Notes under the pieces: generated by a model
Told to the model about the DNA's origin: nothing
Database searches by the model: none
Seen by the model: only the letters and a program-made list of their open reading frames with translations
Part shown: positions 1-64,000 of the stretch, piece by piece
Numbering within the stretch: the stretch's first letter is position 1
Layout: every line of letters starts with the position of its first letter
Program-made: the position numbers and the translations under genes
Assembly (NCBI GenBank): GCA_014860575.1
Contig: JACZJK010000046.1
Coordinates: 1 to 64,000 of the forward strand
DNA: 64,000 nt
DNA from: Bacteroidales bacterium
Lineage (GTDB): Bacteria; Bacteroidota; Bacteroidia; Bacteroidales; JAAYJT01
Reading direction: 5' to 3'

Positions 1-95
1 CGAAATAAAAGCATAGCAATTAATTGACAAATGATGTGGTTACTGACGTGGTTAATGTACCGCGGATTTTTTCAGAACAGCTTAGAATTAAGAAG

Positions 96-123
96 CCCGC
101 CAGGGATTTTAAATCCTGGCGGG
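96..123 (-). terminator. Terminator hairpin after the zincin/C39-like gene
   Basis: A GC-rich inverted repeat (CCCGCCAGG against CCTGGCGGG, extended by an AT-rich inner stem with one bulge) lies about 57 bp past the stop codon of the gene ending at 180. On the minus strand it is followed by a T-rich stretch (TTCTTAATTCT). It fits an intrinsic terminator. Bases 1-95 show no supported gene. Confidence 0.7.
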
Positions 124-179
124 ATAATCTCAAATTCAATATTTCAAGACTATTAACGGAATGGCTCAACAACGATCAA

Positions 180-3100
180 TTATTGTTTGATAATCTTCTC
201 CACTCCTACCTCATCACCCATCATCACGCGGATCAGGTAAATGCCGGGCTGGTGTTCGGAAATATCGAAATGGTATTGCTCCATTGCCGGCAATTCCTGT
301 TTCAGGATTCTTTCACCAAGAAGATTGTAAATTTCAGCTACAATTTTTGTTGGCTCATCAATATCTTTGACTTCCAGAGTGAAGAGGCCTGGAGTAGGAT
401 TGGGGAAGACATTAAAGAAAAGATCGTTAGCCAAGTCGTCTAACATAAATTCCCCGGCAAGTTCGTTTTCTTCTCTGATTAAACTATTCTCCAGCTCAAG
501 CAAACAAGCTTCATCAGCAATAAACAAATGCGCATACGAACCTTGTTTGAAATGTGTATAATCAGTGACTTCAACCCGTTTTTTAGCGGCTAGCGTGACT
601 GAGCCTCCATCTTCAACCACATAGGGGGTATCTCCTCCTGTTGTGATTATATCAGTGCCATCATGGCAATCTTCCTGCCCGGCAGGTACAGTTCCTGCAA
701 TCTGTTGTTGAGTGAACACGCGATCAACGATGATGTCCTTCCTGGATTTGTTGCCGTCTGTATCGAGAATTTCAATTCTGAGCCAATGTAAACCTTGGTT
801 CGGGAAATTCAACTGAATCGATGGGGGGTTTGGACCAGCTTTTTTCTGACCGCCGTCAGGCAGGCGCTTGGTTTCTTTAGGGCAAACTATGATCGTCCAA
901 TCCAATCTACCTTCAGGCCCTGCTCCGGTAAAGTCAGTTACCTGTCCTGTAACCGTATCCAGTTCGCCATACTCTAGTTCACCGGTCCATGGGTCCATAA
1001 AGTCAATCTTCATCTTGCCGTTCTCAAGAGGTCTGTTCACTATTGAGTTGAAGGTCATCATGTGACCACCGCCATCGGGCCAGCGAATGCCTTGCAACAC
1101 ATCCTGCGAACGCTCAAGTTCATTCCGCATGGTTTTCCAGTCATAGCCCATTGGGCCCCGAACTGTATAATTGCCGCCTGTGTATGCAATCCAGGCGCGC
1201 AAGGCAGAGGCAATTTTGGAATAGTACGTTCCCCAGATTCCTACGTTTGTTCGTGCAAGAGCGGCCAACAGATCAACAAGTTGGTCGGGTGTGAGGCCAT
1301 CCATAATAGAATCATCTCCGGCGCTGTCAGCAAAATATTTTAGGCAGGCTGCCGCAGCAGTGGGAACGCAATGATTATCGCCACCTTCCTTATATCCTGT
1401 GCGCCATGATCTGCGCTGACTTAAAGTGTCAATTCCTTTCTGAAATTCTTCTTGCTTTTTCTCAACGATTACCACAACCGAATCAATAACTGTTCCATTG
1501 GAATTGATCTGGAGTTCAAACTCATCTTCTTCAAGCACCTGGTGATCTTCAACATTCACGGACACGGCTGAAGGTGGATTAATATCAAGCATCACATCGA
1601 AAAATGAATCTACAAAAACCACTTCCCCATTGTCAAGCGTTACTTTAGCCCTGAACTCAGCCATTACACTGGAGGTAAGAACAGGCGCCACAAATTCACC
1701 ACTCCAGCCATCAGCCATCTCATCGCAATCGAAATACGGAGAAGCTGTACATTCCTCACCATCATCATCTGAATCAAACATTACCCATCCGTCATTGTCA
1801 ATGTTATGCTCAAATTCAACCAATTCAATCTGATCATCCGGATCATGCACATGAAGCTGGACGGGTGTCACCGAACCAAAACTTCCATCAATCCACTGGT
1901 GCCATGGTTCTGCTACCAGCCAGTCTCCTACCCTGAGTTCATAGTCTGAAGGTTGGGACGGAACAGGCGAGTTTTGTTTCTTGAAACAGCTATGCTGCAA
2001 TGAGCCATTCAATATAAAATTAGCACCGCGTATATCTATTGATATCCATTCCGGATTATAGCCTTCAATAATAAAATCTTCGATCGCAAATGTCATATCA
2101 TTTGAAATGGAACCTACAAAAATCGGGGCAGAGCGCACTATGTAAAGATCTTCGAGTGTGGGATCCGCTACATCACCAGGCAGTGGTGGTCTTTGTATTG
2201 CCGGCCAACCCTGCCATGCAGGCGTTGACCAGTTAAGTACTATTTCAGCGTAAGCTGGCAGGTTCATATCCCGTGTCTGAATGTTGATTGAACCATTAAT
2301 TACCTTGTATCTTGTATCATCAACCGGATGATCAAAAAACCAAACATTCCACCAATCGGTATTCGGGTAATAGTACCATTCCCCGTTATTATAACCACTT
2401 CCTTCAGACTCAACAACTTCTCCCAACTCGTTCATTTCCATTACGAAATCATCATCCCGGGCAAGAAGGGAATTCAGGTAAAGGTTCGAACCTGCCAGAG
2501 TTTGCATAACATGAAAGCCTTCTGAAGAGGGATCAAATGTGCCTGGCATAGGTGAATGTGACCACGGATGAGGCGCTATTGAACTAAAGTCAAGCATTGG
2601 ATATCCATGAAAGGCCGGATCAAAAACCACCACATGGTCCGGGTTTACTGTATTCACGAAAAGGATAAGTGGGTGAAGCGAAAACTCCATGGTATAAGAA
2701 CCTCCATGCAGGTTTTCTTTCGTGATTTCAGCGGTTCCCGGAACCGGAGATGAAAGAGAATAGTATACATCAAAAAAGGAATCAACCGTCCAACTACCTC
2801 CATATGTAACCTGAATAGGTTGTGTGCTTACCAGTTGCAGTTCAACTATCTCTATGGGAATAGTTGCGGTAGATGGGTAAGGATAAGTAAATTCTACTTC
2901 TGAAAGTCTTTCGATCAGCACATCATGTGAGGGTTCTTGCAAGCCGTTTGAATTTGCACCTTTGAGCTTTATTTCCCCGATAAAAGGCTCAGATCCCGGA
3001 TTGAAGAAGTCAGGAGGCAATTCCGGGTAATCGCCATCCACACCAAACTTCAAAATATCATATACAATAAAAGGCTCACTTCCCGGGTTAAAAAAATCAG

Positions 3101-4253
3101 TAGGTGAACCAACCTCAAATGTGGTTACAAAGACACTGCTATTCACTTGATAATCGTGAACCTGCAACATAAAAGTATGATTACCCGGAGGCAGATCAAT
3201 GGCGAAATTACCTCGGGTCAGATAATGAGCTTCCCCATTTACAGTTAACATGGCTCTGAGTGGGTTAGGAAAGGGATAATCATGCAAACCTTGCCAATAA
3301 ACATGCACCTTGCCATCAGGTGTCTGGAATATATTGCAGGGCGCATTGAAAGGCACCGGATCAGCCGGATTCTGGTGTACATAATGAAATCCGATAAATG
3401 ATACCGGGGGCTGAGGAAAAGGCGGAAATATCTGAACATCAAGATAGTATTTCCCGGAACCATGCATAGGATGCAGGAAAACATCTACTACCAGCTGATC
3501 TCCATTAAGGAAAAAATTGTTAACTGTGAGTAGAGGATCTTCCAGAGACATCACATTTGCTTCAGTAGTTGGGGGATAAACTTCATCCAACTGAAAAACT
3601 ATCAAACTATTTTGCCCTGGTAGTGAAGCCTTATTTGGGAAATTGGCCACCTTCTTCTTATCTGAAAGATCAGAAAGTGCTGTGATACTCGCCACAGCAG
3701 CCCTTAGTTCAGTGCTATCGTGCTGAGATAAGTTTCCATTTGTTCCGTTTGGCGGTCCTGAGCCTTTCATTACATCACCCGGATTGGCAGCCTGATCAAC
3801 ATCATCAAGTCCCAACGCATGTCCAAGCTCATGGGTCGCTGTTTCCACAAGACCCGGATTCGGGTTGTTGCGAATAGTGATTGTGCCACCGGTTACTTTA
3901 CCGTCGGCATCGGTTTCCCATGCATATACTCCGGCATTCCCATCGCCAGGATTACCTTCAGTTACAGTAACATTAGCCGGCGGAGAGCTAACTTCTTTTA
4001 ACGCAGGCACACAGCCGGCAGCATTCCATCTTTGAATCCCTACCCTCACAGAATCTTTTTCTGCTTCTGTGAAGGTACTATCAATATGAACAGTAAGTGT
4101 ATCCGGATTGCCAGCCCAGCCAACATAACCGGGAATTACATCGCGTGGCTGCATGCTTTGTTGTGCCACAATTGCACTATTTACTGAAATCATCAGTAAT
4201 AAAATGACAATAAAGCTAGTGGGCAATACCCAATAGTAAATTTGATTTTTCAT
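180..4253 (-). CDS. T9SS-secreted protein with zincin metalloprotease and C39-like cysteine peptidase domains
   Basis: 1,357 residues. An N-terminal hydrophobic segment (about 10-30) is a signal peptide. A small zincin domain follows: HELGHALGLDD at 141-151 gives zinc ligands H141 and H145 with E142 catalytic, the third ligand position is Asp151 instead of the usual His of matrixins, and DVM at 160-162 could be the Met-turn. HExxHxxGxxD is known from snapalysin (M7). Beta-rich linker domains fill the middle, with the motif FFNPGSEPFI occurring twice. A second peptidase-like domain (about 945-1125) resembles C39-like/papain-fold enzymes: Cys in CVPTAAAACL, His in GGGHMMTF, Asp in DPWTG. A two-Cys pre-sorting module and a T9SS type A sorting domain (about 1275-1357, ending EKIIKQ) close the protein. 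Two protease folds in one chain is unusual. Substrates are unknown; activity is inferred from motifs only. Confidence 0.85.
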   Translation of the reverse strand: MKNQIYYWVLPTSFIVILLLMISVNSAIVAQQSMQPRDVIPGYVGWAGNPDTLTVHIDSTFTEAEKDSVRVGIQRWNAAGCVPALKEVSSPPANVTVTEGNPGDGNAGVYAWETDADGKVTGGTITIRNNPNPGLVETATHELGHALGLDDVDQAANPGDVMKGSGPPNGTNGNLSQHDSTELRAAVASITALSDLSDKKKVANFPNKASLPGQNSLIVFQLDEVYPPTTEANVMSLEDPLLTVNNFFLNGDQLVVDVFLHPMHGSGKYYLDVQIFPPFPQPPVSFIGFHYVHQNPADPVPFNAPCNIFQTPDGKVHVYWQGLHDYPFPNPLRAMLTVNGEAHYLTRGNFAIDLPPGNHTFMLQVHDYQVNSSVFVTTFEVGSPTDFFNPGSEPFIVYDILKFGVDGDYPELPPDFFNPGSEPFIGEIKLKGANSNGLQEPSHDVLIERLSEVEFTYPYPSTATIPIEIVELQLVSTQPIQVTYGGSWTVDSFFDVYYSLSSPVPGTAEITKENLHGGSYTMEFSLHPLILFVNTVNPDHVVVFDPAFHGYPMLDFSSIAPHPWSHSPMPGTFDPSSEGFHVMQTLAGSNLYLNSLLARDDDFVMEMNELGEVVESEGSGYNNGEWYYYPNTDWWNVWFFDHPVDDTRYKVINGSINIQTRDMNLPAYAEIVLNWSTPAWQGWPAIQRPPLPGDVADPTLEDLYIVRSAPIFVGSISNDMTFAIEDFIIEGYNPEWISIDIRGANFILNGSLQHSCFKKQNSPVPSQPSDYELRVGDWLVAEPWHQWIDGSFGSVTPVQLHVHDPDDQIELVEFEHNIDNDGWVMFDSDDDGEECTASPYFDCDEMADGWSGEFVAPVLTSSVMAEFRAKVTLDNGEVVFVDSFFDVMLDINPPSAVSVNVEDHQVLEEDEFELQINSNGTVIDSVVVIVEKKQEEFQKGIDTLSQRRSWRTGYKEGGDNHCVPTAAAACLKYFADSAGDDSIMDGLTPDQLVDLLAALARTNVGIWGTYYSKIASALRAWIAYTGGNYTVRGPMGYDWKTMRNELERSQDVLQGIRWPDGGGHMMTFNSIVNRPLENGKMKIDFMDPWTGELEYGELDTVTGQVTDFTGAGPEGRLDWTIIVCPKETKRLPDGGQKKAGPNPPSIQLNFPNQGLHWLRIEILDTDGNKSRKDIIVDRVFTQQQIAGTVPAGQEDCHDGTDIITTGGDTPYVVEDGGSVTLAAKKRVEVTDYTHFKQGSYAHLFIADEACLLELENSLIREENELAGEFMLDDLANDLFFNVFPNPTPGLFTLEVKDIDEPTKIVAEIYNLLGERILKQELPAMEQYHFDISEHQPGIYLIRVMMGDEVGVEKIIKQ

Positions 4254-4293
4254 ATGATTTTGGTTTGGTTAATCGTTCCCCTTTAATACTTCA

Positions 4294-4325
4294 CAAAGTT
4301 AACTCTCTGAAAGCCCTGATGTCAA
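4294..4325 (-). promoter_or_regulatory. Bacteroidota-type promoter of the zincin/C39-like gene
   Basis: On the minus strand: TTG (-33) at 4323-4325, 21-bp spacer, TAACTTTG (-7) at 4294-4301, a perfect TAnnTTTG. The leader to the ATG at 4253 would be about 35 nt. The rest of the 4254-4560 gap shows only a weak imperfect hairpin (about 4498-4535) that might end the upstream GLUG gene. Confidence 0.65.
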
Positions 4326-4560
4326 TAAAGTAATATCGGAAATATTGCTTACTGTCAGAATAGTATTGCTCCATAACGGAAGATATAATACCTCAAACAG
4401 GAAGAAATAATGCATGAAAACAATTGATAATAATCACCTGATTTAATCAAGTTAATCCATCGCTGGCTAACAGTTTAATCTGCGCTGGCAGTGAAATACC
4501 AATAACACCCTTTGTAAGCTTCAGCGGTGTATTAACTAGCGGAAACCTTATAATTACCAG

Positions 4561-7500
4561 CTATTGAAGGATCAGTTTTGTGATGATTGAATTGATTCCT
4601 GATGTTATCCTTATCAAATAAACACCCGGTTTTCTGTCGGACAGGTCAAATAAAATCTTATTTGTTTCGGGTAATTCAACTGTTATGATTTTCTCTCCGA
4701 TCATGTTGTAAATTTCCAGATGCACTTTGCCGGAAGATTCACTGTCTAAGAGTTCTGCACTGAAATTGCCTAAAGAGGGGTTTGGGTAAATACGAATCAT
4801 TTCCAAAACAGATTGTGCATCAGTATCTTCATCAGATTTATCATAGCCGGTGGCCAATAAACTCCTTGTATTGCTGCAATAGCCCGGTTCATCCGAAATC
4901 CAGCTATGAAAGTAAGCGCCTGGTTGAATAACAGTACCGTCAAGAAGCCGTACGTTTGCGCCAGCTACAACTTCAAGACTTGCGCCACTTTTTATTAATA
5001 CTACGGTTCCACCTCCAGCCAGTGTAACAGTCTGCTCTGATTCATAACAATCGCTCTGGCCACTCATAAGCATCAGGTCAGGTGTATCATAAACTTCCGG
5101 AAAGCCGAGAAAAGGATAACCATTATTCTGTGTATTCCCGGCATCATCAGCCCAAATATTTATGAAATTCCAGCTTGAATATGTATTGTCTGCATAAGGA
5201 TGAGTCATTTGTGTTGTGGTTTTCCCAATGCCTCCTACACTACTACTCTGACCCGAAGTTTCTGTATTCCAATAACTGTCAATGACGGTTCCTCCATTGG
5301 CTCTGCCAATCAATCCTCCCGGATTAGATGCACTGCTTACTGAACCTGAGGCGTAGCTATTTTGAATATCTCCGTAATAGTTCCAACCTATAAGCCCTGC
5401 AGCGTAGTTAGTACCAGAAACTGAAACCAGCGAATAGCAGTTTTGGACACTACCACCCGGACTATTAACGCTATTAATTAATCCTGCAAGGCCACCAACA
5501 TAATTTGCACCCTGAACAATTCCATTTGCGTAGCAACTGAAAAGATTGCCGGAACATTTACCAACCAGGCTTCCGGTATTATTGTTGCCTGTAATGTTTA
5601 CATTGAGCAATGCGAGCTTGCTGATGTTCCCGGCAGTATAATACTCTCCGAATAAGCCTACATTTTCCATAGAAGGCCGGTTAATATACAGGTTGCTTAT
5701 TTTGTGCCCGTCACCGTCAAACAAGCCCCTGAACTTGTTCACTGTGTTGCCAATTGGTTCAAACCCTTCGCCAGTGGTAAGAGTTACTTTATATGCCTCC
5801 CAGCCCTCAACCTGTGCATAACTGGCATCGGCATTAAAATCAAGGTCGGTCATGAGCTTATAATGGCCATGCATAAAATTTCTCATATTGTCCAGATCCT
5901 GTATGGTATAGATTTCAATAGGCGTTGGACCGGGATAGGGAGTTTGGATGTTTTGCCTCAGCCATGGGTAGGATACATCCTCATTGATTTCCCAGGTATT
6001 TTCAAAATCCCAACCCGAACTCTGGAAAGTTGATTTCATCATCATCTGCCACGTTAAGCTTCCGTATCCATCACCGGCACTCGTGTTTTGACCACTGGAT
6101 TCAATATTCCAAAAACTTCCGGTTACGCTTCCTGCGTTGGCGTAACCAACCAATGCCCCAACGTATGAACTACCCACTATTCCTCCAATAACATAACAAT
6201 TTGTAATGGATCCATAATAGTTCCATCCGGTAATCCCGCCTACCCGTGCTTCACCTTCAATATACACAAAAGAATAGCTGTTCAAGATATTGCCCCCTGG
6301 AGAATTAATGGCATCAATTTTACCGGAAATGCCTCCGGTATAGTCTATTCCATTCAACAGTCCGCTTGCATAACAACCCACTATATTGCCATCGTTTTGA
6401 CCTGCGAATGCCCCGGTATAGTGCTGTCCGGTTATCAATATATCTACAAGGCCAAGGTTTCTGATACTACTTGCGCTCCGGTAATATCCAAAGAGTCCGA
6501 TATAATTTGTAGTCGGTCTGTTGATATAAAGGTTGCTGATAACATGTCCGTTTCCGTCAAAAAACCCGGTGTATTTATCATTCAAATTCCCGATAGGCGT
6601 AAAACCTTCACCGGTTGTCATGCTCAATTTAAAAGCTTCCCAACCTGCAAGCTGTGCATAACTACCATTGTCATTAAAATCAAGGTCATTCATCAGTTTA
6701 TAGTGGCCGTGCAATAAGTTTCGCACATTATCTAAATCCTGAATGGTATAAATTTCAATGGGTATAGGAGCAGGAAAGGGTATTTGTATATTTTGTCTTA
6801 ACCAGGGATAAGACTCATTTTCCTGTATGGACCATACATCTGTGAAATCCCATCCGGCATTTGTGAATGTTGACGCCTGCATCATTTCTCCGGTCAAAAT
6901 TCCGGTTCCACCCAGGCTTGAGCTCTGACCGGTTGATTCAATATTCCAGAAGCTATTTAGGACCTCTCCTGCATTGTTATAGCCCACCAGTCCGCCATAG
7001 TTTGAAGCACCGTTTACACCACCGGCAACGTAGCAATTGGTGATTGTTGCATAATAATTCCATCCAATTGCACCTCCCACACGCTGGCTTCCTGATACAT
7101 TGGTAAGTGAATAGCTGTTTACTACCAGACCTGGTGTGATATTTCCGTCGAGTCTGCCGGCGAACCCACCTACATAAAGGTTGCCTTGCAGATTGCCGGC
7201 TGTATAGCTTGTTGCGATTTTTCCGAGGCTTTGACCGGCAAATGATCCTATATAATTATGTCCGACGATATTTATCTGTTTCATCCCAACTTGTCTTATA
7301 CCGCCTGCCCCTCCTATATATCCGAATAAACCTACATAATCTGCAGCAGGCCGGTTCACATATAGGTTAGCAATGACTTTACCGTTACCATCAAAAAACC
7401 CGATAAACCTGTTGGTAGAATTTCCGATTGGCTCGAACCCCAAACCTGTGGTCATTGAAGTCTTAAAATCCTCCCATCCTTCAATTTGAGTGTAGCTGGC

Positions 7501-9360
7501 ATTCTCATTAAAATCAAGATTATTCATCAGTCTGTAATGCCCGTGAAGAAAAGTCCTGGTATTATTGAGATCCTGTATTGTGTTTATTGGAAAGGGATTA
7601 GGTCCAGGTAAGGGAACTGGCTGGCTGTCTTTTAACCACGGATATGTTACTTCGTTTGTGATTGACCAGGTATTAGCAAAATCCCAACCGGCATCTGTAT
7701 AAGTGGAGCTTGTCATCATCTGTGCCATTGTAATTCCGTTGCCGCCTGCACTTGTTAATTGTGCAGAGGTTTCGGTATTCCAGAAGCTATTGTTATAGAA
7801 CCCATTAATATTGTACCCAGCCAATCCTCCTGAATTAACGCCTGAGACACCCCCGGATGCATAAGCATTTGTAATAGTGGCATAATAATTTTCACCAACC
7901 AGGCCTCCCGATCGGCCAGTTGCACCTGTAGCAGCTATATAAGCCAGTGAATAGCAATTTATTACCAATCCGACACGGATTTCGGTGTTCCCATTATTGT
8001 ATCCTGCTATTCCTCCAGCCCGATTGCTCGCAGTGACAATACCAGTTGAATAGCTTGTTGCGATAGTGCCTTCATTATACCCTACCAAAGCGCTTACATA
8101 GTTGTTGCCTGTAACATTTACACTCTCAACTCCAATTCTTCTTATTTTACCTGCGCCACCTAAGAATCCGAAAATTCCAATGTAGTCAGTAGAAGGTCTG
8201 TTTATGAACAAATTGCCTATTGCATACCCGCCTCCATCAAAAAGCCCGATAAATTTACCTGTGGAGTTGCTCAAAGGATCGAAACCAGTGCCTGAAGTCA
8301 TCGCGGTTTTATAGGCTTGCCAATCATTGATCTGGGCATAGCTATTACCATCATTGAAATCGAGGTTTTTGGTAAGGATATAATGTCCGTGCAGCAAATT
8401 CCTGATGTTATCCATATCCTGGATCGTGTTGATATAAAATGGCCTGGGACCAGGTTCGGGCGATTGTGGATTGGCTTGTAATTTAGGATAGGATATCCCT
8501 TCAGTAATTGACCAAATGGTTCCAAAATCCCAACCGGCATTGGTGAATGTTGAAACGGTTTTCATTTCAGCCATCGTGATGCCGGTTCCGCCAGCGCTGG
8601 ATAACTTGGCAGATGTTTCTGAATTCCAAAAGCTACCATTGTAACTGCCATTGTTATTATCTCCAACCAGTCCCCCTGAATTATTGCCTGAAACACCCCC
8701 GGATGCATAAGAGTTTGTAATTGTTGCATAATAGTTTTCACCAACCAGGCCTCCTGCACGACCAGTTGCACCTGTAGCAGAAACATAAGCTAATGAATAA
8801 CTGTTGATTAACAAACCTACCCTGGATGCTGTATTTCCATTATTATACCCCGCGATCCCGCCAGCTTGTTGATTGGCAGATAGAATACCGGCAGAGTAAC
8901 TTCTGCTTATCGTGCCTTCATTGTAACCAACGATGACGCCCACATAATTTTTACCTGTTATGTTAGCTTCAATAATACCAAGGTTCATTAATTCTGCTGT
9001 TCCGGTAATAAATCCAAACAAGCCGATGTAATCAGTAGCCGGCTGGTTGATGAATATGTTGGCAATGCTATAGTTCTGTCCATTGTAGCTACCAGTAAAT
9101 TTGGATGAACTATTGCCGATTGGAACCCAGCCACCTCCTTCATTGTAAGGTGAAACATCCAATTCAATGTTCGCCGTTTGTATAAAATGCGATCCCAGAT
9201 AATTTCTGACATTATTAAGGTCATTTGCAGTTGCAACCTGATAGGGATCCAATTGAGTTCCTGTTCCGCCAGAAAACTGGGCAGACAAACTGCTGGTAAA
9301 CAATGTTATACAGGCAATGTATAACATCTTAGCTGTAAAGCTTCTTAATTTTGTTTTCAT
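4561..9360 (-). CDS. T9SS-secreted GLUG-repeat surface protein
   Basis: 1,599 residues from the ATG at 9360. That start is chosen over an in-frame ATG at 9516 because it opens a clean signal peptide (MKTKLRSFTAKMLYIACITL to SLSAQ). The mature part is five large repeats of about 270-285 residues. Each starts near a TIQDLDNxRN-like motif followed by HGHYxLMxxLDF, continues with GxFDGxGxxIxNLxINRP, and holds several GLUG-type turns (GGLVGENYY, GGIAGYNNGN). GLUG motifs form beta-helical or stacked folds in adhesins and some secreted peptidases, but no catalytic motif is visible here. The two-Cys pre-sorting module and a T9SS type A sorting domain (ending TKLILQ) follow. A role in adhesion or as a surface scaffold is inference. 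A long structured leader (element A) precedes it. Confidence 0.85.
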   Translation of the reverse strand: MKTKLRSFTAKMLYIACITLFTSSLSAQFSGGTGTQLDPYQVATANDLNNVRNYLGSHFIQTANIELDVSPYNEGGGWVPIGNSSSKFTGSYNGQNYSIANIFINQPATDYIGLFGFITGTAELMNLGIIEANITGKNYVGVIVGYNEGTISRSYSAGILSANQQAGGIAGYNNGNTASRVGLLINSYSLAYVSATGATGRAGGLVGENYYATITNSYASGGVSGNNSGGLVGDNNNGSYNGSFWNSETSAKLSSAGGTGITMAEMKTVSTFTNAGWDFGTIWSITEGISYPKLQANPQSPEPGPRPFYINTIQDMDNIRNLLHGHYILTKNLDFNDGNSYAQINDWQAYKTAMTSGTGFDPLSNSTGKFIGLFDGGGYAIGNLFINRPSTDYIGIFGFLGGAGKIRRIGVESVNVTGNNYVSALVGYNEGTIATSYSTGIVTASNRAGGIAGYNNGNTEIRVGLVINCYSLAYIAATGATGRSGGLVGENYYATITNAYASGGVSGVNSGGLAGYNINGFYNNSFWNTETSAQLTSAGGNGITMAQMMTSSTYTDAGWDFANTWSITNEVTYPWLKDSQPVPLPGPNPFPINTIQDLNNTRTFLHGHYRLMNNLDFNENASYTQIEGWEDFKTSMTTGLGFEPIGNSTNRFIGFFDGNGKVIANLYVNRPAADYVGLFGYIGGAGGIRQVGMKQINIVGHNYIGSFAGQSLGKIATSYTAGNLQGNLYVGGFAGRLDGNITPGLVVNSYSLTNVSGSQRVGGAIGWNYYATITNCYVAGGVNGASNYGGLVGYNNAGEVLNSFWNIESTGQSSSLGGTGILTGEMMQASTFTNAGWDFTDVWSIQENESYPWLRQNIQIPFPAPIPIEIYTIQDLDNVRNLLHGHYKLMNDLDFNDNGSYAQLAGWEAFKLSMTTGEGFTPIGNLNDKYTGFFDGNGHVISNLYINRPTTNYIGLFGYYRSASSIRNLGLVDILITGQHYTGAFAGQNDGNIVGCYASGLLNGIDYTGGISGKIDAINSPGGNILNSYSFVYIEGEARVGGITGWNYYGSITNCYVIGGIVGSSYVGALVGYANAGSVTGSFWNIESSGQNTSAGDGYGSLTWQMMMKSTFQSSGWDFENTWEINEDVSYPWLRQNIQTPYPGPTPIEIYTIQDLDNMRNFMHGHYKLMTDLDFNADASYAQVEGWEAYKVTLTTGEGFEPIGNTVNKFRGLFDGDGHKISNLYINRPSMENVGLFGEYYTAGNISKLALLNVNITGNNNTGSLVGKCSGNLFSCYANGIVQGANYVGGLAGLINSVNSPGGSVQNCYSLVSVSGTNYAAGLIGWNYYGDIQNSYASGSVSSASNPGGLIGRANGGTVIDSYWNTETSGQSSSVGGIGKTTTQMTHPYADNTYSSWNFINIWADDAGNTQNNGYPFLGFPEVYDTPDLMLMSGQSDCYESEQTVTLAGGGTVVLIKSGASLEVVAGANVRLLDGTVIQPGAYFHSWISDEPGYCSNTRSLLATGYDKSDEDTDAQSVLEMIRIYPNPSLGNFSAELLDSESSGKVHLEIYNMIGEKIITVELPETNKILFDLSDRKPGVYLIRITSGINSIITKLILQ

Positions 9361-9467
9361 AACGATTGGTTTGATGGTGTTTGAGAAATTTATTAAAACA
9401 TACAATATTCGTATTATGAATTTATAATCAAAATCCGACTTTGAAAGGAATGGAAGATCAGGATTAG

Positions 9468-9542
9468 GGATAAGAGGGGTGCTTGCACAATAATTCAGAC
9501 TATATACTGCATGCACTCACGGTTTCGATAAGGCCAATAACC
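9468..9542 (-). promoter_or_regulatory. Element A, copy 1: structured 5' leader motif (divergent)
   Basis: A 75-nt version of the element also found at 22491, 28248 and 35481. It has stem P1 (GGTT/AACC) around TTGGCCTTATCG, stem P2 (GAGTGCATGC against GCAAGCACCC, 8 of 10 pairs) and the conserved tail CTCTTATCC. It starts 19 nt after the -7 box and ends 107 nt before the ATG at 9360. It lacks the GACTTCC loop motif of the other copies, so it is the most divergent member. Confidence 0.6.
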
Positions 9543-9561
9543 ATTCGTAAAAACCTGTCTG

Positions 9562-9592
9562 TAAAATTAATACCAGAAACAGGCAAATGCAA
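9562..9592 (-). promoter_or_regulatory. Promoter of the GLUG-repeat gene
   Basis: On the minus strand: TTG at 9590-9592, 20-bp spacer, TAATTTTA at 9562-9569. Spacing and -7 box match the other giant genes. The stretch between this promoter and the stop codon at 9971 shows only the hairpin at 9823-9867. Confidence 0.6.
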
Positions 9593-9822
9593 TAGCATTT
9601 CCATTATTTTTTCTTGCTTTCATCCCAATACTCAATTTAAATTATTATTCGCCCGCTTTCATTGAGTATTTGCTGGCAATGAATTATTATTTGCAACCCG
9701 TAGAATATGTTTTAAGGTCACAAAAGGATACATTCAATTAGTCAAAAGGCACGGATTCTAATGATTTTCAATTGTGATCGGAAAATAGTATCACAAGCTA
9801 TGCCCGCATATTAGAATCTTTT

Positions 9823-9867
9823 CAAATTGCCGGTAAGACTTATTGATTTTATCAAACCGGCAATTTG
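9823..9867. terminator. 12-bp inverted repeat, possible terminator
   Basis: CAAATTGCCGGT (9823-9834) pairs perfectly with ACCGGCAATTTG (9856-9867) across a 21-nt loop. It lies about 105 bp past the stop of the gene ending at 9971. There is no T-run on the minus strand, so termination is uncertain. A short ATTTT tandem (about 9960-9977) overlaps the end of that gene. Confidence 0.4.
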
Positions 9868-9970
9868 TTCTGGCAATCAGTTCAGATACTAAGAGAAAAG
9901 CCGTGTTATTTCTTACCAGTTTCATCACTTCTGCTTCAGAACCTAACATTGTTTTCTGTTTTATTTTATT

Positions 9971-11584
9971 TTATTTTGAAGCTTTAACATGAGGTTTCGG
10001 GTTGATGAGAATGCGCACAAAATCAATGGCAAACCCATCGCCTATGCCGGTGGTAGCATCGTCAATCAGGATTTTAAACTTGCCGTCTTTCAGTTTTCCC
10101 ACCTCTTCGGGGGTAAGCCGGTAGCTCACCATTTTACCTACCGGCCCGGTCATATCGGTTTCGTTAATCAGTTTCGAAAGTCCAACCGACATCACGCCGT
10201 CCAATTTAGCAGTGAAAAGGCTTTCAGACGAAACCGATTGGATATCGTTAATAAAAGCCTGTAAAATAGCGGAATTAATGGTAATGTCAACAGGCTGAAA
10301 TTCGAGTGTCACCGGTTTCGGAAGATTGCCGGGACGTAGCGATGTTTCGGTATAGCCATCGGTCCATGCTTCGGATCCGTATTTATAGGATGAAGGCACC
10401 ATGATGCGGTCAGTTCCTTCGGGATCGGTTTTGTCAACTTCCCAGGGAAATTCGTTCCATTCGGTCAGTTCACCGGAGAAAGGGTTGTAACCCTGGGCGA
10501 ACCCGCTGTTGATGTTGTCAATATCGCCCACCCTTACCATCAGCTCAGCATCAGGTGTGTTTTTCATGATCACCCGTTTCTTTTTCCAGTCATCAACTTT
10601 GTCGTAAACAACCTGTGGAACAGGTTTAACGGTATCCGTAATAACAGGCTCAGCCACGGCTTCAAGCTGGAAATTCAATGTCCCTGCTTTGCTGTCCGAT
10701 ACTTCGACGGTGGTCATTGAGGATGCATAGCCTGTTTTCGAAGCCGTTACGTAATTGAACCCGCCCGGAACGCCGGTAAGGGTATAAACACCTTCGGATG
10801 TGGTAATCGCCTTCACAATTCCAGATGACGACACCGTTGCGCCTTCCAGCGGTTTGCCAGTGGTTTTATCGCTTACTTTACCCGAAATTTTTCGGTTTCC
10901 CGAGGCTTTGGGGTTGATCAGGATACGGGCAAAATCAATGGCATACCCATCGCCCGCGCCGGTGACGGCATCATCAATCAGGATTGAAACTTTGCCACGT
11001 CTAACAGCTTCCAGCATTTCGGGATGAAAGGTCACGGTCACCAGTTTTCCGACAGGCCCGGTTTGGTTCAAAGAATTGAGCACTTTCTCAAGTTCGGCGA
11101 AACGTATTCCGTTGACCGTGGCCGTGAATTTGGTTTTGAACACCGGGGCCTGAAAATCATCAACAAACAGTTGCAGCGAAGCCGCATTCACCGCTATGCC
11201 TTCGGTCGGAAAGCTGAAAACAATTGGCCTAACTGAATTTTCAGGCCGTGAAGTGCTTTGCGTATAACCATCGGTCGAAGCCGATGGGTCGCCTTTGAAA
11301 CCTGATACCACCATGATGCGGTCGGTGCCGTCGGGGTCAGCGGGATCGGGTTCCCAGGGGAAGCCGTGTGGGTCGGTAGGTTCGCCCGAGAAGGGATTGT
11401 AGCCCTCTTCGAAATCAAAACCGAAATTGTCAATGTCGCCCACCCGGATAACCATTTCGGCTTCAGGAGAATTCTTTGTGATGGATGTTTTTAATTGCCA
11501 ATCAGGATGTTGGGCAACCAGTATTCCTTGGGTCATCGCCATGAATGCCAACAAGGAAAAGATAACACGGCGTTTTGTTTTCAT
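9971..11584 (-). CDS. Secreted protein with two copies of an unknown domain around a carboxypeptidase-regulatory-like domain
   Basis: 537 residues from the ATG at 11584; the in-frame ATG at 11638 would lengthen the N-terminus across the end of the upstream gene and spoil the signal peptide (MKTKRRVIFSLLAFMAMTQG). Two homologous blocks, about residues 26-230 and 335-535, share VGDIDN, GYNPFSGE, FPWE, DPxGTDRIMV and end in FAxxLINPK-type segments (IDFARILINPK; IDFVRILINPK). Between them is a beta-sandwich like the CarboxypepD-regulatory/CNA-B group (KISGKVSDKTTGKPLEGATV to LTGVPGG). I do not recognise the duplicated domain. No sorting domain is present, so it is probably periplasmic or exported by Sec only. 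It lies 13 bp after the LpoB/CsgG-like gene and is probably co-transcribed. Confidence 0.75.
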   Translation of the reverse strand: MKTKRRVIFSLLAFMAMTQGILVAQHPDWQLKTSITKNSPEAEMVIRVGDIDNFGFDFEEGYNPFSGEPTDPHGFPWEPDPADPDGTDRIMVVSGFKGDPSASTDGYTQSTSRPENSVRPIVFSFPTEGIAVNAASLQLFVDDFQAPVFKTKFTATVNGIRFAELEKVLNSLNQTGPVGKLVTVTFHPEMLEAVRRGKVSILIDDAVTGAGDGYAIDFARILINPKASGNRKISGKVSDKTTGKPLEGATVSSSGIVKAITTSEGVYTLTGVPGGFNYVTASKTGYASSMTTVEVSDSKAGTLNFQLEAVAEPVITDTVKPVPQVVYDKVDDWKKKRVIMKNTPDAELMVRVGDIDNINSGFAQGYNPFSGELTEWNEFPWEVDKTDPEGTDRIMVPSSYKYGSEAWTDGYTETSLRPGNLPKPVTLEFQPVDITINSAILQAFINDIQSVSSESLFTAKLDGVMSVGLSKLINETDMTGPVGKMVSYRLTPEEVGKLKDGKFKILIDDATTGIGDGFAIDFVRILINPKPHVKASK

Positions 11585-11597
11585 GGTTTGGGAAGTG

Positions 11598-12152
11598 TTA
11601 ATATTTAAGGGTTCGCAACTGTTCCAATACATCTTCAAGCGAAGGCTTCACCACCTCATTCAATAGTTTATCCTCATTTAGTGGTTCTGCAGGCCTGGGG
11701 CCTTGAATATCAACTCTTCCCTTCCAATGACTTCCACCTTTGTCGTCGTAGAGAATGATGTTTGCCGGAATAAGTATTTCTTTATCGGTAACTTTTATTG
11801 ACTCAAAAGATGCAAATAACAGATAGTTGTATTTTTCTCTTTTTACCAGTTCTTTGATGGCTGCCGCATTCAGGTTATCAGGATTGAGTTTGGGCATGCC
11901 CTCCAGGGCTAGCAATACATGCTCGCGTGTTAAAGGATTGACCTGGCCGACAACACCCAATTGAATGATTAAATGTTCCTGCATTTGCACAGCAAAATCA
12001 TTCCATTGCTGATTGTTGAGTGCTGTATGCTGCACTGCACTGACGTTTACCGGTAAAACACCCATGCGCACCTGTGCACTGAGGGAACCGGAGATGATAA
12101 ACACCAGCAAACAAATTGCCAGTTTAGCTGATAATGAACTATTTGTTTTCAT
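11598..12152 (-). CDS. Secreted LpoB/CsgG-like protein
   Basis: 184 residues with a signal peptide (to about GSLSAQ, residue 26). The rest has a CsgG/LpoB/TolB-N-like look: VRMGVLPVN as first strand, a helix with DFAVQMQEHLIIQL, the NPLTREHV segment, then KYNYLLFASFESIKV and a final strand. That fold occurs in periplasmic activator and export-accessory proteins. No lipobox Cys is present. The function is unknown. Its stop lies 13 bp before the start of the duplicated-domain protein and 66 bp after the lipoprotein gene, suggesting an operon. Confidence 0.65.
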   Translation of the reverse strand: MKTNSSLSAKLAICLLVFIISGSLSAQVRMGVLPVNVSAVQHTALNNQQWNDFAVQMQEHLIIQLGVVGQVNPLTREHVLLALEGMPKLNPDNLNAAAIKELVKREKYNYLLFASFESIKVTDKEILIPANIILYDDKGGSHWKGRVDIQGPRPAEPLNEDKLLNEVVKPSLEDVLEQLRTLKY

Positions 12153-12218
12153 TTTACTTGATTTAAATGGTTAAAGAAATTGACAGGTTTTGCTTTGATC
12201 AAAGTTTTTTGAAAATGA

Positions 12219-12740
12219 TCAGGGATTCAATAAAGCAACCGTGAGAACTGCCCCTTCTTCCATGCTCATTAACATGATGGAGTATTTTTCATTCTCGGTG
12301 CTGATGGCTCCTTGTGAAGGCCCGAAGTTCATGAAGTTGGTCTCAAATCCTTTTTGCCGGAGCAGTTTGTTGTACTGATCCAGATAGTCTTCGGGCAGAT
12401 CTTTATACATGATTGACCAGGCCCGTGTGCCATCATTAGAGATATTGAGTCCTATCCCGTCAATTCTTCCTGACTTGAATTCGGGAACATCGGCTGGGAT
12501 TTCATCCGGCCATTTTTTTGCTTCTGCATCAATTTCAACCCGATGGCCATTGGTTTCAAAAACAGCTCCGTCCTTATTAAGTTTAACAGTTGCATCTTCG
12601 CCTGTTTCTTTTTCAATGGCCTGTTCGAGTAATTTTTCGCTTGACTTTGTAGAACTTTGCTGGCAGGAATTGAAGAAAAAGAAAAATAACAGCACCGATA
12701 AACTTAGTAATCTGACAATAGATTGGTTAAGGTGTTTCAT
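12219..12740 (-). CDS. Predicted lipoprotein of unknown function
   Basis: 173 residues. The N-terminus is a hydrophobic run of Leu and Phe ending FNSCQQSS, with Cys26 as the likely lipidated residue, then a Ser/Lys-rich linker. The mature part contains RVEIDAEAKKWPDEIPADVPEF, followed by DYLDQYNKLLRQKGFE, the kind of short alpha/beta domain seen in many uncharacterised lipoproteins. I do not recognise a family. It lies 31 bp downstream of the sorting-domain gene starting at 13599 and upstream of the LpoB/CsgG-like gene, so a four-gene unit 13599 to 9971 is plausible. Confidence 0.7.
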   Translation of the reverse strand: MKHLNQSIVRLLSLSVLLFFFFFNSCQQSSTKSSEKLLEQAIEKETGEDATVKLNKDGAVFETNGHRVEIDAEAKKWPDEIPADVPEFKSGRIDGIGLNISNDGTRAWSIMYKDLPEDYLDQYNKLLRQKGFETNFMNFGPSQGAISTENEKYSIMLMSMEEGAVLTVALLNP

Positions 12741-12771
12741 GGTTAAGAAGTTTTTTGGTTGTTTTATATCA

Positions 12772-13599
12772 TTAATGCTTAACGATCAATTTTTTATATC
12801 CGGTAACCTGATTTTCTCTCATTTCCTGAATGAAATAAACCCCTTCGCTAAGCCCAGAAACGTCAATTATGCCTGACTGCTGGTTATCGCCAAATTGCCT
12901 TTTATAAACCAGACATCCCATGATATTTATCAGGCTAATTGTTGCAGAACCTTTAATATTCAGGTTCTCAAAATAGAGTAGATCTGATGCCGGGTTGGGA
13001 TATACTTTAATTTGGTTTGAAGGATCCCTGCTTCCGGAAGTCTCATCCGAGAACTCAAGCTTGTCTATTAGGTAATATGAACCAATATTACCTCCGATGA
13101 ACTGCCCGAGTTGCATAGCGATAAAAGCCTCATTCGGTGTATCGGAGGTCGCGTAAACAATGTCCAGAATGAACTGAGTCCAGTTTGTATGGCTTTGCAG
13201 TGAACGCAATAATCCGAAGCCGATCATTTCCCCGTCAAGCCACATGCTGACATTGATCTTTAAGCTATCCAACCCAATAATGTTGCCTTTGATGTATCCT
13301 GTAAGTGACTGGAACCTTTCATTAACGGGGAAATTGCCATCAGTGAACATGAAGCCGGCAGTATTCATTTCCATACCTGGATCATAAACTACTTTCAATT
13401 CAACTGAATAATCTCCATTGTAACTTTCATTGCTTCGCAGAACATTCGGATAATCTTCGTCGCTGCTGATTGTCCATCCATCGGGCGCCAGGATTCCTAA
13501 ATTCAATGTCCAATCTTCAAAACTGGAATTGGGTACCTGTGATAAAGCAGGTATGGCTAAAATTGCGATCCACAGTAATGGTAATATCTTTGTTTTCAT
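12772..13599 (-). CDS. Small T9SS cargo protein, carbohydrate-binding-like fold
   Basis: 275 residues from the ATG at 13599, which opens a good signal peptide (MKTKILPLLWIAILAIPALS); the longer in-frame ORF from 13680 adds a non-signal extension. Residues about 22-190 look like a jelly-roll module (NSSFEDWTL, DGWTISSDED, YSVELKVVYD), as in carbohydrate-binding or choice-of-anchor domains. The last 80 residues form a T9SS type A sorting domain (IKVYPNPASDLLYFE to KKLIVKH), more divergent from the giants' domains than those are from one another. It also lacks the two-Cys pre-sorting module. It may be first in the operon with the lipoprotein. Confidence 0.75.
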   Translation of the reverse strand: MKTKILPLLWIAILAIPALSQVPNSSFEDWTLNLGILAPDGWTISSDEDYPNVLRSNESYNGDYSVELKVVYDPGMEMNTAGFMFTDGNFPVNERFQSLTGYIKGNIIGLDSLKINVSMWLDGEMIGFGLLRSLQSHTNWTQFILDIVYATSDTPNEAFIAMQLGQFIGGNIGSYYLIDKLEFSDETSGSRDPSNQIKVYPNPASDLLYFENLNIKGSATISLINIMGCLVYKRQFGDNQQSGIIDVSGLSEGVYFIQEMRENQVTGYKKLIVKH

Positions 13600-13698
13600 T
13601 TTGCATAGTTTGTTTAATGGTTGATTGATTAATTTGGTTTGATTTTCGATAAAAAACTCGTCCTGACCATATCGGATCAAGGCATTTGTATGTAAAGC

Positions 13699-13896
13699 TT
13701 ACATCATTAATCCTCCTTTCCTTTTTCTCGGTTCCGGTTTTTCCGTATCTGTATTGTGATTCTTCAAAAGGTTTTTGTTTCTGTTATTTATTGGCTTGTC
13801 TGTGTCTGTTTTATAAAATGTTTGCTGCCTGGATTCTACAAAAGGATTCACACGGATAACTATTTGATGAATTAAAAAAAACTGTTCACTTGTCAT
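13699..13896 (-). CDS. Small hypothetical ORF, 65 residues
   Basis: Its ATG overlaps the last 11 bases of the 52-residue ORF upstream, an arrangement typical of translational coupling. The N-terminus is mildly hydrophobic (EQFFLIHQIVIRV), the C-terminal half is polar and basic with two similar segments (KTDTDKP, NTDTEKP) and a KRKGGLMM end. No family is recognised. The promoter at 14064-14096 would serve both ORFs. It could be a chance ORF. Confidence 0.4.
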   Translation of the reverse strand: MTSEQFFLIHQIVIRVNPFVESRQQTFYKTDTDKPINNRNKNLLKNHNTDTEKPEPRKRKGGLMM

Positions 13897-14044
13897 TCTT
13901 CTGATAATGCTTAATGATTTTTATCAGTGCTGAATTGCGATCTTCAGTTTTCTGCCTGGTTACTTCCAACTGATTCTTTTCAAAATCAAGATTATTTTCA
14001 GCCACCTTGGTTTCAGCTTTCCTGGGCTTCTTAACTGTTTTCAT
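13886..14044 (-). CDS. Small hypothetical ORF, 52 residues, Lys-rich
   Basis: A 52-residue ORF (MKTVKKPRKAETKVAENN to IIKHYQKNDK), highly charged and probably helical. Support comes from position: a good -33/-7 promoter ends about 20 bp upstream of its ATG, leaving a leader of about 14 nt, and no other ORF is placed to use it. No signal peptide or recognisable domain. The 65-residue ORF follows with an 11-bp overlap. Confidence 0.5.
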   Translation of the reverse strand: MKTVKKPRKAETKVAENNLDFEKNQLEVTRQKTEDRNSALIKIIKHYQKNDK

Positions 14045-14063
14045 AACAGTGATTTATTCGTCG

Positions 14064-14096
14064 CAAAGCTAAGCCGGATCAAGAGGCAGGTGCAAA
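14064..14096 (-). promoter_or_regulatory. Promoter of the small-ORF pair
   Basis: On the minus strand: TTTG at 14093-14096, 21-bp spacer, TAGCTTTG at 14064-14071 (perfect TAnnTTTG). It is the best evidence that the 13886-14044 ORF is expressed. Between here and the regulator's stop at 14285 no other feature is seen. Confidence 0.6.
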
Positions 14097-14284
14097 TTTT
14101 TCAGGTTCCAAAAGGTGTTAATAGCGGTTTCAAAAAGTGACATTATTTTAAAACCATATTAAATTATGGAAAATGTATGCTGAAAATCACAGGCTCAACC
14201 CATGCCATAAACTGATAAAAAACCAATGACGCCAAGGCTGGTTCTAAGTAGAATATCTGAGCTATTGATTTAGCATTAAAGTGT

Positions 14285-16069
14285 TCAAAGTTGCATAAGA
14301 AAAGGGACGAGGTTATCGTCAGAATGCAGGCCTAGTTTTTGGCGTAACCTATATCTCGTTGACTTGATACCCGCTTCTGATTTGAAAGAAATCGCAGCAA
14401 TTTCTTTACTGCTAAGATTCAATTTGAGAAAGGCTGCTGTTTTAATCTCCGACGGTGTGAGATCCGGGCAAACAGCAAGTAATTTCTGAAAAAACTCAGA
14501 GTGGATATTACGGAAAATCTTTTCAAATTCATTCCATGTGCTATTTTTAAGCTGGGCTTCTAAACCTGCAATAATGCTTTTGATTTGTATGGAAAGTTCG
14601 TTCTGATCTTTGTTTTTAAGATACTGTTGCTCAAGTTTTTCTATAACATCGCCCAGGGTTTCATTAATTCGCAGCATCTCCAGCGCTTTTGATGCCAATT
14701 CACGGTTTTTCGATTCCAGTTGTTCTTCCAGATATTGTTGTTCCCTTCTTTGTATTTCAGCTTTCTGCAGATTGTTTATTTTTTCCTGATCATTCAACAT
14801 CTCCTGCTTTTTCAGCGCTTTGGTTTTTAGCTTGAAAAGAAAGTATAAAAGTAAAAGAATGGCCATCACCGCTATTACTGAAATGGTCAGTAAAAGGTTT
14901 TGCTTTCGCTGGATAGCATTTCTGCTTTTCAAAATTTCTATTTCATCGTTTTTCCTGGCTGTTTGAAATTTCATTTCTGACTCCCTGAAAACTTTCTCAT
15001 TGTTTATAATTGATAAGCTATCCTTGATACCAGCACTCATCAATAGGTATTGATATGCATCTTCATATTTACCGGTTGAGGCTGATATTTGCGATAGAGT
15101 TTCATAACAATTATGAATCAGCAAAGGGTTCTTCATTTCCATAGCCAGGTCTAAGGCCATGCAAGCTTCAGATAGAGCTTCATTTTTCGAACCTGCTTTT
15201 TCGAGGGTTTGAGCCGTTTTAAGAATCGAGATACATACACCGGTTTGTTCATTGAGGGATGTATAATTTTTTTTTGCGGCATAAAGGCTGTGCAGTGCAT
15301 CATCCAGCAGTCCCATTTGCAAATATATATCGGCTATAGTATATTCTGAGCTCGCCATCCCGCGACTATCCTGTAATTGTGATCGTATAGAGAAGCTTTG
15401 TTTCAGGCAGAGCAGAGCGGAGTCGTAATCATGCATGCTGGCATAAGCGCTTCCCATACCTGAAAGAATAAGTGCTTTAGCTCCTTTGTCGTTCAATTCC
15501 TCAACAATTCCAAGGGCAGTCATCAAATAGGACAATGCCAAAACCGGCTCCGAACGCTCGATGTGAAGTGTTCCAAGACTAATCAGGGATGTTGATTGAA
15601 GTTTTTTGTTCCCTGTTTGTTTACTTAGCATGTGCATTTCCTGGAAATTCTCAATAGCTTTGTTATAATTTCCAAGCAATGAATACACACTACCAACTGC
15701 GAAACGATAATTGGCAAGCCCATCATCATCACCGATCTCCTCAAAAAGTTTTCGGGCCTGCTCAAGATACCTGAGGGCAATATCATATTCATCCTTATAG
15801 TAATATACCCTTCCCTGAAAAAGAAAACTACCTGCAATTCCCTTTTTATATTCCAACTCAGTTGAAAGAAGGTATGCTTCATGCAGATAAACAAGGGCTT
15901 TCTCCTGATCAATACTTCCAAAATATTCCCCAAGCTGAATCAAGAGAATAACTTTTGATGTGTCGGAAGGCAGTTGCTTTAACAAACGCTCCTTCTCCAA
16001 GGGATCAAACGGAGCTGCACCTAACGTTAATGATGTTAAAAATAATGACAACAGGAACAAGCGGATCAT
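14285..16069 (-). CDS. TPR sensor/regulator with one membrane segment and LuxR-type HTH
   Basis: 594 residues from the ATG at 16069, which starts a signal peptide or anchor (MIRLFLLSLFLTSLTLGAAP). Tetratricopeptide repeats fill about residues 35-350 (periplasmic). A single membrane helix (NLLLTISVIAVMAILLLLYF, about 391-412) is followed by a charged coiled coil (about 415-490) and a C-terminal LuxR/GerE-like helix-turn-helix (LTPSEIKTAAFLKLNLSSKE, about 538-585). This TPR-TM-coil-HTH layout is common in Bacteroidota, where such proteins may act as one-piece membrane regulators or partner with histidine kinases. It is the only transcription regulator in the window and a natural candidate to control nearby T9SS cargo genes, but that is inference from position. 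Confidence 0.85.
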   Translation of the reverse strand: MIRLFLLSLFLTSLTLGAAPFDPLEKERLLKQLPSDTSKVILLIQLGEYFGSIDQEKALVYLHEAYLLSTELEYKKGIAGSFLFQGRVYYYKDEYDIALRYLEQARKLFEEIGDDDGLANYRFAVGSVYSLLGNYNKAIENFQEMHMLSKQTGNKKLQSTSLISLGTLHIERSEPVLALSYLMTALGIVEELNDKGAKALILSGMGSAYASMHDYDSALLCLKQSFSIRSQLQDSRGMASSEYTIADIYLQMGLLDDALHSLYAAKKNYTSLNEQTGVCISILKTAQTLEKAGSKNEALSEACMALDLAMEMKNPLLIHNCYETLSQISASTGKYEDAYQYLLMSAGIKDSLSIINNEKVFRESEMKFQTARKNDEIEILKSRNAIQRKQNLLLTISVIAVMAILLLLYFLFKLKTKALKKQEMLNDQEKINNLQKAEIQRREQQYLEEQLESKNRELASKALEMLRINETLGDVIEKLEQQYLKNKDQNELSIQIKSIIAGLEAQLKNSTWNEFEKIFRNIHSEFFQKLLAVCPDLTPSEIKTAAFLKLNLSSKEIAAISFKSEAGIKSTRYRLRQKLGLHSDDNLVPFLMQL

Positions 16070-16122
16070 ACGGATATTATGATGTTCAAAAAACACAAAG
16101 TCATAGCAGAGCCACAAAACCC

Positions 16123-16170
16123 ATCATGATATGCAGGCAAGGTTGTAAAAAGCTTACCTGCAATCATGAT
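16123..16170 (-). terminator. Long hairpin between the M12B gene and the TPR regulator
   Basis: ATCATGAT-A-TGCAGG (16123-16137) pairs with CCTGCAATCATGAT (16157-16170), 14 bp with one bulge. It lies about 40 bp past the stop at 16212 and about 55 bp before the regulator's ATG. No T-run follows on the minus strand, so it may be a weak terminator or a leader structure of the regulator. Confidence 0.45.
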
Positions 16171-16211
16171 TATCACAATGTTGTTCAATAATAATAAGCA
16201 CTAAAGCAATA

Positions 16212-19200
16212 TCATTGCCTGATGACTTTCTCTATTCCAACATAACTTCCATTTGTAACCCTGATGAGATAAATACCCGGTTGGCTGTCGCCAAGATTAA
16301 AGATATAGCTTTTGGCTATCGGTTCTTCCACCGAAAAAACATTGTTTCCTATCAGGTCAAACACTTCAACTGAAATGCTTGTAAACTCAATTATATCATA
16401 GAGTTCCAAAGTAAATGTTCCCTTTGTCGGGTTGGGATATACTCCAAAACCAGGCTTATCTTTTATGATTTCATTTGCTGGCACTGCAAGTAATGCTTCG
16501 CTTGTAGCTAACATTGATGATCCACTGCCGCAATAGATGCCATTGGTTGTGATCCATGCATGCAAATAACCGCCGTTATGAATATGAGTGCCTTCAAGCA
16601 AACGTATGTTTTGCCCGGCTACAAGGTTCACATTCCCACCATTTTCAACAACAAAACTTTGCGAACCTCCCACCGTGATGGTTTGCAAGGCTTCAAAACA
16701 CAGGTCCTGTCCAGAACCAATTAAAACACCATCAAGGTCAACAGTTGGCGATATTTGACCTGTCCAGTGAATGCGTCCATAAGTGTCCTGCTCATTTGTT
16801 GGTCCGGCGAAAACTCCACTATAATCGGAGAGGGTAACTACACCTGCATCCACCGTTTTTGAAACATTATAATAACCCGTACTTCCCGGAAAAACAACAT
16901 TACTCAGCAACAGGCTTTGATTGTTGTTGATGGTTAACAGTCTTCCCCCACTTTGTCCGTTGCGGAAATTACAATTTGTAAACGACCTCGCCGGATCAAC
17001 AATGCCACCTGAATTAACATTTACTCCATTGGTATTCATGTATTCGAAAATGGTATGCTCTGCGCTAATGGTGGCTCCGCTATTGATATTAAAACCATAA
17101 TTTCCTGTGGAAATTCTGGATATGCGGGCTTCAGCGCCCAAACTTCCAATTGCATTTAGTGTTCCTCCGGTATTGATTGAAAGCGTTTTTGCGGAAGCCA
17201 GCAGAAGGTTGCTGTTATTGTTTAGAACAATTGTCCCGCCTGAATTTACATTCACATTACCGCCGGCTGAAACATCAACTCCGATCAAGTTTAAAGAGCC
17301 AATCTCAACTGTCAAATCATTATTTACTAATATGTCTGTGGTAACATTCACAGTGTTTGCTCTGGTTCCCTCGGTGATATTTCCATTTCTTTCTAACACT
17401 GGTTCTGATTTCAAACCATCTCCTCCGGATTTATTAATTAAAACATTGTGGAAATGTCCTGCACTTACTGCAATTCCGGCATCTGAACCTCCATAGAGTT
17501 CAACAGTTCCTCCTGAAGGTGTAAAATTCAGGTTGTTAACCGACATGTGCCCTGTGGTTCTTATAGTTCCAGCCGTAACATTTTCGGTAAAAGAATAGGT
17601 TGGTGAATTATAAACAAGAATGCCTACATCTTTAAAATCAAGAACACCACCGGTCATAAATACCGTGGCATTATCATAATAAGGCCAATAGCTGGTAGTA
17701 GCACCGCCAAAAACATTCAATTCTGCTCCACTTCCTATAATAACTGTACCATTGATATCTACGTACTGAGCACCATCCTGGTGGAGGTTCATCGTACCAG
17801 AATAAATGGCAAAGGTTCCAAACAGGCCGTTATCGGCCAGATCATAAGCAGTAAAGTTTCCGGGTGAAATCCAGATACCTCCACTTGTCCAATCGTAAAT
17901 CTGGCAGTTTATATTATGCTCAGCAAGGTTGTAAAGCAACTCCATTGGTTTATTAACTTCAAGGATATGGAAATCCTCTGTAGAACAGAACTGCGCTGTG
18001 GTTCCATTGAATATCACCCTGCTGTTGGTTTCATTAAAAGCTGAAGTACCAACGTTGTTGTACCAATTTTCGCCAATACTGATAGTCTTATTGTTAGAGT
18101 TCAGTACGCCGTCATCAATAAATAAGCTTCCCTTTATTGTAAGGTTATCGTAAACCTGGAATGAAGAACCAGGTTTATCGAGCACCATGTTATGAAGATA
18201 ATTTCCATTGGTTACCTGAACATAGTTGCCCGCACTTGTATTGACAAATTCAACAGTTCCGGCAAGGGGCTGGAACGTGCCGGCAGAATTTGCTGATAAT
18301 GTTTTTCCGACCCTGAAAACTCCCCCGCTAATCTGGTCATTGAAAGTGCTGGAGATCGAAACTGACCGGTTTGGAAATTCAACAATGCCTTCTATTAGCT
18401 GAAGAGTTCCGGCTAATGATACGCTACTTGTGCTATAATTATTAGTAAAAGTACCCTGGTTTAAATTAAGCAACCCTGTTGACGGAAAGGCAAATTCACC
18501 CTGAACGCTCGCTGAGCACCCGTTAGAAACTGACAGCGTACCGGAAAGATTCAAAGTTCCGCCAACCTGAAAATCGGCAGCGCTGAAAGAAATGCTGGCC
18601 CCATTTTCAATAGTAGCATTCCCCGCCACAATCATACCAGCACCGGACTGTAAGAAAAATAATGAGGCCCCGCTTTTTACTGTGTAATAACCCATCACTT
18701 TTGTCGGATAATAGGTTTTTCCGGTTACGTTCACACTCAAATTTTTTGACAAAGGCCCCCTCACCAAATTACCAAATTCGGCGTCGGTACTTGTAGGATA
18801 AATCATGTTGGAGGTTATGTAAGTAGTATTGCCGGTACCAAGTTTTGCAGTAGTTCCTTCTCTAAATGCCCAGTTTCCGGAATGAAATGTACCTGCAGTG
18901 ACATTCGCTGACGAACCATTTTCCCAATACATATTAACAGTGGTGAAATCATTTGCCGTATTGGTCATGATTAACTGTCCATAGATTGTTGTTGTTCCTT
19001 CTACATTACAGGTATAAGAACTCAAATTAAAACTGCCTGCATCAACATTTAAATCTCCTGTTATTACAAAATTGGAACCAAGGGTTATGGTGTTGGCTTT
19101 GCCACCATCAGTAAGCAAATGACCGCTGCGTTCGTCATACACCGGACCGTTGATATTGTTTTCCCCACTCTCTTTCGCGCTCTTATCGATTTTAACATTC

Positions 19201-22200
19201 GGTAATGTGCAACCATTGGCCTGGGAAATTAAATAATCACCAGAACCATAGAACTCAAATGTACCGGCAACGGGTGTAAAGTCTGCCCTTTCACCCAGGA
19301 ATCCACGCGACATTCGGATGGTTCCACCTGTAATATTATCATTTAACGTTAAGGCCCCGGTATTATTTATAAGGATGCCATTATCCTTAAAATCAAGTAC
19401 ACCACCCGACATAGTAATGGAGGCATTATATCCAAAAGGCCAATAGCTGTATCCATTACCTCCATACACATTGATAGTTCCTCCACCATTAAAGTTGAGA
19501 TGGCATCTTAGGTCAACATATTGCAAAGCATCCTGATAGAGGTTTATTGTCGCCCCTGGGTTCACCCAGTAGCCCCCGTCTAATCCGTTATCGGCCAGGT
19601 CAAGGGCGGTAAATGTACCGGTATCTACATCAATGGCACCTGCTGTCCAGTTATATTGATTACAGGTTACTGTGCCGGAAGACACCCTGAAGGCGCCACC
19701 CAGAGGCTTGTTCACTTCCAGATTATTAAATGTTTCGGTTGAACAATACTGATGATAGTTGCCCCCATTAAAAACAACCGTGCTGGTTCCTTCAACAAAG
19801 CCTGCCGTTCCGATATTATTAGTCCAGTTGCCCATGATTGAAAGGGTTGTGCTTCCTAGCCCCAGAGCTCCGCTTTCGATCAATAGATTGCCCCTGATTT
19901 CAATATCTTGGTTAAAAGTAGTTGTGCCGGATGAACTGATGGTTACGTTGTTAAAATAGTCTCCTGCAACGAAGGAGGAAGAGCCAGAGGATCCATCGAA
20001 TATAAATGTACCATTGCCAAGAGCGATACTTCCGCTCATATTGTTTACAAAACTGCCAATGATGAAACTCTGGCTTGAATAACTGGTAAGTGTACATCCT
20101 GAATAGATATAGAGGTTACCCGTTAACCGGCACGGAAATGTTGAAGCAGCACTATGACTAAGTGAAGTCCCGCTTTTATGGTTTCGCACATGATAAAAGT
20201 GGCTGTCAGAGTCTTTAGACCGGATGTAAGCAAGACTGGTACCGTAAAAATCTACATAACCTGCTGTTAGATAAACATTTGCACCATCCATAAAATCCCA
20301 GTCTCCATATACATAAATCGTGGCACTTCCGGTGGCTGAAGCCGAAGAGCCTAATTGCCACCTGATATCATCATAAACATAAAGTCTAGATGCTGTATTG
20401 TTCATTGTGAGCGTTCCATAGATATCAGCATCATAATCTATTTCAAGATTGTATGCACCTATTGTTAAGGTTGCTCCTGAATTTAAAGTCAAATTTTTAC
20501 ACGAGGCATTGGCACTCGATACATAAGGTTGTCTTACAGCGCCTGTAGGAATAATAACATCAAAAGTATTATCAGGTACCACATTCCCATCCCAGTTACC
20601 TGCTGTGTTCCAGTTTGTGCTAATATCTCCCTGCCACGTTAATTCATCAGTTTTTTGGTATGCCATAGTGTAAGACCCACCTGCTCCAGACCAGCCTCTC
20701 ACTTTTACGTAGGCATACCCTGAATAAGTAGCCATCCAGGTAACAATAGATCTGTGATCTTCGCAACCTTCATCGTTATACGCCACCTGATCGCAATTAT
20801 TATCATAAACATGCATGTAAGTATCGAAGTTCGCAGTTGCACCATCTCCACATCCGGTTTTAAAGGTATAAGTTCGCCCCTGTTCCACTGAAATGCGATA
20901 CATTTTACAACCACTTGCAGCAAAAGATGAAGCGTGGGTGGACCATGAATTTCCGGGACTAATCGCAAAATCATATCCGGGACATACAATACAATTGATG
21001 GTTGCTGTAGAGCGGTATGCTGCAATTACATGCTTGGTGTTACGAATAGCACGGGCATTATCACCATCGGTTGCATGTCCGGTAGCAACACCCATAAAGT
21101 TGACGGAAGGATTGGAGAAATGGCCAACCCTGGTTGAGTTCACAGGGTTTAACGGAAAATTTCCGGCAGCTGTATAACTCATTACCGATGAGTACCAAAC
21201 GCCATCAGTACCTTGCCATCTCCATCCGGCTGCATAATCATATAATCCAGGACCAGCCTGAAAGTTTTGATCTTTGTGATGCCCGCAGCCCATGTTATGA
21301 CCCATTTCATGAATTGGAGTATATGCAGTTGAAGTGCTAACACCGGCAATTGAAAATGCATCAGCAGGCTTTCCTGCAGTCGAATTCAACAACCAGCCAA
21401 TTCCACCACCCATGGTTGAGAACAACTGCACCAGGTCGGCTCCATAAGTATTGCGCCAGGTGTGAACAATGTCCATATGTCCATCGGCGGTAAGGGTAAG
21501 ACGGTTGAGATCCAACTCAACGTCCCCACTCTCAGTATAGGTTATTTCTGCCGTATGCACTAATCTGATAGTAAGAATGGTCGCACTATTGGCATGGGCT
21601 GTATTTCCGATTGCTACTGCCGTTGCAACGCAATTAAAGATGCCTCCGCCATTTGCATTGCCCCAGTTGCGGGCTGCCGGCGTGTAAACAATCATTACAT
21701 CAATGGTGGCAGGATCGCCAGGTCCTGATTTTGTATAGTCCATTTCCTTCTCTATTCTTTTTTGTTCTTCAATATCTTCAGACGTAAGCTCACCCGGAAT
21801 AAGTGAAGGATACTCAACAGTTGCAGTTATCAGGGATGAATTAATCTCAATCAGGTAGTGTTTGAGTGTAACCGGATCGCTTATGATCTGAAAATGACTG
21901 CCGGTTTCCGGGATAAAAACATTGATAAGCGATCGTCCTCCGTGTGTGCTAAGTATTGCATAAGCATAATTTGCCTCAATTATATCAGCAGTAATTACAA
22001 CGGTTCCCATTACATTTTCTTCAATGCTCCTTACCTTTGCTGTATAAGTAGTGTTCTCAAAAAGGTTTAATAAAATCTTGTCATCAACACTAAAAGCATT
22101 AGGCAAGGAAATTAAATTATTAAGTTTAACTTCTCTGTAACGCACAATAGCCTGTTTTTCCGCGAAGAAGTTTAGATCAGTTTCAATGACTGACCCTATA

Positions 22201-22316
22201 GAAGTTGAAGATTCAATTAGCTGAGGAAAAGATTCCTGTGCCATAGCAGATGTAAGCATCATAAAGAAAACAATGCTTGCACCAATTTTTGTCAATTGTA
22301 GAAGTTGAGATTTCAT
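16212..22316 (-). CDS. T9SS-secreted M12B (reprolysin-like) metalloprotease with long beta-helical region
   Basis: 2,034 residues. Signal peptide (to about AMAQ, 26), then a propeptide-like region (30-200). The metalloprotease domain begins near DPATIDVMIVYTPAA (201-215) and holds HEMGHNMGCGH at 336-346: ligands H336, H340, H346, catalytic E337, and Met-turn Met379 in SVMSYT. This is the metzincin signature of the M12B/reprolysin-like group. A PPC-like Cys-containing domain follows (about 445-550, CIVCPGYD to SYTMAYQ). Residues about 555-1890 are repetitive beta-strand sequence (NITGGTIRMS, GVLDFKDNGI, VVFNG) like beta-helical stalks. The two-Cys module and T9SS sorting domain end the protein. 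It is paralogous to the gene at 23098-28062 in the protease part and to 28453-35238 in the stalk, so it is a mosaic of its two neighbours. Probably an active extracellular protease. Confidence 0.9.
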   Translation of the reverse strand: MKSQLLQLTKIGASIVFFMMLTSAMAQESFPQLIESSTSIGSVIETDLNFFAEKQAIVRYREVKLNNLISLPNAFSVDDKILLNLFENTTYTAKVRSIEENVMGTVVITADIIEANYAYAILSTHGGRSLINVFIPETGSHFQIISDPVTLKHYLIEINSSLITATVEYPSLIPGELTSEDIEEQKRIEKEMDYTKSGPGDPATIDVMIVYTPAARNWGNANGGGIFNCVATAVAIGNTAHANSATILTIRLVHTAEITYTESGDVELDLNRLTLTADGHMDIVHTWRNTYGADLVQLFSTMGGGIGWLLNSTAGKPADAFSIAGVSTSTAYTPIHEMGHNMGCGHHKDQNFQAGPGLYDYAAGWRWQGTDGVWYSSVMSYTAAGNFPLNPVNSTRVGHFSNPSVNFMGVATGHATDGDNARAIRNTKHVIAAYRSTATINCIVCPGYDFAISPGNSWSTHASSFAASGCKMYRISVEQGRTYTFKTGCGDGATANFDTYMHVYDNNCDQVAYNDEGCEDHRSIVTWMATYSGYAYVKVRGWSGAGGSYTMAYQKTDELTWQGDISTNWNTAGNWDGNVVPDNTFDVIIPTGAVRQPYVSSANASCKNLTLNSGATLTIGAYNLEIDYDADIYGTLTMNNTASRLYVYDDIRWQLGSSASATGSATIYVYGDWDFMDGANVYLTAGYVDFYGTSLAYIRSKDSDSHFYHVRNHKSGTSLSHSAASTFPCRLTGNLYIYSGCTLTSYSSQSFIIGSFVNNMSGSIALGNGTFIFDGSSGSSSFVAGDYFNNVTISSSGTTTFNQDIEIRGNLLIESGALGLGSTTLSIMGNWTNNIGTAGFVEGTSTVVFNGGNYHQYCSTETFNNLEVNKPLGGAFRVSSGTVTCNQYNWTAGAIDVDTGTFTALDLADNGLDGGYWVNPGATINLYQDALQYVDLRCHLNFNGGGTINVYGGNGYSYWPFGYNASITMSGGVLDFKDNGILINNTGALTLNDNITGGTIRMSRGFLGERADFTPVAGTFEFYGSGDYLISQANGCTLPNVKIDKSAKESGENNINGPVYDERSGHLLTDGGKANTITLGSNFVITGDLNVDAGSFNLSSYTCNVEGTTTIYGQLIMTNTANDFTTVNMYWENGSSANVTAGTFHSGNWAFREGTTAKLGTGNTTYITSNMIYPTSTDAEFGNLVRGPLSKNLSVNVTGKTYYPTKVMGYYTVKSGASLFFLQSGAGMIVAGNATIENGASISFSAADFQVGGTLNLSGTLSVSNGCSASVQGEFAFPSTGLLNLNQGTFTNNYSTSSVSLAGTLQLIEGIVEFPNRSVSISSTFNDQISGGVFRVGKTLSANSAGTFQPLAGTVEFVNTSAGNYVQVTNGNYLHNMVLDKPGSSFQVYDNLTIKGSLFIDDGVLNSNNKTISIGENWYNNVGTSAFNETNSRVIFNGTTAQFCSTEDFHILEVNKPMELLYNLAEHNINCQIYDWTSGGIWISPGNFTAYDLADNGLFGTFAIYSGTMNLHQDGAQYVDINGTVIIGSGAELNVFGGATTSYWPYYDNATVFMTGGVLDFKDVGILVYNSPTYSFTENVTAGTIRTTGHMSVNNLNFTPSGGTVELYGGSDAGIAVSAGHFHNVLINKSGGDGLKSEPVLERNGNITEGTRANTVNVTTDILVNNDLTVEIGSLNLIGVDVSAGGNVNVNSGGTIVLNNNSNLLLASAKTLSINTGGTLNAIGSLGAEARISRISTGNYGFNINSGATISAEHTIFEYMNTNGVNVNSGGIVDPARSFTNCNFRNGQSGGRLLTINNNQSLLLSNVVFPGSTGYYNVSKTVDAGVVTLSDYSGVFAGPTNEQDTYGRIHWTGQISPTVDLDGVLIGSGQDLCFEALQTITVGGSQSFVVENGGNVNLVAGQNIRLLEGTHIHNGGYLHAWITTNGIYCGSGSSMLATSEALLAVPANEIIKDKPGFGVYPNPTKGTFTLELYDIIEFTSISVEVFDLIGNNVFSVEEPIAKSYIFNLGDSQPGIYLIRVTNGSYVGIEKVIRQ
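16500..17060 (-). repeat. Block nearly identical to 28745-29305
   Basis: The 3' stalk and pre-sorting module of this gene match the C39-like gene at DNA level with an offset of about 12,244 bp. The encoded segments NTNGVNVxSG, NCNFRNGQSGGRLLTINN and FAGPTNEQDTYGRIHWTG are nearly the same in both. Boundaries are approximate, judged by eye. Confidence 0.7.
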
Positions 22317-22490
22317 TTCAGATGGGTTTTGTTAATGATAGGATAATAAGAATGTTATGATGTCAATTGATAATGATTTATAGATTACGAGCAGCTAATG
22401 ATAACAGCTTCAATAAGCAAAATAAATGAGCTGAATTGGTTCAAAATTTCAAAACGTATTCTTTAGCTCACAATGGATTTCCGGAGACAA

Positions 22491-22571
22491 GGATAAGAGG
22501 AATGTATGCTCATTGAAAGGAAGTCTTGCCAGTTTGCATGCACTCGCGGTTACACGATGGGGCCGATAACC
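22491..22571 (-). promoter_or_regulatory. Element A, copy 2: structured 5' leader of the M12B gene
   Basis: 81 nt. As minus-strand RNA: P1 GGTTAT/GTAACC around CGGCCCCATC, then P2 GAGTGCATGC against GCATACATTC (one C-A mismatch, one G-U), loop with GGCAAGACTTCCTTTC, tail CTCTTATCC. It begins 16 nt after the -7 box and ends 174 nt before the ATG at 22316. The intervening leader has no other clear structure. Confidence 0.7.
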
Positions 22572-22587
22572 ATTATATTACAAGCAA

Positions 22588-22619
22588 TAAAATTAGTGCT
22601 TTTCTGAGGCCTTACGCAA
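22588..22619 (-). promoter_or_regulatory. Promoter of the M12B gene at 16212-22316
   Basis: On the minus strand: TTG at 22617-22619, 21-bp spacer, TAATTTTA at 22588-22595. From 22620 to 22848 I see nothing recognisable. Confidence 0.6.
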
Positions 22620-22848
22620 TAGCTTATCTCAATTTGGAATGAATCTGAGTAGGTAGGTTAGTGACCTGATATACTGGCACTAAGCATAAGACCTTTATAT
22701 GAGTTCGCATGTGCAAATAAAAAACGAGCACTAAAGCTTATCACAAAAGCACTAATAAAGTCAAATGAAATTGGCTCTTTAAGTCTAAATAGCTGCGACG
22801 TTTCATCATCATGCCAGATCTGATTATTCATTCAGGACAGTTCCTGAA

Positions 22849-22961
22849 CTAAATCTCAAAGTTTAGCTGTCTGATTATTTTTTCAACTCCAAGTTGATCA
22901 CCTCTAAGCACTCTATAAGAAATACTCCTGGCTGCTGGTTAGTCAGCTCAAACTCGTATTT
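22849..22961 (-). pseudogene. Frameshifted remnant of a T9SS sorting domain
   Basis: On the minus strand, 22961 downward reads KYEFELTNQQPGVFLI and, after a one-base deletion near 22914-22919, RVLRGDQLGVEKIIRQLNF then a stop. This matches the end of the giants' sorting domains (for example KFDLTNQQPGIYLIRV to GVDKVIRR at 28453). A 20-nt stretch (22927-22946) is identical to 28521-28540. Sequence further upstream (to 23041) is not recognisable, so only about 35 codons survive. It shows that another T9SS cargo gene once lay here or that a fragment was copied in. Confidence 0.75.
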
Positions 22962-23041
22962 TCTTTCTTTGATATTCTGACATAATTGGGAATTCTTACT
23001 TATCGCAAAGCTAGCATTTAGCATTAAACAGAAATATAAAA

Positions 23042-23077
23042 AAACCATATCTGCAGCAGATGCCGCAGATATGGTTT
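23042..23077 (-). terminator. Terminator of the BACON/M12B gene
   Basis: AAACCATATCTGC (23042-23054) pairs with GCAGATATGGTTT (23065-23077), 13 bp perfect with a 10-nt loop, followed on the minus strand by TTTT-rich sequence. It lies 20 bp after the stop codon at 23098. A textbook intrinsic terminator. Confidence 0.85.
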
Positions 23078-23097
23078 AGAGTATGCAACAATAAAAC

Positions 23098-26000
23098 CTA
23101 TTGCCTGATCACCCTCTGAATTCCCATTTCATCACCGCTAATTACCCTGACGATATAAACACCCCTGGGTTGACCTGAAAGATCAAATTCGTAGAGATAA
23201 TGCCCCGAAACTGATTGCTTCAGAATTTGTTCGCCCATAAGGCTGTATATCTCAACCAAAATTGCAGAGGTGGTTTGAACCAATTCAAGGTTGAATAAAC
23301 CGGTTGTTGGATTGGGGTACACTTTAAAGAAATTATCCGGAGGCGTAATTTCCTCAGGCTGTTCTATAGGCATGATGATTTCATCCTTAACCGCTAACAT
23401 GGCGGGTGGGGAAATAATGCCGCAATGGTCAACATCAGAAATCCAGGCATGCAGGTATGAACCACTGCGGGCATGTGTTCCTTCAAGCAACCTGATATTG
23501 TGCCCGGCTACCATGTTCACCATGCCACCGCTGAGAATAGTGTAATACTGAACCGTAATGGTTTGAGAGGCATTGTAACATTGGTAAACTCCGGGTGCTA
23601 CGGTAAATGGAGGGACAGTAACATTGACCGGAATAACAACCCCTGCCTGGTGTACTGTTACTGTTACATCTGAAGCCTCAAATGCTGTTAGGGTAATTTG
23701 TCCTGATCTGGAAGCAAGCGCAGTGTTCTCAGTATAATTTACAGTAATTGTTCCGTTCATGGTGCCGCTCATGGGCGCAACAGTCAGCCAGGGTACACTT
23801 TCAGTGACAGTCCAGTCAGTGTTCGATGTAACATCGAAAGTGGTAGTTCCTGCTGCTGTTGACACATTCCTTTCCGGTGGCAACACAGTAAGGTATGGAG
23901 GAGCACCAACCTGATTTACAACTACAATAACATTTGGAGTATATGGCGCTGAAATTGTAATCTCGCCAGTTCTGGGAGTTGTTATTGCGTTCGCGTCGTA
24001 ATTAACTGTCAATGTGCCATTACCATTTCCAAATACCGGAACAACACTTAACCAGGGTATACTTTCTGTTACTGTCCAGTTGGTAGTATTTGAAAGCAGA
24101 TCAAAAGTTGTTGTGCCATTATTATATCCCACTTCTTGCTGATCAGGTGCAACGGTCAGGAATGGTAGTTCAAGGTTGCCTTTTTTATATCCCAGACGGC
24201 TGCAGGAGTTTTGAGCCTGACAATTAAATTTGTGTAAATATACCCTGACATCGCCTGTAAAGTCAGCAGTCCAGTCAATAAATGCGCCAAAATCACCCGG
24301 GCCGCAGTTATTGTGTGCATAATCAATAAACGAATTATCCGATGCCTTTCTTAATGTAAGCTGAGATTCAAAAGGGGCATTTGCTCCATGCGTTGCACAT
24401 AATGACCAGTTGTATTTTTCGCCAATATTAACCGAAAAAGTAGTATATTCTCCGCCGAAGAGGCAAGTTATGTATTGCCAGTTTTCTGTTGGAACCACTG
24501 TTAGCCATGGATTTCCAGTGGCACAGTAATCATATTGAGATAATGAAGCAGTAACAGTCGGCCCGTAACTGGCTACTCCTGTGAAAGTAGCGATACGGCC
24601 ACTGCCGGTATTCGGATCATAGTTCACAGTAATGGTAGCATCGCCAGTGCCTGAGGTTTGGCTCACAACAGCCCAGGGTTGATCACTTGAAAGCGTCCAG
24701 AAAGTGTTAGAGGTTATATTATAAGTTGTTGAGCCGCCCAAAGGACCTACTACCTGGACGACAGGTAAGATAGATATTGAAGGATTGGCAAGTGCTCCGC
24801 TTTTGTAGGCCAAACGCGTTGAACTGGCGTAACTGTCGCATGGCTCTTTCGTAACAATAACCTTAACTTCACCTGTAAAGTTAGCAGTCCAGCTTATTTT
24901 GCCATCATCGCCACAAAAATAACTGTTATAGGTGATATACGCATTGGTTGCTGCATTACGTAATGTCAGCCGTGAATCATAAGATGCATCACCTCCGTGT
25001 GCAGGACACAACGACCAGTGGTATTGGGTGCCGGATACAACGGAAAACCTGGCAAATTCTCCAGCCCACATTCCTCCATGATATTTCCATGTATTTACAG
25101 GCTCCAGCAAACCGCCCCACTGATTCACACTATTACATTGAGCGTCATTAGGCATTTGTGTTAAAGTTGACTGGGTTGAAAATGCACCACTACTGGCGGT
25201 AATGGTTCCTATACGCTGAGCACCAGTATTTGCTGTGTAAACAACTGTAATGGTTGCATTGCCTGTTCCGCTTGAGGGAGTAAGCGATGTTATCCAGGAA
25301 ACATTTTTTGTCAATGTCCAACTCGTATTGGAGTTCACGTAAAAGTAAGTTGTTCCCGCTCCTGATAATACATCCCGGTTTTCGGGAGTTAGCGCAACAG
25401 CGATATTAACGAGTGCCCCACTCTTGTAGGCGATTTTTGTACTTGTAACCTGGCTTTCACAGGGGTATCTGGTTAAAACCAGCTTGACCAGTCCTGTAAA
25501 TGTGGCCGTCCAACTTATCCTTGCATCATCTCCGCATACATCATTCGAGTGTGCGAGGTAAGCATTATTATCAGCGCGGCGCAAGGTTAACTCCGAATCA
25601 TAGGAAGCACTTCCTCCATGTTCCGGACACAGCGACCAGTGATATTGAGTGCCACTGGTAACGTTGAAAGTAACAAATTCGCCTGCCCAAATGCCTGTGT
25701 GATATTGCCAGTCGTTTAATGGGGTAAGCGGGCCTCCAAATTGCGACAAGCTGTTACAATAAGCATCACCGGGAAGTTGTGTTACCGTGGCCGTGACATT
25801 GGTCATTCCATAGGCTGAAGCAGTGATGGTACCTACTCTTTGTGCTCCTGAATTTGCATTGTAATTAACAGTAATAGTGGCATTTCCGCTTCCTGATGTC
25901 TGGCTGAGCGAGCTTATCCAGGTTACATTTTTGCTTAGGCTCCAGGTCGTATTCGATGTTATACTAAATGTTGTTGAACCGGAGGAGGAGAATACGTCCC

Positions 26001-28062
26001 TATTGGCAGGAGAAATGGTAACATAAGGGTTCGCCAGCGTACCGGTTTTGTAGGCAAGCCTGGTTGCCGTACTTTCACCCAGGCAGTTAAATTTGTTTAC
26101 CACAACTTTTACCTGGCCGGTAAATGTTGCTGGCCAACTAATAAAAGCATCCATTCCGCTGCCGCACTCATCATCAGAATAAGTGATAATACTGTTATCA
26201 GAGGCATTGCGCAGCGTTAGTTGTGAATCATACGGGGCATCGCCGCCGTGGTGACTACATAAAGACCAGTGATACGTTGTTCCGCTGGTAACATTAAACC
26301 TGCTGTATTCACCGGGAAAAATACTACTTTGATATTTCCAGAAATTCTCAGCGGTAAGGGTAGTAGAAGGATATTGAGTATTGCTGTTGCAACCCAGCGG
26401 GCGCTGATAAGCAAGGGTGTACGATCCTGAAGTTGAACCAAATCCCTTGACTACCAGGTAGGCATAACCATCATAAGTAGCTACCCACTCTATTTTTGAT
26501 CGGAAGCTTTCACATTCATCATCATTAAAGGCTACCTGGCTGCAGTTGCTGTTAAGCAACTGAAGTTGAGTGTCGAAGTTAGCTGTTGCTCCGTTACCGC
26601 AACCTGTCTGAAATATATAGGTTCTTCCGGCAATAGCTGTAAATCTATACACCTTACAACCATTGCTTACAATTGAAGATGAAGTGGTTTGCCATGAACT
26701 GGATGGTGAGAAGGTAGAATTATACCCGGGACATGCGATGCAATTGATAGTGGCTGTGGAACGATACGCAGCGATTACATGTTTGGTGTTTTGTATTGTC
26801 CAAGCATTATCACCATCGTTATAGTGGCCTGTGGCAACTCCCATGTAAGTAACAGTGGGATTTGAAAAGTAGCCGACTCTTGTAGAATTGTATGGATTAG
26901 ATGGGAAATATCCTGCAGCCGTATAACTCATCACTGACGAATAGAGCACTCCATCTGTTCCTGTCCAGCGCCAGCCTGCAGAAAAACTCCACAAGCCGGG
27001 GCCTGGTTGAAAGTTCTGCTGCTTATGATGCCCGCATCCCATATTATGGCCCATTTCGTGAATTGGAGTATAAGCAGTGGCAGTGCTTACACCGGCAAGG
27101 GAGAAAGCATATGTTGGACTTCCGGCAGCATTGTTCAATAACCAGGCGATACCACCACCCATGGTTGTGAAGAGTTGTACCATGTCAGCACCGTAAGTAT
27201 TACGCAAGGTATGTATTCCGTCTATATAGCCATCACTGGTGCCGGTAAGGCGGTCCAAATCGAGGCCAACATCACCACTTTCTGTGTAGGTTACCTGTGC
27301 ATTGTAAACCAGCCTGATGCTTGCAATTGTAGCACTGTTTGAAAGAGCGGTATTTCCGATAGCAACAGCAGTAGCTACCAGGTTTCTAATACCACCTCCA
27401 TTATTGTTTCCCCATGTTGCAGCAGCAGGTGTATAAAGGATCATTACATCAATGGTAGCCGGGTCACCAGGTCCTGATCTGGTGTTTTCGATTTCCTCCT
27501 TTATTCTGTTTTGTTCTTCCAACTCTTCTTCTGTTGGGTCACCAGGAATTTTTGCCGGGTGATGCTCAACGTCAGGGATAAGTTCAGGATTGATTTCAAC
27601 CAGGTAATGCTTCAGTGTAACCGGATCGCTGGTAATTTCATATTTCTTCCCTTCTTCTGGAACGTAAACATTCACAAGTGTTCTGCCCTCGGTTGTTGAA
27701 ATGATCATGAATGCGTAATCAAATGAAAGTAGTTTGGCGGTTATGGTCACATTATCCTCCATAATTTCTTCCACCCGTTGCACCTCAGCAATGTATTCAA
27801 CATCGCTGAAAAGGTTCAGATTGATAAGATCTTCGGATTCAACTGTGAACAGTGACTTAAGATTTCCGTTTAGTTCAACTTCCCTGAACCGGGTAACTGC
27901 ATCTTTGTTTTCAAAGAAATGCAGGGCAGTATTAATATCCTGCTGTACATTGGTTTCATATTCAATGAGCTGAAGCTCCTTGAATTGTGCATTTGCCGGG
28001 TTTGTCACAAACAGCCCTGTCAGGCTGATGACCAACCCAATAAGTAAAATTCTTGGTTTCAT
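23098..28062 (-). CDS. T9SS-secreted M12B-like metalloprotease with BACON modules
   Basis: 1,654 residues from the ATG at 28062, chosen over 28119 because it has an AGGAGG four bases upstream and opens a clean signal peptide (MKPRILLIGLVISLTGLFVT). Propeptide-like region, then the metalloprotease: HEMGHNMGCGH with H335, H339, H345 as ligands and E336 catalytic, Met-turn SVMSYT. A PPC-like domain (about 469-550) is followed by an alternation of Cys-containing modules (YHWSLCPxHGG, SxLTLRxA) and BACON-like domains (SNTxWTLxxxxxW, GNATITVNY). I count five BACON-like domains (about 681-765, 884-974, 1091-1172, 1297-1384, 1391-1477) and four Cys modules. BACON domains are thought to bind carbohydrate or mucin. 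The two-Cys pre-sorting module and sorting domain (GIQRVIRQ) end it. The protease half is paralogous to the gene at 16212-22316. Confidence 0.9.
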   Translation of the reverse strand: MKPRILLIGLVISLTGLFVTNPANAQFKELQLIEYETNVQQDINTALHFFENKDAVTRFREVELNGNLKSLFTVESEDLINLNLFSDVEYIAEVQRVEEIMEDNVTITAKLLSFDYAFMIISTTEGRTLVNVYVPEEGKKYEITSDPVTLKHYLVEINPELIPDVEHHPAKIPGDPTEEELEEQNRIKEEIENTRSGPGDPATIDVMILYTPAAATWGNNNGGGIRNLVATAVAIGNTALSNSATIASIRLVYNAQVTYTESGDVGLDLDRLTGTSDGYIDGIHTLRNTYGADMVQLFTTMGGGIAWLLNNAAGSPTYAFSLAGVSTATAYTPIHEMGHNMGCGHHKQQNFQPGPGLWSFSAGWRWTGTDGVLYSSVMSYTAAGYFPSNPYNSTRVGYFSNPTVTYMGVATGHYNDGDNAWTIQNTKHVIAAYRSTATINCIACPGYNSTFSPSSSWQTTSSSIVSNGCKVYRFTAIAGRTYIFQTGCGNGATANFDTQLQLLNSNCSQVAFNDDECESFRSKIEWVATYDGYAYLVVKGFGSTSGSYTLAYQRPLGCNSNTQYPSTTLTAENFWKYQSSIFPGEYSRFNVTSGTTYHWSLCSHHGGDAPYDSQLTLRNASDNSIITYSDDECGSGMDAFISWPATFTGQVKVVVNKFNCLGESTATRLAYKTGTLANPYVTISPANRDVFSSSGSTTFSITSNTTWSLSKNVTWISSLSQTSGSGNATITVNYNANSGAQRVGTITASAYGMTNVTATVTQLPGDAYCNSLSQFGGPLTPLNDWQYHTGIWAGEFVTFNVTSGTQYHWSLCPEHGGSASYDSELTLRRADNNAYLAHSNDVCGDDARISWTATFTGLVKLVLTRYPCESQVTSTKIAYKSGALVNIAVALTPENRDVLSGAGTTYFYVNSNTSWTLTKNVSWITSLTPSSGTGNATITVVYTANTGAQRIGTITASSGAFSTQSTLTQMPNDAQCNSVNQWGGLLEPVNTWKYHGGMWAGEFARFSVVSGTQYHWSLCPAHGGDASYDSRLTLRNAATNAYITYNSYFCGDDGKISWTANFTGEVKVIVTKEPCDSYASSTRLAYKSGALANPSISILPVVQVVGPLGGSTTYNITSNTFWTLSSDQPWAVVSQTSGTGDATITVNYDPNTGSGRIATFTGVASYGPTVTASLSQYDYCATGNPWLTVVPTENWQYITCLFGGEYTTFSVNIGEKYNWSLCATHGANAPFESQLTLRKASDNSFIDYAHNNCGPGDFGAFIDWTADFTGDVRVYLHKFNCQAQNSCSRLGYKKGNLELPFLTVAPDQQEVGYNNGTTTFDLLSNTTNWTVTESIPWLSVVPVFGNGNGTLTVNYDANAITTPRTGEITISAPYTPNVIVVVNQVGAPPYLTVLPPERNVSTAAGTTTFDVTSNTDWTVTESVPWLTVAPMSGTMNGTITVNYTENTALASRSGQITLTAFEASDVTVTVHQAGVVIPVNVTVPPFTVAPGVYQCYNASQTITVQYYTILSGGMVNMVAGHNIRLLEGTHARSGSYLHAWISDVDHCGIISPPAMLAVKDEIIMPIEQPEEITPPDNFFKVYPNPTTGLFNLELVQTTSAILVEIYSLMGEQILKQSVSGHYLYEFDLSGQPRGVYIVRVISGDEMGIQRVIRQ

Positions 28063-28066
28063 GTTT

Positions 28067-28072
28067 CCTCCT
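28067..28072 (-). promoter_or_regulatory. Shine-Dalgarno sequence AGGAGG
   Basis: A perfect AGGAGG four bases before the ATG at 28062. Most starts in this window lack one, so this site decides the start codon. The 61919 gene has the only other good match (GGAGGG). Confidence 0.6.
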
Positions 28073-28247
28073 TGGTTTTTATTAATAAATAATGCATTGA
28101 ATAAGCACATCAAATGCATGATGAAATCTGCAAAATCTTACCTATGATGGCATTAGAGGAGGGTCAAGTTTGAAGAGCGAGCTAGATAGATAAAAAATTA
28201 AATAGCCATCTCAATAATCAAAACCTGAATGGATTTTCGGAGACTAA

Positions 28248-28328
28248 GGATAAAAGGAATGTATGCTCATCGAAAGGAAGTTTTGCCAAATTGCATACAT
28301 TCACGGTTATACGATGGGGCCAATAACC
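28248..28328 (-). promoter_or_regulatory. Element A, copy 3: structured 5' leader of the BACON/M12B gene
   Basis: 81 nt and the best-paired copy. P1 GGTTAT/ATAACC (6 bp) around TGGCCCCATCGT; P2 GAATGTATGC against GCATACATTC, 10 bp with no mismatch; loop of 26 nt with GGCAAAACTTCCTTTC; tail CTTTTATCC. It starts 19 nt after the -7 box and ends 185 nt before the ATG. Just upstream, TTCTTTGAAAGAA forms another small inverted repeat at the likely 5' end of the RNA. Confidence 0.72.
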
Positions 28329-28347
28329 ATTCTTTCAAAGAATGATG

Positions 28348-28378
28348 CAAAATTAGTGAATTGTGAGGCTGAATACAA
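28348..28378 (-). promoter_or_regulatory. Promoter of the BACON/M12B gene
   Basis: On the minus strand: TTG at 28376-28378, 20-bp spacer, TAATTTTG at 28348-28355, a perfect TAnnTTTG. Expected start of transcription is near 28342. Confidence 0.7.
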
Positions 28379-28441
28379 TAGTTTTGGTTTATTTGGAATA
28401 AATTCACATAAGCATTGTTTCATCCTGAATTACAGATAACA

Positions 28442-28461
28442 AGGCGATAAACTCATCGCCT
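28442..28461 (-). terminator. Weak hairpin overlapping the stop codon of the C39-like gene
   Basis: AGGCGAT (28442-28448) pairs with ATCGCCT (28455-28461); the TGA at 28453-28455 reaches into the stem. Only 7 bp and followed by TTGTTATC, so it is a poor terminator. No better one is seen before the next promoter. Confidence 0.3.
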
Positions 28462-31400
28462 GATAACCTTATCAACGCCAACTTCTTTCCCTCTCATTAC
28501 CCTGATGAGATAGATACCTGGCTGCTGGTTAGTCAGGTCGAACTTGTATTGTTTGAATTCAGGCAATTCAAAAGAAAGAATTTTTTCACCAACAACGTTG
28601 CAAATATCAACGTTTATTGATGAAAATTCCATGAGATCATCCATTTCCAAAGTAAATATTCCCCTGGTAGGATTTGGATAGATTCTAAAGCCAGATTGCC
28701 CGTTTGGTTTCTCAACGTCAGAACCCGTGAGGCTGTTTTCTTCAACAGCAGCAAGCATTGATGAACCGCTGCCGCAATAGATTCCATCTGTTGTTATCCA
28801 GGCGTGCAGATAAGCGCCGCTTTGAACATGAGTGCCTTCAAGCAAACGGATGTTTTGCCCCGCTACAAGGTTCACATTTCCACCACTTTCAAGTATAAAA
28901 CTTTGCGAACCCCCAAGCGTGATGGTTTGCAAAGCCTCAAAACAAAGATCCTGACCTGACCCAATCAAAACACCATCAAGGGTTATAGTTGACGAGATTT
29001 CGCCTGTCCAGTGAATGCGGCCATAAGTGTCCTGCTCATTTGTTGGTCCGGCGAAAACACCGCTATAATCGGAGAGGACAACAACACCTGCATCCACTGT
29101 CTTTGAGACGTTATAATTACCAGAGCTGCCCGGAAAAACAACATTGCTCAGTAACAGGCTTTGACTGTTGTTTATGGTTAACAGCCTTCCACCGCTTTGT
29201 CCGTTGCGAAAATTACAATTGGTAAACGACTTCGCCGGATCAACAATAGCACCGGATTTAACATTCACCCCATTGGTGTTCATGTACTCAAAAATAGCAT
29301 ATTCAGCGCCAATGGTGGCTCCACTTTCAATATTCAAACCATAGTTACCGGAAATCCTCGTGATTTTCGGATAATCAGTTACAGTGCCTTGCAATGAAAG
29401 CTCGCCCCCATTGTTTACTGTTAAGGCTTTTCCGCTGCCCATAGCCATTGAGCCAACTCCTTCCATAGAGAGATTCCCACCTGAGTTTACAGTTACATTT
29501 CCGGCAATGGTAGCTTCATGCACAATCCTCAGGTTTCCCTCATCAATAACGGTATTGTTATTCACTTTCAGGTTGCCGATAGTAATAGCATAGTTGTCCG
29601 ATCTGTCTAACGGTATTTCTACTTTGAGCCTTCCGGGTTCAGACATCCTCATTTGCACGACATCATTCTGTGTGTAATCAGCACCGAGTAATAAACCAAC
29701 TTGCTTATCTATTTTCAGGTTATAAAAATGCGAACCACCAGTACTTTGAATCCCGGCTGGATTATTGCCATAAAGCTCAGCCGTTCCACCGCTTGGAATA
29801 AAGGTAGGATGAGTTACCAGGAACACTCCTCTAGTCTTTATTGTACCACCACTCACTGAGGCTGATATGGGTTTGCTGGCATTAATAGAAATGCCAGGGT
29901 TATTAAAATTCAGAATACCATCTGACATTGTAAAACTTGCAGGCGCAGCCCACCCCCACTCGCTATAACCATAGTTCCCATTCACAGTCATGGTTCCTCC
30001 GTGAATATTGAGAGAGCCATTCAAGTCAGTATATTGCAAATCAGACTGGTTTAGTATAATGCTGCCATTATAGAGGTCAATGGTTCCAAAAATACCATTA
30101 TTGGTAATATCATTGCAACTGAAGCTGCCATTTGAAAGCCCCAAATTACCTCCCATGGTGAAATTGTTAACAATTACTGTCGGAGCAGCAGTTGTTAATA
30201 CAATTATACCGGCTGAGAGATCCAGAAGGCCATTAACATTCAGATTAGCAGAAACCATATTGGAAACATTGGCCAGGAAATTATTAATTACTGTTACTGG
30301 TCCTTCAATCATCAATTGACCGTTACCGGTTTTAGCGTTCGTCAGGTTGTAGAACGTTTCACCATAAATCCTCTGGTGGTTAAAATCACCGCTGCCATTA
30401 AAATACACTGTTCCGGTATGCTCCAGAAAGCTTGCTGGCCCAGGTACGTTGGTCCAGTTTCCACCTACATACATGTTTTTAATATTTGTATTGAAAACAC
30501 CGGAATTTAGAGTAAAGTAGCCTTTAAGCGTGAGGTCGTTAGCAATATATACGTCTGCAGACGGCTTAGTAATTAAAAGATGATTCAGGTAATTTCCGTT
30601 GGTTACATTCAAATAGTGCCCGGCATTTGACGACATCATCTCCAGGTTTCCCCAGTTAAGCTGGAAGTTGTTGGTAATGCTTGCAGTTAGCGATCTGCCA
30701 AAACGCAAATCACCGCCTCCTATATTATCGTCATTGAATGTTGTACCAATAATTACATTTCGTCCCGTCATCTCAAACACGGATCCGGCATTCATATCAA
30801 TGCGTCCATTCAGTGTTATACTTCCTGACGCTGAATTCTGATCGCAGATAAAGCTTGACGCATCCAAATACAAGTATCCAGTTGAGGGGAATGTCAGCGA
30901 GCCATGAAGAGTTGCTACGCTGCCTCCGCTAAGCGATAAATTACCTGCAAAGTTCAACGATCCGTTGGTAGAAAAGTCGGCTCCGTTTGAGAAGTAGATG
31001 GAATTTCCGCCAGGAATATTTGAATTACCTGAAACAATCAAATCGGTTGCACCTTCAGCAAAAGTCCAGGTGGTGCCTTGCATATCAAAATTGCCCGCTA
31101 CCCTTACCGGATAATAAGCTTTGCCACTTTCACCTCCTTCCAATACTTTTGAAGCAGGAACTGCTATCAGGTTACCAAACTCCGCATCATTATCGGTAGG
31201 ATAGTAAAGATTGTAGATGTAAGCGGTATTTCCCAAACCAAGCTTTGCATTGGTTCCCTCATTGAAACGCCAGTTATTTGTATTAAAAGTCCCGGCAGTT
31301 ACATTATCATTTGAACCTGATTGCCAGTTAATGGTTCCGGCAGTCAGGTCATTTGCGGCATTGGTCATGGTAAGTGTTCCATAAATATCAGTTGTACCGG

Positions 31401-34400
31401 AAACATTGCAGGTGTATGCACTCAGGTCAAATGTTCCTGCGGCAATGTTGAGATTACCGGTAATTGTAAAGTTTGAACTTAAAGCAATGGTATTGGCTTT
31501 GCCTCCATCGGAGAGTTGCATTCCGGATCTTTCGTCGAAAACAGGCCCGGTAATCTCAGGATCACCTTCCTTGGCAGCCCCTTTATTGATTTTTACGTTG
31601 GGGAGAGTACTTCCTGCTACCTGGCTAATATTGTAGTCACCTGTACCATAAAACTCAAATAGACCAGCCGAAGGTGAAAAATCAGCCCTGTTGGAATTAA
31701 AACCACGGCTGGTACTGATGATGCCACCGGTAATATTTTCGGTTAATGTATAGATGCCTGAATTATAAATATAGATTCCCTGGTCCTTAAAATCCAGCAC
31801 CCCACCACTCATATTAATTGATGCATTTGCTGCAAAAGGCCAATAGCTGTAGGTCGTTCCTCCAAAAACATTAAAATTTCCTTCAAAAATATTCAGATTA
31901 CCGTTAAGATCAACATAGCCATCAGTGTTTGTTAAATTGATTGTTCCTCCGGGATTGAGCCAGTAACCCCCATAAATCCCATTATCAGCAAGGTCAAGTG
32001 CGGTAAAAGTTCCTGCAACTACATCAATACCTCCAGTGGTCCAGTCATACTGGTTGCAGGTAACAGTATAGGCAGCATTAATAATTCTTAGTGCCGCTCC
32101 CATATTGGCTTCCAGGATGTTGAAAGTTTCATTGGAATAAACATATTGGTGGCCTGAACCATTGAATATCACCCTGCTTGTTCCTTCCACGAATCCGGTA
32201 GTTCCTACAGTATTGGTCCAGTTGCCTCCAACATGCATGGTTCTGTCTTGCAGGTTGAATATCCCGGATTCAATCACCAGGTTTCCATTTACATCCAGAA
32301 TATTGCTTAAACTGTTACTAATTGTTACAGTGCCGGCTTGACTAAAGGTGAGATAGTTAAAGTAATCGCCTGTATTCATTTTTAGACTTTGGTTCGAGCC
32401 ATCCAATACCACCGTGCCATAATTACATAAAAATGTTCCATTACTATTTACATCACCTTTAAGGATGACATCATTAGTGGAGTAAATCCCGAAAATTGCG
32501 CCGGGATGGACATAAATGTAGCCATTAATAGTAAGCGGCTGAGTTGAATAGTAACTTACTCCGATATGATAACCACCGGTTTTGTAACTTCCTACATGGT
32601 TGAAGGAGCTTGTGGAGGAATAGCTGCTAATATATTTATTAGCGTCACCCATAAACAACACCGTACCATTGGCAAGGTTCGCATTTGAACCTGATTCAAA
32701 ATTCCAATGTCCATAAACCCTGAAAGGTGCCGTTGTAGTAAAGTTGGCAGTTGAACCGGAGTTCCAGACAACATCGCCCTGAACGTTGATTTCCCCGGAG
32801 GCATTGTTAGATGCAAGTGTTCCGTTAACCGTAAGGTTGCCGGCAACATTCAGTGCATATCCACCAACAGTCAGAGTTGCTCCTGTATTGATTGTGATGT
32901 TTTTACAATTGGCAATGGCAGTATAAATATATGGCTGGAATGGAGTACCAGAGGGAATGGTTACATCAATGCCAGCATCAGGAATAATGTGGCCACTCCA
33001 GTTATTCGCATTATTCCAGTTAGTGCTTACAAGGCCTGTCCATGTGCCCGGCGACTCAATCCTTAAAGTGTAGTTAGCTGTATTGGCGTCGTTGGACCAA
33101 AGGCATAATCCATACCAATCGGTTGAGATAACTGTATATGTGAAATATTCATCGCCACCGGCACCTCCACTGCTGGACATAGCTTTGTTAGAACCCCTGG
33201 GGGCATAATAGGCAGCACCATCTGAACCAAACAGGGCAAAGTCAAGATTAGCTGTTCCTGAAGTAACGTCCAATATGAAACCGTATGTACCGGGGTTGAG
33301 GTTAATATCATAGATTTCAACCACATCGTTTGCAGGCCAGGATGTATTCAACGCAACACCTGCTGATATAACATCGGAGCCACCTTCATATTCAACACGT
33401 GCCGTGCTTGTTCCTGAATATCTTCGTGCTTTGATTCCACGATCAGTAGATGGAGTATGATTGCCGTCAATGACGACAAAATCAACGGTGGTTCCACCGT
33501 ATGAAGAAGACGCGATTACATCATTGAAAGCGGTCCCGCTATGCAGCTCGATATCCCAATCATCAGAACCATTGGTTGCCCTTAAACCTACTACACTCCA
33601 ATAGAGTGAAGTGTTTGCAAACTGGTAATAATCGGGCACTGTGGTAGTCACTGTGGAGGCATCTTCGGAAAGGCTTGGTAAACTACCTCCTGAATGAAAA
33701 TCGAAATTTCCATAGCTTCCATCTGCTGCCTGCACTGCTGATGTTCCTCCATCCCGAACTTCAACCTTTACCCGGCCCAGAGAAGAATTGGCCAGCCCTG
33801 AAGGAATGCTCCAGTCGAATAATCCATCATTTGGAGTATTGCTTGAAATAACTGTCCAGTTATATCCGCCGTTGGTTGAATAAAGCAATCGCGCGTAGGA
33901 GCCTGAATAGTAGTCATAATTCCAGGTAATTTCAAACCTGTCGCCGGCATACAAATGCTCACCCTGGCTTGGCGGAACTACATTATCCGTATAACGCGGA
34001 TCTCCGAAAGGGCTTGTGATGTTGACAGCAGCGCCATATTGCCCACCCGGCACAATAGTACCTACCAGGTCGCAGCTTGTATAATAAACGCTGCTGTGTG
34101 ATGGTTGCCATGTATCATGCCTGATAAGGTAATTGTCGCTGGTATAACCAACACCGGTATTGGAATGCCCAGGGGTTCCCATGTGGTATGGCCGACCGGC
34201 ATCAATCTCAGTTTGAGCCCAGTCCAGGTATTGAGCTGAAGTTCCATACTTATCCGTTCCTGTGAAACTATAACCACGTGCATCGGTTTCGTTAACAAAA
34301 CCACTTAGCCAACAACAGGAACCCGTGCTTCCAGTCATTGAATCAGTACTCATAGCAATGGCCAATGCCTTCTGAAGATCAGGAACATTTTTATCAGTAT

Positions 34401-35238
34401 CGCCCTGTACATGATCATATCTTTGAAAATGATGCTTTACAAGATTTCCGTAATCATTGGCCGAAGGCATACCACGATTATCCCAATAAGCCAGCGCCAT
34501 TGAAAAGGCGGTTGGAGTGCAGCCATAACTCCAGTCATAATAAGGAACAAAGTCTTCATCGGGAATTAGTGTATTGGACTTCCCGTTGAGTAATTTCCCA
34601 TTCAGAAAGCTAGTCCAAAGGTTTTCATTATCTTCAGGAATTACCCATAAACCAGCTTTTGTGTAACGTTGCTGCACCGCTTCATTGAATTCTAATTCAT
34701 TGTATACCTCAATAGGTGGAAATACTTTCACATAGGCTCTGTTTCCGTCACGATCAGAGTAAACAAACCATTTGGCCATATCACTCATAAAAATGATCTT
34801 CTCAAGGCTACAATTCTCTGATTGAAGTTTTTCAAATGCCAGTTCTTCGATCCTGGCTCCATAGGCATAGTCATCTGAAATTGCCCCTGAATATTTTAAT
34901 ATAGGTGTCATGTTACTACCCGCCGACACAAGCATGTTGGCAAACTGTCCGATTAACCACCTGTCAGTTTTTTCTTCCGAACCAGCCGGTGAGTTGCATC
35001 TTTCGATCAATGTTTGACGGGAAGGAAAAGGTTGCCCGATGGAAAAGTTAAAAGTATAAGCAATCAAGTCGCCATTGATTGAATACAGTGGAATAGGCTC
35101 ATCTGCATACACATCTCCCCATAGTGATTTGGCATTCTCAATGGCAATGTGTTTTACATTTTCAAAAGGTAGATACTCTACCTGGGCAGTGATAGCCATA
35201 CTCACAAGTAGCATTGCGGCGAGTAAAATCTTTTTCAT
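28453..35238 (-). CDS. T9SS-secreted C39-like cysteine peptidase on a beta-helical stalk
   Basis: 2,261 residues. Signal peptide (MKKILLAAMLLVSMAITAQ), a pro-region (about 20-220), then a C39-like/papain-fold peptidase: Cys240 in WSYGCTPTAFSMAL, His358 in GTPGHSNTGVGY, Asp375 in LIRHDTWQ. An Ig-like domain (NGGYNW, GRVKVEVRDGG), a Cys-poor PPC-like pair of domains, and a long repetitive beta-strand region (about 730-2110; GGVLDFKDQGI, GGTINLT, NVSGTTDIYG) follow. The two-Cys module and sorting domain (GVDKVIRR) close it. The stalk shares long near-identical blocks with the M12B gene at 16212-22316, including the DERSG/LSDGGKANTI segment. Peptidase activity is inferred from the three spaced residues. 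Extracellular. Confidence 0.85.
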   Translation of the reverse strand: MKKILLAAMLLVSMAITAQVEYLPFENVKHIAIENAKSLWGDVYADEPIPLYSINGDLIAYTFNFSIGQPFPSRQTLIERCNSPAGSEEKTDRWLIGQFANMLVSAGSNMTPILKYSGAISDDYAYGARIEELAFEKLQSENCSLEKIIFMSDMAKWFVYSDRDGNRAYVKVFPPIEVYNELEFNEAVQQRYTKAGLWVIPEDNENLWTSFLNGKLLNGKSNTLIPDEDFVPYYDWSYGCTPTAFSMALAYWDNRGMPSANDYGNLVKHHFQRYDHVQGDTDKNVPDLQKALAIAMSTDSMTGSTGSCCWLSGFVNETDARGYSFTGTDKYGTSAQYLDWAQTEIDAGRPYHMGTPGHSNTGVGYTSDNYLIRHDTWQPSHSSVYYTSCDLVGTIVPGGQYGAAVNITSPFGDPRYTDNVVPPSQGEHLYAGDRFEITWNYDYYSGSYARLLYSTNGGYNWTVISSNTPNDGLFDWSIPSGLANSSLGRVKVEVRDGGTSAVQAADGSYGNFDFHSGGSLPSLSEDASTVTTTVPDYYQFANTSLYWSVVGLRATNGSDDWDIELHSGTAFNDVIASSSYGGTTVDFVVIDGNHTPSTDRGIKARRYSGTSTARVEYEGGSDVISAGVALNTSWPANDVVEIYDINLNPGTYGFILDVTSGTANLDFALFGSDGAAYYAPRGSNKAMSSSGGAGGDEYFTYTVISTDWYGLCLWSNDANTANYTLRIESPGTWTGLVSTNWNNANNWSGHIIPDAGIDVTIPSGTPFQPYIYTAIANCKNITINTGATLTVGGYALNVAGNLTVNGTLASNNASGEINVQGDVVWNSGSTANFTTTAPFRVYGHWNFESGSNANLANGTVLFMGDANKYISSYSSTSSFNHVGSYKTGGYHIGVSYYSTQPLTINGYIYVHPGAIFGIYSTNDVILKGDVNSNGTFLCNYGTVVLDGSNQSLKMNTGDYFNYLTFSQAGTVTISNSLSNILDVNGNLVIESGIFNLQDRTMHVGGNWTNTVGTTGFVEGTSRVIFNGSGHQYVYSNETFNILEANMGAALRIINAAYTVTCNQYDWTTGGIDVVAGTFTALDLADNGIYGGYWLNPGGTINLTNTDGYVDLNGNLNIFEGNFNVFGGTTYSYWPFAANASINMSGGVLDFKDQGIYIYNSGIYTLTENITGGIISTSRGFNSNRADFSPSAGLFEFYGTGDYNISQVAGSTLPNVKINKGAAKEGDPEITGPVFDERSGMQLSDGGKANTIALSSNFTITGNLNIAAGTFDLSAYTCNVSGTTDIYGTLTMTNAANDLTAGTINWQSGSNDNVTAGTFNTNNWRFNEGTNAKLGLGNTAYIYNLYYPTDNDAEFGNLIAVPASKVLEGGESGKAYYPVRVAGNFDMQGTTWTFAEGATDLIVSGNSNIPGGNSIYFSNGADFSTNGSLNFAGNLSLSGGSVATLHGSLTFPSTGYLYLDASSFICDQNSASGSITLNGRIDMNAGSVFEMTGRNVIIGTTFNDDNIGGGDLRFGRSLTASITNNFQLNWGNLEMMSSNAGHYLNVTNGNYLNHLLITKPSADVYIANDLTLKGYFTLNSGVFNTNIKNMYVGGNWTNVPGPASFLEHTGTVYFNGSGDFNHQRIYGETFYNLTNAKTGNGQLMIEGPVTVINNFLANVSNMVSANLNVNGLLDLSAGIIVLTTAAPTVIVNNFTMGGNLGLSNGSFSCNDITNNGIFGTIDLYNGSIILNQSDLQYTDLNGSLNIHGGTMTVNGNYGYSEWGWAAPASFTMSDGILNFNNPGISINASKPISASVSGGTIKTRGVFLVTHPTFIPSGGTAELYGNNPAGIQSTGGSHFYNLKIDKQVGLLLGADYTQNDVVQMRMSEPGRLKVEIPLDRSDNYAITIGNLKVNNNTVIDEGNLRIVHEATIAGNVTVNSGGNLSMEGVGSMAMGSGKALTVNNGGELSLQGTVTDYPKITRISGNYGLNIESGATIGAEYAIFEYMNTNGVNVKSGAIVDPAKSFTNCNFRNGQSGGRLLTINNSQSLLLSNVVFPGSSGNYNVSKTVDAGVVVLSDYSGVFAGPTNEQDTYGRIHWTGEISSTITLDGVLIGSGQDLCFEALQTITLGGSQSFILESGGNVNLVAGQNIRLLEGTHVQSGAYLHAWITTDGIYCGSGSSMLAAVEENSLTGSDVEKPNGQSGFRIYPNPTRGIFTLEMDDLMEFSSINVDICNVVGEKILSFELPEFKQYKFDLTNQQPGIYLIRVMRGKEVGVDKVIRR
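28745..29305 (-). repeat. Block nearly identical to 16500-17060
   Basis: Partner of the block in the M12B gene. Identity drops quickly outside it (sorting domain and signal half differ more), which suggests local recombination and not just common descent. Boundaries approximate. Confidence 0.7.
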
Positions 35239-35480
35239 AACAATTTAATTTTGAAGGTTAATGATATGTGGTTATAAGAATACCGTTACGTCTAACTTTA
35301 ATACTCCAAAACAGAATCCAGTTTTTCCCAAAAGAAAACATTGGCTCATAAATCATTCATCACAATTATGTCAATCCTGATACAAAGCGCTTGTAAAATG
35401 GTAAGGTTGCCAAGATCATATGGTAAGGATGGGGTCACCCACGATCACCAGAGTTTGTAAGAATTGGAAACCGGGAGCAA

Positions 35481-35561
35481 GGATAAGAGGAATGCATGCT
35501 CAACGAAAGGAAGTCTTTCCAGAATGCATGCACTCGCGGTTACACGATGGGGCCGATAACC
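35481..35561 (-). promoter_or_regulatory. Element A, copy 4: structured 5' leader of the C39-like gene
   Basis: 81 nt. P1 GGTTAT/GTAACC around CGGCCCCATC; P2 GAGTGCATGC against GCATGCATTC (all 10 paired, one G-U); loop with GGAAAGACTTCCTTTC, itself able to pair GGAA/TTCC; tail CTCTTATCC. It begins 18 nt after the -7 box and ends 242 nt before the ATG at 35238. The rest of the leader shows no clear motif. Confidence 0.72.
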
Positions 35562-35579
35562 ATACTTTCAAAGAAGGCA

Positions 35580-35610
35580 TAAAATTACAACATTGTGAAG
35601 GCAGATGCAA
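35580..35610 (-). promoter_or_regulatory. Promoter of the C39-like gene
   Basis: On the minus strand: TTG at 35608-35610, 20-bp spacer, TAATTTTA at 35580-35587. Confidence 0.6.
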
Positions 35611-35679
35611 GAGATGTAGTTTGATTTAAATTAAAGATCATATTGGCCAACATTTAGCAAGTAACCCGCTTCATATAAA

Positions 35680-35715
35680 CCTGTTAGGTTGAAATTCAAC
35701 GAGTAACCTAACAGG
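35680..35715 (-). terminator. Terminator of the 3,294-residue adhesin-like gene
   Basis: CCTGTTAGGTT (35680-35690) pairs with AACCTAACAGG (35705-35715), 11 bp, followed by TTTATAT on the minus strand. It is 28 bp past the stop at 35744. Confidence 0.75.
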
Positions 35716-35743
35716 GAACCTCACATGCAAATTATACTCAACT

Positions 35744-38700
35744 TTATCGTTTTATCACTTTTTCTACTCCAATTTCATCACCCTTTATTATCCTTATGAG
35801 ATAGATACCTGGCTGCACGGCCGATAAATCAAATTGATATTGCTTCATTTCAGGCAAATTAACATTCATGATACTTTCACCAACGAGGCTGAAAATTTCA
35901 ACTTTGATGGTTGATAGTTCGGCAGATTCAATGAGTTCGAGGGCGAACAGACCGGTATTTGGGTTTGGATAGACTTTGAAAAACAAGTCGGTTGAAAAAT
36001 TCCATTTTACATCCTCAATGGGCTTTTCAGAAATCACCGGTTCAGAAACAACGGAAGTAAAGTTTGAACAATATATGCCGTTGAGGTCAATAATAGCATG
36101 AACATAAGAATCGGTTTGGAAATGCGTGCCAGGCAACATAACAATGTTCTGGCCTGCTATAAGCAACACGGCAGCGCCGGGTTCAACAATAAAGTAAGAA
36201 CCTCCACCGGCTGTTGTAATGGTCTGTTCCGCATCAAAGCATAAATCTTCACCTGTTTGAACCAATTCATCTGCGATGTAACGATTAACCGGCACAGCGG
36301 AAGGGCAGGCAGAAGCAAAGGTGTGAAAAACTGTAGTTCCGTCAAAAGTGGTTCCGGGCAATAATTCGAACACCAAAACACCATCAGGGTCATACAAAGC
36401 AAATCCTTTTTCATCAGTATAACCACCGGGATCAAGCACTACAATTTCGGTCATTAAATCGGGACACAATGAAATATTAACAGGTCCGTAACTGTACCCA
36501 TTTTCAAAATCTTCACCAAAAGTTTCTATTATGCTACCATTCTGCCTGATCCCAAGTACTGTGCCATCCCATCCATCGCCATAGCTGTCAGTCATCAGAA
36601 CTGTGTAGTTACATCTCTCACTTTCTTCACATAAGGTGGTAATACTCAATGGCCCGACCCATTCACTTACAAGTTCATCTTCACAACTGCTCCGAACATA
36701 GAAGTGATATGAAGTTGAGGCCGACAATCCGGTAAGCTCATATGGTTTACTGGTAATATCCCAGCGCATTGTGCCTTCAGTTTCCGGGTCGAATCCGGGC
36801 TGGCCAAATACCAGGTCCCACATACTTTCATCTGCCCCATTATTCCAGTATATCAGTGCCGAACCAGATGTTACGCCAAGCACAGCCAGGTTTGATGGCC
36901 TGATACATCCGGTCATAATGTCAATGATAATGTCATCGAGAAACAAGGTTCCGTAAGCATTTATTTGAAAAGCAATGTATTGATGATTGCCGGAATAGTT
37001 CTCAAAGTTGTAAGAACATTGTTCCCATGATTCGGTAAGTGTATAACTGTTCAAGAACTGGAATGTATTATTATCAGTTGGATCGCTCATGGTTCCAAGA
37101 ATAAGAGAACCGCTTGTATAAGAGCGTTTTGCAAAGAATGAGATATACAGATCACTTATACTTTCAGTGAGTTCCGGTGATATCAGGTAAGCTTCATCAT
37201 CCAATCCATAGCTTGTCATCATCAGGCAATTGGGAGGAGAATTTGGGTTGTTGTCAATGGTTTGAGCAAAAGAATTTTCGTCTGATAACGCAGACCAGCA
37301 AATTGGTATTTCTCCAGATGGAGTTGCATCAAAATTTTCGTAAACAGGGCATGCAACTGCTTCACACAATGTATTGAAGGTATGAGGTCCCACCCATTCG
37401 CTATGGTCGTTTTGTGCGCAGGCGGCTCTAACATACACATCATATATTGTGCTGTGCTGCAGGTTCTCAAGTAAATAGGGTTTAACCAGGATGTCTGTAA
37501 CCAACTCACCTTCAATTAAAGGGTCGAACCCAAGAGGGCCATATTTGAGTTGCCACTCTGTTTCCTGGTAGCCTTCCTGCCAGTTGATGACAGCGCTTAC
37601 GTTTGAAATATCCGAAGATTGAAGTCCGGTAGGGGGAATACATGATGGGAGGAAATCAATCAGAAGGTTATCAACATGCATATAATGGATTGACCAGTAA
37701 CTGTAATTGGCTTTTAAGGCGATATGCTTGGCCGTTCCATTGTATTGATGAAAATAATACTCTAACCTCGTCCATTCTTCAACCCAATCCCCCGTATTGA
37801 ATGTTCCCAAAAGAGTAAATGTATTCAGGTCTTCAGGATCGGACATCACTCCTACGCTGATTCCATTCAATGCTTTTGTTGATTTACGTCCGGGAAGAAA
37901 AAAATCAAAACTGATGGCAAGTGTGTTGATGCTTGCATTTAACTCGGGGGATATAAAAATGAGCGTGGGGTCAATCTCATAATAGTTGTAAAAGGTTAAT
38001 ACCCTGTTGTTGCTGTATGGGCCATACAAGACACCAATAAAATGACTGTTATGTTTCACGCTGCTTTCAATGAGCCGGCTCCAGCAAACCGGTAATTGAT
38101 AATCAGGAATACTTTCAAAATCCTCAAAAATTGGAATATTGTAAACCGTATTACATAGGGTTTGTGCATAAGCATCAAGCCCTGCTGAATAGTTATTGGT
38201 GGCATTTACCGACCAGGCTTTGTAATAATACCCCATGCTTGCATTAAGGTTTGTATGAATATAATTTAAAAGGCTACCGTTATAAATGATGGTGCCACCT
38301 CCCACCAGAGTTTGATTAACAGCATATTCTGACCCATCTTCCGGTGCCCCGAACACTCCAATTGTATTGTATGCTATCATTACATCATCATTGTCAGGGT
38401 TCTGGAGCCATTCAAGAGTAATACTGTTCAGGCCTGTTGTTGTTGCCTGGAACTCTTGTGGTGTTGCAATTGGTAATCCAACGCCGTGAAGAGCAATCTC
38501 ATGAAGCGTGCCACCCTCCTGATTGCTTTGAATCTTAAGGATAGCAGACTTTGTATTTCGCGTTGTGGGATTAAATATTACCTGAAATTCAAAGGAATTG
38601 TAGGTACTTAAATATACAGGCAAAGTTGGAAGGTTGGCCAATGAAAAATGGCTGGCATCAACACCATCAATAAAAACCTGGCTGATTGTTAATATTCCGC

Positions 38701-41700
38701 CTCCGATATTTTCAACCTTCATAGACTCAGGATCTGAAATGGTTTGAACCAACACCTGGCCAAAGTCAATTATTTCAGGTGTGAGAAAAGCCTGAGACGG
38801 AGGGTCTTGACTTTCAAATATCAATCGCAGGTTGGGTGTTGCCTCAATGAGTCCTCCTTCGGTGGGATTATCAGGATTCATATTATGCGAATCGCTGGAG
38901 TAAAGCAAGGATCTGAAACCTTCTGTATCCGTTGCATAAAACTCGCCCCAGTCATAGTTTAAAGTATTTTCATCCACTGCAACCACCAGGTTATCATCAT
39001 TATTATATTGAAATGGTATGTCAAGAGTAATTTCGATCCAGCCAGATTCATCCGGCAAAACAACCTCGCCGTCAAACACTTTGACCATCTCTGATGTTGG
39101 AACCCAATCAAAATCATTGACAAATTCTGTTTTTTCCGTGTGGCCAAGGTAAATAACCCAGTCTTTGCTGTTAGGTGCGGCATCATTACTATTCCAGTAA
39201 TAATAGATTTTTTCGATCCACTGCCCTCCTATACTAATCTCTGATTGGAAGTAAATACTCTGGCTGTATGTATAAGAATATTCAACATCAACCGGCAGTC
39301 CTGTCCAGGATTCATAGCCATAGCCAATTTGCACAGCCCCGTCAGGCAGGGTGCTAAACGACCATATGGGACAGTCAATAGCATCGCCGGCACTGTTTGT
39401 GGGTATTATTTTCCAGTAATAAACAGTATTATTACTGAGGGCTGGAGGTGTAAAGGTGTTTTGTGTAATCAACTGGCCATTGATCATGTTTGTTGGCGTG
39501 TTGATTCCTCCCCCATCGGTTCCAAAATATACTTTATAACCCGAAGGGATACCACCCAGCAATTCAGGATACCATTTTAGAGAGGTTTGAAGCGGCATCC
39601 AATCCGACTCATCCATGGGTTCGGGAAATTTAGCAGGGGCGGGCAGGATCGGAACTATATGAGGGCCAATTACATGGTCGAGATATACCCATGCACCACT
39701 TCCTCCTTCGGCAAAATAGGAACCAATACCCAGGTAATAATCATTACCCTCAAGTGCATTCAGGTCAACTGAGCAATATTGCCAATCGCCGGGAATAATA
39801 CTGATCTCATTACCAATAGTGTTCCAGGTAGTTTTATTGGTAGAATAATAAACCTGCATCCGCTGGTAAGTTGAACTTGAAGTTCCTGCAAAAAACTCCA
39901 GCGTGCTTCCGGGATCAATACTCAGCAAAGGGGTGACAATTCTTGCCGGACTTGATGAAGTAAATTTATTAGCAGAATAATCTCCATGTAACACACCGCT
40001 GCCAGTTCGTCCCCAGCTACCGAGATTTGACCATCCTGTGGGAGGAAACCATTCATCCTCAAAACTCTCAGCAAGTTGACCGGCTGATATTGTACTGAAC
40101 GACCAAACAGGAACAGCATTGGCATCACCGTTTATATTGTACGGCACCACTTTCCAATAGTATGTTGTATTGTGTTGCAGTGGCCCAGAGGTGTACGATA
40201 AGCCCAAACCATCAAAAACCAAATTAACCGGGTCAGGATTTGTGCCAAAATACAGCTTATATCCATCAATTGGAATTGAGGAAACGGGTGGTGACCATGA
40301 AAGTGTATTATTATTATTAAACGTAGTGATATTGTTTTCAGGCCAGTTGAGCAGTGCAGGTCCTGGTAAGAAGGTTTCAATCAGGATATCGTCAATTGTA
40401 AAATGGTAAGATGATGAGGTAGTGTAATATAAGTAAAAAGCCAGGTAAACGGTTTGACCCTGGTACAAACTGAGGTCAATTGACCGCATCTCCCAGTTGA
40501 TATTGGTACAAGTAAAATCTCCCAACTCTGTTGTAAATGATTCCAGTTCCTTGTCAGTAGTGGATAACAGCACTTTGTAGGAGGTAATATTTGCAGCATT
40601 TGAAACGACTTCCCACCATGATAATGTCAGATCATCAATTGGCAAAACAAGCGGAGGTGAAATCAGGTAATCATTGCAGTTACCAATACCCAAGCCACGA
40701 ACCCCTGCCGGTAATGAATGAGACATTGAAGTACTTCTGAGCCAGGTATACGTTCCACTTCCCCCAACATCTACTATGTTCCAGTTTGGAGGAGCAAGCG
40801 GTGAATGACTCCAGGAGGCATCAAGGTTTTGCAGGTAAGGAAAGTTTGTGACCGGGTTTGCGTATGTTATGGCATTGGTTGTTGATGCAGTAGAATAATA
40901 ATCAAATGCATCGAACGACCAGCATTTGTAATAATACTGTGACCAAGTATTCAAACCTGTGTGGTCAAATTCTTCGGCCAGGCCTTTGTAAATAACTAAG
41001 CCCGCTGAAGGAACTGTTTCACCCACGCTATAGGAATTACCATTTACAGGATTGCCTACCATTGGCCCACTGCCTGAGGTTATCAAAACGTTATGACCAG
41101 CAAAGTTTAAATTCCAGCTTAGGTTGATTACTGTCTGGTTCACAGGTAATGCAGAAAAATTAGCAGATGGACTTACACCCGGAATCGCAGAGGTTGAGAG
41201 CCCGCTTGAATAACTTATGCCATTGTATGAAAAAGCCTTGTAGTAATATGAGCTACCGGCAGTTAATGTACCATGGATAAATGGAGAGTTCATACCAATA
41301 TAAAGCACTGTTCCGTTGGCAAGCGGCTGTCCTGAAACCGGCTCGCCAGAAGGGAGCGAAAAACTTCCGCTCGTGTTGAAAACAATGACAACTTCATCAT
41401 CATCTTCATTCATTTCGAAACCAAGGCTGATTTGCTGTGAACTGATAGCCAGTGCAATAAATGATTCCGGATTCATTACAAAGCTGGATATTCCGCCAAA
41501 TTCGTCAGCGCCGATATCAGGCGTGGTCATTGAGCGATAATCGCCATCAAAGTCCTCATCTACAGCAATGGGATTGTTGATTCGCTGTCCGGTACCTTCA
41601 GCGAGGGTCGGAACTGTGCTTTGCAGATGAAGATCATAAGGCGTGCTCAGCACATTCACAAATGGCGGAAGTTCAGTGTGCGAACTGGCATCACGGGGAG

Positions 41701-44700
41701 CAACATGGGCCTGGTAGGTTTCGAAGGTTTGATAAGTTGTCGGGTTAGCATAAATAGGGTTGGAAGCGCCTGGAACTCCGGCATAGAGCAAGTTATTATC
41801 AGAAGTTTCAGAAAAATTGGCAAGGCTTGAACTGCTACGTCTGAATGCAACAGTTTTCCCGCTTCCAACAGCAGTTGAGTTGTTGACAACAATATTGTTT
41901 CGAAGATCTAATAGCGCCGTTGTGGCATTAGATTGTGCCGTATGATAAATTCCGCTGGTTCCAAAAGGATTTGCAGTTGAGGTAGCATTCAGATAAATTG
42001 TATTGTAGTAAAGCCCGATGTTTGAATTTGCCAACGTGCTGGTGATGGAAATTCCTCGTATAGCATCGGCATTGTTAGTGACGCTGGCCCTGAGGTCGGA
42101 AATGAAATTATTATAAACATATACGTTTGATCCTGACGCTATAAGTATTCCATTCAGCAAGCCAGCGGATGTTGAAGTTGATGTGGTTTCAATATTATAA
42201 ATACTATTCCTGAAAATATGGCCATCCTGGCTTCCTGTTCTCAGGTTCATTACATTGATGACGCCACCACCGTTGATTGTGTGAACCTGGTTTCCATACA
42301 CCATACGGCTATTGGCTTTACTCAGGTCAAAACAGTTAATGGCTCCGGTTCCTGATGTAATGTTGGAAATGGTATTATTAAAAACATTTTGCGTATGCGA
42401 GGCATGGGTATCGGAATAAATACCCGTAAAGGTTGAGGTTCCGGATGTATTAATGTTTGAGAAAATATTTCCTGATATATTTTCAATTCCGGTGGGACTC
42501 CCTGTGTTATAATAGCAATAGAAGGAACCTGATGCCCCAAGTTTGTTGATGGTTCCTGTTGTAGCATTATTTTGAATATTTACAATTCCCGGACTTACCC
42601 TGTTGTTGGTATTGCTTATTAAAACTGCCATTCCGGTGAAGGTAAATTCGCTGGCAGCAAAAGTGTTGCTACTGATGGTGATCGGCGCTTCAGATGCGAT
42701 GCTTGAATTGTGATAAATAAAATAGTATTGACCCGAAGAAGAAACAGAATTGGTTAATGCGATGGTGTTATGCTCAATATGCACTTCTCCCAGAGCAGTA
42801 TTTCGGATCCCATACATATAGTTGCCCGTGCCTTGCGAACTTAGATTTATTGTGTTGTGCTTCACAGTAAAAGAGTGGTTGGCTGTTGTGGCATAAAAAA
42901 TGCCGTTTCCATATCCTGTGAAACCAACTCCACCTCCGGCAGCATTGTTGATATTGTTGTAACTGATGACGCTATTATCCAGGTTCGAGGTATAAATACC
43001 AAACGATTCATTGGCAACATTGCCCCCAAAATCCTGAATAATATTGCCCTGATCCAACGCTCCGATTGTAAAATCCTGATCAAAAAAAGTGCTGTGACCG
43101 CTTTGGTAAATACCGGTAAATACATTTTGGACGGTGTTTGATGTAAACGCAATGATTTCGTGCGCTCCTCCCGGGGTAGTAATTGTCAGATTACTGGTGG
43201 CGGTTCCATTGTTGGCGGCACAGAAACCAACCACATACCGGCTTGTTCCTCTGGTCATGGAGATGTTACAGTTTTTAATGGTAACAAATTTGCATGCATC
43301 GGTCACTGAAGCTTTACGAAGATAATAACCATATTCTATGCCCTGGTTCTGGGCTGCCACATCAATGCCATCAAAAGTTACATAATCCGAACCTTCAACG
43401 ATAATTACGCCATCACCATGATAGCCCATTGTTGTTGTATTGATAGTTCCTGCATCGGTTCGGGTAATTACAGGATTGCTTCCTGCCCCGCTCTTCTGAA
43501 AGATCAAAGGCTTGTCAGATGTTCCGGTGGCGGTGAGCACGATAGGTGCTGTAATATTTTCTGAATATCCAGCTGCAACGTTTAATGTTACACCTCCTTC
43601 ACCGATCACTGCATTGTTAAGTGCTGTAACGGCTGCTGCGAGGGTCACATAATCACCAGGAATGCTTTTTAAGCCGCTGATTATTGTGCCAATCTTCCTG
43701 TTGCCTGCCGGGTTAGCAATCTGTGGAGTTTTGTTCGATCCTGATTCCGAGGTAATAAATTGCGTGCACTGTGCATCTACCACATTGCCTGTTGTTGCTG
43801 TGGATCTTATATCATAGGCCAGCCAGAAAAAATTATTCCCTCCAGCCAGTGGCTGGCTTCCGGTGATAGTAAAAGTTCCTGACGGATTATTCAGGGTTGA
43901 ACCAAACTGAGTGGTGGCTGAAAACTCGGGTGTGATTGTGTAGAACACCTTTGCTGCAGCAATATCGTTGGCTGCAATTGTTGAACCGGTAGTATTAAAA
44001 GTAATCGAAGTCATTGCAACAGGATTATCCGGCTTGTTTGTAACCACTAGCAGGCGGATAATTTCGTTGTCGGGGCTGTTGATTGCCACATGGCTGGTAT
44101 TTGGCTGTTCTGTAGTGGATCCGGAATACATCATATTGGTTCCTTCTTCAATAAGAACATTGTCAATATCCACGAAATAGTCGCCGGTGGCCCAGGTCAG
44201 CAGGAATCTGATCCGGATAAATTGCCCGTTATAAGCTGACAGACTTAGAACCTTATTGGCAAAATCTGTGGTAGTAATATGATTGTTGACATCAATGACA
44301 TGAAAAGTCGAGTAAGTAGCACCATCATCGGACGATAACTGGATTTCAATCTGATCACCTGCACCTAAAACATTGGCATTAAGCGGGTAACCAGCATTGT
44401 CAACGATGCGGTAATGAAAGCTTAGCACTGTGTTGGCAGAAATACTTCCTGCAAGCGGCGAGTCTGAATTGGCTGAAGTAGATGATGAATACATTCTTCT
44501 TGATAGACCACGGGTTCCGGTTATTCCATGACTGGCCATTACGGTCATATTGCCCGACCATTCCGCTGGAAAACTCGTGGCATTAAAATCCTGCAAATAA
44601 GGAAGGGAATAAGCCGTCCGGCAATTCGCAGTAGTTCCAACAGAATAATCATTTACGCCATCAAATGACCATAATTTGTAATAGTACAAAGTACTGTGAT

Positions 44701-45628
44701 TAAGACCCATGTAGCTGAAGCCGGTATTGCCTCCTGTATAGAGGACTGTTCCACCACCGGTTATGGAGTTTCCAGCTGAATAAGTAGTTCCATCAACTGG
44801 TACGCCAAAGGTTGCTGTTGTGTTTACCGCGAGCATCACATTATGGTTGAAGGTGTTTTTAATCCATGATAAATCAATCTGGCTGAGATTAATACCGGCA
44901 GCAGCAAAGTCTGAGGGATTGTACAAGGCCTTCCAGGTATATGTCAGACCCAGTGAAGGCACAGTGCCTGATGTGGAACTATTAAAATACATTGTGTTAC
45001 TGTTACCGGTTCCTTTCGCTGAATTGATCCAGTTGCCGCCGGCGACAGCAATCGTTCTGTTGTTAAAATCTGAATTTGACGATCCCCTTAAGCCAACCTG
45101 TGGATAAGTAGTATTGGAGCCGGGAGATATTGTACCGCCATATACGATGGAAATGAAATTGTTAGTTGCGTTCAACCGTATCTGAAAACTAATAATTTCC
45201 CCGGCAATACTCTTTCTTCTCACATCTTTCCACTGAATTACAAATTCGTTTCCCACTTGCTGGTATCTTACTGCAGGTGCCCCACCTTCAGAGTTTGTCA
45301 GATCGCGGCCAAATGCACTTATGGCGCCTTCATAAGCAACCGAACTGCTGATGGGTGTGTAAAGTGTTCCTGTTGGTACAGTGCCGAACGTAATAAATCC
45401 GTTGGCCGACACAAAAATTGATGTATAAGCTGTGGCATTAAAAACAAATGAAGGAATGGTAATTTCTCCGGATACTTCATTATCGAACGTTCCTGACCAT
45501 AAAACGGTTCCTCCGGTGATTTCGGTGTAGGTTAAAGCTTCTTGTTTGAATGAGTACTCCGCAACCTGAGACCTTGCAACCAATAGATATGCAAAACTCA
45601 CAACAGCAAAAACGAATAATTTCTTCAT
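35744..45628 (-). CDS. Giant T9SS-secreted adhesin-like multidomain protein
   Basis: 3,294 residues, the largest protein here. Signal peptide (MKKLFVFAVVSFAYLLVARS). N-terminal beta domain (about 20-230, SIFVSANGFITFG), then FnIII-like modules (YYYKLWSFDGVNDYS) that recur through the chain, a MAM/choice-of-anchor-like domain (LQDFNATSFPAEW), and a right-handed beta-helix (about 640-1375; VTFDGIDVA, FVTIKNCNIS, VYNNFISDL). The second half alternates FnIII modules with MAM or cleaved-adhesin-like domains (ISPPLVLPIDDLTLSWWEVV, ISPELTESISDLYISFFAKR). A HYDIN-like segment lies near 2280-2385 (IDFGQVLVQTISDPESMKV). The two-Cys module and sorting domain (GVEKVIKR) end it. No catalytic motif was found. 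Binding to cells, particles or polysaccharide is inference. Confidence 0.85.
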   Translation of the reverse strand: MKKLFVFAVVSFAYLLVARSQVAEYSFKQEALTYTEITGGTVLWSGTFDNEVSGEITIPSFVFNATAYTSIFVSANGFITFGTVPTGTLYTPISSSVAYEGAISAFGRDLTNSEGGAPAVRYQQVGNEFVIQWKDVRRKSIAGEIISFQIRLNATNNFISIVYGGTISPGSNTTYPQVGLRGSSNSDFNNRTIAVAGGNWINSAKGTGNSNTMYFNSSTSGTVPSLGLTYTWKALYNPSDFAAAGINLSQIDLSWIKNTFNHNVMLAVNTTATFGVPVDGTTYSAGNSITGGGTVLYTGGNTGFSYMGLNHSTLYYYKLWSFDGVNDYSVGTTANCRTAYSLPYLQDFNATSFPAEWSGNMTVMASHGITGTRGLSRRMYSSSTSANSDSPLAGSISANTVLSFHYRIVDNAGYPLNANVLGAGDQIEIQLSSDDGATYSTFHVIDVNNHITTTDFANKVLSLSAYNGQFIRIRFLLTWATGDYFVDIDNVLIEEGTNMMYSGSTTEQPNTSHVAINSPDNEIIRLLVVTNKPDNPVAMTSITFNTTGSTIAANDIAAAKVFYTITPEFSATTQFGSTLNNPSGTFTITGSQPLAGGNNFFWLAYDIRSTATTGNVVDAQCTQFITSESGSNKTPQIANPAGNRKIGTIISGLKSIPGDYVTLAAAVTALNNAVIGEGGVTLNVAAGYSENITAPIVLTATGTSDKPLIFQKSGAGSNPVITRTDAGTINTTTMGYHGDGVIIVEGSDYVTFDGIDVAAQNQGIEYGYYLRKASVTDACKFVTIKNCNISMTRGTSRYVVGFCAANNGTATSNLTITTPGGAHEIIAFTSNTVQNVFTGIYQSGHSTFFDQDFTIGALDQGNIIQDFGGNVANESFGIYTSNLDNSVISYNNINNAAGGGVGFTGYGNGIFYATTANHSFTVKHNTINLSSQGTGNYMYGIRNTALGEVHIEHNTIALTNSVSSSGQYYFIYHNSSIASEAPITISSNTFAASEFTFTGMAVLISNTNNRVSPGIVNIQNNATTGTINKLGASGSFYCYYNTGSPTGIENISGNIFSNINTSGTSTFTGIYSDTHASHTQNVFNNTISNITSGTGAINCFDLSKANSRMVYGNQVHTINGGGVINVMNLRTGSQDGHIFRNSIYNIETTSTSTSAGLLNGILIASGSNVYVYNNFISDLRASVTNNADAIRGISITSTLANSNIGLYYNTIYLNATSTANPFGTSGIYHTAQSNATTALLDLRNNIVVNNSTAVGSGKTVAFRRSSSSLANFSETSDNNLLYAGVPGASNPIYANPTTYQTFETYQAHVAPRDASSHTELPPFVNVLSTPYDLHLQSTVPTLAEGTGQRINNPIAVDEDFDGDYRSMTTPDIGADEFGGISSFVMNPESFIALAISSQQISLGFEMNEDDDEVVIVFNTSGSFSLPSGEPVSGQPLANGTVLYIGMNSPFIHGTLTAGSSYYYKAFSYNGISYSSGLSTSAIPGVSPSANFSALPVNQTVINLSWNLNFAGHNVLITSGSGPMVGNPVNGNSYSVGETVPSAGLVIYKGLAEEFDHTGLNTWSQYYYKCWSFDAFDYYSTASTTNAITYANPVTNFPYLQNLDASWSHSPLAPPNWNIVDVGGSGTYTWLRSTSMSHSLPAGVRGLGIGNCNDYLISPPLVLPIDDLTLSWWEVVSNAANITSYKVLLSTTDKELESFTTELGDFTCTNINWEMRSIDLSLYQGQTVYLAFYLYYTTSSSYHFTIDDILIETFLPGPALLNWPENNITTFNNNNTLSWSPPVSSIPIDGYKLYFGTNPDPVNLVFDGLGLSYTSGPLQHNTTYYWKVVPYNINGDANAVPVWSFSTISAGQLAESFEDEWFPPTGWSNLGSWGRTGSGVLHGDYSANKFTSSSPARIVTPLLSIDPGSTLEFFAGTSSSTYQRMQVYYSTNKTTWNTIGNEISIIPGDWQYCSVDLNALEGNDYYLGIGSYFAEGGSGAWVYLDHVIGPHIVPILPAPAKFPEPMDESDWMPLQTSLKWYPELLGGIPSGYKVYFGTDGGGINTPTNMINGQLITQNTFTPPALSNNTVYYWKIIPTNSAGDAIDCPIWSFSTLPDGAVQIGYGYESWTGLPVDVEYSYTYSQSIYFQSEISIGGQWIEKIYYYWNSNDAAPNSKDWVIYLGHTEKTEFVNDFDWVPTSEMVKVFDGEVVLPDESGWIEITLDIPFQYNNDDNLVVAVDENTLNYDWGEFYATDTEGFRSLLYSSDSHNMNPDNPTEGGLIEATPNLRLIFESQDPPSQAFLTPEIIDFGQVLVQTISDPESMKVENIGGGILTISQVFIDGVDASHFSLANLPTLPVYLSTYNSFEFQVIFNPTTRNTKSAILKIQSNQEGGTLHEIALHGVGLPIATPQEFQATTTGLNSITLEWLQNPDNDDVMIAYNTIGVFGAPEDGSEYAVNQTLVGGGTIIYNGSLLNYIHTNLNASMGYYYKAWSVNATNNYSAGLDAYAQTLCNTVYNIPIFEDFESIPDYQLPVCWSRLIESSVKHNSHFIGVLYGPYSNNRVLTFYNYYEIDPTLIFISPELNASINTLAISFDFFLPGRKSTKALNGISVGVMSDPEDLNTFTLLGTFNTGDWVEEWTRLEYYFHQYNGTAKHIALKANYSYWSIHYMHVDNLLIDFLPSCIPPTGLQSSDISNVSAVINWQEGYQETEWQLKYGPLGFDPLIEGELVTDILVKPYLLENLQHSTIYDVYVRAACAQNDHSEWVGPHTFNTLCEAVACPVYENFDATPSGEIPICWSALSDENSFAQTIDNNPNSPPNCLMMTSYGLDDEAYLISPELTESISDLYISFFAKRSYTSGSLILGTMSDPTDNNTFQFLNSYTLTESWEQCSYNFENYSGNHQYIAFQINAYGTLFLDDIIIDIMTGCIRPSNLAVLGVTSGSALIYWNNGADESMWDLVFGQPGFDPETEGTMRWDITSKPYELTGLSASTSYHFYVRSSCEDELVSEWVGPLSITTLCEESERCNYTVLMTDSYGDGWDGTVLGIRQNGSIIETFGEDFENGYSYGPVNISLCPDLMTEIVVLDPGGYTDEKGFALYDPDGVLVFELLPGTTFDGTTVFHTFASACPSAVPVNRYIADELVQTGEDLCFDAEQTITTAGGGSYFIVEPGAAVLLIAGQNIVMLPGTHFQTDSYVHAIIDLNGIYCSNFTSVVSEPVISEKPIEDVKWNFSTDLFFKVYPNPNTGLFALELIESAELSTIKVEIFSLVGESIMNVNLPEMKQYQFDLSAVQPGIYLIRIIKGDEIGVEKVIKR

Positions 45629-45708
45629 GGCATGATGGTATTTAAAGATTAATTATATTGCTTATTTACAATACCTTAAGATGGATATTGATTTTCGCGT
45701 TTACAGTA

Positions 45709-45740
45709 TAAAGATACTGCATGATATAAGGTCAGGCAAA
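45709..45740 (-). promoter_or_regulatory. Promoter of the giant adhesin-like gene
   Basis: On the minus strand: TTTG at 45737-45740, 20-bp spacer, TATCTTTA at 45709-45716. The leader is about 75 nt and carries neither element A nor B. Confidence 0.6.
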
Positions 45741-45907
45741 TTTTTTAGATAGACAATTAATAGACAAACCAAAGAAAGTTTGATTCAGGACCTTTTGGCC
45801 TTACTTGTTTCTAAAATGGAATTTAGCTTCAAAACCAGAATCTCCAATCCACCCTTGAAAGCAAAGTTTATTCAAAGTCAGGATAGGATTGTTGCATAAA
45901 ATATAAA

Positions 45908-45949
45908 AGCCGCCTCAGTGAACCGGAATAACCAGTTTCTGAGGCGGCT
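45908..45949 (-). terminator. Terminator of the C1A peptidase gene
   Basis: AGCCGCCTCAG (45908-45918) pairs with CTGAGGCGGCT (45939-45949), 11 bp GC-rich with a 20-nt loop, followed by TTTTATAT on the minus strand. It lies 13 bp past the stop at 45963. Confidence 0.8.
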
Positions 45950-45962
45950 GCAACTGATTTGT

Positions 45963-48900
45963 CTATTGCTTTATCAACTTTTCGACTCCAATATCACTCC
46001 CTTGCATTACCTTTATCAGGTAAATACCTGGCTGTCTGTCAGAAAGATCAAAAAGGTATTGCTTCAATTCAGGCAATTCAACATTCATGATGCTTTCGCC
46101 AATCAAACTGAAGATTTCAACTTTGATGGTTGAGATTTCAGAAAACTCGCTGAGCTCAAGTGTAAACTGGCCAGTATTGGGGTTTGGATACACCTTAAAG
46201 AATGAATCCTTCTCAGCTATTTCAAACGGCAGAGGATTAGGCAAAGGTTCTTGTTCAAAAACTATTGCTTTTGGATTACTACAGTATTCTCCGGTTTGGT
46301 CAATATAAGCATGAACGTATGATCCGTTCTTAAAATGAGTGCCGTCTTTCATAATAATATTCTGACCCGCAATGAGATAAACCACTGCGCCGTTTTGAGC
46401 AATGAAGGTAGTTCCAGCTCCTGCTGTGGTAATGGTTTGTGCTGCTTCGTAACAAGTAGTCTGGCCGCCCGGAACAGTTATATTCTGCAAATTGATGTTT
46501 GGATCAGGCAAAACGAGGAAGATATAATCTTCTGTTTCGCCATCTTCAAATATACCTGAACCGTTCCAGTTTGAAGGAACCGGTTGTTCGGTAATGGAAA
46601 TCCTGGCCCAAACGTAACCCGATGCCGGACCGATAAAGAACGGAGGGGGAAATGTTGCCGACAAGGGCCCTACAAAGCCATTGGGAATTATATGATTGAC
46701 AAGAACATGTTCGGGAACCTGTTGACCACCCGTGCAGGTTGAAAAACCTGTCCAGATGCCGTTGTGATCCCAATCAAACAACACATTCACATACCCAACT
46801 GTATTGTTGGGCATGAGGTTTTGAAGATGGAATTCAATATTTCCGCCCCAGGAAGCGGTTGTACATATATTACCCAATGGCGCAGCTGGCGCTCCCGGAC
46901 ATGCAACAATAACCTCGGCACCCGGAGGGCCCACAATAGTAAAAGCACCTGGGTGTAGCAGTCCTGCATCTCCATCATTGAAACATTCGTCCTGATTGTA
47001 CATGTTGGGGTTGAAATTCGGGCATAAACCTGCGTTGCCCTCTGGTTCAAAATCAACTGAAGGCCCAAAGAATGCCCCGAAATTATTATGTTGAATGAAA
47101 CTTCCCGGAGGGCCAACATTGATACATGTAGGGAATTGACCCAACATGCCACTTGCAGGATATGCAAGTGCATCTTCCGGTGCATCACCAAAGTCAAATT
47201 CTTGCACAGGGTTGCCAGTAATCACGAACGACAGGCTTAAGCCCTCAAGTGTGATTGGGTCAATAAGCATTTCCCACACATCAGCCAAATCCGGTAATTG
47301 CCATACAGCAACATCATTAAAATGATCAGGCGATGTTTTCCACCCAATTCTAAATTCATCGCCTCCGGAAAGTTCTAATTGGAATCGGATTTCATGAACA
47401 ATGCCTTCAAGCCCTTCAATCGTCAACAGATCAGGATTATATTGCATACCAAAGTTTGTTAATATCAAGGTTTGAAAACCTGTAATTGTACTTGCCTGTA
47501 TGCCCACAACCATGCCCGCATCATACAATGTTGCAACCACATTGCCCGGAGTATGAGCTTCGGTGATATCAACTTCGACCCAGGAAATTTTGCCGGAATA
47601 GGCACTCAGATCAACCACAAGCATAGCCGGGTGTAAAATAATTGCATCGGATAAAATTGTAAAACTTGCAGGTGGATAAGTTGGATGATCCTGAATGCTC
47701 ATCACAGCCTGATCTTCCATCCAGGTCTGATAGGCACTAATATTGGGATCAATATTATCGAGCGTCAGTATTACATCCTGATACACAATTCCGCCCCCGT
47801 CAGAAATGTGTGCTGTGATAACAAGCCAGTAAATGTTTCCTTCTTCCTGCAGGAAAGGTTCAGTAAAATTCATGATATCAATTCTGAAACAAGAGAAGTG
47901 ATCAATAGGGTTGATTTCAGGCAAATACGGATCGAACCAGCCCTGTGGATGTTCAAAATCAAATTGCCAGTTATATTCAGACGGTGAAAAATCCCTTACC
48001 CACAAAAGGTTGCCCGGAATACTGTAGCCTGTTGGGCTCACCGCTGCCGGAATATCACTGTAAATCTGGATTTCAAAATTAACACCAAAATCAGGAGGTA
48101 TCATATCACCGGGGAATGAAACCCAGAAGTGGAAATCCTCAACATAACCGGTTTCGGAGCACATCCAATCGTCACCAATTCTTGCAGGATGTGTGATGTT
48201 TATATCCCATCCATTGGGGTCAGGATATTGCGGGTAGTGCATTTTGTGGATGATGGGTTCGTTGATTTTAATCCGGTAGTCTTCCACTTCGCCGTCGGGT
48301 GCTGACCCATCGTAATTTAACCCCTGGATCGAACTATACCTGAACCTTGCATAAGTCATTCCAGGTACAGCGTTGGCTGGAACAGGGATTGTCCCGAAAA
48401 TTCCAGGGGGAAACGGGAAACTTGCGGCCAGGTCAACCAAAACGTGTTCTCCCGGGTCAGCCCAGGTTCCGTTGCCATTCCAATCGAACCAGGCATTTAT
48501 ATATCCTGCACCTGCAATATTTGATAATGTGAAAGGTGTAGTTTGTCCAGGTACAAACGAACCTAAAAATATAATACCATCTTCATCATCGTTGCCATCC
48601 ATATCATCGCCTATTGCAAAAAGGTCAGGCTGGCCGTCAAAATCAATATCAACACCCGATCCAAGGTGCATCCCAGATACAACATAATGCCTTGCCCCGT
48701 TATTTGCGAGCAAGGTTGGGTAAGGCCCATCAGGTGCATCCCCAAAATCGTTATCTACTTCCTCAATATAAATTGCGTAATCTTCAACTTCTCCATCCGT
48801 CGCGAATCCTGTAAAGCTTATTCCGGATATTGAACTGAAACGAAAACGGGCAAACGTAAGGCCTGCAACCAGGTTGTTCGGAACAACAACATTATATACG

Positions 48901-51900
48901 AAGTTGCCGGTATTCACCGGTTGGTCAATGATTACATGTTCACCAGGGTCAGACCAGATTCCATTGGCATCCCAATCAAACCAGCCATTTATATATCCCG
49001 TACCGTTTACCACAAACTGAACCGACACACTCTGAGACGGCACAAAAGCATTTAAAAAGGTTACGCCATCCTCATCACTAAGTCCATTCAGATCATCACC
49101 TGTTGCGTTAGGATCGGGTTGTCCGTCAGGCTCTCCATCAATCAAAGTGCCCAAATATATTCCGGGAACAATCTGGTGGTGAGCGCCACCATTTGCCAAT
49201 AAAGTTGGATAGGGCATGTCAGGTGCATCACCAAAGTCAATTTCAAACTCTTCGGAGGTAATAACAAATGCCATATCGGAAAACCTTGGAGGTGGTGGTG
49301 TGGGCCAGACTATTGTTTGCCAGGGACCTCCTGAAGAACTAGCTGCTCCGCAGTTGATAGGCCACTGATCCCTATTTGCCTCCTGCCAGCGCCAGACAGC
49401 GGGGTTTAGCATATCATTTGGCATAGCCAGGATACGAACCCAATAGGTGGTTCCGGCAAGTTGCATAAATGGGGCAGGTAGTATAAAGTCATATTTATAA
49501 ATAGGAGAACCATCAGAACTGTTCATTCCGGTAAACTGTTCGGATATGGTGTTAAAAGGAACAACAAAACCAGCAACTGTAGTACCCGGTAGACAACTGG
49601 CATCAGTATAAAATTCTATCAGGAAATGATTAATCCCAGCACCACGCTTTTCGAAACCATTTACATTCAGTTCATAATTTCCCCACCAATGAATGTCTGT
49701 TACCAATCCGCCATAGCAGATCCAGTCGTCTGCTATCCAGGAAGTAGGATCGGCATGCAAGCCGGGAAGATTAGGCTCAGGAAGCTGACGCCATTTAATA
49801 TCACCGTACTCTTCAACAATAACATTGTAATCTTCAACTTCACCATCAGGCGCAGTCCCTGTAAACGAAAGACCTGGTTGCGTGCTATAGCGGAAACGCG
49901 AATAATTGAACCCTGGCAAAGTGCCGGGCGGAGCTATGAAGGTGAGATAGTTATCACCTGTTTGCAAAACCAGATCACTAAAGACATTTTCTTGTGGGTC
50001 AGCCCAGCTTCCATTCTGATTGAAATCAAACCACCCGCTGAAATAAGCATAGTTTGTTGACACATTTACTTTTATCTTGCAGGGGTTGCCAGCGGCCAGC
50101 GGCCAGAGGAAAGTAACTCCATCCTCATCATTCAGATTGTTTAGATCGTCACCGTCAGCATTGGGTGTAGGCTGCCCATTCGGTTCAGCGTCAATCAAAG
50201 ATCCAAGATAAACAGTAGGATTGATTAAATGACGGGCGCCATTGTTTGTCAATAACGTAGGATATGGCCCATCGGGCGCATCTCCAAAGTCATATGGGTC
50301 CTGATCGTCACCAATATATACCATGTAATCCTCTACCTCACCATCATTAGCCGGTCCATTAAAGGATAAGCCTGGCTGTGTGCTAAAACGGAACCGGGCA
50401 AAGGTGTTACCAAAAACCGCATTTGCAGGAATCAAGAAAGTAACACCGTATGTTCCAATCATAGGTGAGTCTAACAAATGATGCTCACCAGGATCTGACC
50501 AGTTGCCATTTGCGTTCCAGTCAAACCATGCATTAACATATCCGTTGGTTGAAACCGTAACCCACATATGTGCCGATTGGCCGGGAATGAGAAGTGTATT
50601 AAAAACAACTCCATCTTCATCGTCATTGCCATCATTATCATCGCCTAAAGCATTTGGATCAGGTTGTCCATCAGGTTCTGAATCTATTGAATTGCCCATA
50701 TGGATACCAGGAACAATCAAATGTCTTGCGCCGTTGTTCAAAAGTAGTGTTGGGTACGAACCATCGGGAGCATCGCCAAAGTCGTATGGGTCAGGTATAT
50801 CATCCCCAATAAAAACCTGGTAGTCTTCAACTTCACCATCAGGTGCCGGGCCGTATTGATTATAAAACAGCAAGCCGCCAGTGGAATTAAATCTGAACCG
50901 CGCAAATGTATTTCCAGTAACAGCGTTGGGGGGAACTGCAAAACTCAGGCTATTAACGCCTGCAGTAAGGTTCACATTCTGAAAAATAAATTCTCCCGGA
51001 TCGCCCCAAACATTTAACTGGTTAAAATCAATCCAGGCATTCAACACACCCGAAACCGAAGCAATTACTTGTACGGTAGCATTCTGGCCTGGAATGAGTG
51101 AACTGGTAAATATTACTCCATCATCATCGTTGTTGCCGTCGTTATCATCGCCGGTTGCAGTAGCATTAGGCTGACCGTTGGTTTCAGGATCAATAGAATA
51201 ACCCAGGAAAGTCACACCATCAATAATATGGCTTGCTCCGTTGCTGCTTATAAGGGTCGGATAAGGAGGATCAGGCGCATCGCCAAAGTCCAGCTCGTCC
51301 ACTTGTTCACCATATGTCTTTACGCATACATCCCATTCAAAACCTGTTATCCCCTGGCCAAGCTGAAACCAGGAACTACCATCATGGCTCATCCAGCAAG
51401 CCCCGGATTCAATAGTTGGGTAAGCATAGCTGGTCACCTGCCACTCTGTGGGAACAGGACTCAAATTAGTAGGCGTATTATAATAAACTTTCACAAAAAA
51501 ATCATTTCCATTGCTTATACTAACCTGCGAAGGCAAATCCAATGTAACATAGCCTGCATTGGCGATGGTTTGATTGGCAATACTTCCAAGCAGGTTTGAT
51601 AATACCCCGCCTGAAAAATCATCATAAATCTGAAATCCAATTGTTGTTCCATCTTCAACGATATAGGTTCCCAGTTTTTGAATATTATAGCTTTGGCTTG
51701 CAACATATTTTGCCAGGGCATATCCGGTAGTATTGGAATAACCTGCTGATCCGGTTGAACCCAGATGGTCATAATAATTAATCACCCTGGTTGAAGAATA
51801 ATTGATTTTATTGGGCCAGTAAGCAACCTCATCATTTACTCTGGAATCTTGGTAGGCAATATAAAAATAACCAGCCTGGCCCCAGCCTGTGCCCCAGCTA

Positions 51901-52691
51901 TTTTTTATAATCCATGCACCAACTCCCCCGGAAGTAACCTTGGTATCATTCCAGCCAACCAGTGTAACTGCATGGTTATGAACCGCACTTCCCGAATAGA
52001 AGTATGTATAATTGGACTGGTTGTAATACAACTGATCCCAGAAAAAAACAGTGTACAATGCTCCATGGGCCATAATGGCTTGTTTGATTGTGTTCATATT
52101 TTTCGGTAAGAAAACTGCATCCGTCATATACATTGCGGGCGGATTGCCATTATAGGTGGAATAATCGCTAGGGTAATAGGGGTCATCAGCTTCATATATC
52201 GGCCCAGAACCTCTTGACAGGTATGCAGTAGACATGTAGGAATTTCCACCCTGGCAAGGAGTCCAAAAGAAACCATGGGTTTGTTTCAGGTTGTTTTCAG
52301 AGAGATTATAAGTGCCTTGTCCTTTGAAAAGCAACATACTCTCGGAAGCACCCATGGTTGCAAATGCCCAGCATGCACCACATAAACCCTGATCTTTTAC
52401 TGATGTCACAAAACTCTGACCGCCAACATTTCTTAGATCATAACTTGCCGGTAGTTGCCTGGTTTCCTCAGGCTCTTTATCAACAGTTTGAAACCGGAAA
52501 GGAGATGGAATATACCCAAGGCTGTAGCCTTCGTCAGTAGTATTTCTCCAAAGCCCCTGATCAACAAGTTCAAGGTATCGGATGTAATCAGGATTGATTG
52601 GTGAAGCCTCAGGTAGTTGAGCAACCAGCTTGTTAGATGCGATAACGGTAAGGATAATTACAATTATCCATTGTAAAGTTACTTTTTTCAT
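45963..52691 (-). CDS. T9SS-secreted papain-family (C1A) peptidase with GEVED modules
   Basis: 2,242 residues. Signal peptide (to about LVAQ, 25), short pro-region, then a complete C1A peptidase: Gln101 and Cys107 in VKDQGLCGACWAFA, His240 in VHNHAVTLVGW, Asn264 in IIKNSWGTGWG. Then GEVED-type modules, each starting DFGDAPD and ending DGEVEDY, at about 465-635, 640-800, 803-965, 1148-1310 and 1313-1480, and a long variant (GETEDY) at about 1830-2060. Acidic loops such as GDDNDGNNDDDG suggest calcium binding. Two unassigned beta domains lie between (about 970-1140 and 1485-1830). The two-Cys module and sorting domain (GVEKLIKQ) end it. Adjacent and partly near-identical to the S8 gene, with the same kind of leader. 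Probably an active extracellular protease. Confidence 0.9.
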   Translation of the reverse strand: MKKVTLQWIIVIILTVIASNKLVAQLPEASPINPDYIRYLELVDQGLWRNTTDEGYSLGYIPSPFRFQTVDKEPEETRQLPASYDLRNVGGQSFVTSVKDQGLCGACWAFATMGASESMLLFKGQGTYNLSENNLKQTHGFFWTPCQGGNSYMSTAYLSRGSGPIYEADDPYYPSDYSTYNGNPPAMYMTDAVFLPKNMNTIKQAIMAHGALYTVFFWDQLYYNQSNYTYFYSGSAVHNHAVTLVGWNDTKVTSGGVGAWIIKNSWGTGWGQAGYFYIAYQDSRVNDEVAYWPNKINYSSTRVINYYDHLGSTGSAGYSNTTGYALAKYVASQSYNIQKLGTYIVEDGTTIGFQIYDDFSGGVLSNLLGSIANQTIANAGYVTLDLPSQVSISNGNDFFVKVYYNTPTNLSPVPTEWQVTSYAYPTIESGACWMSHDGSSWFQLGQGITGFEWDVCVKTYGEQVDELDFGDAPDPPYPTLISSNGASHIIDGVTFLGYSIDPETNGQPNATATGDDNDGNNDDDGVIFTSSLIPGQNATVQVIASVSGVLNAWIDFNQLNVWGDPGEFIFQNVNLTAGVNSLSFAVPPNAVTGNTFARFRFNSTGGLLFYNQYGPAPDGEVEDYQVFIGDDIPDPYDFGDAPDGSYPTLLLNNGARHLIVPGIHMGNSIDSEPDGQPDPNALGDDNDGNDDEDGVVFNTLLIPGQSAHMWVTVSTNGYVNAWFDWNANGNWSDPGEHHLLDSPMIGTYGVTFLIPANAVFGNTFARFRFSTQPGLSFNGPANDGEVEDYMVYIGDDQDPYDFGDAPDGPYPTLLTNNGARHLINPTVYLGSLIDAEPNGQPTPNADGDDLNNLNDEDGVTFLWPLAAGNPCKIKVNVSTNYAYFSGWFDFNQNGSWADPQENVFSDLVLQTGDNYLTFIAPPGTLPGFNYSRFRYSTQPGLSFTGTAPDGEVEDYNVIVEEYGDIKWRQLPEPNLPGLHADPTSWIADDWICYGGLVTDIHWWGNYELNVNGFEKRGAGINHFLIEFYTDASCLPGTTVAGFVVPFNTISEQFTGMNSSDGSPIYKYDFILPAPFMQLAGTTYWVRILAMPNDMLNPAVWRWQEANRDQWPINCGAASSSGGPWQTIVWPTPPPPRFSDMAFVITSEEFEIDFGDAPDMPYPTLLANGGAHHQIVPGIYLGTLIDGEPDGQPDPNATGDDLNGLSDEDGVTFLNAFVPSQSVSVQFVVNGTGYINGWFDWDANGIWSDPGEHVIIDQPVNTGNFVYNVVVPNNLVAGLTFARFRFSSISGISFTGFATDGEVEDYAIYIEEVDNDFGDAPDGPYPTLLANNGARHYVVSGMHLGSGVDIDFDGQPDLFAIGDDMDGNDDEDGIIFLGSFVPGQTTPFTLSNIAGAGYINAWFDWNGNGTWADPGEHVLVDLAASFPFPPGIFGTIPVPANAVPGMTYARFRYSSIQGLNYDGSAPDGEVEDYRIKINEPIIHKMHYPQYPDPNGWDINITHPARIGDDWMCSETGYVEDFHFWVSFPGDMIPPDFGVNFEIQIYSDIPAAVSPTGYSIPGNLLWVRDFSPSEYNWQFDFEHPQGWFDPYLPEINPIDHFSCFRIDIMNFTEPFLQEEGNIYWLVITAHISDGGGIVYQDVILTLDNIDPNISAYQTWMEDQAVMSIQDHPTYPPASFTILSDAIILHPAMLVVDLSAYSGKISWVEVDITEAHTPGNVVATLYDAGMVVGIQASTITGFQTLILTNFGMQYNPDLLTIEGLEGIVHEIRFQLELSGGDEFRIGWKTSPDHFNDVAVWQLPDLADVWEMLIDPITLEGLSLSFVITGNPVQEFDFGDAPEDALAYPASGMLGQFPTCINVGPPGSFIQHNNFGAFFGPSVDFEPEGNAGLCPNFNPNMYNQDECFNDGDAGLLHPGAFTIVGPPGAEVIVACPGAPAAPLGNICTTASWGGNIEFHLQNLMPNNTVGYVNVLFDWDHNGIWTGFSTCTGGQQVPEHVLVNHIIPNGFVGPLSATFPPPFFIGPASGYVWARISITEQPVPSNWNGSGIFEDGETEDYIFLVLPDPNINLQNITVPGGQTTCYEAAQTITTAGAGTTFIAQNGAVVYLIAGQNIIMKDGTHFKNGSYVHAYIDQTGEYCSNPKAIVFEQEPLPNPLPFEIAEKDSFFKVYPNPNTGQFTLELSEFSEISTIKVEIFSLIGESIMNVELPELKQYLFDLSDRQPGIYLIKVMQGSDIGVEKLIKQ
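45990..47200 (-). repeat. 3' block nearly identical to 53040-54249
   Basis: The last GEVED variant, pre-sorting module and sorting domain are almost the same at DNA level as in the S8 gene (offset about 7,049 bp). Boundaries judged by eye. Confidence 0.8.
50780..51295 (-). repeat. First GEVED module, nearly identical to 57049-57564
   Basis: The first GEVED module after the peptidase domain is shared with the S8 gene at an offset of about 6,269 bp, different from the 3' block, so the two genes share separate islands. Boundaries approximate. Confidence 0.75.
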
Positions 52692-52705
52692 AACCAGCAG
52701 TTTTT

Positions 52706-52722
52706 TGCAGGCTATGCCTGCA
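52706..52722 (-). promoter_or_regulatory. Hairpin 14 nt before the C1A start codon
   Basis: TGCAGGC-TAT-GCCTGCA, 7 bp. It ends 14 nt before the ATG at 52691, exactly as in the S8 gene, where the stem sequence differs but pairing is kept. A role in translation initiation or mRNA stability is plausible. Confidence 0.55.
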
Positions 52723-52749
52723 GGTTAATAATTAATTTTAATGAACATG

Positions 52750-52817
52750 TTCTGCAGTGAGTGGGCCCGATCAGGTGTTTGTTGCAGAACGAAGTGTGGA
52801 AGGATGCCAAGATGGGG
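52750..52817 (-). promoter_or_regulatory. Element B, copy 1: shared 5' leader motif
   Basis: 68 nt, nearly identical to 59100-59167. As RNA it starts CCCCATCTTGGCATCC and ends in a stem TTCTGC/GCAGAA enclosing CGGGCCCACTC. In the other copy the innermost pair is U-G instead of C-G. It sits between the promoter and the start-proximal hairpin. Confidence 0.6.
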
Positions 52818-52834
52818 TTGATGAAATCAGAATG

Positions 52835-52866
52835 TAAATTTACAACATTAAAAAGCTTATTGCAAA
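52835..52866 (-). promoter_or_regulatory. Promoter of the C1A peptidase gene
   Basis: On the minus strand: TTTG at 52863-52866, 20-bp spacer, TAAATTTA at 52835-52842. Leader about 140 nt. Between here and the terminator at 52954 nothing else is recognised. Confidence 0.6.
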
Positions 52867-52953
52867 TTTATTGGCATATTGGTGCGCGAGGTGTCAGATT
52901 AGAGAAACAAGCAGTTATAGCAACTTATTTACTCCTGAAAAGTAAATAATTAA

Positions 52954-52982
52954 AAGCCATCTGTGCCTGACACAGATGGCTT
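52954..52982 (-). terminator. Terminator of the S8 gene
   Basis: AAGCCATCTGTG (52954-52965) pairs with CACAGATGGCTT (52971-52982), 12 bp perfect with a 5-nt loop. T-rich sequence follows on both strands. It lies about 30 bp past the stop at 53012. Confidence 0.8.
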
Positions 52983-53011
52983 GTTTTTAACTGCACAAAA
53001 GTTCACTGAAA

Positions 53012-56000
53012 CTATTGCTTAATCACCTTTTCAATCCCCACATCATTGCCTTGCATTACCCTGACAAGGTAAATACCTGGTTGCTTTGCTGACAGATCGA
53101 ACAGGTATTGTTTCATTGCCAGAAGCTCGACATCCATGATTCTTTCACCAACAAGGTTGAAAATTTCAACTTTGATAGTTGAGAATTCAGAACGCTCACT
53201 GAGTTCAAGTGTGAACTGGCCAGTATTCGGATTTGGATACACCTTAAAGAATGAATCCTTCTCAGCTATTTCAAACGGCAGAGGCTTAGGCAAAGGTTCT
53301 TGTTCAAAAACTATTGCTTTTGGATTACTACAGTATTCGCCGTCTTGCTCAATATATACATGAACGTATGATCCGTTTTTAAAATGAGTGCCGTCTTTCA
53401 TAATAATATTCTGACCCGCAACAAGATAAACCACTGCGCCGTTTTGAACAATGAAGGTAGTTCCCGATCCTGCTGTAGTGATTGTTTGAGCTGCTTCGTA
53501 ACAAGTAGTTTGGCCGCCCGGAACAGTTATATTCTGTAAATTGATGTTTGGATCAGGCAAAACATGGAACATATAATCTTCTGTTTCGCCATCTTCAAAA
53601 ATGCCAGAACCGTCCCAGTTTGCAGGGACTGGCTGTTCCGTAATGGAAATACGGACCCAAACGTAGCCCGAGGCGGGACCGATTGTGAAGGGAGGGGGAG
53701 ATGTTGCAGACAATTGACCGCTAAAACCATTGGGAATTAAATGATTGACAAGAGCATGTTCAGGAACCTGTTGGCCACCAGTGCATGTTGCAAAGCCTGA
53801 CCAGATGCCGTTGTGATCCCAATCGAACAGCACATTCACATACCCAACAGTATTGTTGGGCATAAAGTTTTGAAGTTGGATATCAATGTTGCCACCCCAG
53901 GAAGCAAGTGTACATATATTGCCCAGTGGCATAAATGGTATTCCCGGACATGCAACAATAACCTCGGCACCCGGAGGGCCCACAATAGTAAAAGCACCTG
54001 GGTGCAGCAGTCCTGCATCTCCATCATTGAAACATTCGTCCTGATTGTACATGTTGGGGTTGAAATTCGGGCATAAACCTGCGTTGCCCTCTAGTTCAAA
54101 ATCAACTGAAGGCCCAAAGAATGCCCCGAAATTATTGTGTTGAATGAAACTTCCCGGAGGGCCAACATTCATACATGTAGGGAATTGGCCAATCACACCG
54201 CTTGCCGGATAGGCAAGAGCACCTTCGGGGGCATCACCAAAGTCAAAAAATGCGTCTATGATTTCAACGATATAATCTTCAACCTCGCCACTTGGCAAAT
54301 ATCCATCAAATATGTTGGCTGGCAATGTCCATGTACTCAGTCGGAACCTGGCAAATGAAGGCCCTGCAACTGCATTGGGCGGAACTATAAAATTATGAAT
54401 AAATGTTCCTGTTGAAACAGGCAGGTTCAGCATGATTTGTTCGCCTGGATCACTCCAGCTTCCGTTACGGTTAAAGTCAACCCATCCTTGTAGCAGGCCT
54501 GAACCTGTTACTGTTACCTGAATAGCTACATTTTGCCCGATGTACAATGGACTCAGAAACACAATTCCATCTTCGTCTTGCAGGTTATTATTATCGTCAC
54601 CCAATGCATTGGGGTCGGGTAGGCCATCCGATTCATAATCAATCACATTTCCAAGGTGAAGCGGTCCCCACCAATTTGAGTGACAGGCACCATTGTTGGC
54701 CAATGTTGTTGGATATGGTAATGGTGCATCGCCAAAATCCATTGCCGACATGATTTCGAATGCCATCTCCGAATGTGTATTATTACTGGCCCAGTATAAT
54801 GGACTCCAAACAGATGGAACACCTACAACGATCACTCGCTGAACGGCTGGACAGAGTGCGGTTACACGGCTTCTCGAGGATTCCATCCATTTCCAGCGGG
54901 CCGGTACATTCGGATTATTGCAGCGAGCTGAGATATCCAGCCAATATGTACTTCCGGCTTGCAGTTGAACAGGAGTTGGTAAATAATACTCATACCTGTA
55001 GATCATTTCACCCATGCTATTGTAATTTCCTGTTGCAGTTTCATTCACAGAACCTAACAAAACATCAGCTCCCCAAATCTCAGGATCGGCTGGCAGGCAA
55101 CCTGGGTTTGAATTGTGCAAACTCAGATGAAATCGGTTAATTCCCAATCCCGGAATTTCATAGCATCCGTACCACACAATTCCCGACACATTACCTTCGT
55201 AGCTGATGAAGTCATCAGCATTCACCAAAATCTGAAGTTGCCCGCTTACCACTGCATCATGGCAGTGTATTCCACTCCAGTTACTGTATGTTTGTTTGTG
55301 TGGTTGCGACCACTGATATAAAGTATTTAGGTTAAATGAGATAGCATAGTCTTCAACCTCGCCGTCGTTGGCCTGCCCTGTATAACTCAATCCTCCTGCA
55401 GTGCTGAAACGGTAGCGTGAAGAATATGGAAATGGAGTGAAACCTGTATTTGCATTGCGAGGAATGATAAAGCTGACATAATTATCGCCCGGGCTGAGTG
55501 GTACAGATGTAAATATTTGTTCTCCTGCATCATTCCAATCACCATCTTTATTAAAATCCATCCATGCATCCAACAATCCGCTGGTTGAAGCATTTACTTT
55601 CATGTTCATCGGATATCCTACCGACATATAGCTGTGCCAGTTTGTGAGCGCCCCATCTTCGTCTGCAAGATTATTTTGATCGTCGCCCAGTGAATTTATG
55701 TTAGTCAAACCTTCTACTTCTGCATCAATTAAATTTCCAAGATGAACACCAGAAACAATGAGATGTCTGGCACCATTGCTAGCCAGCAGGGTTGGATAGA
55801 AGTAATTGTTCCAGGGTTGATCGGGGGCATCACCAAAATCGTATTGCGGCAGGCCGGCAATTGTAAGCATGTAGTCTTCAACTTCACCCGAAGGAGCAAA
55901 CCCATTATTACTTAAACCCTGCACCGAACTAAATCTTACCCTCACAAATGTATTGCCGGGTGTTGCATTTGCCGGGATTAAAATACTGAACCCCATGGTT

Positions 56001-59000
56001 AGATTGGTTGAAACTGCATCAATAACTACATGTTCGCCCGCGTCTGCCCAGTCGCCATCGCAATTAAAATCAACCCAAATATTTATAAAACCACCAAGCA
56101 TTGAGGCTTGAACCAGCCAGTTATAGGATTGTCCCACCGTAGCAGGGGATGTATAACTTAGCCCGTCCTCATCCTGCAGATTGTTTGTGTCATCTCCGGA
56201 GGCATTTGGTGTAGATTGTCCGTCGGGCTCATAGTCAATTAATGCCCCCATAAAGTACCCCGGAGGATTATTACCATGACTCGCGCCATTGGAGGCAGCA
56301 AGTGTAGGATAGGTTGGATCAGGCGCATCGCCGAAGTCAAAATCCGGGGGTGGCGGAGCATCTAAGAGCAATAAATAATCTTCCGTTTCGCCATCTTCAA
56401 AGACACCCGAACCATCCCAGGGAAGCAACACAGGTATTTCGGTGATGCTGAACCTTGCCCAGACATAACCCGCATTTGGCCCTATCAAAAAACCAGGCGG
56501 CATCAGCATTGACAACGGCCCATTAAACCCGTTGGGAACAGGAAAGTTGATGAGTACATGTTCAGGAACATTTACACCTCCGGGGCAGGAAGATACTCCA
56601 CCCCATATCCCATTCTGATCCCAGTCAATAATAACATTCACAAGGCCACCAGTCATGTTAGGCATAAAGTTTTGAACCTGAATGTCAATGTTCTGACCCC
56701 AGATGGCTTGTGTGCAGACAGGACCAAGGGTCATCCCATTTGACCCGGGACAGGTCACTACCGTCTCGGCTCCCGGAGAACCCACTATGGTAAATGCACC
56801 AGGAGTTAAAAGGCCGGCATCTCCATCCTGGAAGCACTCATCCTGATTATAGGTATTCGGGTTGAACATCGGGCACAAACCGGCATTGCCTTCGGGTTCA
56901 AGATCAACTGAAGGCCCAAAGAAAGCCCCAAAATTACTGTGTTGAATCCATGAATTCGGAAGGCCAACATTGATGCATGTAGGGAATTGACCCAATACGC
57001 CACTTGCAGGATAGGCAAGGGTACCTTCAGGTGCATCACCAAAGTCGTAAGGATCAGACATAGGTTCCTCTATAAAAACCTCATAGTCTTCCACTTCCCC
57101 GTCAGGAGCTGGTCCATAACCATCATAAAAGAGAAGTCCGCCGGTGGTATTAAATCTGAACCGCGCAAATGTATTTCCGGGAACCCCGTTGGGTGGAACA
57201 GCAAAACTCAGATTATTAACACCTGCAGCAAGGATTACATTCTGGAAAATAAATTCTCCCGGATCGCCCCAAACATTCATATGATTAAAATCAATCCAGG
57301 CATTCAATACACCTGGAACTGAAGCAATCACTTGCAAATTAGCATTTTGACCGGGCATAAGCACACTTGTAAATATGACACCATCATCATCGTTATTGCC
57401 GTCGTTATCATCTCCGGTTGCAGTAGCATTGGGTTGTCCGTCGGTTTCAGGATCAACAGAATAACCCAGAAAAGTTACGCCATCAATTATATGGCTTGCT
57501 CCGCTGCTGCTTATAAGGGTCGGATAAGGAGGATCAGGCGCATCACCAAAGTCCAGATCGTTTGAAGGAGGAGGAATATTGGTGATGGCCAAAAACAAAT
57601 CCGGCCTTGGCCCAATGTTGCCACTTGGGCCAAACACTTGAGGCGTGCCGAAACTTACAAGCAGGTTTCTCATATTTATCGGCAACATTGGTGTTCCTGA
57701 AATATTGGCCACATAATATCCCTGAACACAAGCAATTGCCCCTGCAACACAGGGTGCGGCACTGGATGTTCCTCTAAAGTCAGCCCGATAATAATAATTG
57801 GGGCCCTGGGCTGAATAATAGGTGCCATAACCGGTGGTCATCACATTTTCACCCCATCCCTGCAAATCAAAGCGCTGGCCATAAGATGTGCCCCAACTTC
57901 CGGAATATGCAGTGGTGATGCGCTGTAGGTCATTTCCGCTGCTTGCAGTCCCGGCTCCGACGATTATTGCTCCGGAATTCCCATACCAATTTAGCATACC
58001 TGTATTCACCTCTCCGTTTCCGCCAGCTTGTACTACATGTATTCCATTTGCTACCGCAGTTTGAATGGCCGAGTAAACACCATTATTTGTTTGCGGATTC
58101 GGTGAGTAATTAAGCCACCATTCAATTGGCACAAAACCACCTGTTCCGGTGTAATCCCATTGCTGTTCGAGCAGGATAATATCGCCCGCAGATAGATTAG
58201 CTATGGCAACTGCGATGGCACCCGGAACATTCCATGTGGCGGTTGGAGAGCCATAATTGGTGCCACAGGTCAGCAGGTTTGCACCGAAACAGATTCCGGT
58301 AGTACCCCATCCATTATTATCGGCAACGAGCATGCCTATAACCGCAGTGCCATGATTATTATCGCTAAATGGATCAACAACATTGGTATTGATTTGCGAT
58401 CCCACAGCTTTTGTAATGTCCGCATGATTATAATTCCAACTATATTCCAGATTGCAAATTGTAATACCTGAGCCGGTTCCACCGGGCACAGTCCAGGCAT
58501 AATTGGCATCCAAACCAGAAGGTATGATGCTGGCCTGTTTGAGATATCCCTGCAATGATTGATAATTGCCAGGTAGTGGCAGTGCCATTGGTTTAGGAAC
58601 CGGTCGGGCAGAAAAAATACCTGGCAGGGCTTCGAGCTTTGTCGAAAGTTCCCAGATATCATTCCCTTTGGGAATCTGAAGCCTGAAGATATTGTTCAGG
58701 TTGTAAAGTTTTTGTCCTGTATTTCGCTCCCCGTCTTCAGCCCATTTATCAATGAGGTCTTCATCCACTTCGCTGAAGCGCTGCCACTCAAACCAGAATA
58801 AAGTACTTAGCACCGCATCAACGCCATTCATCGCATCTGATGTAAGATCTGTGGTCAAACCATTCCGCAGCCTGACCCTGGATGATTCAACAAACATTAT
58901 CTCAATAAGATCATCCTCACAAAGATAATAGGCCGGTTTAGGCTCATTTGCTTGAGCATCGTGGCTTTGTGAATTGCCGATTACTGAAACACTGTAGGTC

Positions 59001-59041
59001 AGTAATAAAATTAATACGAATTTTTGGTTGCTGTTTCTCAT
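53012..59041 (-). CDS. T9SS-secreted subtilisin-like (S8) protein with GEVED modules; catalytic Asp replaced by Asn
   Basis: 2,009 residues. Signal peptide (to about VIGNSQS), pro-region (about 30-160), then an S8 domain: GITICNLEYSWNYNHADI at 192-209, His230 in DNNHGTAVIGM, oxyanion Asn342 in QAGGNGEV and Ser426 in GTSSAAPCVAGA. The first motif normally carries the catalytic Asp; here that position reads Asn197 (codon AAT at 58451-58453, one base from GAT). Glu199 follows. The enzyme may be weak, inactive or use a different acid. GEVED-type modules follow at about 494-660, 664-895 (long variant), 899-1060, 1064-1240, 1432-1595 and 1599-1830 (long variant), with an unassigned domain at 1244-1430, then the two-Cys module and sorting domain (GIEKVIKQ). 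Close relative of the C1A gene downstream in everything but the peptidase domain. Confidence 0.88.
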   Translation of the reverse strand: MRNSNQKFVLILLLTYSVSVIGNSQSHDAQANEPKPAYYLCEDDLIEIMFVESSRVRLRNGLTTDLTSDAMNGVDAVLSTLFWFEWQRFSEVDEDLIDKWAEDGERNTGQKLYNLNNIFRLQIPKGNDIWELSTKLEALPGIFSARPVPKPMALPLPGNYQSLQGYLKQASIIPSGLDANYAWTVPGGTGSGITICNLEYSWNYNHADITKAVGSQINTNVVDPFSDNNHGTAVIGMLVADNNGWGTTGICFGANLLTCGTNYGSPTATWNVPGAIAVAIANLSAGDIILLEQQWDYTGTGGFVPIEWWLNYSPNPQTNNGVYSAIQTAVANGIHVVQAGGNGEVNTGMLNWYGNSGAIIVGAGTASSGNDLQRITTAYSGSWGTSYGQRFDLQGWGENVMTTGYGTYYSAQGPNYYYRADFRGTSSAAPCVAGAIACVQGYYVANISGTPMLPINMRNLLVSFGTPQVFGPSGNIGPRPDLFLAITNIPPPSNDLDFGDAPDPPYPTLISSSGASHIIDGVTFLGYSVDPETDGQPNATATGDDNDGNNDDDGVIFTSVLMPGQNANLQVIASVPGVLNAWIDFNHMNVWGDPGEFIFQNVILAAGVNNLSFAVPPNGVPGNTFARFRFNTTGGLLFYDGYGPAPDGEVEDYEVFIEEPMSDPYDFGDAPEGTLAYPASGVLGQFPTCINVGLPNSWIQHSNFGAFFGPSVDLEPEGNAGLCPMFNPNTYNQDECFQDGDAGLLTPGAFTIVGSPGAETVVTCPGSNGMTLGPVCTQAIWGQNIDIQVQNFMPNMTGGLVNVIIDWDQNGIWGGVSSCPGGVNVPEHVLINFPVPNGFNGPLSMLMPPGFLIGPNAGYVWARFSITEIPVLLPWDGSGVFEDGETEDYLLLLDAPPPPDFDFGDAPDPTYPTLAASNGASHGNNPPGYFMGALIDYEPDGQSTPNASGDDTNNLQDEDGLSYTSPATVGQSYNWLVQASMLGGFINIWVDFNCDGDWADAGEHVVIDAVSTNLTMGFSILIPANATPGNTFVRVRFSSVQGLSNNGFAPSGEVEDYMLTIAGLPQYDFGDAPDQPWNNYFYPTLLASNGARHLIVSGVHLGNLIDAEVEGLTNINSLGDDQNNLADEDGALTNWHSYMSVGYPMNMKVNASTSGLLDAWMDFNKDGDWNDAGEQIFTSVPLSPGDNYVSFIIPRNANTGFTPFPYSSRYRFSTAGGLSYTGQANDGEVEDYAISFNLNTLYQWSQPHKQTYSNWSGIHCHDAVVSGQLQILVNADDFISYEGNVSGIVWYGCYEIPGLGINRFHLSLHNSNPGCLPADPEIWGADVLLGSVNETATGNYNSMGEMIYRYEYYLPTPVQLQAGSTYWLDISARCNNPNVPARWKWMESSRSRVTALCPAVQRVIVVGVPSVWSPLYWASNNTHSEMAFEIMSAMDFGDAPLPYPTTLANNGACHSNWWGPLHLGNVIDYESDGLPDPNALGDDNNNLQDEDGIVFLSPLYIGQNVAIQVTVTGSGLLQGWVDFNRNGSWSDPGEQIMLNLPVSTGTFIHNFIVPPNAVAGPSFARFRLSTWTLPANIFDGYLPSGEVEDYIVEIIDAFFDFGDAPEGALAYPASGVIGQFPTCMNVGPPGSFIQHNNFGAFFGPSVDFELEGNAGLCPNFNPNMYNQDECFNDGDAGLLHPGAFTIVGPPGAEVIVACPGIPFMPLGNICTLASWGGNIDIQLQNFMPNNTVGYVNVLFDWDHNGIWSGFATCTGGQQVPEHALVNHLIPNGFSGQLSATSPPPFTIGPASGYVWVRISITEQPVPANWDGSGIFEDGETEDYMFHVLPDPNINLQNITVPGGQTTCYEAAQTITTAGSGTTFIVQNGAVVYLVAGQNIIMKDGTHFKNGSYVHVYIEQDGEYCSNPKAIVFEQEPLPKPLPFEIAEKDSFFKVYPNPNTGQFTLELSERSEFSTIKVEIFNLVGERIMDVELLAMKQYLFDLSAKQPGIYLVRVMQGNDVGIEKVIKQ
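53040..54249 (-). repeat. 3' block nearly identical to 45990-47200
   Basis: Partner of the C1A gene's 3' block. A further long GEVED variant of the same family lies inside this gene at about 56340-57050, less similar. Confidence 0.8.
57049..57564 (-). repeat. First GEVED module, nearly identical to 50780-51295
   Basis: Partner of the first GEVED module of the C1A gene. Boundaries approximate. Confidence 0.75.
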
Positions 59042-59055
59042 GGCAATGTTATTAT

Positions 59056-59070
59056 CCAGGCAAAGCCTGG
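59056..59070 (-). promoter_or_regulatory. Hairpin 14 nt before the S8 start codon
   Basis: CCAGGC-TTT-GCCTGG as RNA, 6 bp, ending 14 nt before the ATG at 59041. Compared with the C1A leader the outer pair changes from G-C to C-G while the core stays, and ATTAATTATTAACC precedes the hairpin in both. Confidence 0.55.
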
Positions 59071-59099
59071 TGGTTAATAATTAATTGTAAATGAACTTA

Positions 59100-59167
59100 T
59101 TCTGCAGTGAGTGGGCCCGGTCAGGTGTTTGTTACAGAACGAAGTGAGGAAGGATGCCAAGATGGGG
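59100..59167 (-). promoter_or_regulatory. Element B, copy 2: shared 5' leader motif
   Basis: 68 nt, nearly identical to 52750-52817. Stem TTCTGT/GCAGAA near the 3' end, GGGCCC palindrome inside the loop, CCCCATC at the 5' end (the same heptamer occurs in P1 of element A). Confidence 0.6.
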
Positions 59168-59183
59168 ATTGTAAAAACGACTG

Positions 59184-59214
59184 TAAATGTACGACAAAGA
59201 GGGGCGATTTCCAA
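59184..59214 (-). promoter_or_regulatory. Promoter of the S8 gene
   Basis: On the minus strand: TTG at 59212-59214, 20-bp spacer, TACATTTA at 59184-59191. It is divergent from the OsmC operon. Confidence 0.6.
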
Positions 59215-59326
59215 TACATTTCCAAAAAAATCAAGCTTATTTTAAGCTTTAGTCCTGATAATAAGTGCCGGAAACAAACGCATAAATATTCGAGGCATTA
59301 CAGGATGGTTCTATACTTAAAATTTT

Positions 59327-59334
59327 TACCTTTG
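59327..59334 (+). promoter_or_regulatory. -7 box of the OsmC operon
   Basis: TACCTTTG is a perfect TAnnTTTG 34 bp before the ATG at 59369. No TTG is found at the expected -33 position. Confidence 0.45.
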
Positions 59335-59368
59335 AAAAAACATAAAAAAACTCTTTAACTAAACTAAC

Positions 59369-59773
59369 ATGGAGATAACTTTCCCCGGAGGACTTAAAGT
59401 CCAGGCCAGCTATAAAGGCCACACCATTCTTACCGATCAGCCCGCTTTTGCCGGTGGCGAAAATTCTGCACCAGCGCCATTCGATTTGTTCCTTGCTTCC
59501 ATTGGAACATGCGTGGGCATTTATGTTAAATCATTTTGCGAACAACGCGGCATTGACACCAAAAACATTGTGATCAAACAAAACATGCAAACTAACCCAC
59601 AAAGCCGGTTGATCAGCAAAATAGCATTTGAAATGCACCTTCCCGACGAATTTCCCGAGAAATATAAAGATGCGCTGGTTCACGCTGCCAACCACTGCGC
59701 TGTAAAAAGGCATATGATGAATCCACCTGAATTTGATTACAATATTATTATAGGACATGAAAACAAAGAATAA
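59369..59773 (+). CDS. OsmC-family peroxiredoxin-like protein
   Basis: 134 residues, normal length for the short OsmC/YhfA group. The family's two redox cysteines are visible: Cys48 in ASIGTCVGIYV and Cys110 in AANHCAVKRH; GGENSAPAPFDLFLAS is the usual motif before the first Cys. Known members reduce organic hydroperoxides, though YhfA-like ones are less well characterised. Cytoplasmic. It is first in an operon: the next gene starts inside its last 17 bases (ATG at 59757). No sign of link to the secreted proteins on the opposite strand. Confidence 0.9.
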   Translation: MEITFPGGLKVQASYKGHTILTDQPAFAGGENSAPAPFDLFLASIGTCVGIYVKSFCEQRGIDTKNIVIKQNMQTNPQSRLISKIAFEMHLPDEFPEKYKDALVHAANHCAVKRHMMNPPEFDYNIIIGHENKE

Positions 59774-60227
59774 AACTGCTTTGGCAGAAAAGATAAGGGA
59801 GTTTCTTACCCATAAAAATGTTGCTGTTGGAGGTGCTTCGCGCGATCCAAAGAAATTCGGCAACATCGTATTGAAGGATCTTTTGGCAAAAGGATATGCA
59901 GCCGTTCCGGTTAACCCCAATGCCGAAGAGATTGACGGACACAAATGCTATCCGAACCTCAGCGCATTGCCGAAAGAAATTGACGCACTTGTGCTTGTAA
60001 CTCCTCCGGTCCAATCGCTCTTGCTCCTCAAGGAAGCCATAGCCAGGGGTTTTCAGCATGTATGGCTGCAGCAGGGTTCAGAAGATAATGCAGTAATTGA
60101 TTTTTGCATACAGAACAACCTGAAGTATGTGAGCGGGAGATGTATTTTGATGCACCTTGAACCGGTAAAAGGGTTTCACGGTGTTCACCGTTTTATAAGT
60201 AAGGTTTTTGGAACTTTCCCCAACTAA
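59757..60227 (+). CDS. CoA-binding domain protein (YccU-like)
   Basis: 156 residues. A Rossmann-type CoA-binding domain: NVAVGGASRDPKKFGN as the nucleotide-binding turn, AVPVNPNAEEIDG, then DALVLVTPP and FQHVWLQQGSED, and the C-terminal CILMH segment. It corresponds to the short YccU/CoA_binding_2 family, whose role is not settled. The start overlaps the OsmC gene by 17 bp, so the two are almost certainly translated from one mRNA. The Cys-rich protein follows 11 bp downstream. Confidence 0.88.
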   Translation: MKTKNKTALAEKIREFLTHKNVAVGGASRDPKKFGNIVLKDLLAKGYAAVPVNPNAEEIDGHKCYPNLSALPKEIDALVLVTPPVQSLLLLKEAIARGFQHVWLQQGSEDNAVIDFCIQNNLKYVSGRCILMHLEPVKGFHGVHRFISKVFGTFPN

Positions 60228-60238
60228 ACTGAACCACA

Positions 60239-61243
60239 ATGGCAGCCGCAGTTAGCCCTAACCTCAGTCAGTGTTTAAAAGTAGGAGAATGCCTGACGCA
60301 TTTTAAGTTCAGGGGCTGGTTCTATGAGCGGGAATTCCTGAATTTTGAGGCTCCGCTTGAAACACGCCTGAGAACCTATTTTTATTCGGTTGCCATCTGT
60401 CATCAAACCCAGAAGTTGTATAACAAAAAGCTAAAGTTATGGGGATGGGAGTACATTGAACACACTTTTACACAACTCGGAAAGAATAATTCCCCTTTTC
60501 TGCAACGGGGAATAATTGCTTCACTTCCGTTTAACGATTTATGCAACCGGCTGGCTTCAATGTTTTCTGATGATTTCAGCCCGCTGAATACTACACTCGA
60601 TCGCGTGGCTGAACGCGCATCGTTCCTGGCCGAAACAGATTATATCCTCGAAAGTCAGTTCAAAGGCAGTATTCATTATATCATTAAACACTCGAAACAA
60701 CGGCTGTTTGCTGACGGCATAGGGCTATATGAATTACTGGGTACATTCAAGGCATACTCCGACCCCATGCGCAAGAAAAGCACATTTCTGTTGAAATTAA
60801 TACAGGATGCCGGGCTGCTGAAGGTAAAAGATCCAGAGAATTTTATCCCGATAATGGATTACCATATGCAACGCGTTATGCTCCGAACCGGTTGTGTTGA
60901 AGTAAACGACCATAAACTTGCATCAAAACTCAGGAATCGTCAGCCTGTTGATAGTGACGCAAAAGTTAGAATGGCATGCATTGAGGCTTTCCGGATCATC
61001 GCAAGTGTATCGGGCAAGCCCATTGTTGAACTCAATGATTTTTTCTGGTCATTAGGCCGCAGTTGTTGCAATAAGGAATTGTTTTGCCAGACTGGTCACT
61101 GTGAGAAAGATCCCTGTACTTTCGCCCGAATGGTAAACCACGACCCTCATGACAACTGCTCACTCGCTGATGTTTGCCTTGGCATGGAACAGGAAAGTTA
61201 CAGGCAGATGTGGCAACCGGTGGTGGAGACACATTATTACTAG
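60239..61243 (+). CDS. Unknown protein with C-terminal cysteine cluster
   Basis: 334 residues, no signal peptide or membrane segment, mostly helical. The C-terminal 65 residues hold a dense set of Cys: RSCCNKELFCQTGHCEKDPC and then DNCSLADVC, spaced as in proteins with an iron-sulfur cluster or structural zinc. Segments such as AVSPNLSQCL, YFYSVAICHQTQKLY, FLAETDYILE, and DSDAKVRMACIEAFRIIA hint at a helical fold like the HhH-type DNA repair or base-processing enzymes, but I cannot assign a family. The gene lies 11 bp after the CoA-binding gene and ends the operon. A weak AT-rich hairpin follows at about 61263-61290. Confidence 0.8.
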   Translation: MAAAVSPNLSQCLKVGECLTHFKFRGWFYEREFLNFEAPLETRLRTYFYSVAICHQTQKLYNKKLKLWGWEYIEHTFTQLGKNNSPFLQRGIIASLPFNDLCNRLASMFSDDFSPLNTTLDRVAERASFLAETDYILESQFKGSIHYIIKHSKQRLFADGIGLYELLGTFKAYSDPMRKKSTFLLKLIQDAGLLKVKDPENFIPIMDYHMQRVMLRTGCVEVNDHKLASKLRNRQPVDSDAKVRMACIEAFRIIASVSGKPIVELNDFFWSLGRSCCNKELFCQTGHCEKDPCTFARMVNHDPHDNCSLADVCLGMEQESYRQMWQPVVETHYY

Positions 61244-61326
61244 CTTTGGCATGTCTTAACAATTTCTTAATATTGAATTAAAGAAAGCTTAATACACATC
61301 TTAGCCCTTCCAACCAATCACAGTTC

Positions 61327-61334
61327 TATTTTTG
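61327..61334 (+). promoter_or_regulatory. -7 box before the 118-residue gene
   Basis: TATTTTTG fits TAnnTTTG and lies 17 bp before the ATG at 61352, giving a very short leader. No clear -33 box. Confidence 0.4.
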
Positions 61335-61351
61335 CGTTTTGATTCTGAAAA

Positions 61352-61708
61352 ATGCAAAACACAATTAAAACGTTCCTGGTACTATTCATTCTGCTGTTTA
61401 TGTCAGCACATTCGTTTGCTGAAAATGATTCATTCAAAGACGAATCAAAATCAAATTCCACGGTTAGTTTAACAGGGATTGTCAAAGATAATGACACGGG
61501 CGAGGAATTGGTTTGTGCCGCAATTGAGATCACTGAATTAAAAAGAAAAGTATTTACTGATATTACAGGAAGATTTACCATTACAAATCTGAATCCCGGC
61601 AATTATACCCTTAGGATTTCCTATATCGCTTACGCTGAAAAGGAGATTAAAAAAATATCTGCCTCAACCCAGCAGGATGATCTGATCATTCAACTAAAGC
61701 AGCTCTAG
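61352..61708 (+). CDS. Secreted carboxypeptidase-regulatory-like domain protein
   Basis: 118 residues. Signal peptide (MQNTIKTFLVLFILLFMSAH SFAE), then one beta-sandwich of the CarboxypepD-regulatory-like type: VSLTGIVKDNDTGEELVCAA, DITGRFTITNLNPGNYTLRI, YIAYAEKEI. The domain is usually the N-terminal plug-side extension of TonB-dependent receptors; here it stands alone as a full small protein. Periplasmic or outer-membrane associated. Monocistronic, with its own terminator at 61730-61765. Role unknown. Confidence 0.8.
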   Translation: MQNTIKTFLVLFILLFMSAHSFAENDSFKDESKSNSTVSLTGIVKDNDTGEELVCAAIEITELKRKVFTDITGRFTITNLNPGNYTLRISYIAYAEKEIKKISASTQQDDLIIQLKQL

Positions 61709-61729
61709 CTTCATATTCTTTAGCACTTT

Positions 61730-61765
61730 ACAAAAACCGGCTTAATTAATTAACTCGGTTTTTGT
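61730..61765 (+). terminator. Terminator after the 118-residue gene
   Basis: ACAAAAACCG (61730-61739) pairs with CGGTTTTTGT (61756-61765), 10 bp, loop containing TTAATTAATTAA. It lies about 20 bp past the stop. Confidence 0.65.
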
Positions 61766-61835
61766 GTATTCTCAATATTTCAGCGACATACACAAAGCGT
61801 TAATCATCAGTCCATTGCGGAATAATATTATTAAA

Positions 61836-61868
61836 ACGTTAATTTAATGTTAACTTTATGTTAACTTT
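61836..61868 (+). repeat. Three 11-bp direct repeats upstream of the YwqK-like gene
   Basis: ACGTTAATTTA, ATGTTAACTTT, ATGTTAACTTT in direct succession, the last two identical. The unit equals one helical turn and the block ends 14 bp before the -7 box at 61883, so it may be an operator. Confidence 0.5.
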
Positions 61869-61882
61869 TGATCAATTATTAT

Positions 61883-61890
61883 TATATTTG
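61883..61890 (+). promoter_or_regulatory. -7 box of the YwqK-like gene
   Basis: TATATTTG matches TAnnTTTG, 28 bp before the ATG at 61919. No TTG at the usual -33 distance; the 11-bp repeats occupy that region. Confidence 0.5.
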
Positions 61891-61918
61891 CTGCAATATT
61901 TTAAAACCGGAGGGCAAT

Positions 61919-62380
61919 ATGAAGAATCTGTTTTTAACTATGGCGATATTGCTGCTTCTTACAGTAGCTGCTGCTTCTGCACAGAGCATCACTGAAAATG
62001 ATGGCTTGTACTACAAGGATGGCGTGCTATATTCCGGTACAGTCACCGAATATTACGAAAATGGTTTGCTCAAAATGGAAATGAATTTATTTGAAGGTCA
62101 GAAGCATGACCTCACATTCATCTATTTTCCTGATGGCACAAAAAAAGAACAGCGTTCATACAAGCATGGTGTTAAGCATGGAACCTGGTACACCTGGGAT
62201 GAAAATAAGAACCTTACCGCTGAAGCAAATTTTAAAGATGGTGACAAACATGGGAGTTGGCTTGTTTGGGATTCAAACGGAAACAAACGCTACCAGATAT
62301 ACTATGAAAACGGCGAAAAAAGTGGCGACTGGTTCATGTGGGATGAAGCAGGCAACCTTGCGATGCAAAGAACATATTAG
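61919..62380 (+). CDS. Secreted YwqK/MORN-like repeat protein
   Basis: 153 residues from the ATG at 61919; the longer in-frame ORF from 61868 is rejected because 61919 has GGAGGG upstream and opens a clean signal peptide (MKNLFLTMAILLLLTVAAAS). The mature part is a run of MORN-variant repeats of about 22-24 residues: GTVTEYYENGLLKMEMNL, GTKKEQRSYKHGVKHGTW, GDKHGSWLVWDSNGNKR, GEKSGDWFMWDEAGN. Such proteins are annotated as antitoxin component YwqK-like or MORN repeat proteins; the antitoxin name is not supported here because no toxin gene is near. Exported, function unknown. Confidence 0.82.
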   Translation: MKNLFLTMAILLLLTVAAASAQSITENDGLYYKDGVLYSGTVTEYYENGLLKMEMNLFEGQKHDLTFIYFPDGTKKEQRSYKHGVKHGTWYTWDENKNLTAEANFKDGDKHGSWLVWDSNGNKRYQIYYENGEKSGDWFMWDEAGNLAMQRTY

Positions 62381-62411
62381 TTTCTGCAATAAATAAAGTC
62401 TCTTGACCTAC

Positions 62412-62450
62412 CGAAAATGCCTTTACTGCGACACAGTAAAGGCATTTTCG
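62412..62450. terminator. Bidirectional terminator between convergent genes
   Basis: A 17-bp perfect stem (62412-62428 with 62434-62450, core AATGCCTTTACTG/CAGTAAAGGCATT) with a 5-nt loop, between the YwqK-like gene (plus) and the TonB receptor (minus). Confidence 0.85.
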
Positions 62451-62491
62451 TCATAAGAAAAAGTTACAACGCTTTGAGAGACAGGCCATAC

Positions 62492-64000
62492 TTAAAACTT
62501 ATAGCTCATACCCAGCCCGAATGAAATCCCTGGATTGTATGAACTAAAATACTCATTTTCGGCCTTGTATGAATGATAAAAACTCTCAATTGATGATTTA
62601 AGGATATTTGAAACCTTAACATCTAGCACTAAATGATTATCTATAAATTTCTTATTCAGGCTAAAATTAAGACTATGGAAAGGGTGGTCAAAAATATCAG
62701 GAAACAAGCCTGCGCCAACAATAGCCAATGTGGGTCCTTTAATATTATAGAAAATCCCGGCTTCCACTCCCAGATCAAAATTACCGTATGTTAGCCCGGC
62801 ATTAATCACATAAGGCGCCTGTCCGGCCATTTGCCTCACAGATTCAACAACCTGCCCTATTTTCTTGTACGTTGTTCTTGAGTTGAACTCACGATCAGAC
62901 ATATCAATTTTTGACTGCACCCATGTAAAATTGCCACTGAAATTAAAATTTGCGAGGGACTCAGAAATAAAATTCAAATCCTTTCTAAGTTCAAATTCCA
63001 GCCCTATTAACTCCCCATCACCAACATTGCGAACCTGATACTCAGTACTAGTTTGCTGTTCGGGTATTCTTACCATTTCAATCGGATCGTCAAAATTCTT
63101 GAAGAATGCACTTACTGAGAATATCTGCCCTCTTTCAAGAAACCACTCCCATCTGAAGTCAATGTTATCAATTCTTGTTTCAGTTAGTTTGCCATCCCAG
63201 TCAGCATAAGTAAAAAGGCTGCCGTTAAAGATTCTGTTGGTCAAAGGATCTATGATCTGTGCAAACGAAAGTTCTTTAAAGGAAGGCCTTGCTATGGTAC
63301 GGGTATAACTTACACGCAGATTCTGTTCTTCTGTAAGGGCAAAGATGAAGTTAACAGAAGGGAAAAAATCCAAAGATTCAAGCACCTTATCGTTCACCAG
63401 ATTTTTACCATTTGCAAAATCTCCATTTGCAAAAGTCTGATCCCGGCCTGTATGGCGTTGTACATAGTTCTCGATTCTCACACCAAGAATAGTTCTGAGC
63501 CTCGGAAGCGGGCTAAATTCGTTCTGGATATATGCTGCTGAATTTCGAATGTTCGATTCGTAGGCATTGGGGTTAGGATCATTATTTCCTGACTGGTAAT
63601 AAATAGAATTTGGTTTGTTCGGATAAATGTGATCCGGGATTAAAATCTGGGTTGGATCGGATGTTTGCCATGACTGACTGCCTACAAATTGCATATCGAA
63701 AAACAAAATCTCATATTCGCGTTCTTTGTAGGTATAATTTACACCGAATTTGAGCCGGGCATCCCGATCAAATAAAGTGTATTTCTTATTCACATCAACT
63801 TTCCCTGAACCATTGATTTCACTTAATGACCGCCATATTCTGGATGGGTTTCCACCGGCGCCAGCCAGAAATAATGTATCAAGCGGCCTGTAAGTAAATG
63901 CTGTTTTCCGGATATCAGGATCGGAAGATGTTGACAAAGTCGGTGAAATCCGCCAGTCAATCTCCCAACCAGAATTCCCAATCAGATGATTGCCATTCAA
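62492..64000 (-). CDS. TonB-dependent receptor, C-terminal part (truncated by window edge)
   Basis: At least 502 residues of the C-terminal beta-barrel; the gene continues past 64000, where no true start is present. Alternating amphipathic strands with aromatic ends are clear (NLRVSYTRTIARPSFKEL, SFAQIIDPLTN, RWEWFLERGQIFSVSAFFKN) and the chain ends in Phe (FGLGMSYKF), the usual outer-membrane protein C-terminus. It imports a substrate across the outer membrane using TonB energy; the plug domain lies outside the window, so the substrate cannot be inferred. The FxVSAFFKNFDDPIE motif is common in the family's barrel. Confidence 0.88.
   Translation of the reverse strand: MNGNHLIGNSGWEIDWRISPTLSTSSDPDIRKTAFTYRPLDTLFLAGAGGNPSRIWRSLSEINGSGKVDVNKKYTLFDRDARLKFGVNYTYKEREYEILFFDMQFVGSQSWQTSDPTQILIPDHIYPNKPNSIYYQSGNNDPNPNAYESNIRNSAAYIQNEFSPLPRLRTILGVRIENYVQRHTGRDQTFANGDFANGKNLVNDKVLESLDFFPSVNFIFALTEEQNLRVSYTRTIARPSFKELSFAQIIDPLTNRIFNGSLFTYADWDGKLTETRIDNIDFRWEWFLERGQIFSVSAFFKNFDDPIEMVRIPEQQTSTEYQVRNVGDGELIGLEFELRKDLNFISESLANFNFSGNFTWVQSKIDMSDREFNSRTTYKKIGQVVESVRQMAGQAPYVINAGLTYGNFDLGVEAGIFYNIKGPTLAIVGAGLFPDIFDHPFHSLNFSLNKKFIDNHLVLDVKVSNILKSSIESFYHSYKAENEYFSSYNPGISFGLGMSYKF

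Follow-up and report, generated by a model that had tools for sequence, protein, structure and literature searches.

A conserved candidate RNA leader common to four clustered T9SS cargo genes in a Bacteroidales genome

The cargo gene array and element A

Four giant genes for T9SS cargo proteins (g1 to g4) are each preceded by a copy of a common leader sequence, element A, in the window (the whole 64-kb stretch of DNA analysed here). The four copies measure 78–84 nt, are named below by their lowest coordinate, and were found where the original prediction had placed them. That prediction gave no strand; element A and its genes are on the minus strand, in one 26-kb same-strand array (Table 1). 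A Por_Secre_tail domain terminates all four proteins. The start of g3 was placed at the signal peptide (28062) rather than at the start given by the ORF tool (28119), and the leader distance for g3 was measured to the former.

Extensive homology links three of the four genes. Residues 1–555 are common to g2 and g3 at 62% identity, and residues 560–2034 of g2 (about 1,500 residues) align to g4 at 49%; these alignments suggest a mosaic g2, with one part resembling g3 and another resembling g4. In contrast, homology between g1 and the others was detected only over ~170–205 C-terminal residues, which makes the GLUG gene the sole case of a common leader without a common body. The earlier statement that the coding regions are not all homologous thus applies to the GLUG gene, but not to g2/g3 and g2/g4, which share large segments. 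Mosaic paralogy among three of the four genes means that duplication can account for element A in front of those three. This weakens the earlier argument that gene duplication does not suffice, although the GLUG gene does keep element A.

The cargo genes are likely to be transcribed separately. A strong terminator-like hairpin with a T run follows g3, upstream of the g2 promoter, and a weaker one closes g4, ahead of the g3 promoter, in a scan that returned 13 sites where 13.3 are expected from shuffled sequence. A gene between g1 and g2 encodes a TPR-like protein whose matches to the FimS and BT3442 family models are weak and far under the cut-offs; it is a possible regulator of the neighbouring cargo.

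The promoter pattern TTG-N20/21-TAATTTTR stands ahead of all four copies, with TTG 20–21 nt upstream of the -7 box. The box is of the TAnnTTTG type, the known Bacteroidota sigma-ABfr pattern. A TAnnTTTG -7 box is also described in the available text of PMC9723704. From the end of the TAATTTTA/G box to alignment column 1 there are 13–16 nt, and to the GGTTAT of P1 16–19 nt, in all four copies, the latter spacing being the one originally reported. Element A ends 107, 174, 185 or 242 nt ahead of the start codon over the four genes (174 nt for g2), so a direct block of translation initiation is unlikely.

Table 1 Features of the array and of other leaders in the window (position 1 is the first letter of the window).
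Feature	Position	Strand	Description
g1	4561..9360	-	1599-aa T9SS cargo, GLUG motif
Element A copy 1	9468..9545	-	78 nt, the divergent copy; different P2 loop, 5' arm and tail retained, 3' arm retained in part
14-codon ORF, copy 1	9500..9544	-	MVIGLIETVSACSI*
g1 promoter	9562..9592	-	TTG, 20 nt, TAATTTTA
TPR-like protein gene	14285..16117	-	
g2	16212..22316	-	2034-aa T9SS cargo, M12B metallopeptidase domain
Element A copy 2	22491..22574	-	84 nt; C-A mismatch in P2
Copy 2, tail	22499-22491	-	
Copy 2, P2	22545-22500	-	
Copy 2, P1	22571-22548	-	
Short ORF over P1, copy 2	22550..22573	-	MVIGPIV*, 7 codons
g2 promoter	22588..22619	-	TTG, 21 nt, TAATTTTA
Terminator-like hairpin and T run	23042..23077	-	after g3, upstream of g2 promoter; strong
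g3	23098..28062	-	1654-aa T9SS cargo, M12B and BACON domains
Element A copy 3	28248..28331	-	84 nt, perfect 10-bp P2
Short ORF over P1, copy 3	28307..28330	-	MVIGPIV*, 7 codons
g3 promoter	28348..28378	-	TTG, 20 nt, TAATTTTG
Weaker terminator-like hairpin	28442..28461	-	end of g4, upstream of g3 promoter
g4	28453..35238	-	2261-aa T9SS cargo, C39-like peptidase
Element A copy 4	35481..35564	-	84 nt
Short ORF over P1, copy 4	35540..35563	-	MVIGPIV*, 7 codons
g4 promoter	35580..35610	-	TTG, 20 nt, TAATTTTA
g6/g7	45963..59041	-	large cargo genes
Element B, first copy	52708..52847	-	promoter-leader pair
Element B, second copy	59057..59196	-	promoter-leader pair

For the 17-base core of element A, allowing up to three mismatches, the expected number of matches in the window is 0.16; four were found, a count that none of 100 shuffles reached. 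In a search with filters off, element A was absent from four further large cargo genes in the window, g0, g5, g6 and g7. Por_Secre_tail matches number at least 150 in the genome as a whole (of 224 candidates, 150 were scored and all of these matched); with four copies, element A would thus serve a small, one-cluster subset of these genes.

Predicted fold and sequence conservation

Element A was originally described as folding in all copies into two hairpins, P1 and P2, followed by a tail. Local folding indeed predicts both hairpins in every copy, with single-copy MFE z-scores of -0.5, -1.3, -2.5 and -3.2. In whole-leader ensembles, which use an assumed transcript start, the description holds less well: the probability of P2 is ~1 in copies 28248 and 35481 and ~0.73 (inner pairs) in copy 9468, but 0 in copy 22491, and that of P1 is 0.91 in 28248 and ~0.7 in 22491, but 0 in 9468 and 35481. 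For the four-copy alignment, the consensus fold of the sense strand gives z -5.0, with none of 500 column shuffles as good, versus z -2.0 and 13 of 500 for the antisense strand. P2 alone yields z -6.8 (0/500), whereas P1 alone is marginal (z -1.9, 24/500). Restricting the alignment to the close trio gives z -3.1 (3/500), and the pair 9468 and 35481 gives z -1.3 (59/500). These values, in which column shuffling measures the folding of the conserved consensus and not covariation, support a predicted sense-strand fold that is conserved and arises mostly from P2.

P2 had also been called covarying. The pair states quoted for it are correct (A-U, G-U and G-C at one pair; U-A, C-G and C-G at another, with C-A in 22491), but the covariation score was reached by 206 of 500 shuffles of the four sequences, a comparison of low power, and a two-sided change occurs at one pair only; covariation thus does not rise above background and was rejected as proof of the structure. 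Paired cells amount to 93.8%, compared with 92.6% after shuffling, and registers slid along the alignment pair less well (18–57% of cells). The C-A mismatch in 22491 is real, but it is joined by three mismatches in copy 9468 that the original account omitted, at P2 pairs 31-74 (A-C) and 36-69 (A-A) and at P1 pair 8-23 (A-A). Apparent covariation among four close paralogues can evidently be equalled by shuffling, and should be read with caution.

An inverted repeat alone would yield part of the fold signal, and the P2 arms do constitute an inverted repeat of 10 bp around TGCATGCA, whose position relative to the promoter is fixed to within 3 nt. A transcription regulator might bind this repeat as DNA, just downstream of the promoter, and serve as a roadblock or an activator; the RNA fold would then be incidental. 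We regard such an operator as unlikely: the fold signal is smaller on the antisense than on the sense strand, which a contribution of G-U pairs would predict, the inverted repeat includes neither P1 nor the conserved tail, and the P2 loop of copy 9468 is 4 nt shorter.

Sequence conservation is concentrated in element A itself. The three close copies have pairwise identities of 0.85, 0.88 and 0.92; compared with copy 9468, they score 0.65, 0.69 and 0.71 (shuffled means 0.46–0.47 for both sets). By comparison, the initial 60 nt 3' of the element are 0.46–0.57 identical (shuffled 0.44–0.49), the 60 nt upstream of the start codon 0.43–0.57 (shuffled means 0.47–0.51), the initial 120 coding nt 0.46–0.56 (shuffled 0.47) and the far upstream segment 0.40–0.53. 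A few flank values, for the pairs 22491/28248 and 9468/35481, slightly exceed the 95% shuffle limits, so the flanks are somewhat related. Element A also outdoes the coding DNA that these genes have in common, at 0.88 versus 69.6% over 1069 columns for g2/g3, and at 0.92 versus 81% over 745 columns and 65% over 1084 columns for g2/g4. Within the element, the close copies keep 9–11 of 11 positions of the P2 5' arm of copy 9468, 8–9 of 13 in the 3' arm and 8–9 of 9 in the tail (CTYTTATCC), but only 6–7 of 22 in the P2 loop. On sequence grounds, element A is best described as a conserved island, and its proposed role as a selected leader module common to four T9SS cargo genes is supported: conservation far exceeds that of the flanks, the distance to the promoter is nearly fixed, and the fold signal is on the sense strand.

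Alternatively, promoter and leader may simply have been duplicated along with the genes, or homogenised by gene conversion, leaving element A without any role of its own past initial transcription. The cargo genes form a same-strand array with large segmental homology, and the promoter segment is itself more alike than shuffled sequence (0.53–0.73). Copy affinities are also mixed, 28248 being nearest to 35481 in the promoter segment and to 22491 just past element A. We nonetheless consider this account improbable, slightly more so than the operator, since element A stands out as an island from a downstream flank that is close to random, outdoes common coding DNA, and is kept ahead of the otherwise unrelated GLUG gene.

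Overlapping P1 in three of the four copies is a short ORF, absent from the original prediction, that would encode MVIGPIV* (ATG GTT ATY GGC CCC ATC GTR TAA) and contains four Val/Ile codons. Translation of this ORF near the mRNA 5' end could let ribosome progress remodel P1 and P2, thereby controlling the secreted peptidase genes. ATG and stop are present in the three copies, both differences among them are third-base and synonymous, and attenuation clues are given for amino-acid operons of Flavobacterium psychrophilum in the available text of PMC9723704. However, 8 of the 24 possible transitions are synonymous, and if all have the same likelihood, chance alone would give two such changes in roughly one case out of nine, so MVIGPIV* is a lead only. 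In addition, a 2-nt deletion shifts the frame in copy 9468 to a 14-codon ORF, MVIGLIETVSACSI*, and no gene-strand terminator-like hairpin was found in the g2, g3 and g4 leaders, the three that the scan covered. Control by a leader peptide is thus quite improbable.

Least probable is the recruitment of a NusG paralogue (of the UpxY/LoaP/RfaH type) to aid RNA polymerase through these 5–7-kb genes: long transcription units with a 5' hairpin resemble LoaP-dependent leaders (PMC12691694, available text) and the genome has a second NusG, but both NusG matches of the genome are on other contigs, none is linked to the array, the paralogue sits beside an apparent nucleotide-sugar dehydrogenase gene as fits a polysaccharide regulator, and g0, g5, g6 and g7 do without element A. 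This paralogue (L072, 1291-1782, minus strand) is likely a UpxY-like polysaccharide regulator.

Distribution of element A and other shared leaders

No Rfam 15 family, among riboswitches, Flavo-1, Bacteroid-trp and others, matched either strand of the 64 kb at gathering thresholds, and none matched within 22400–22650, the region of copy 22491, at E<=1. This bears out the earlier impression that element A is not a known riboswitch. A literature search of titles and abstract openings found no description of it.

Covariance model R1, the structure part of which was drawn from the same four sequences, recovered the four copies in their own genome at E 3e-17 or better (150 of 1558 first-look candidates scored). 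One further match there, at E 6, was counted as chance. The wider search of Bacteroidota genomes that had been suggested gave no credible copy elsewhere in the sampled sets, which overlap. Ten weak matches (E 0.02–0.71) were obtained at E<=1 in 9 of 59 other relatives; none of 392 other genomes of the order set matched at E<=0.01, one of 394 in the class set did at E<=0.02 (E 0.015), and none of 394 in the phylum set did at E<=0.005. For the three larger sets (order, class and phylum), scoring was limited to 11 candidates per genome under stricter filters, and more diverged copies could have escaped detection. We take the 11 weak matches (ten from relatives, one from the class set) as chance because all sit within open frames of more than 100 codons (ORFs were listed for L012 and L061); besides L012, five of the ten relative matches were also realigned to the model.

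A search with the P1 pattern gave 13 genome-contig matches, none titled Bacteroidota in a collection that may omit records near the window's genome, and 26 viral-contig matches. On rescoring, 15 reached E<=1, the best 0.0025 in 331 kb, and these are taken as chance because the pattern itself selected them. Two extra near-matches in the own genome were also rejected as coding, one being antisense in a long frame of a cargo gene and the other falling in an apparent ABC-ATPase motif (VIGPNGGGKTT). In a sister species (G001), one gene encodes a relative 63% identical to the N-terminus of g2. Element A was not found in this gene or the ~550 nt upstream of it (filters off, best 7.1 bits); the gene begins 73 nt past the stop of another cargo-like gene.

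The best reading of these searches is that element A is lineage-restricted, with four credible copies in one genome. Its distribution is not that of a riboswitch, across species and within one metabolite pathway, as the copies precede secreted-protein genes of a single genome, and the data give no grounds for a ligand-sensing role. Nor are the copies dispersed and independent of promoters, as REP- or MITE-like repeats would be. The original suggestion that the module may be mobile is not supported, given its confinement to one 26-kb array at a near-fixed distance from the promoter, in a genome with so many other Por_Secre_tail matches.

The window also contains a second shared leader. Element B is 86% identical between its two copies, which precede a papain-family (C1) and a subtilase (S8) cargo gene. 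No other match reached E<=1 in the own genome; among 20 other genomes, the strongest was a 29-base match (E 0.002). We read element B as containing an 8-bp hairpin in which copy differences keep pairing via G-U. As a relative of element A it was rejected, as the two have no meaningful similarity (best E 0.14). The neighbouring genes g6 and g7 have 411 C-terminal residues in common at 88% and differ in their catalytic domains; leader and tail are common, and the enzyme is swapped.

Upstream regions were also compared among 114 stretches from 118 ORFs of at least 250 aa and any function, taken from 18 other stretches and the window. No additional copy of element A emerged. Besides the A and B pairs, nine pairs involve a stretch outside the window, three of which were inspected. 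In L085 (C33, own genome), a 35-bp segment upstream of 5436-11867 and 12028-15630 is 94% identical and abuts the start codons of these two large neighbouring genes; it is possibly a third shared leader piece in the genome. The segments common to L083/L096 (93 bp at 78%) and L083/L099 (45 bp at 91%) lie upstream of large genes on different contigs and are probably dispersed repeats. A general rule that clusters share leaders was rejected; by eye, two of the three inspected pairs look like dispersed repeats.

A putative recognition site in cargo mRNAs

To our knowledge, the co-regulation of T9SS cargo genes is poorly understood. Our preferred reading, which we hold tentatively, is that the array has grown by duplication and segment exchange and that its selected ~80-nt leader, with the P2 hairpin, is a cis-regulatory element recognised in the mRNA by a trans-acting factor. 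The array, made up of giant cargo genes in tandem that are probably transcribed as separate units, would expand in this way while four of its genes retain a common housekeeping-type promoter and a selected 5'-proximal element. On the transcript, this element would most likely form the P2 hairpin, with a weaker P1 upstream and the conserved tail remaining single-stranded. An sRNA or RNA-binding protein would probably recognise it, jointly setting the stability or translation of these messages.

A site acting in mRNA is favoured because the 5' arm and tail keep both sequence and pairing while the loop varies, and because the sense strand folds better. The retention of primary sequence in arm and tail suggests that the site is recognised, not just stable. 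A direct block of initiation and classical attenuation are both disfavoured, since the start codon is distant and no leader terminator was seen where scanned. Action of an sRNA or RNA-binding protein on stability or translation would then be the simplest remaining RNA mechanism; the genome has one match to an RRM RNA-binding protein.

If so, an island leader amid changing flanks and catalytic domains offers a compact handle on RNA-level control of secreted enzymes. A broader proposal, which we consider doubtful but worth stating, is that element A is the first-seen member of a lineage-specific class of leader RNAs, through which a T9SS-rich bacterium would group its secreted paralogous enzymes into small regulons controlled at the RNA level. 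The class would also include element B, a leader unrelated to A, and leader and catalytic domain would be shuffled as separate modules.

Known systems offer partial parallels. The LoaP-dfn hairpin (PMC12691694) and the UpxY leader region (PMC7819879) mark long transcription units, as element A does, but no NusG gene lies near the array and no terminator was found in the g2, g3 and g4 leaders. The structured 5' transcribed regions of F. psychrophilum (PMC9723704) come from the same phylum and have TAnnTTTG-type promoters like that of element A. Some precede peptidase genes and some are without Rfam matches, as with element A; going by their description in the available text, they are catalogued individually, whereas element A is common to four genes of one array.

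The phylum also has sRNA control of protease mRNAs. The Rfp18 sRNA (PMC9723704) tunes several secreted metalloproteases post-transcriptionally, a role like that proposed for element A, although the available text describes no common duplicated leader among its targets. In Bacteroides thetaiotaomicron, FopS/GibS and RbpB (PMC11697453) target sites reported, in the available text, in 5' or translation initiation regions, whereas element A ends 107–242 nt upstream of its start codons. That system nevertheless illustrates how one RNA regulator can act on the mRNA 5' regions of several surface-protein genes, and an RRM protein is encoded in the present genome as well.
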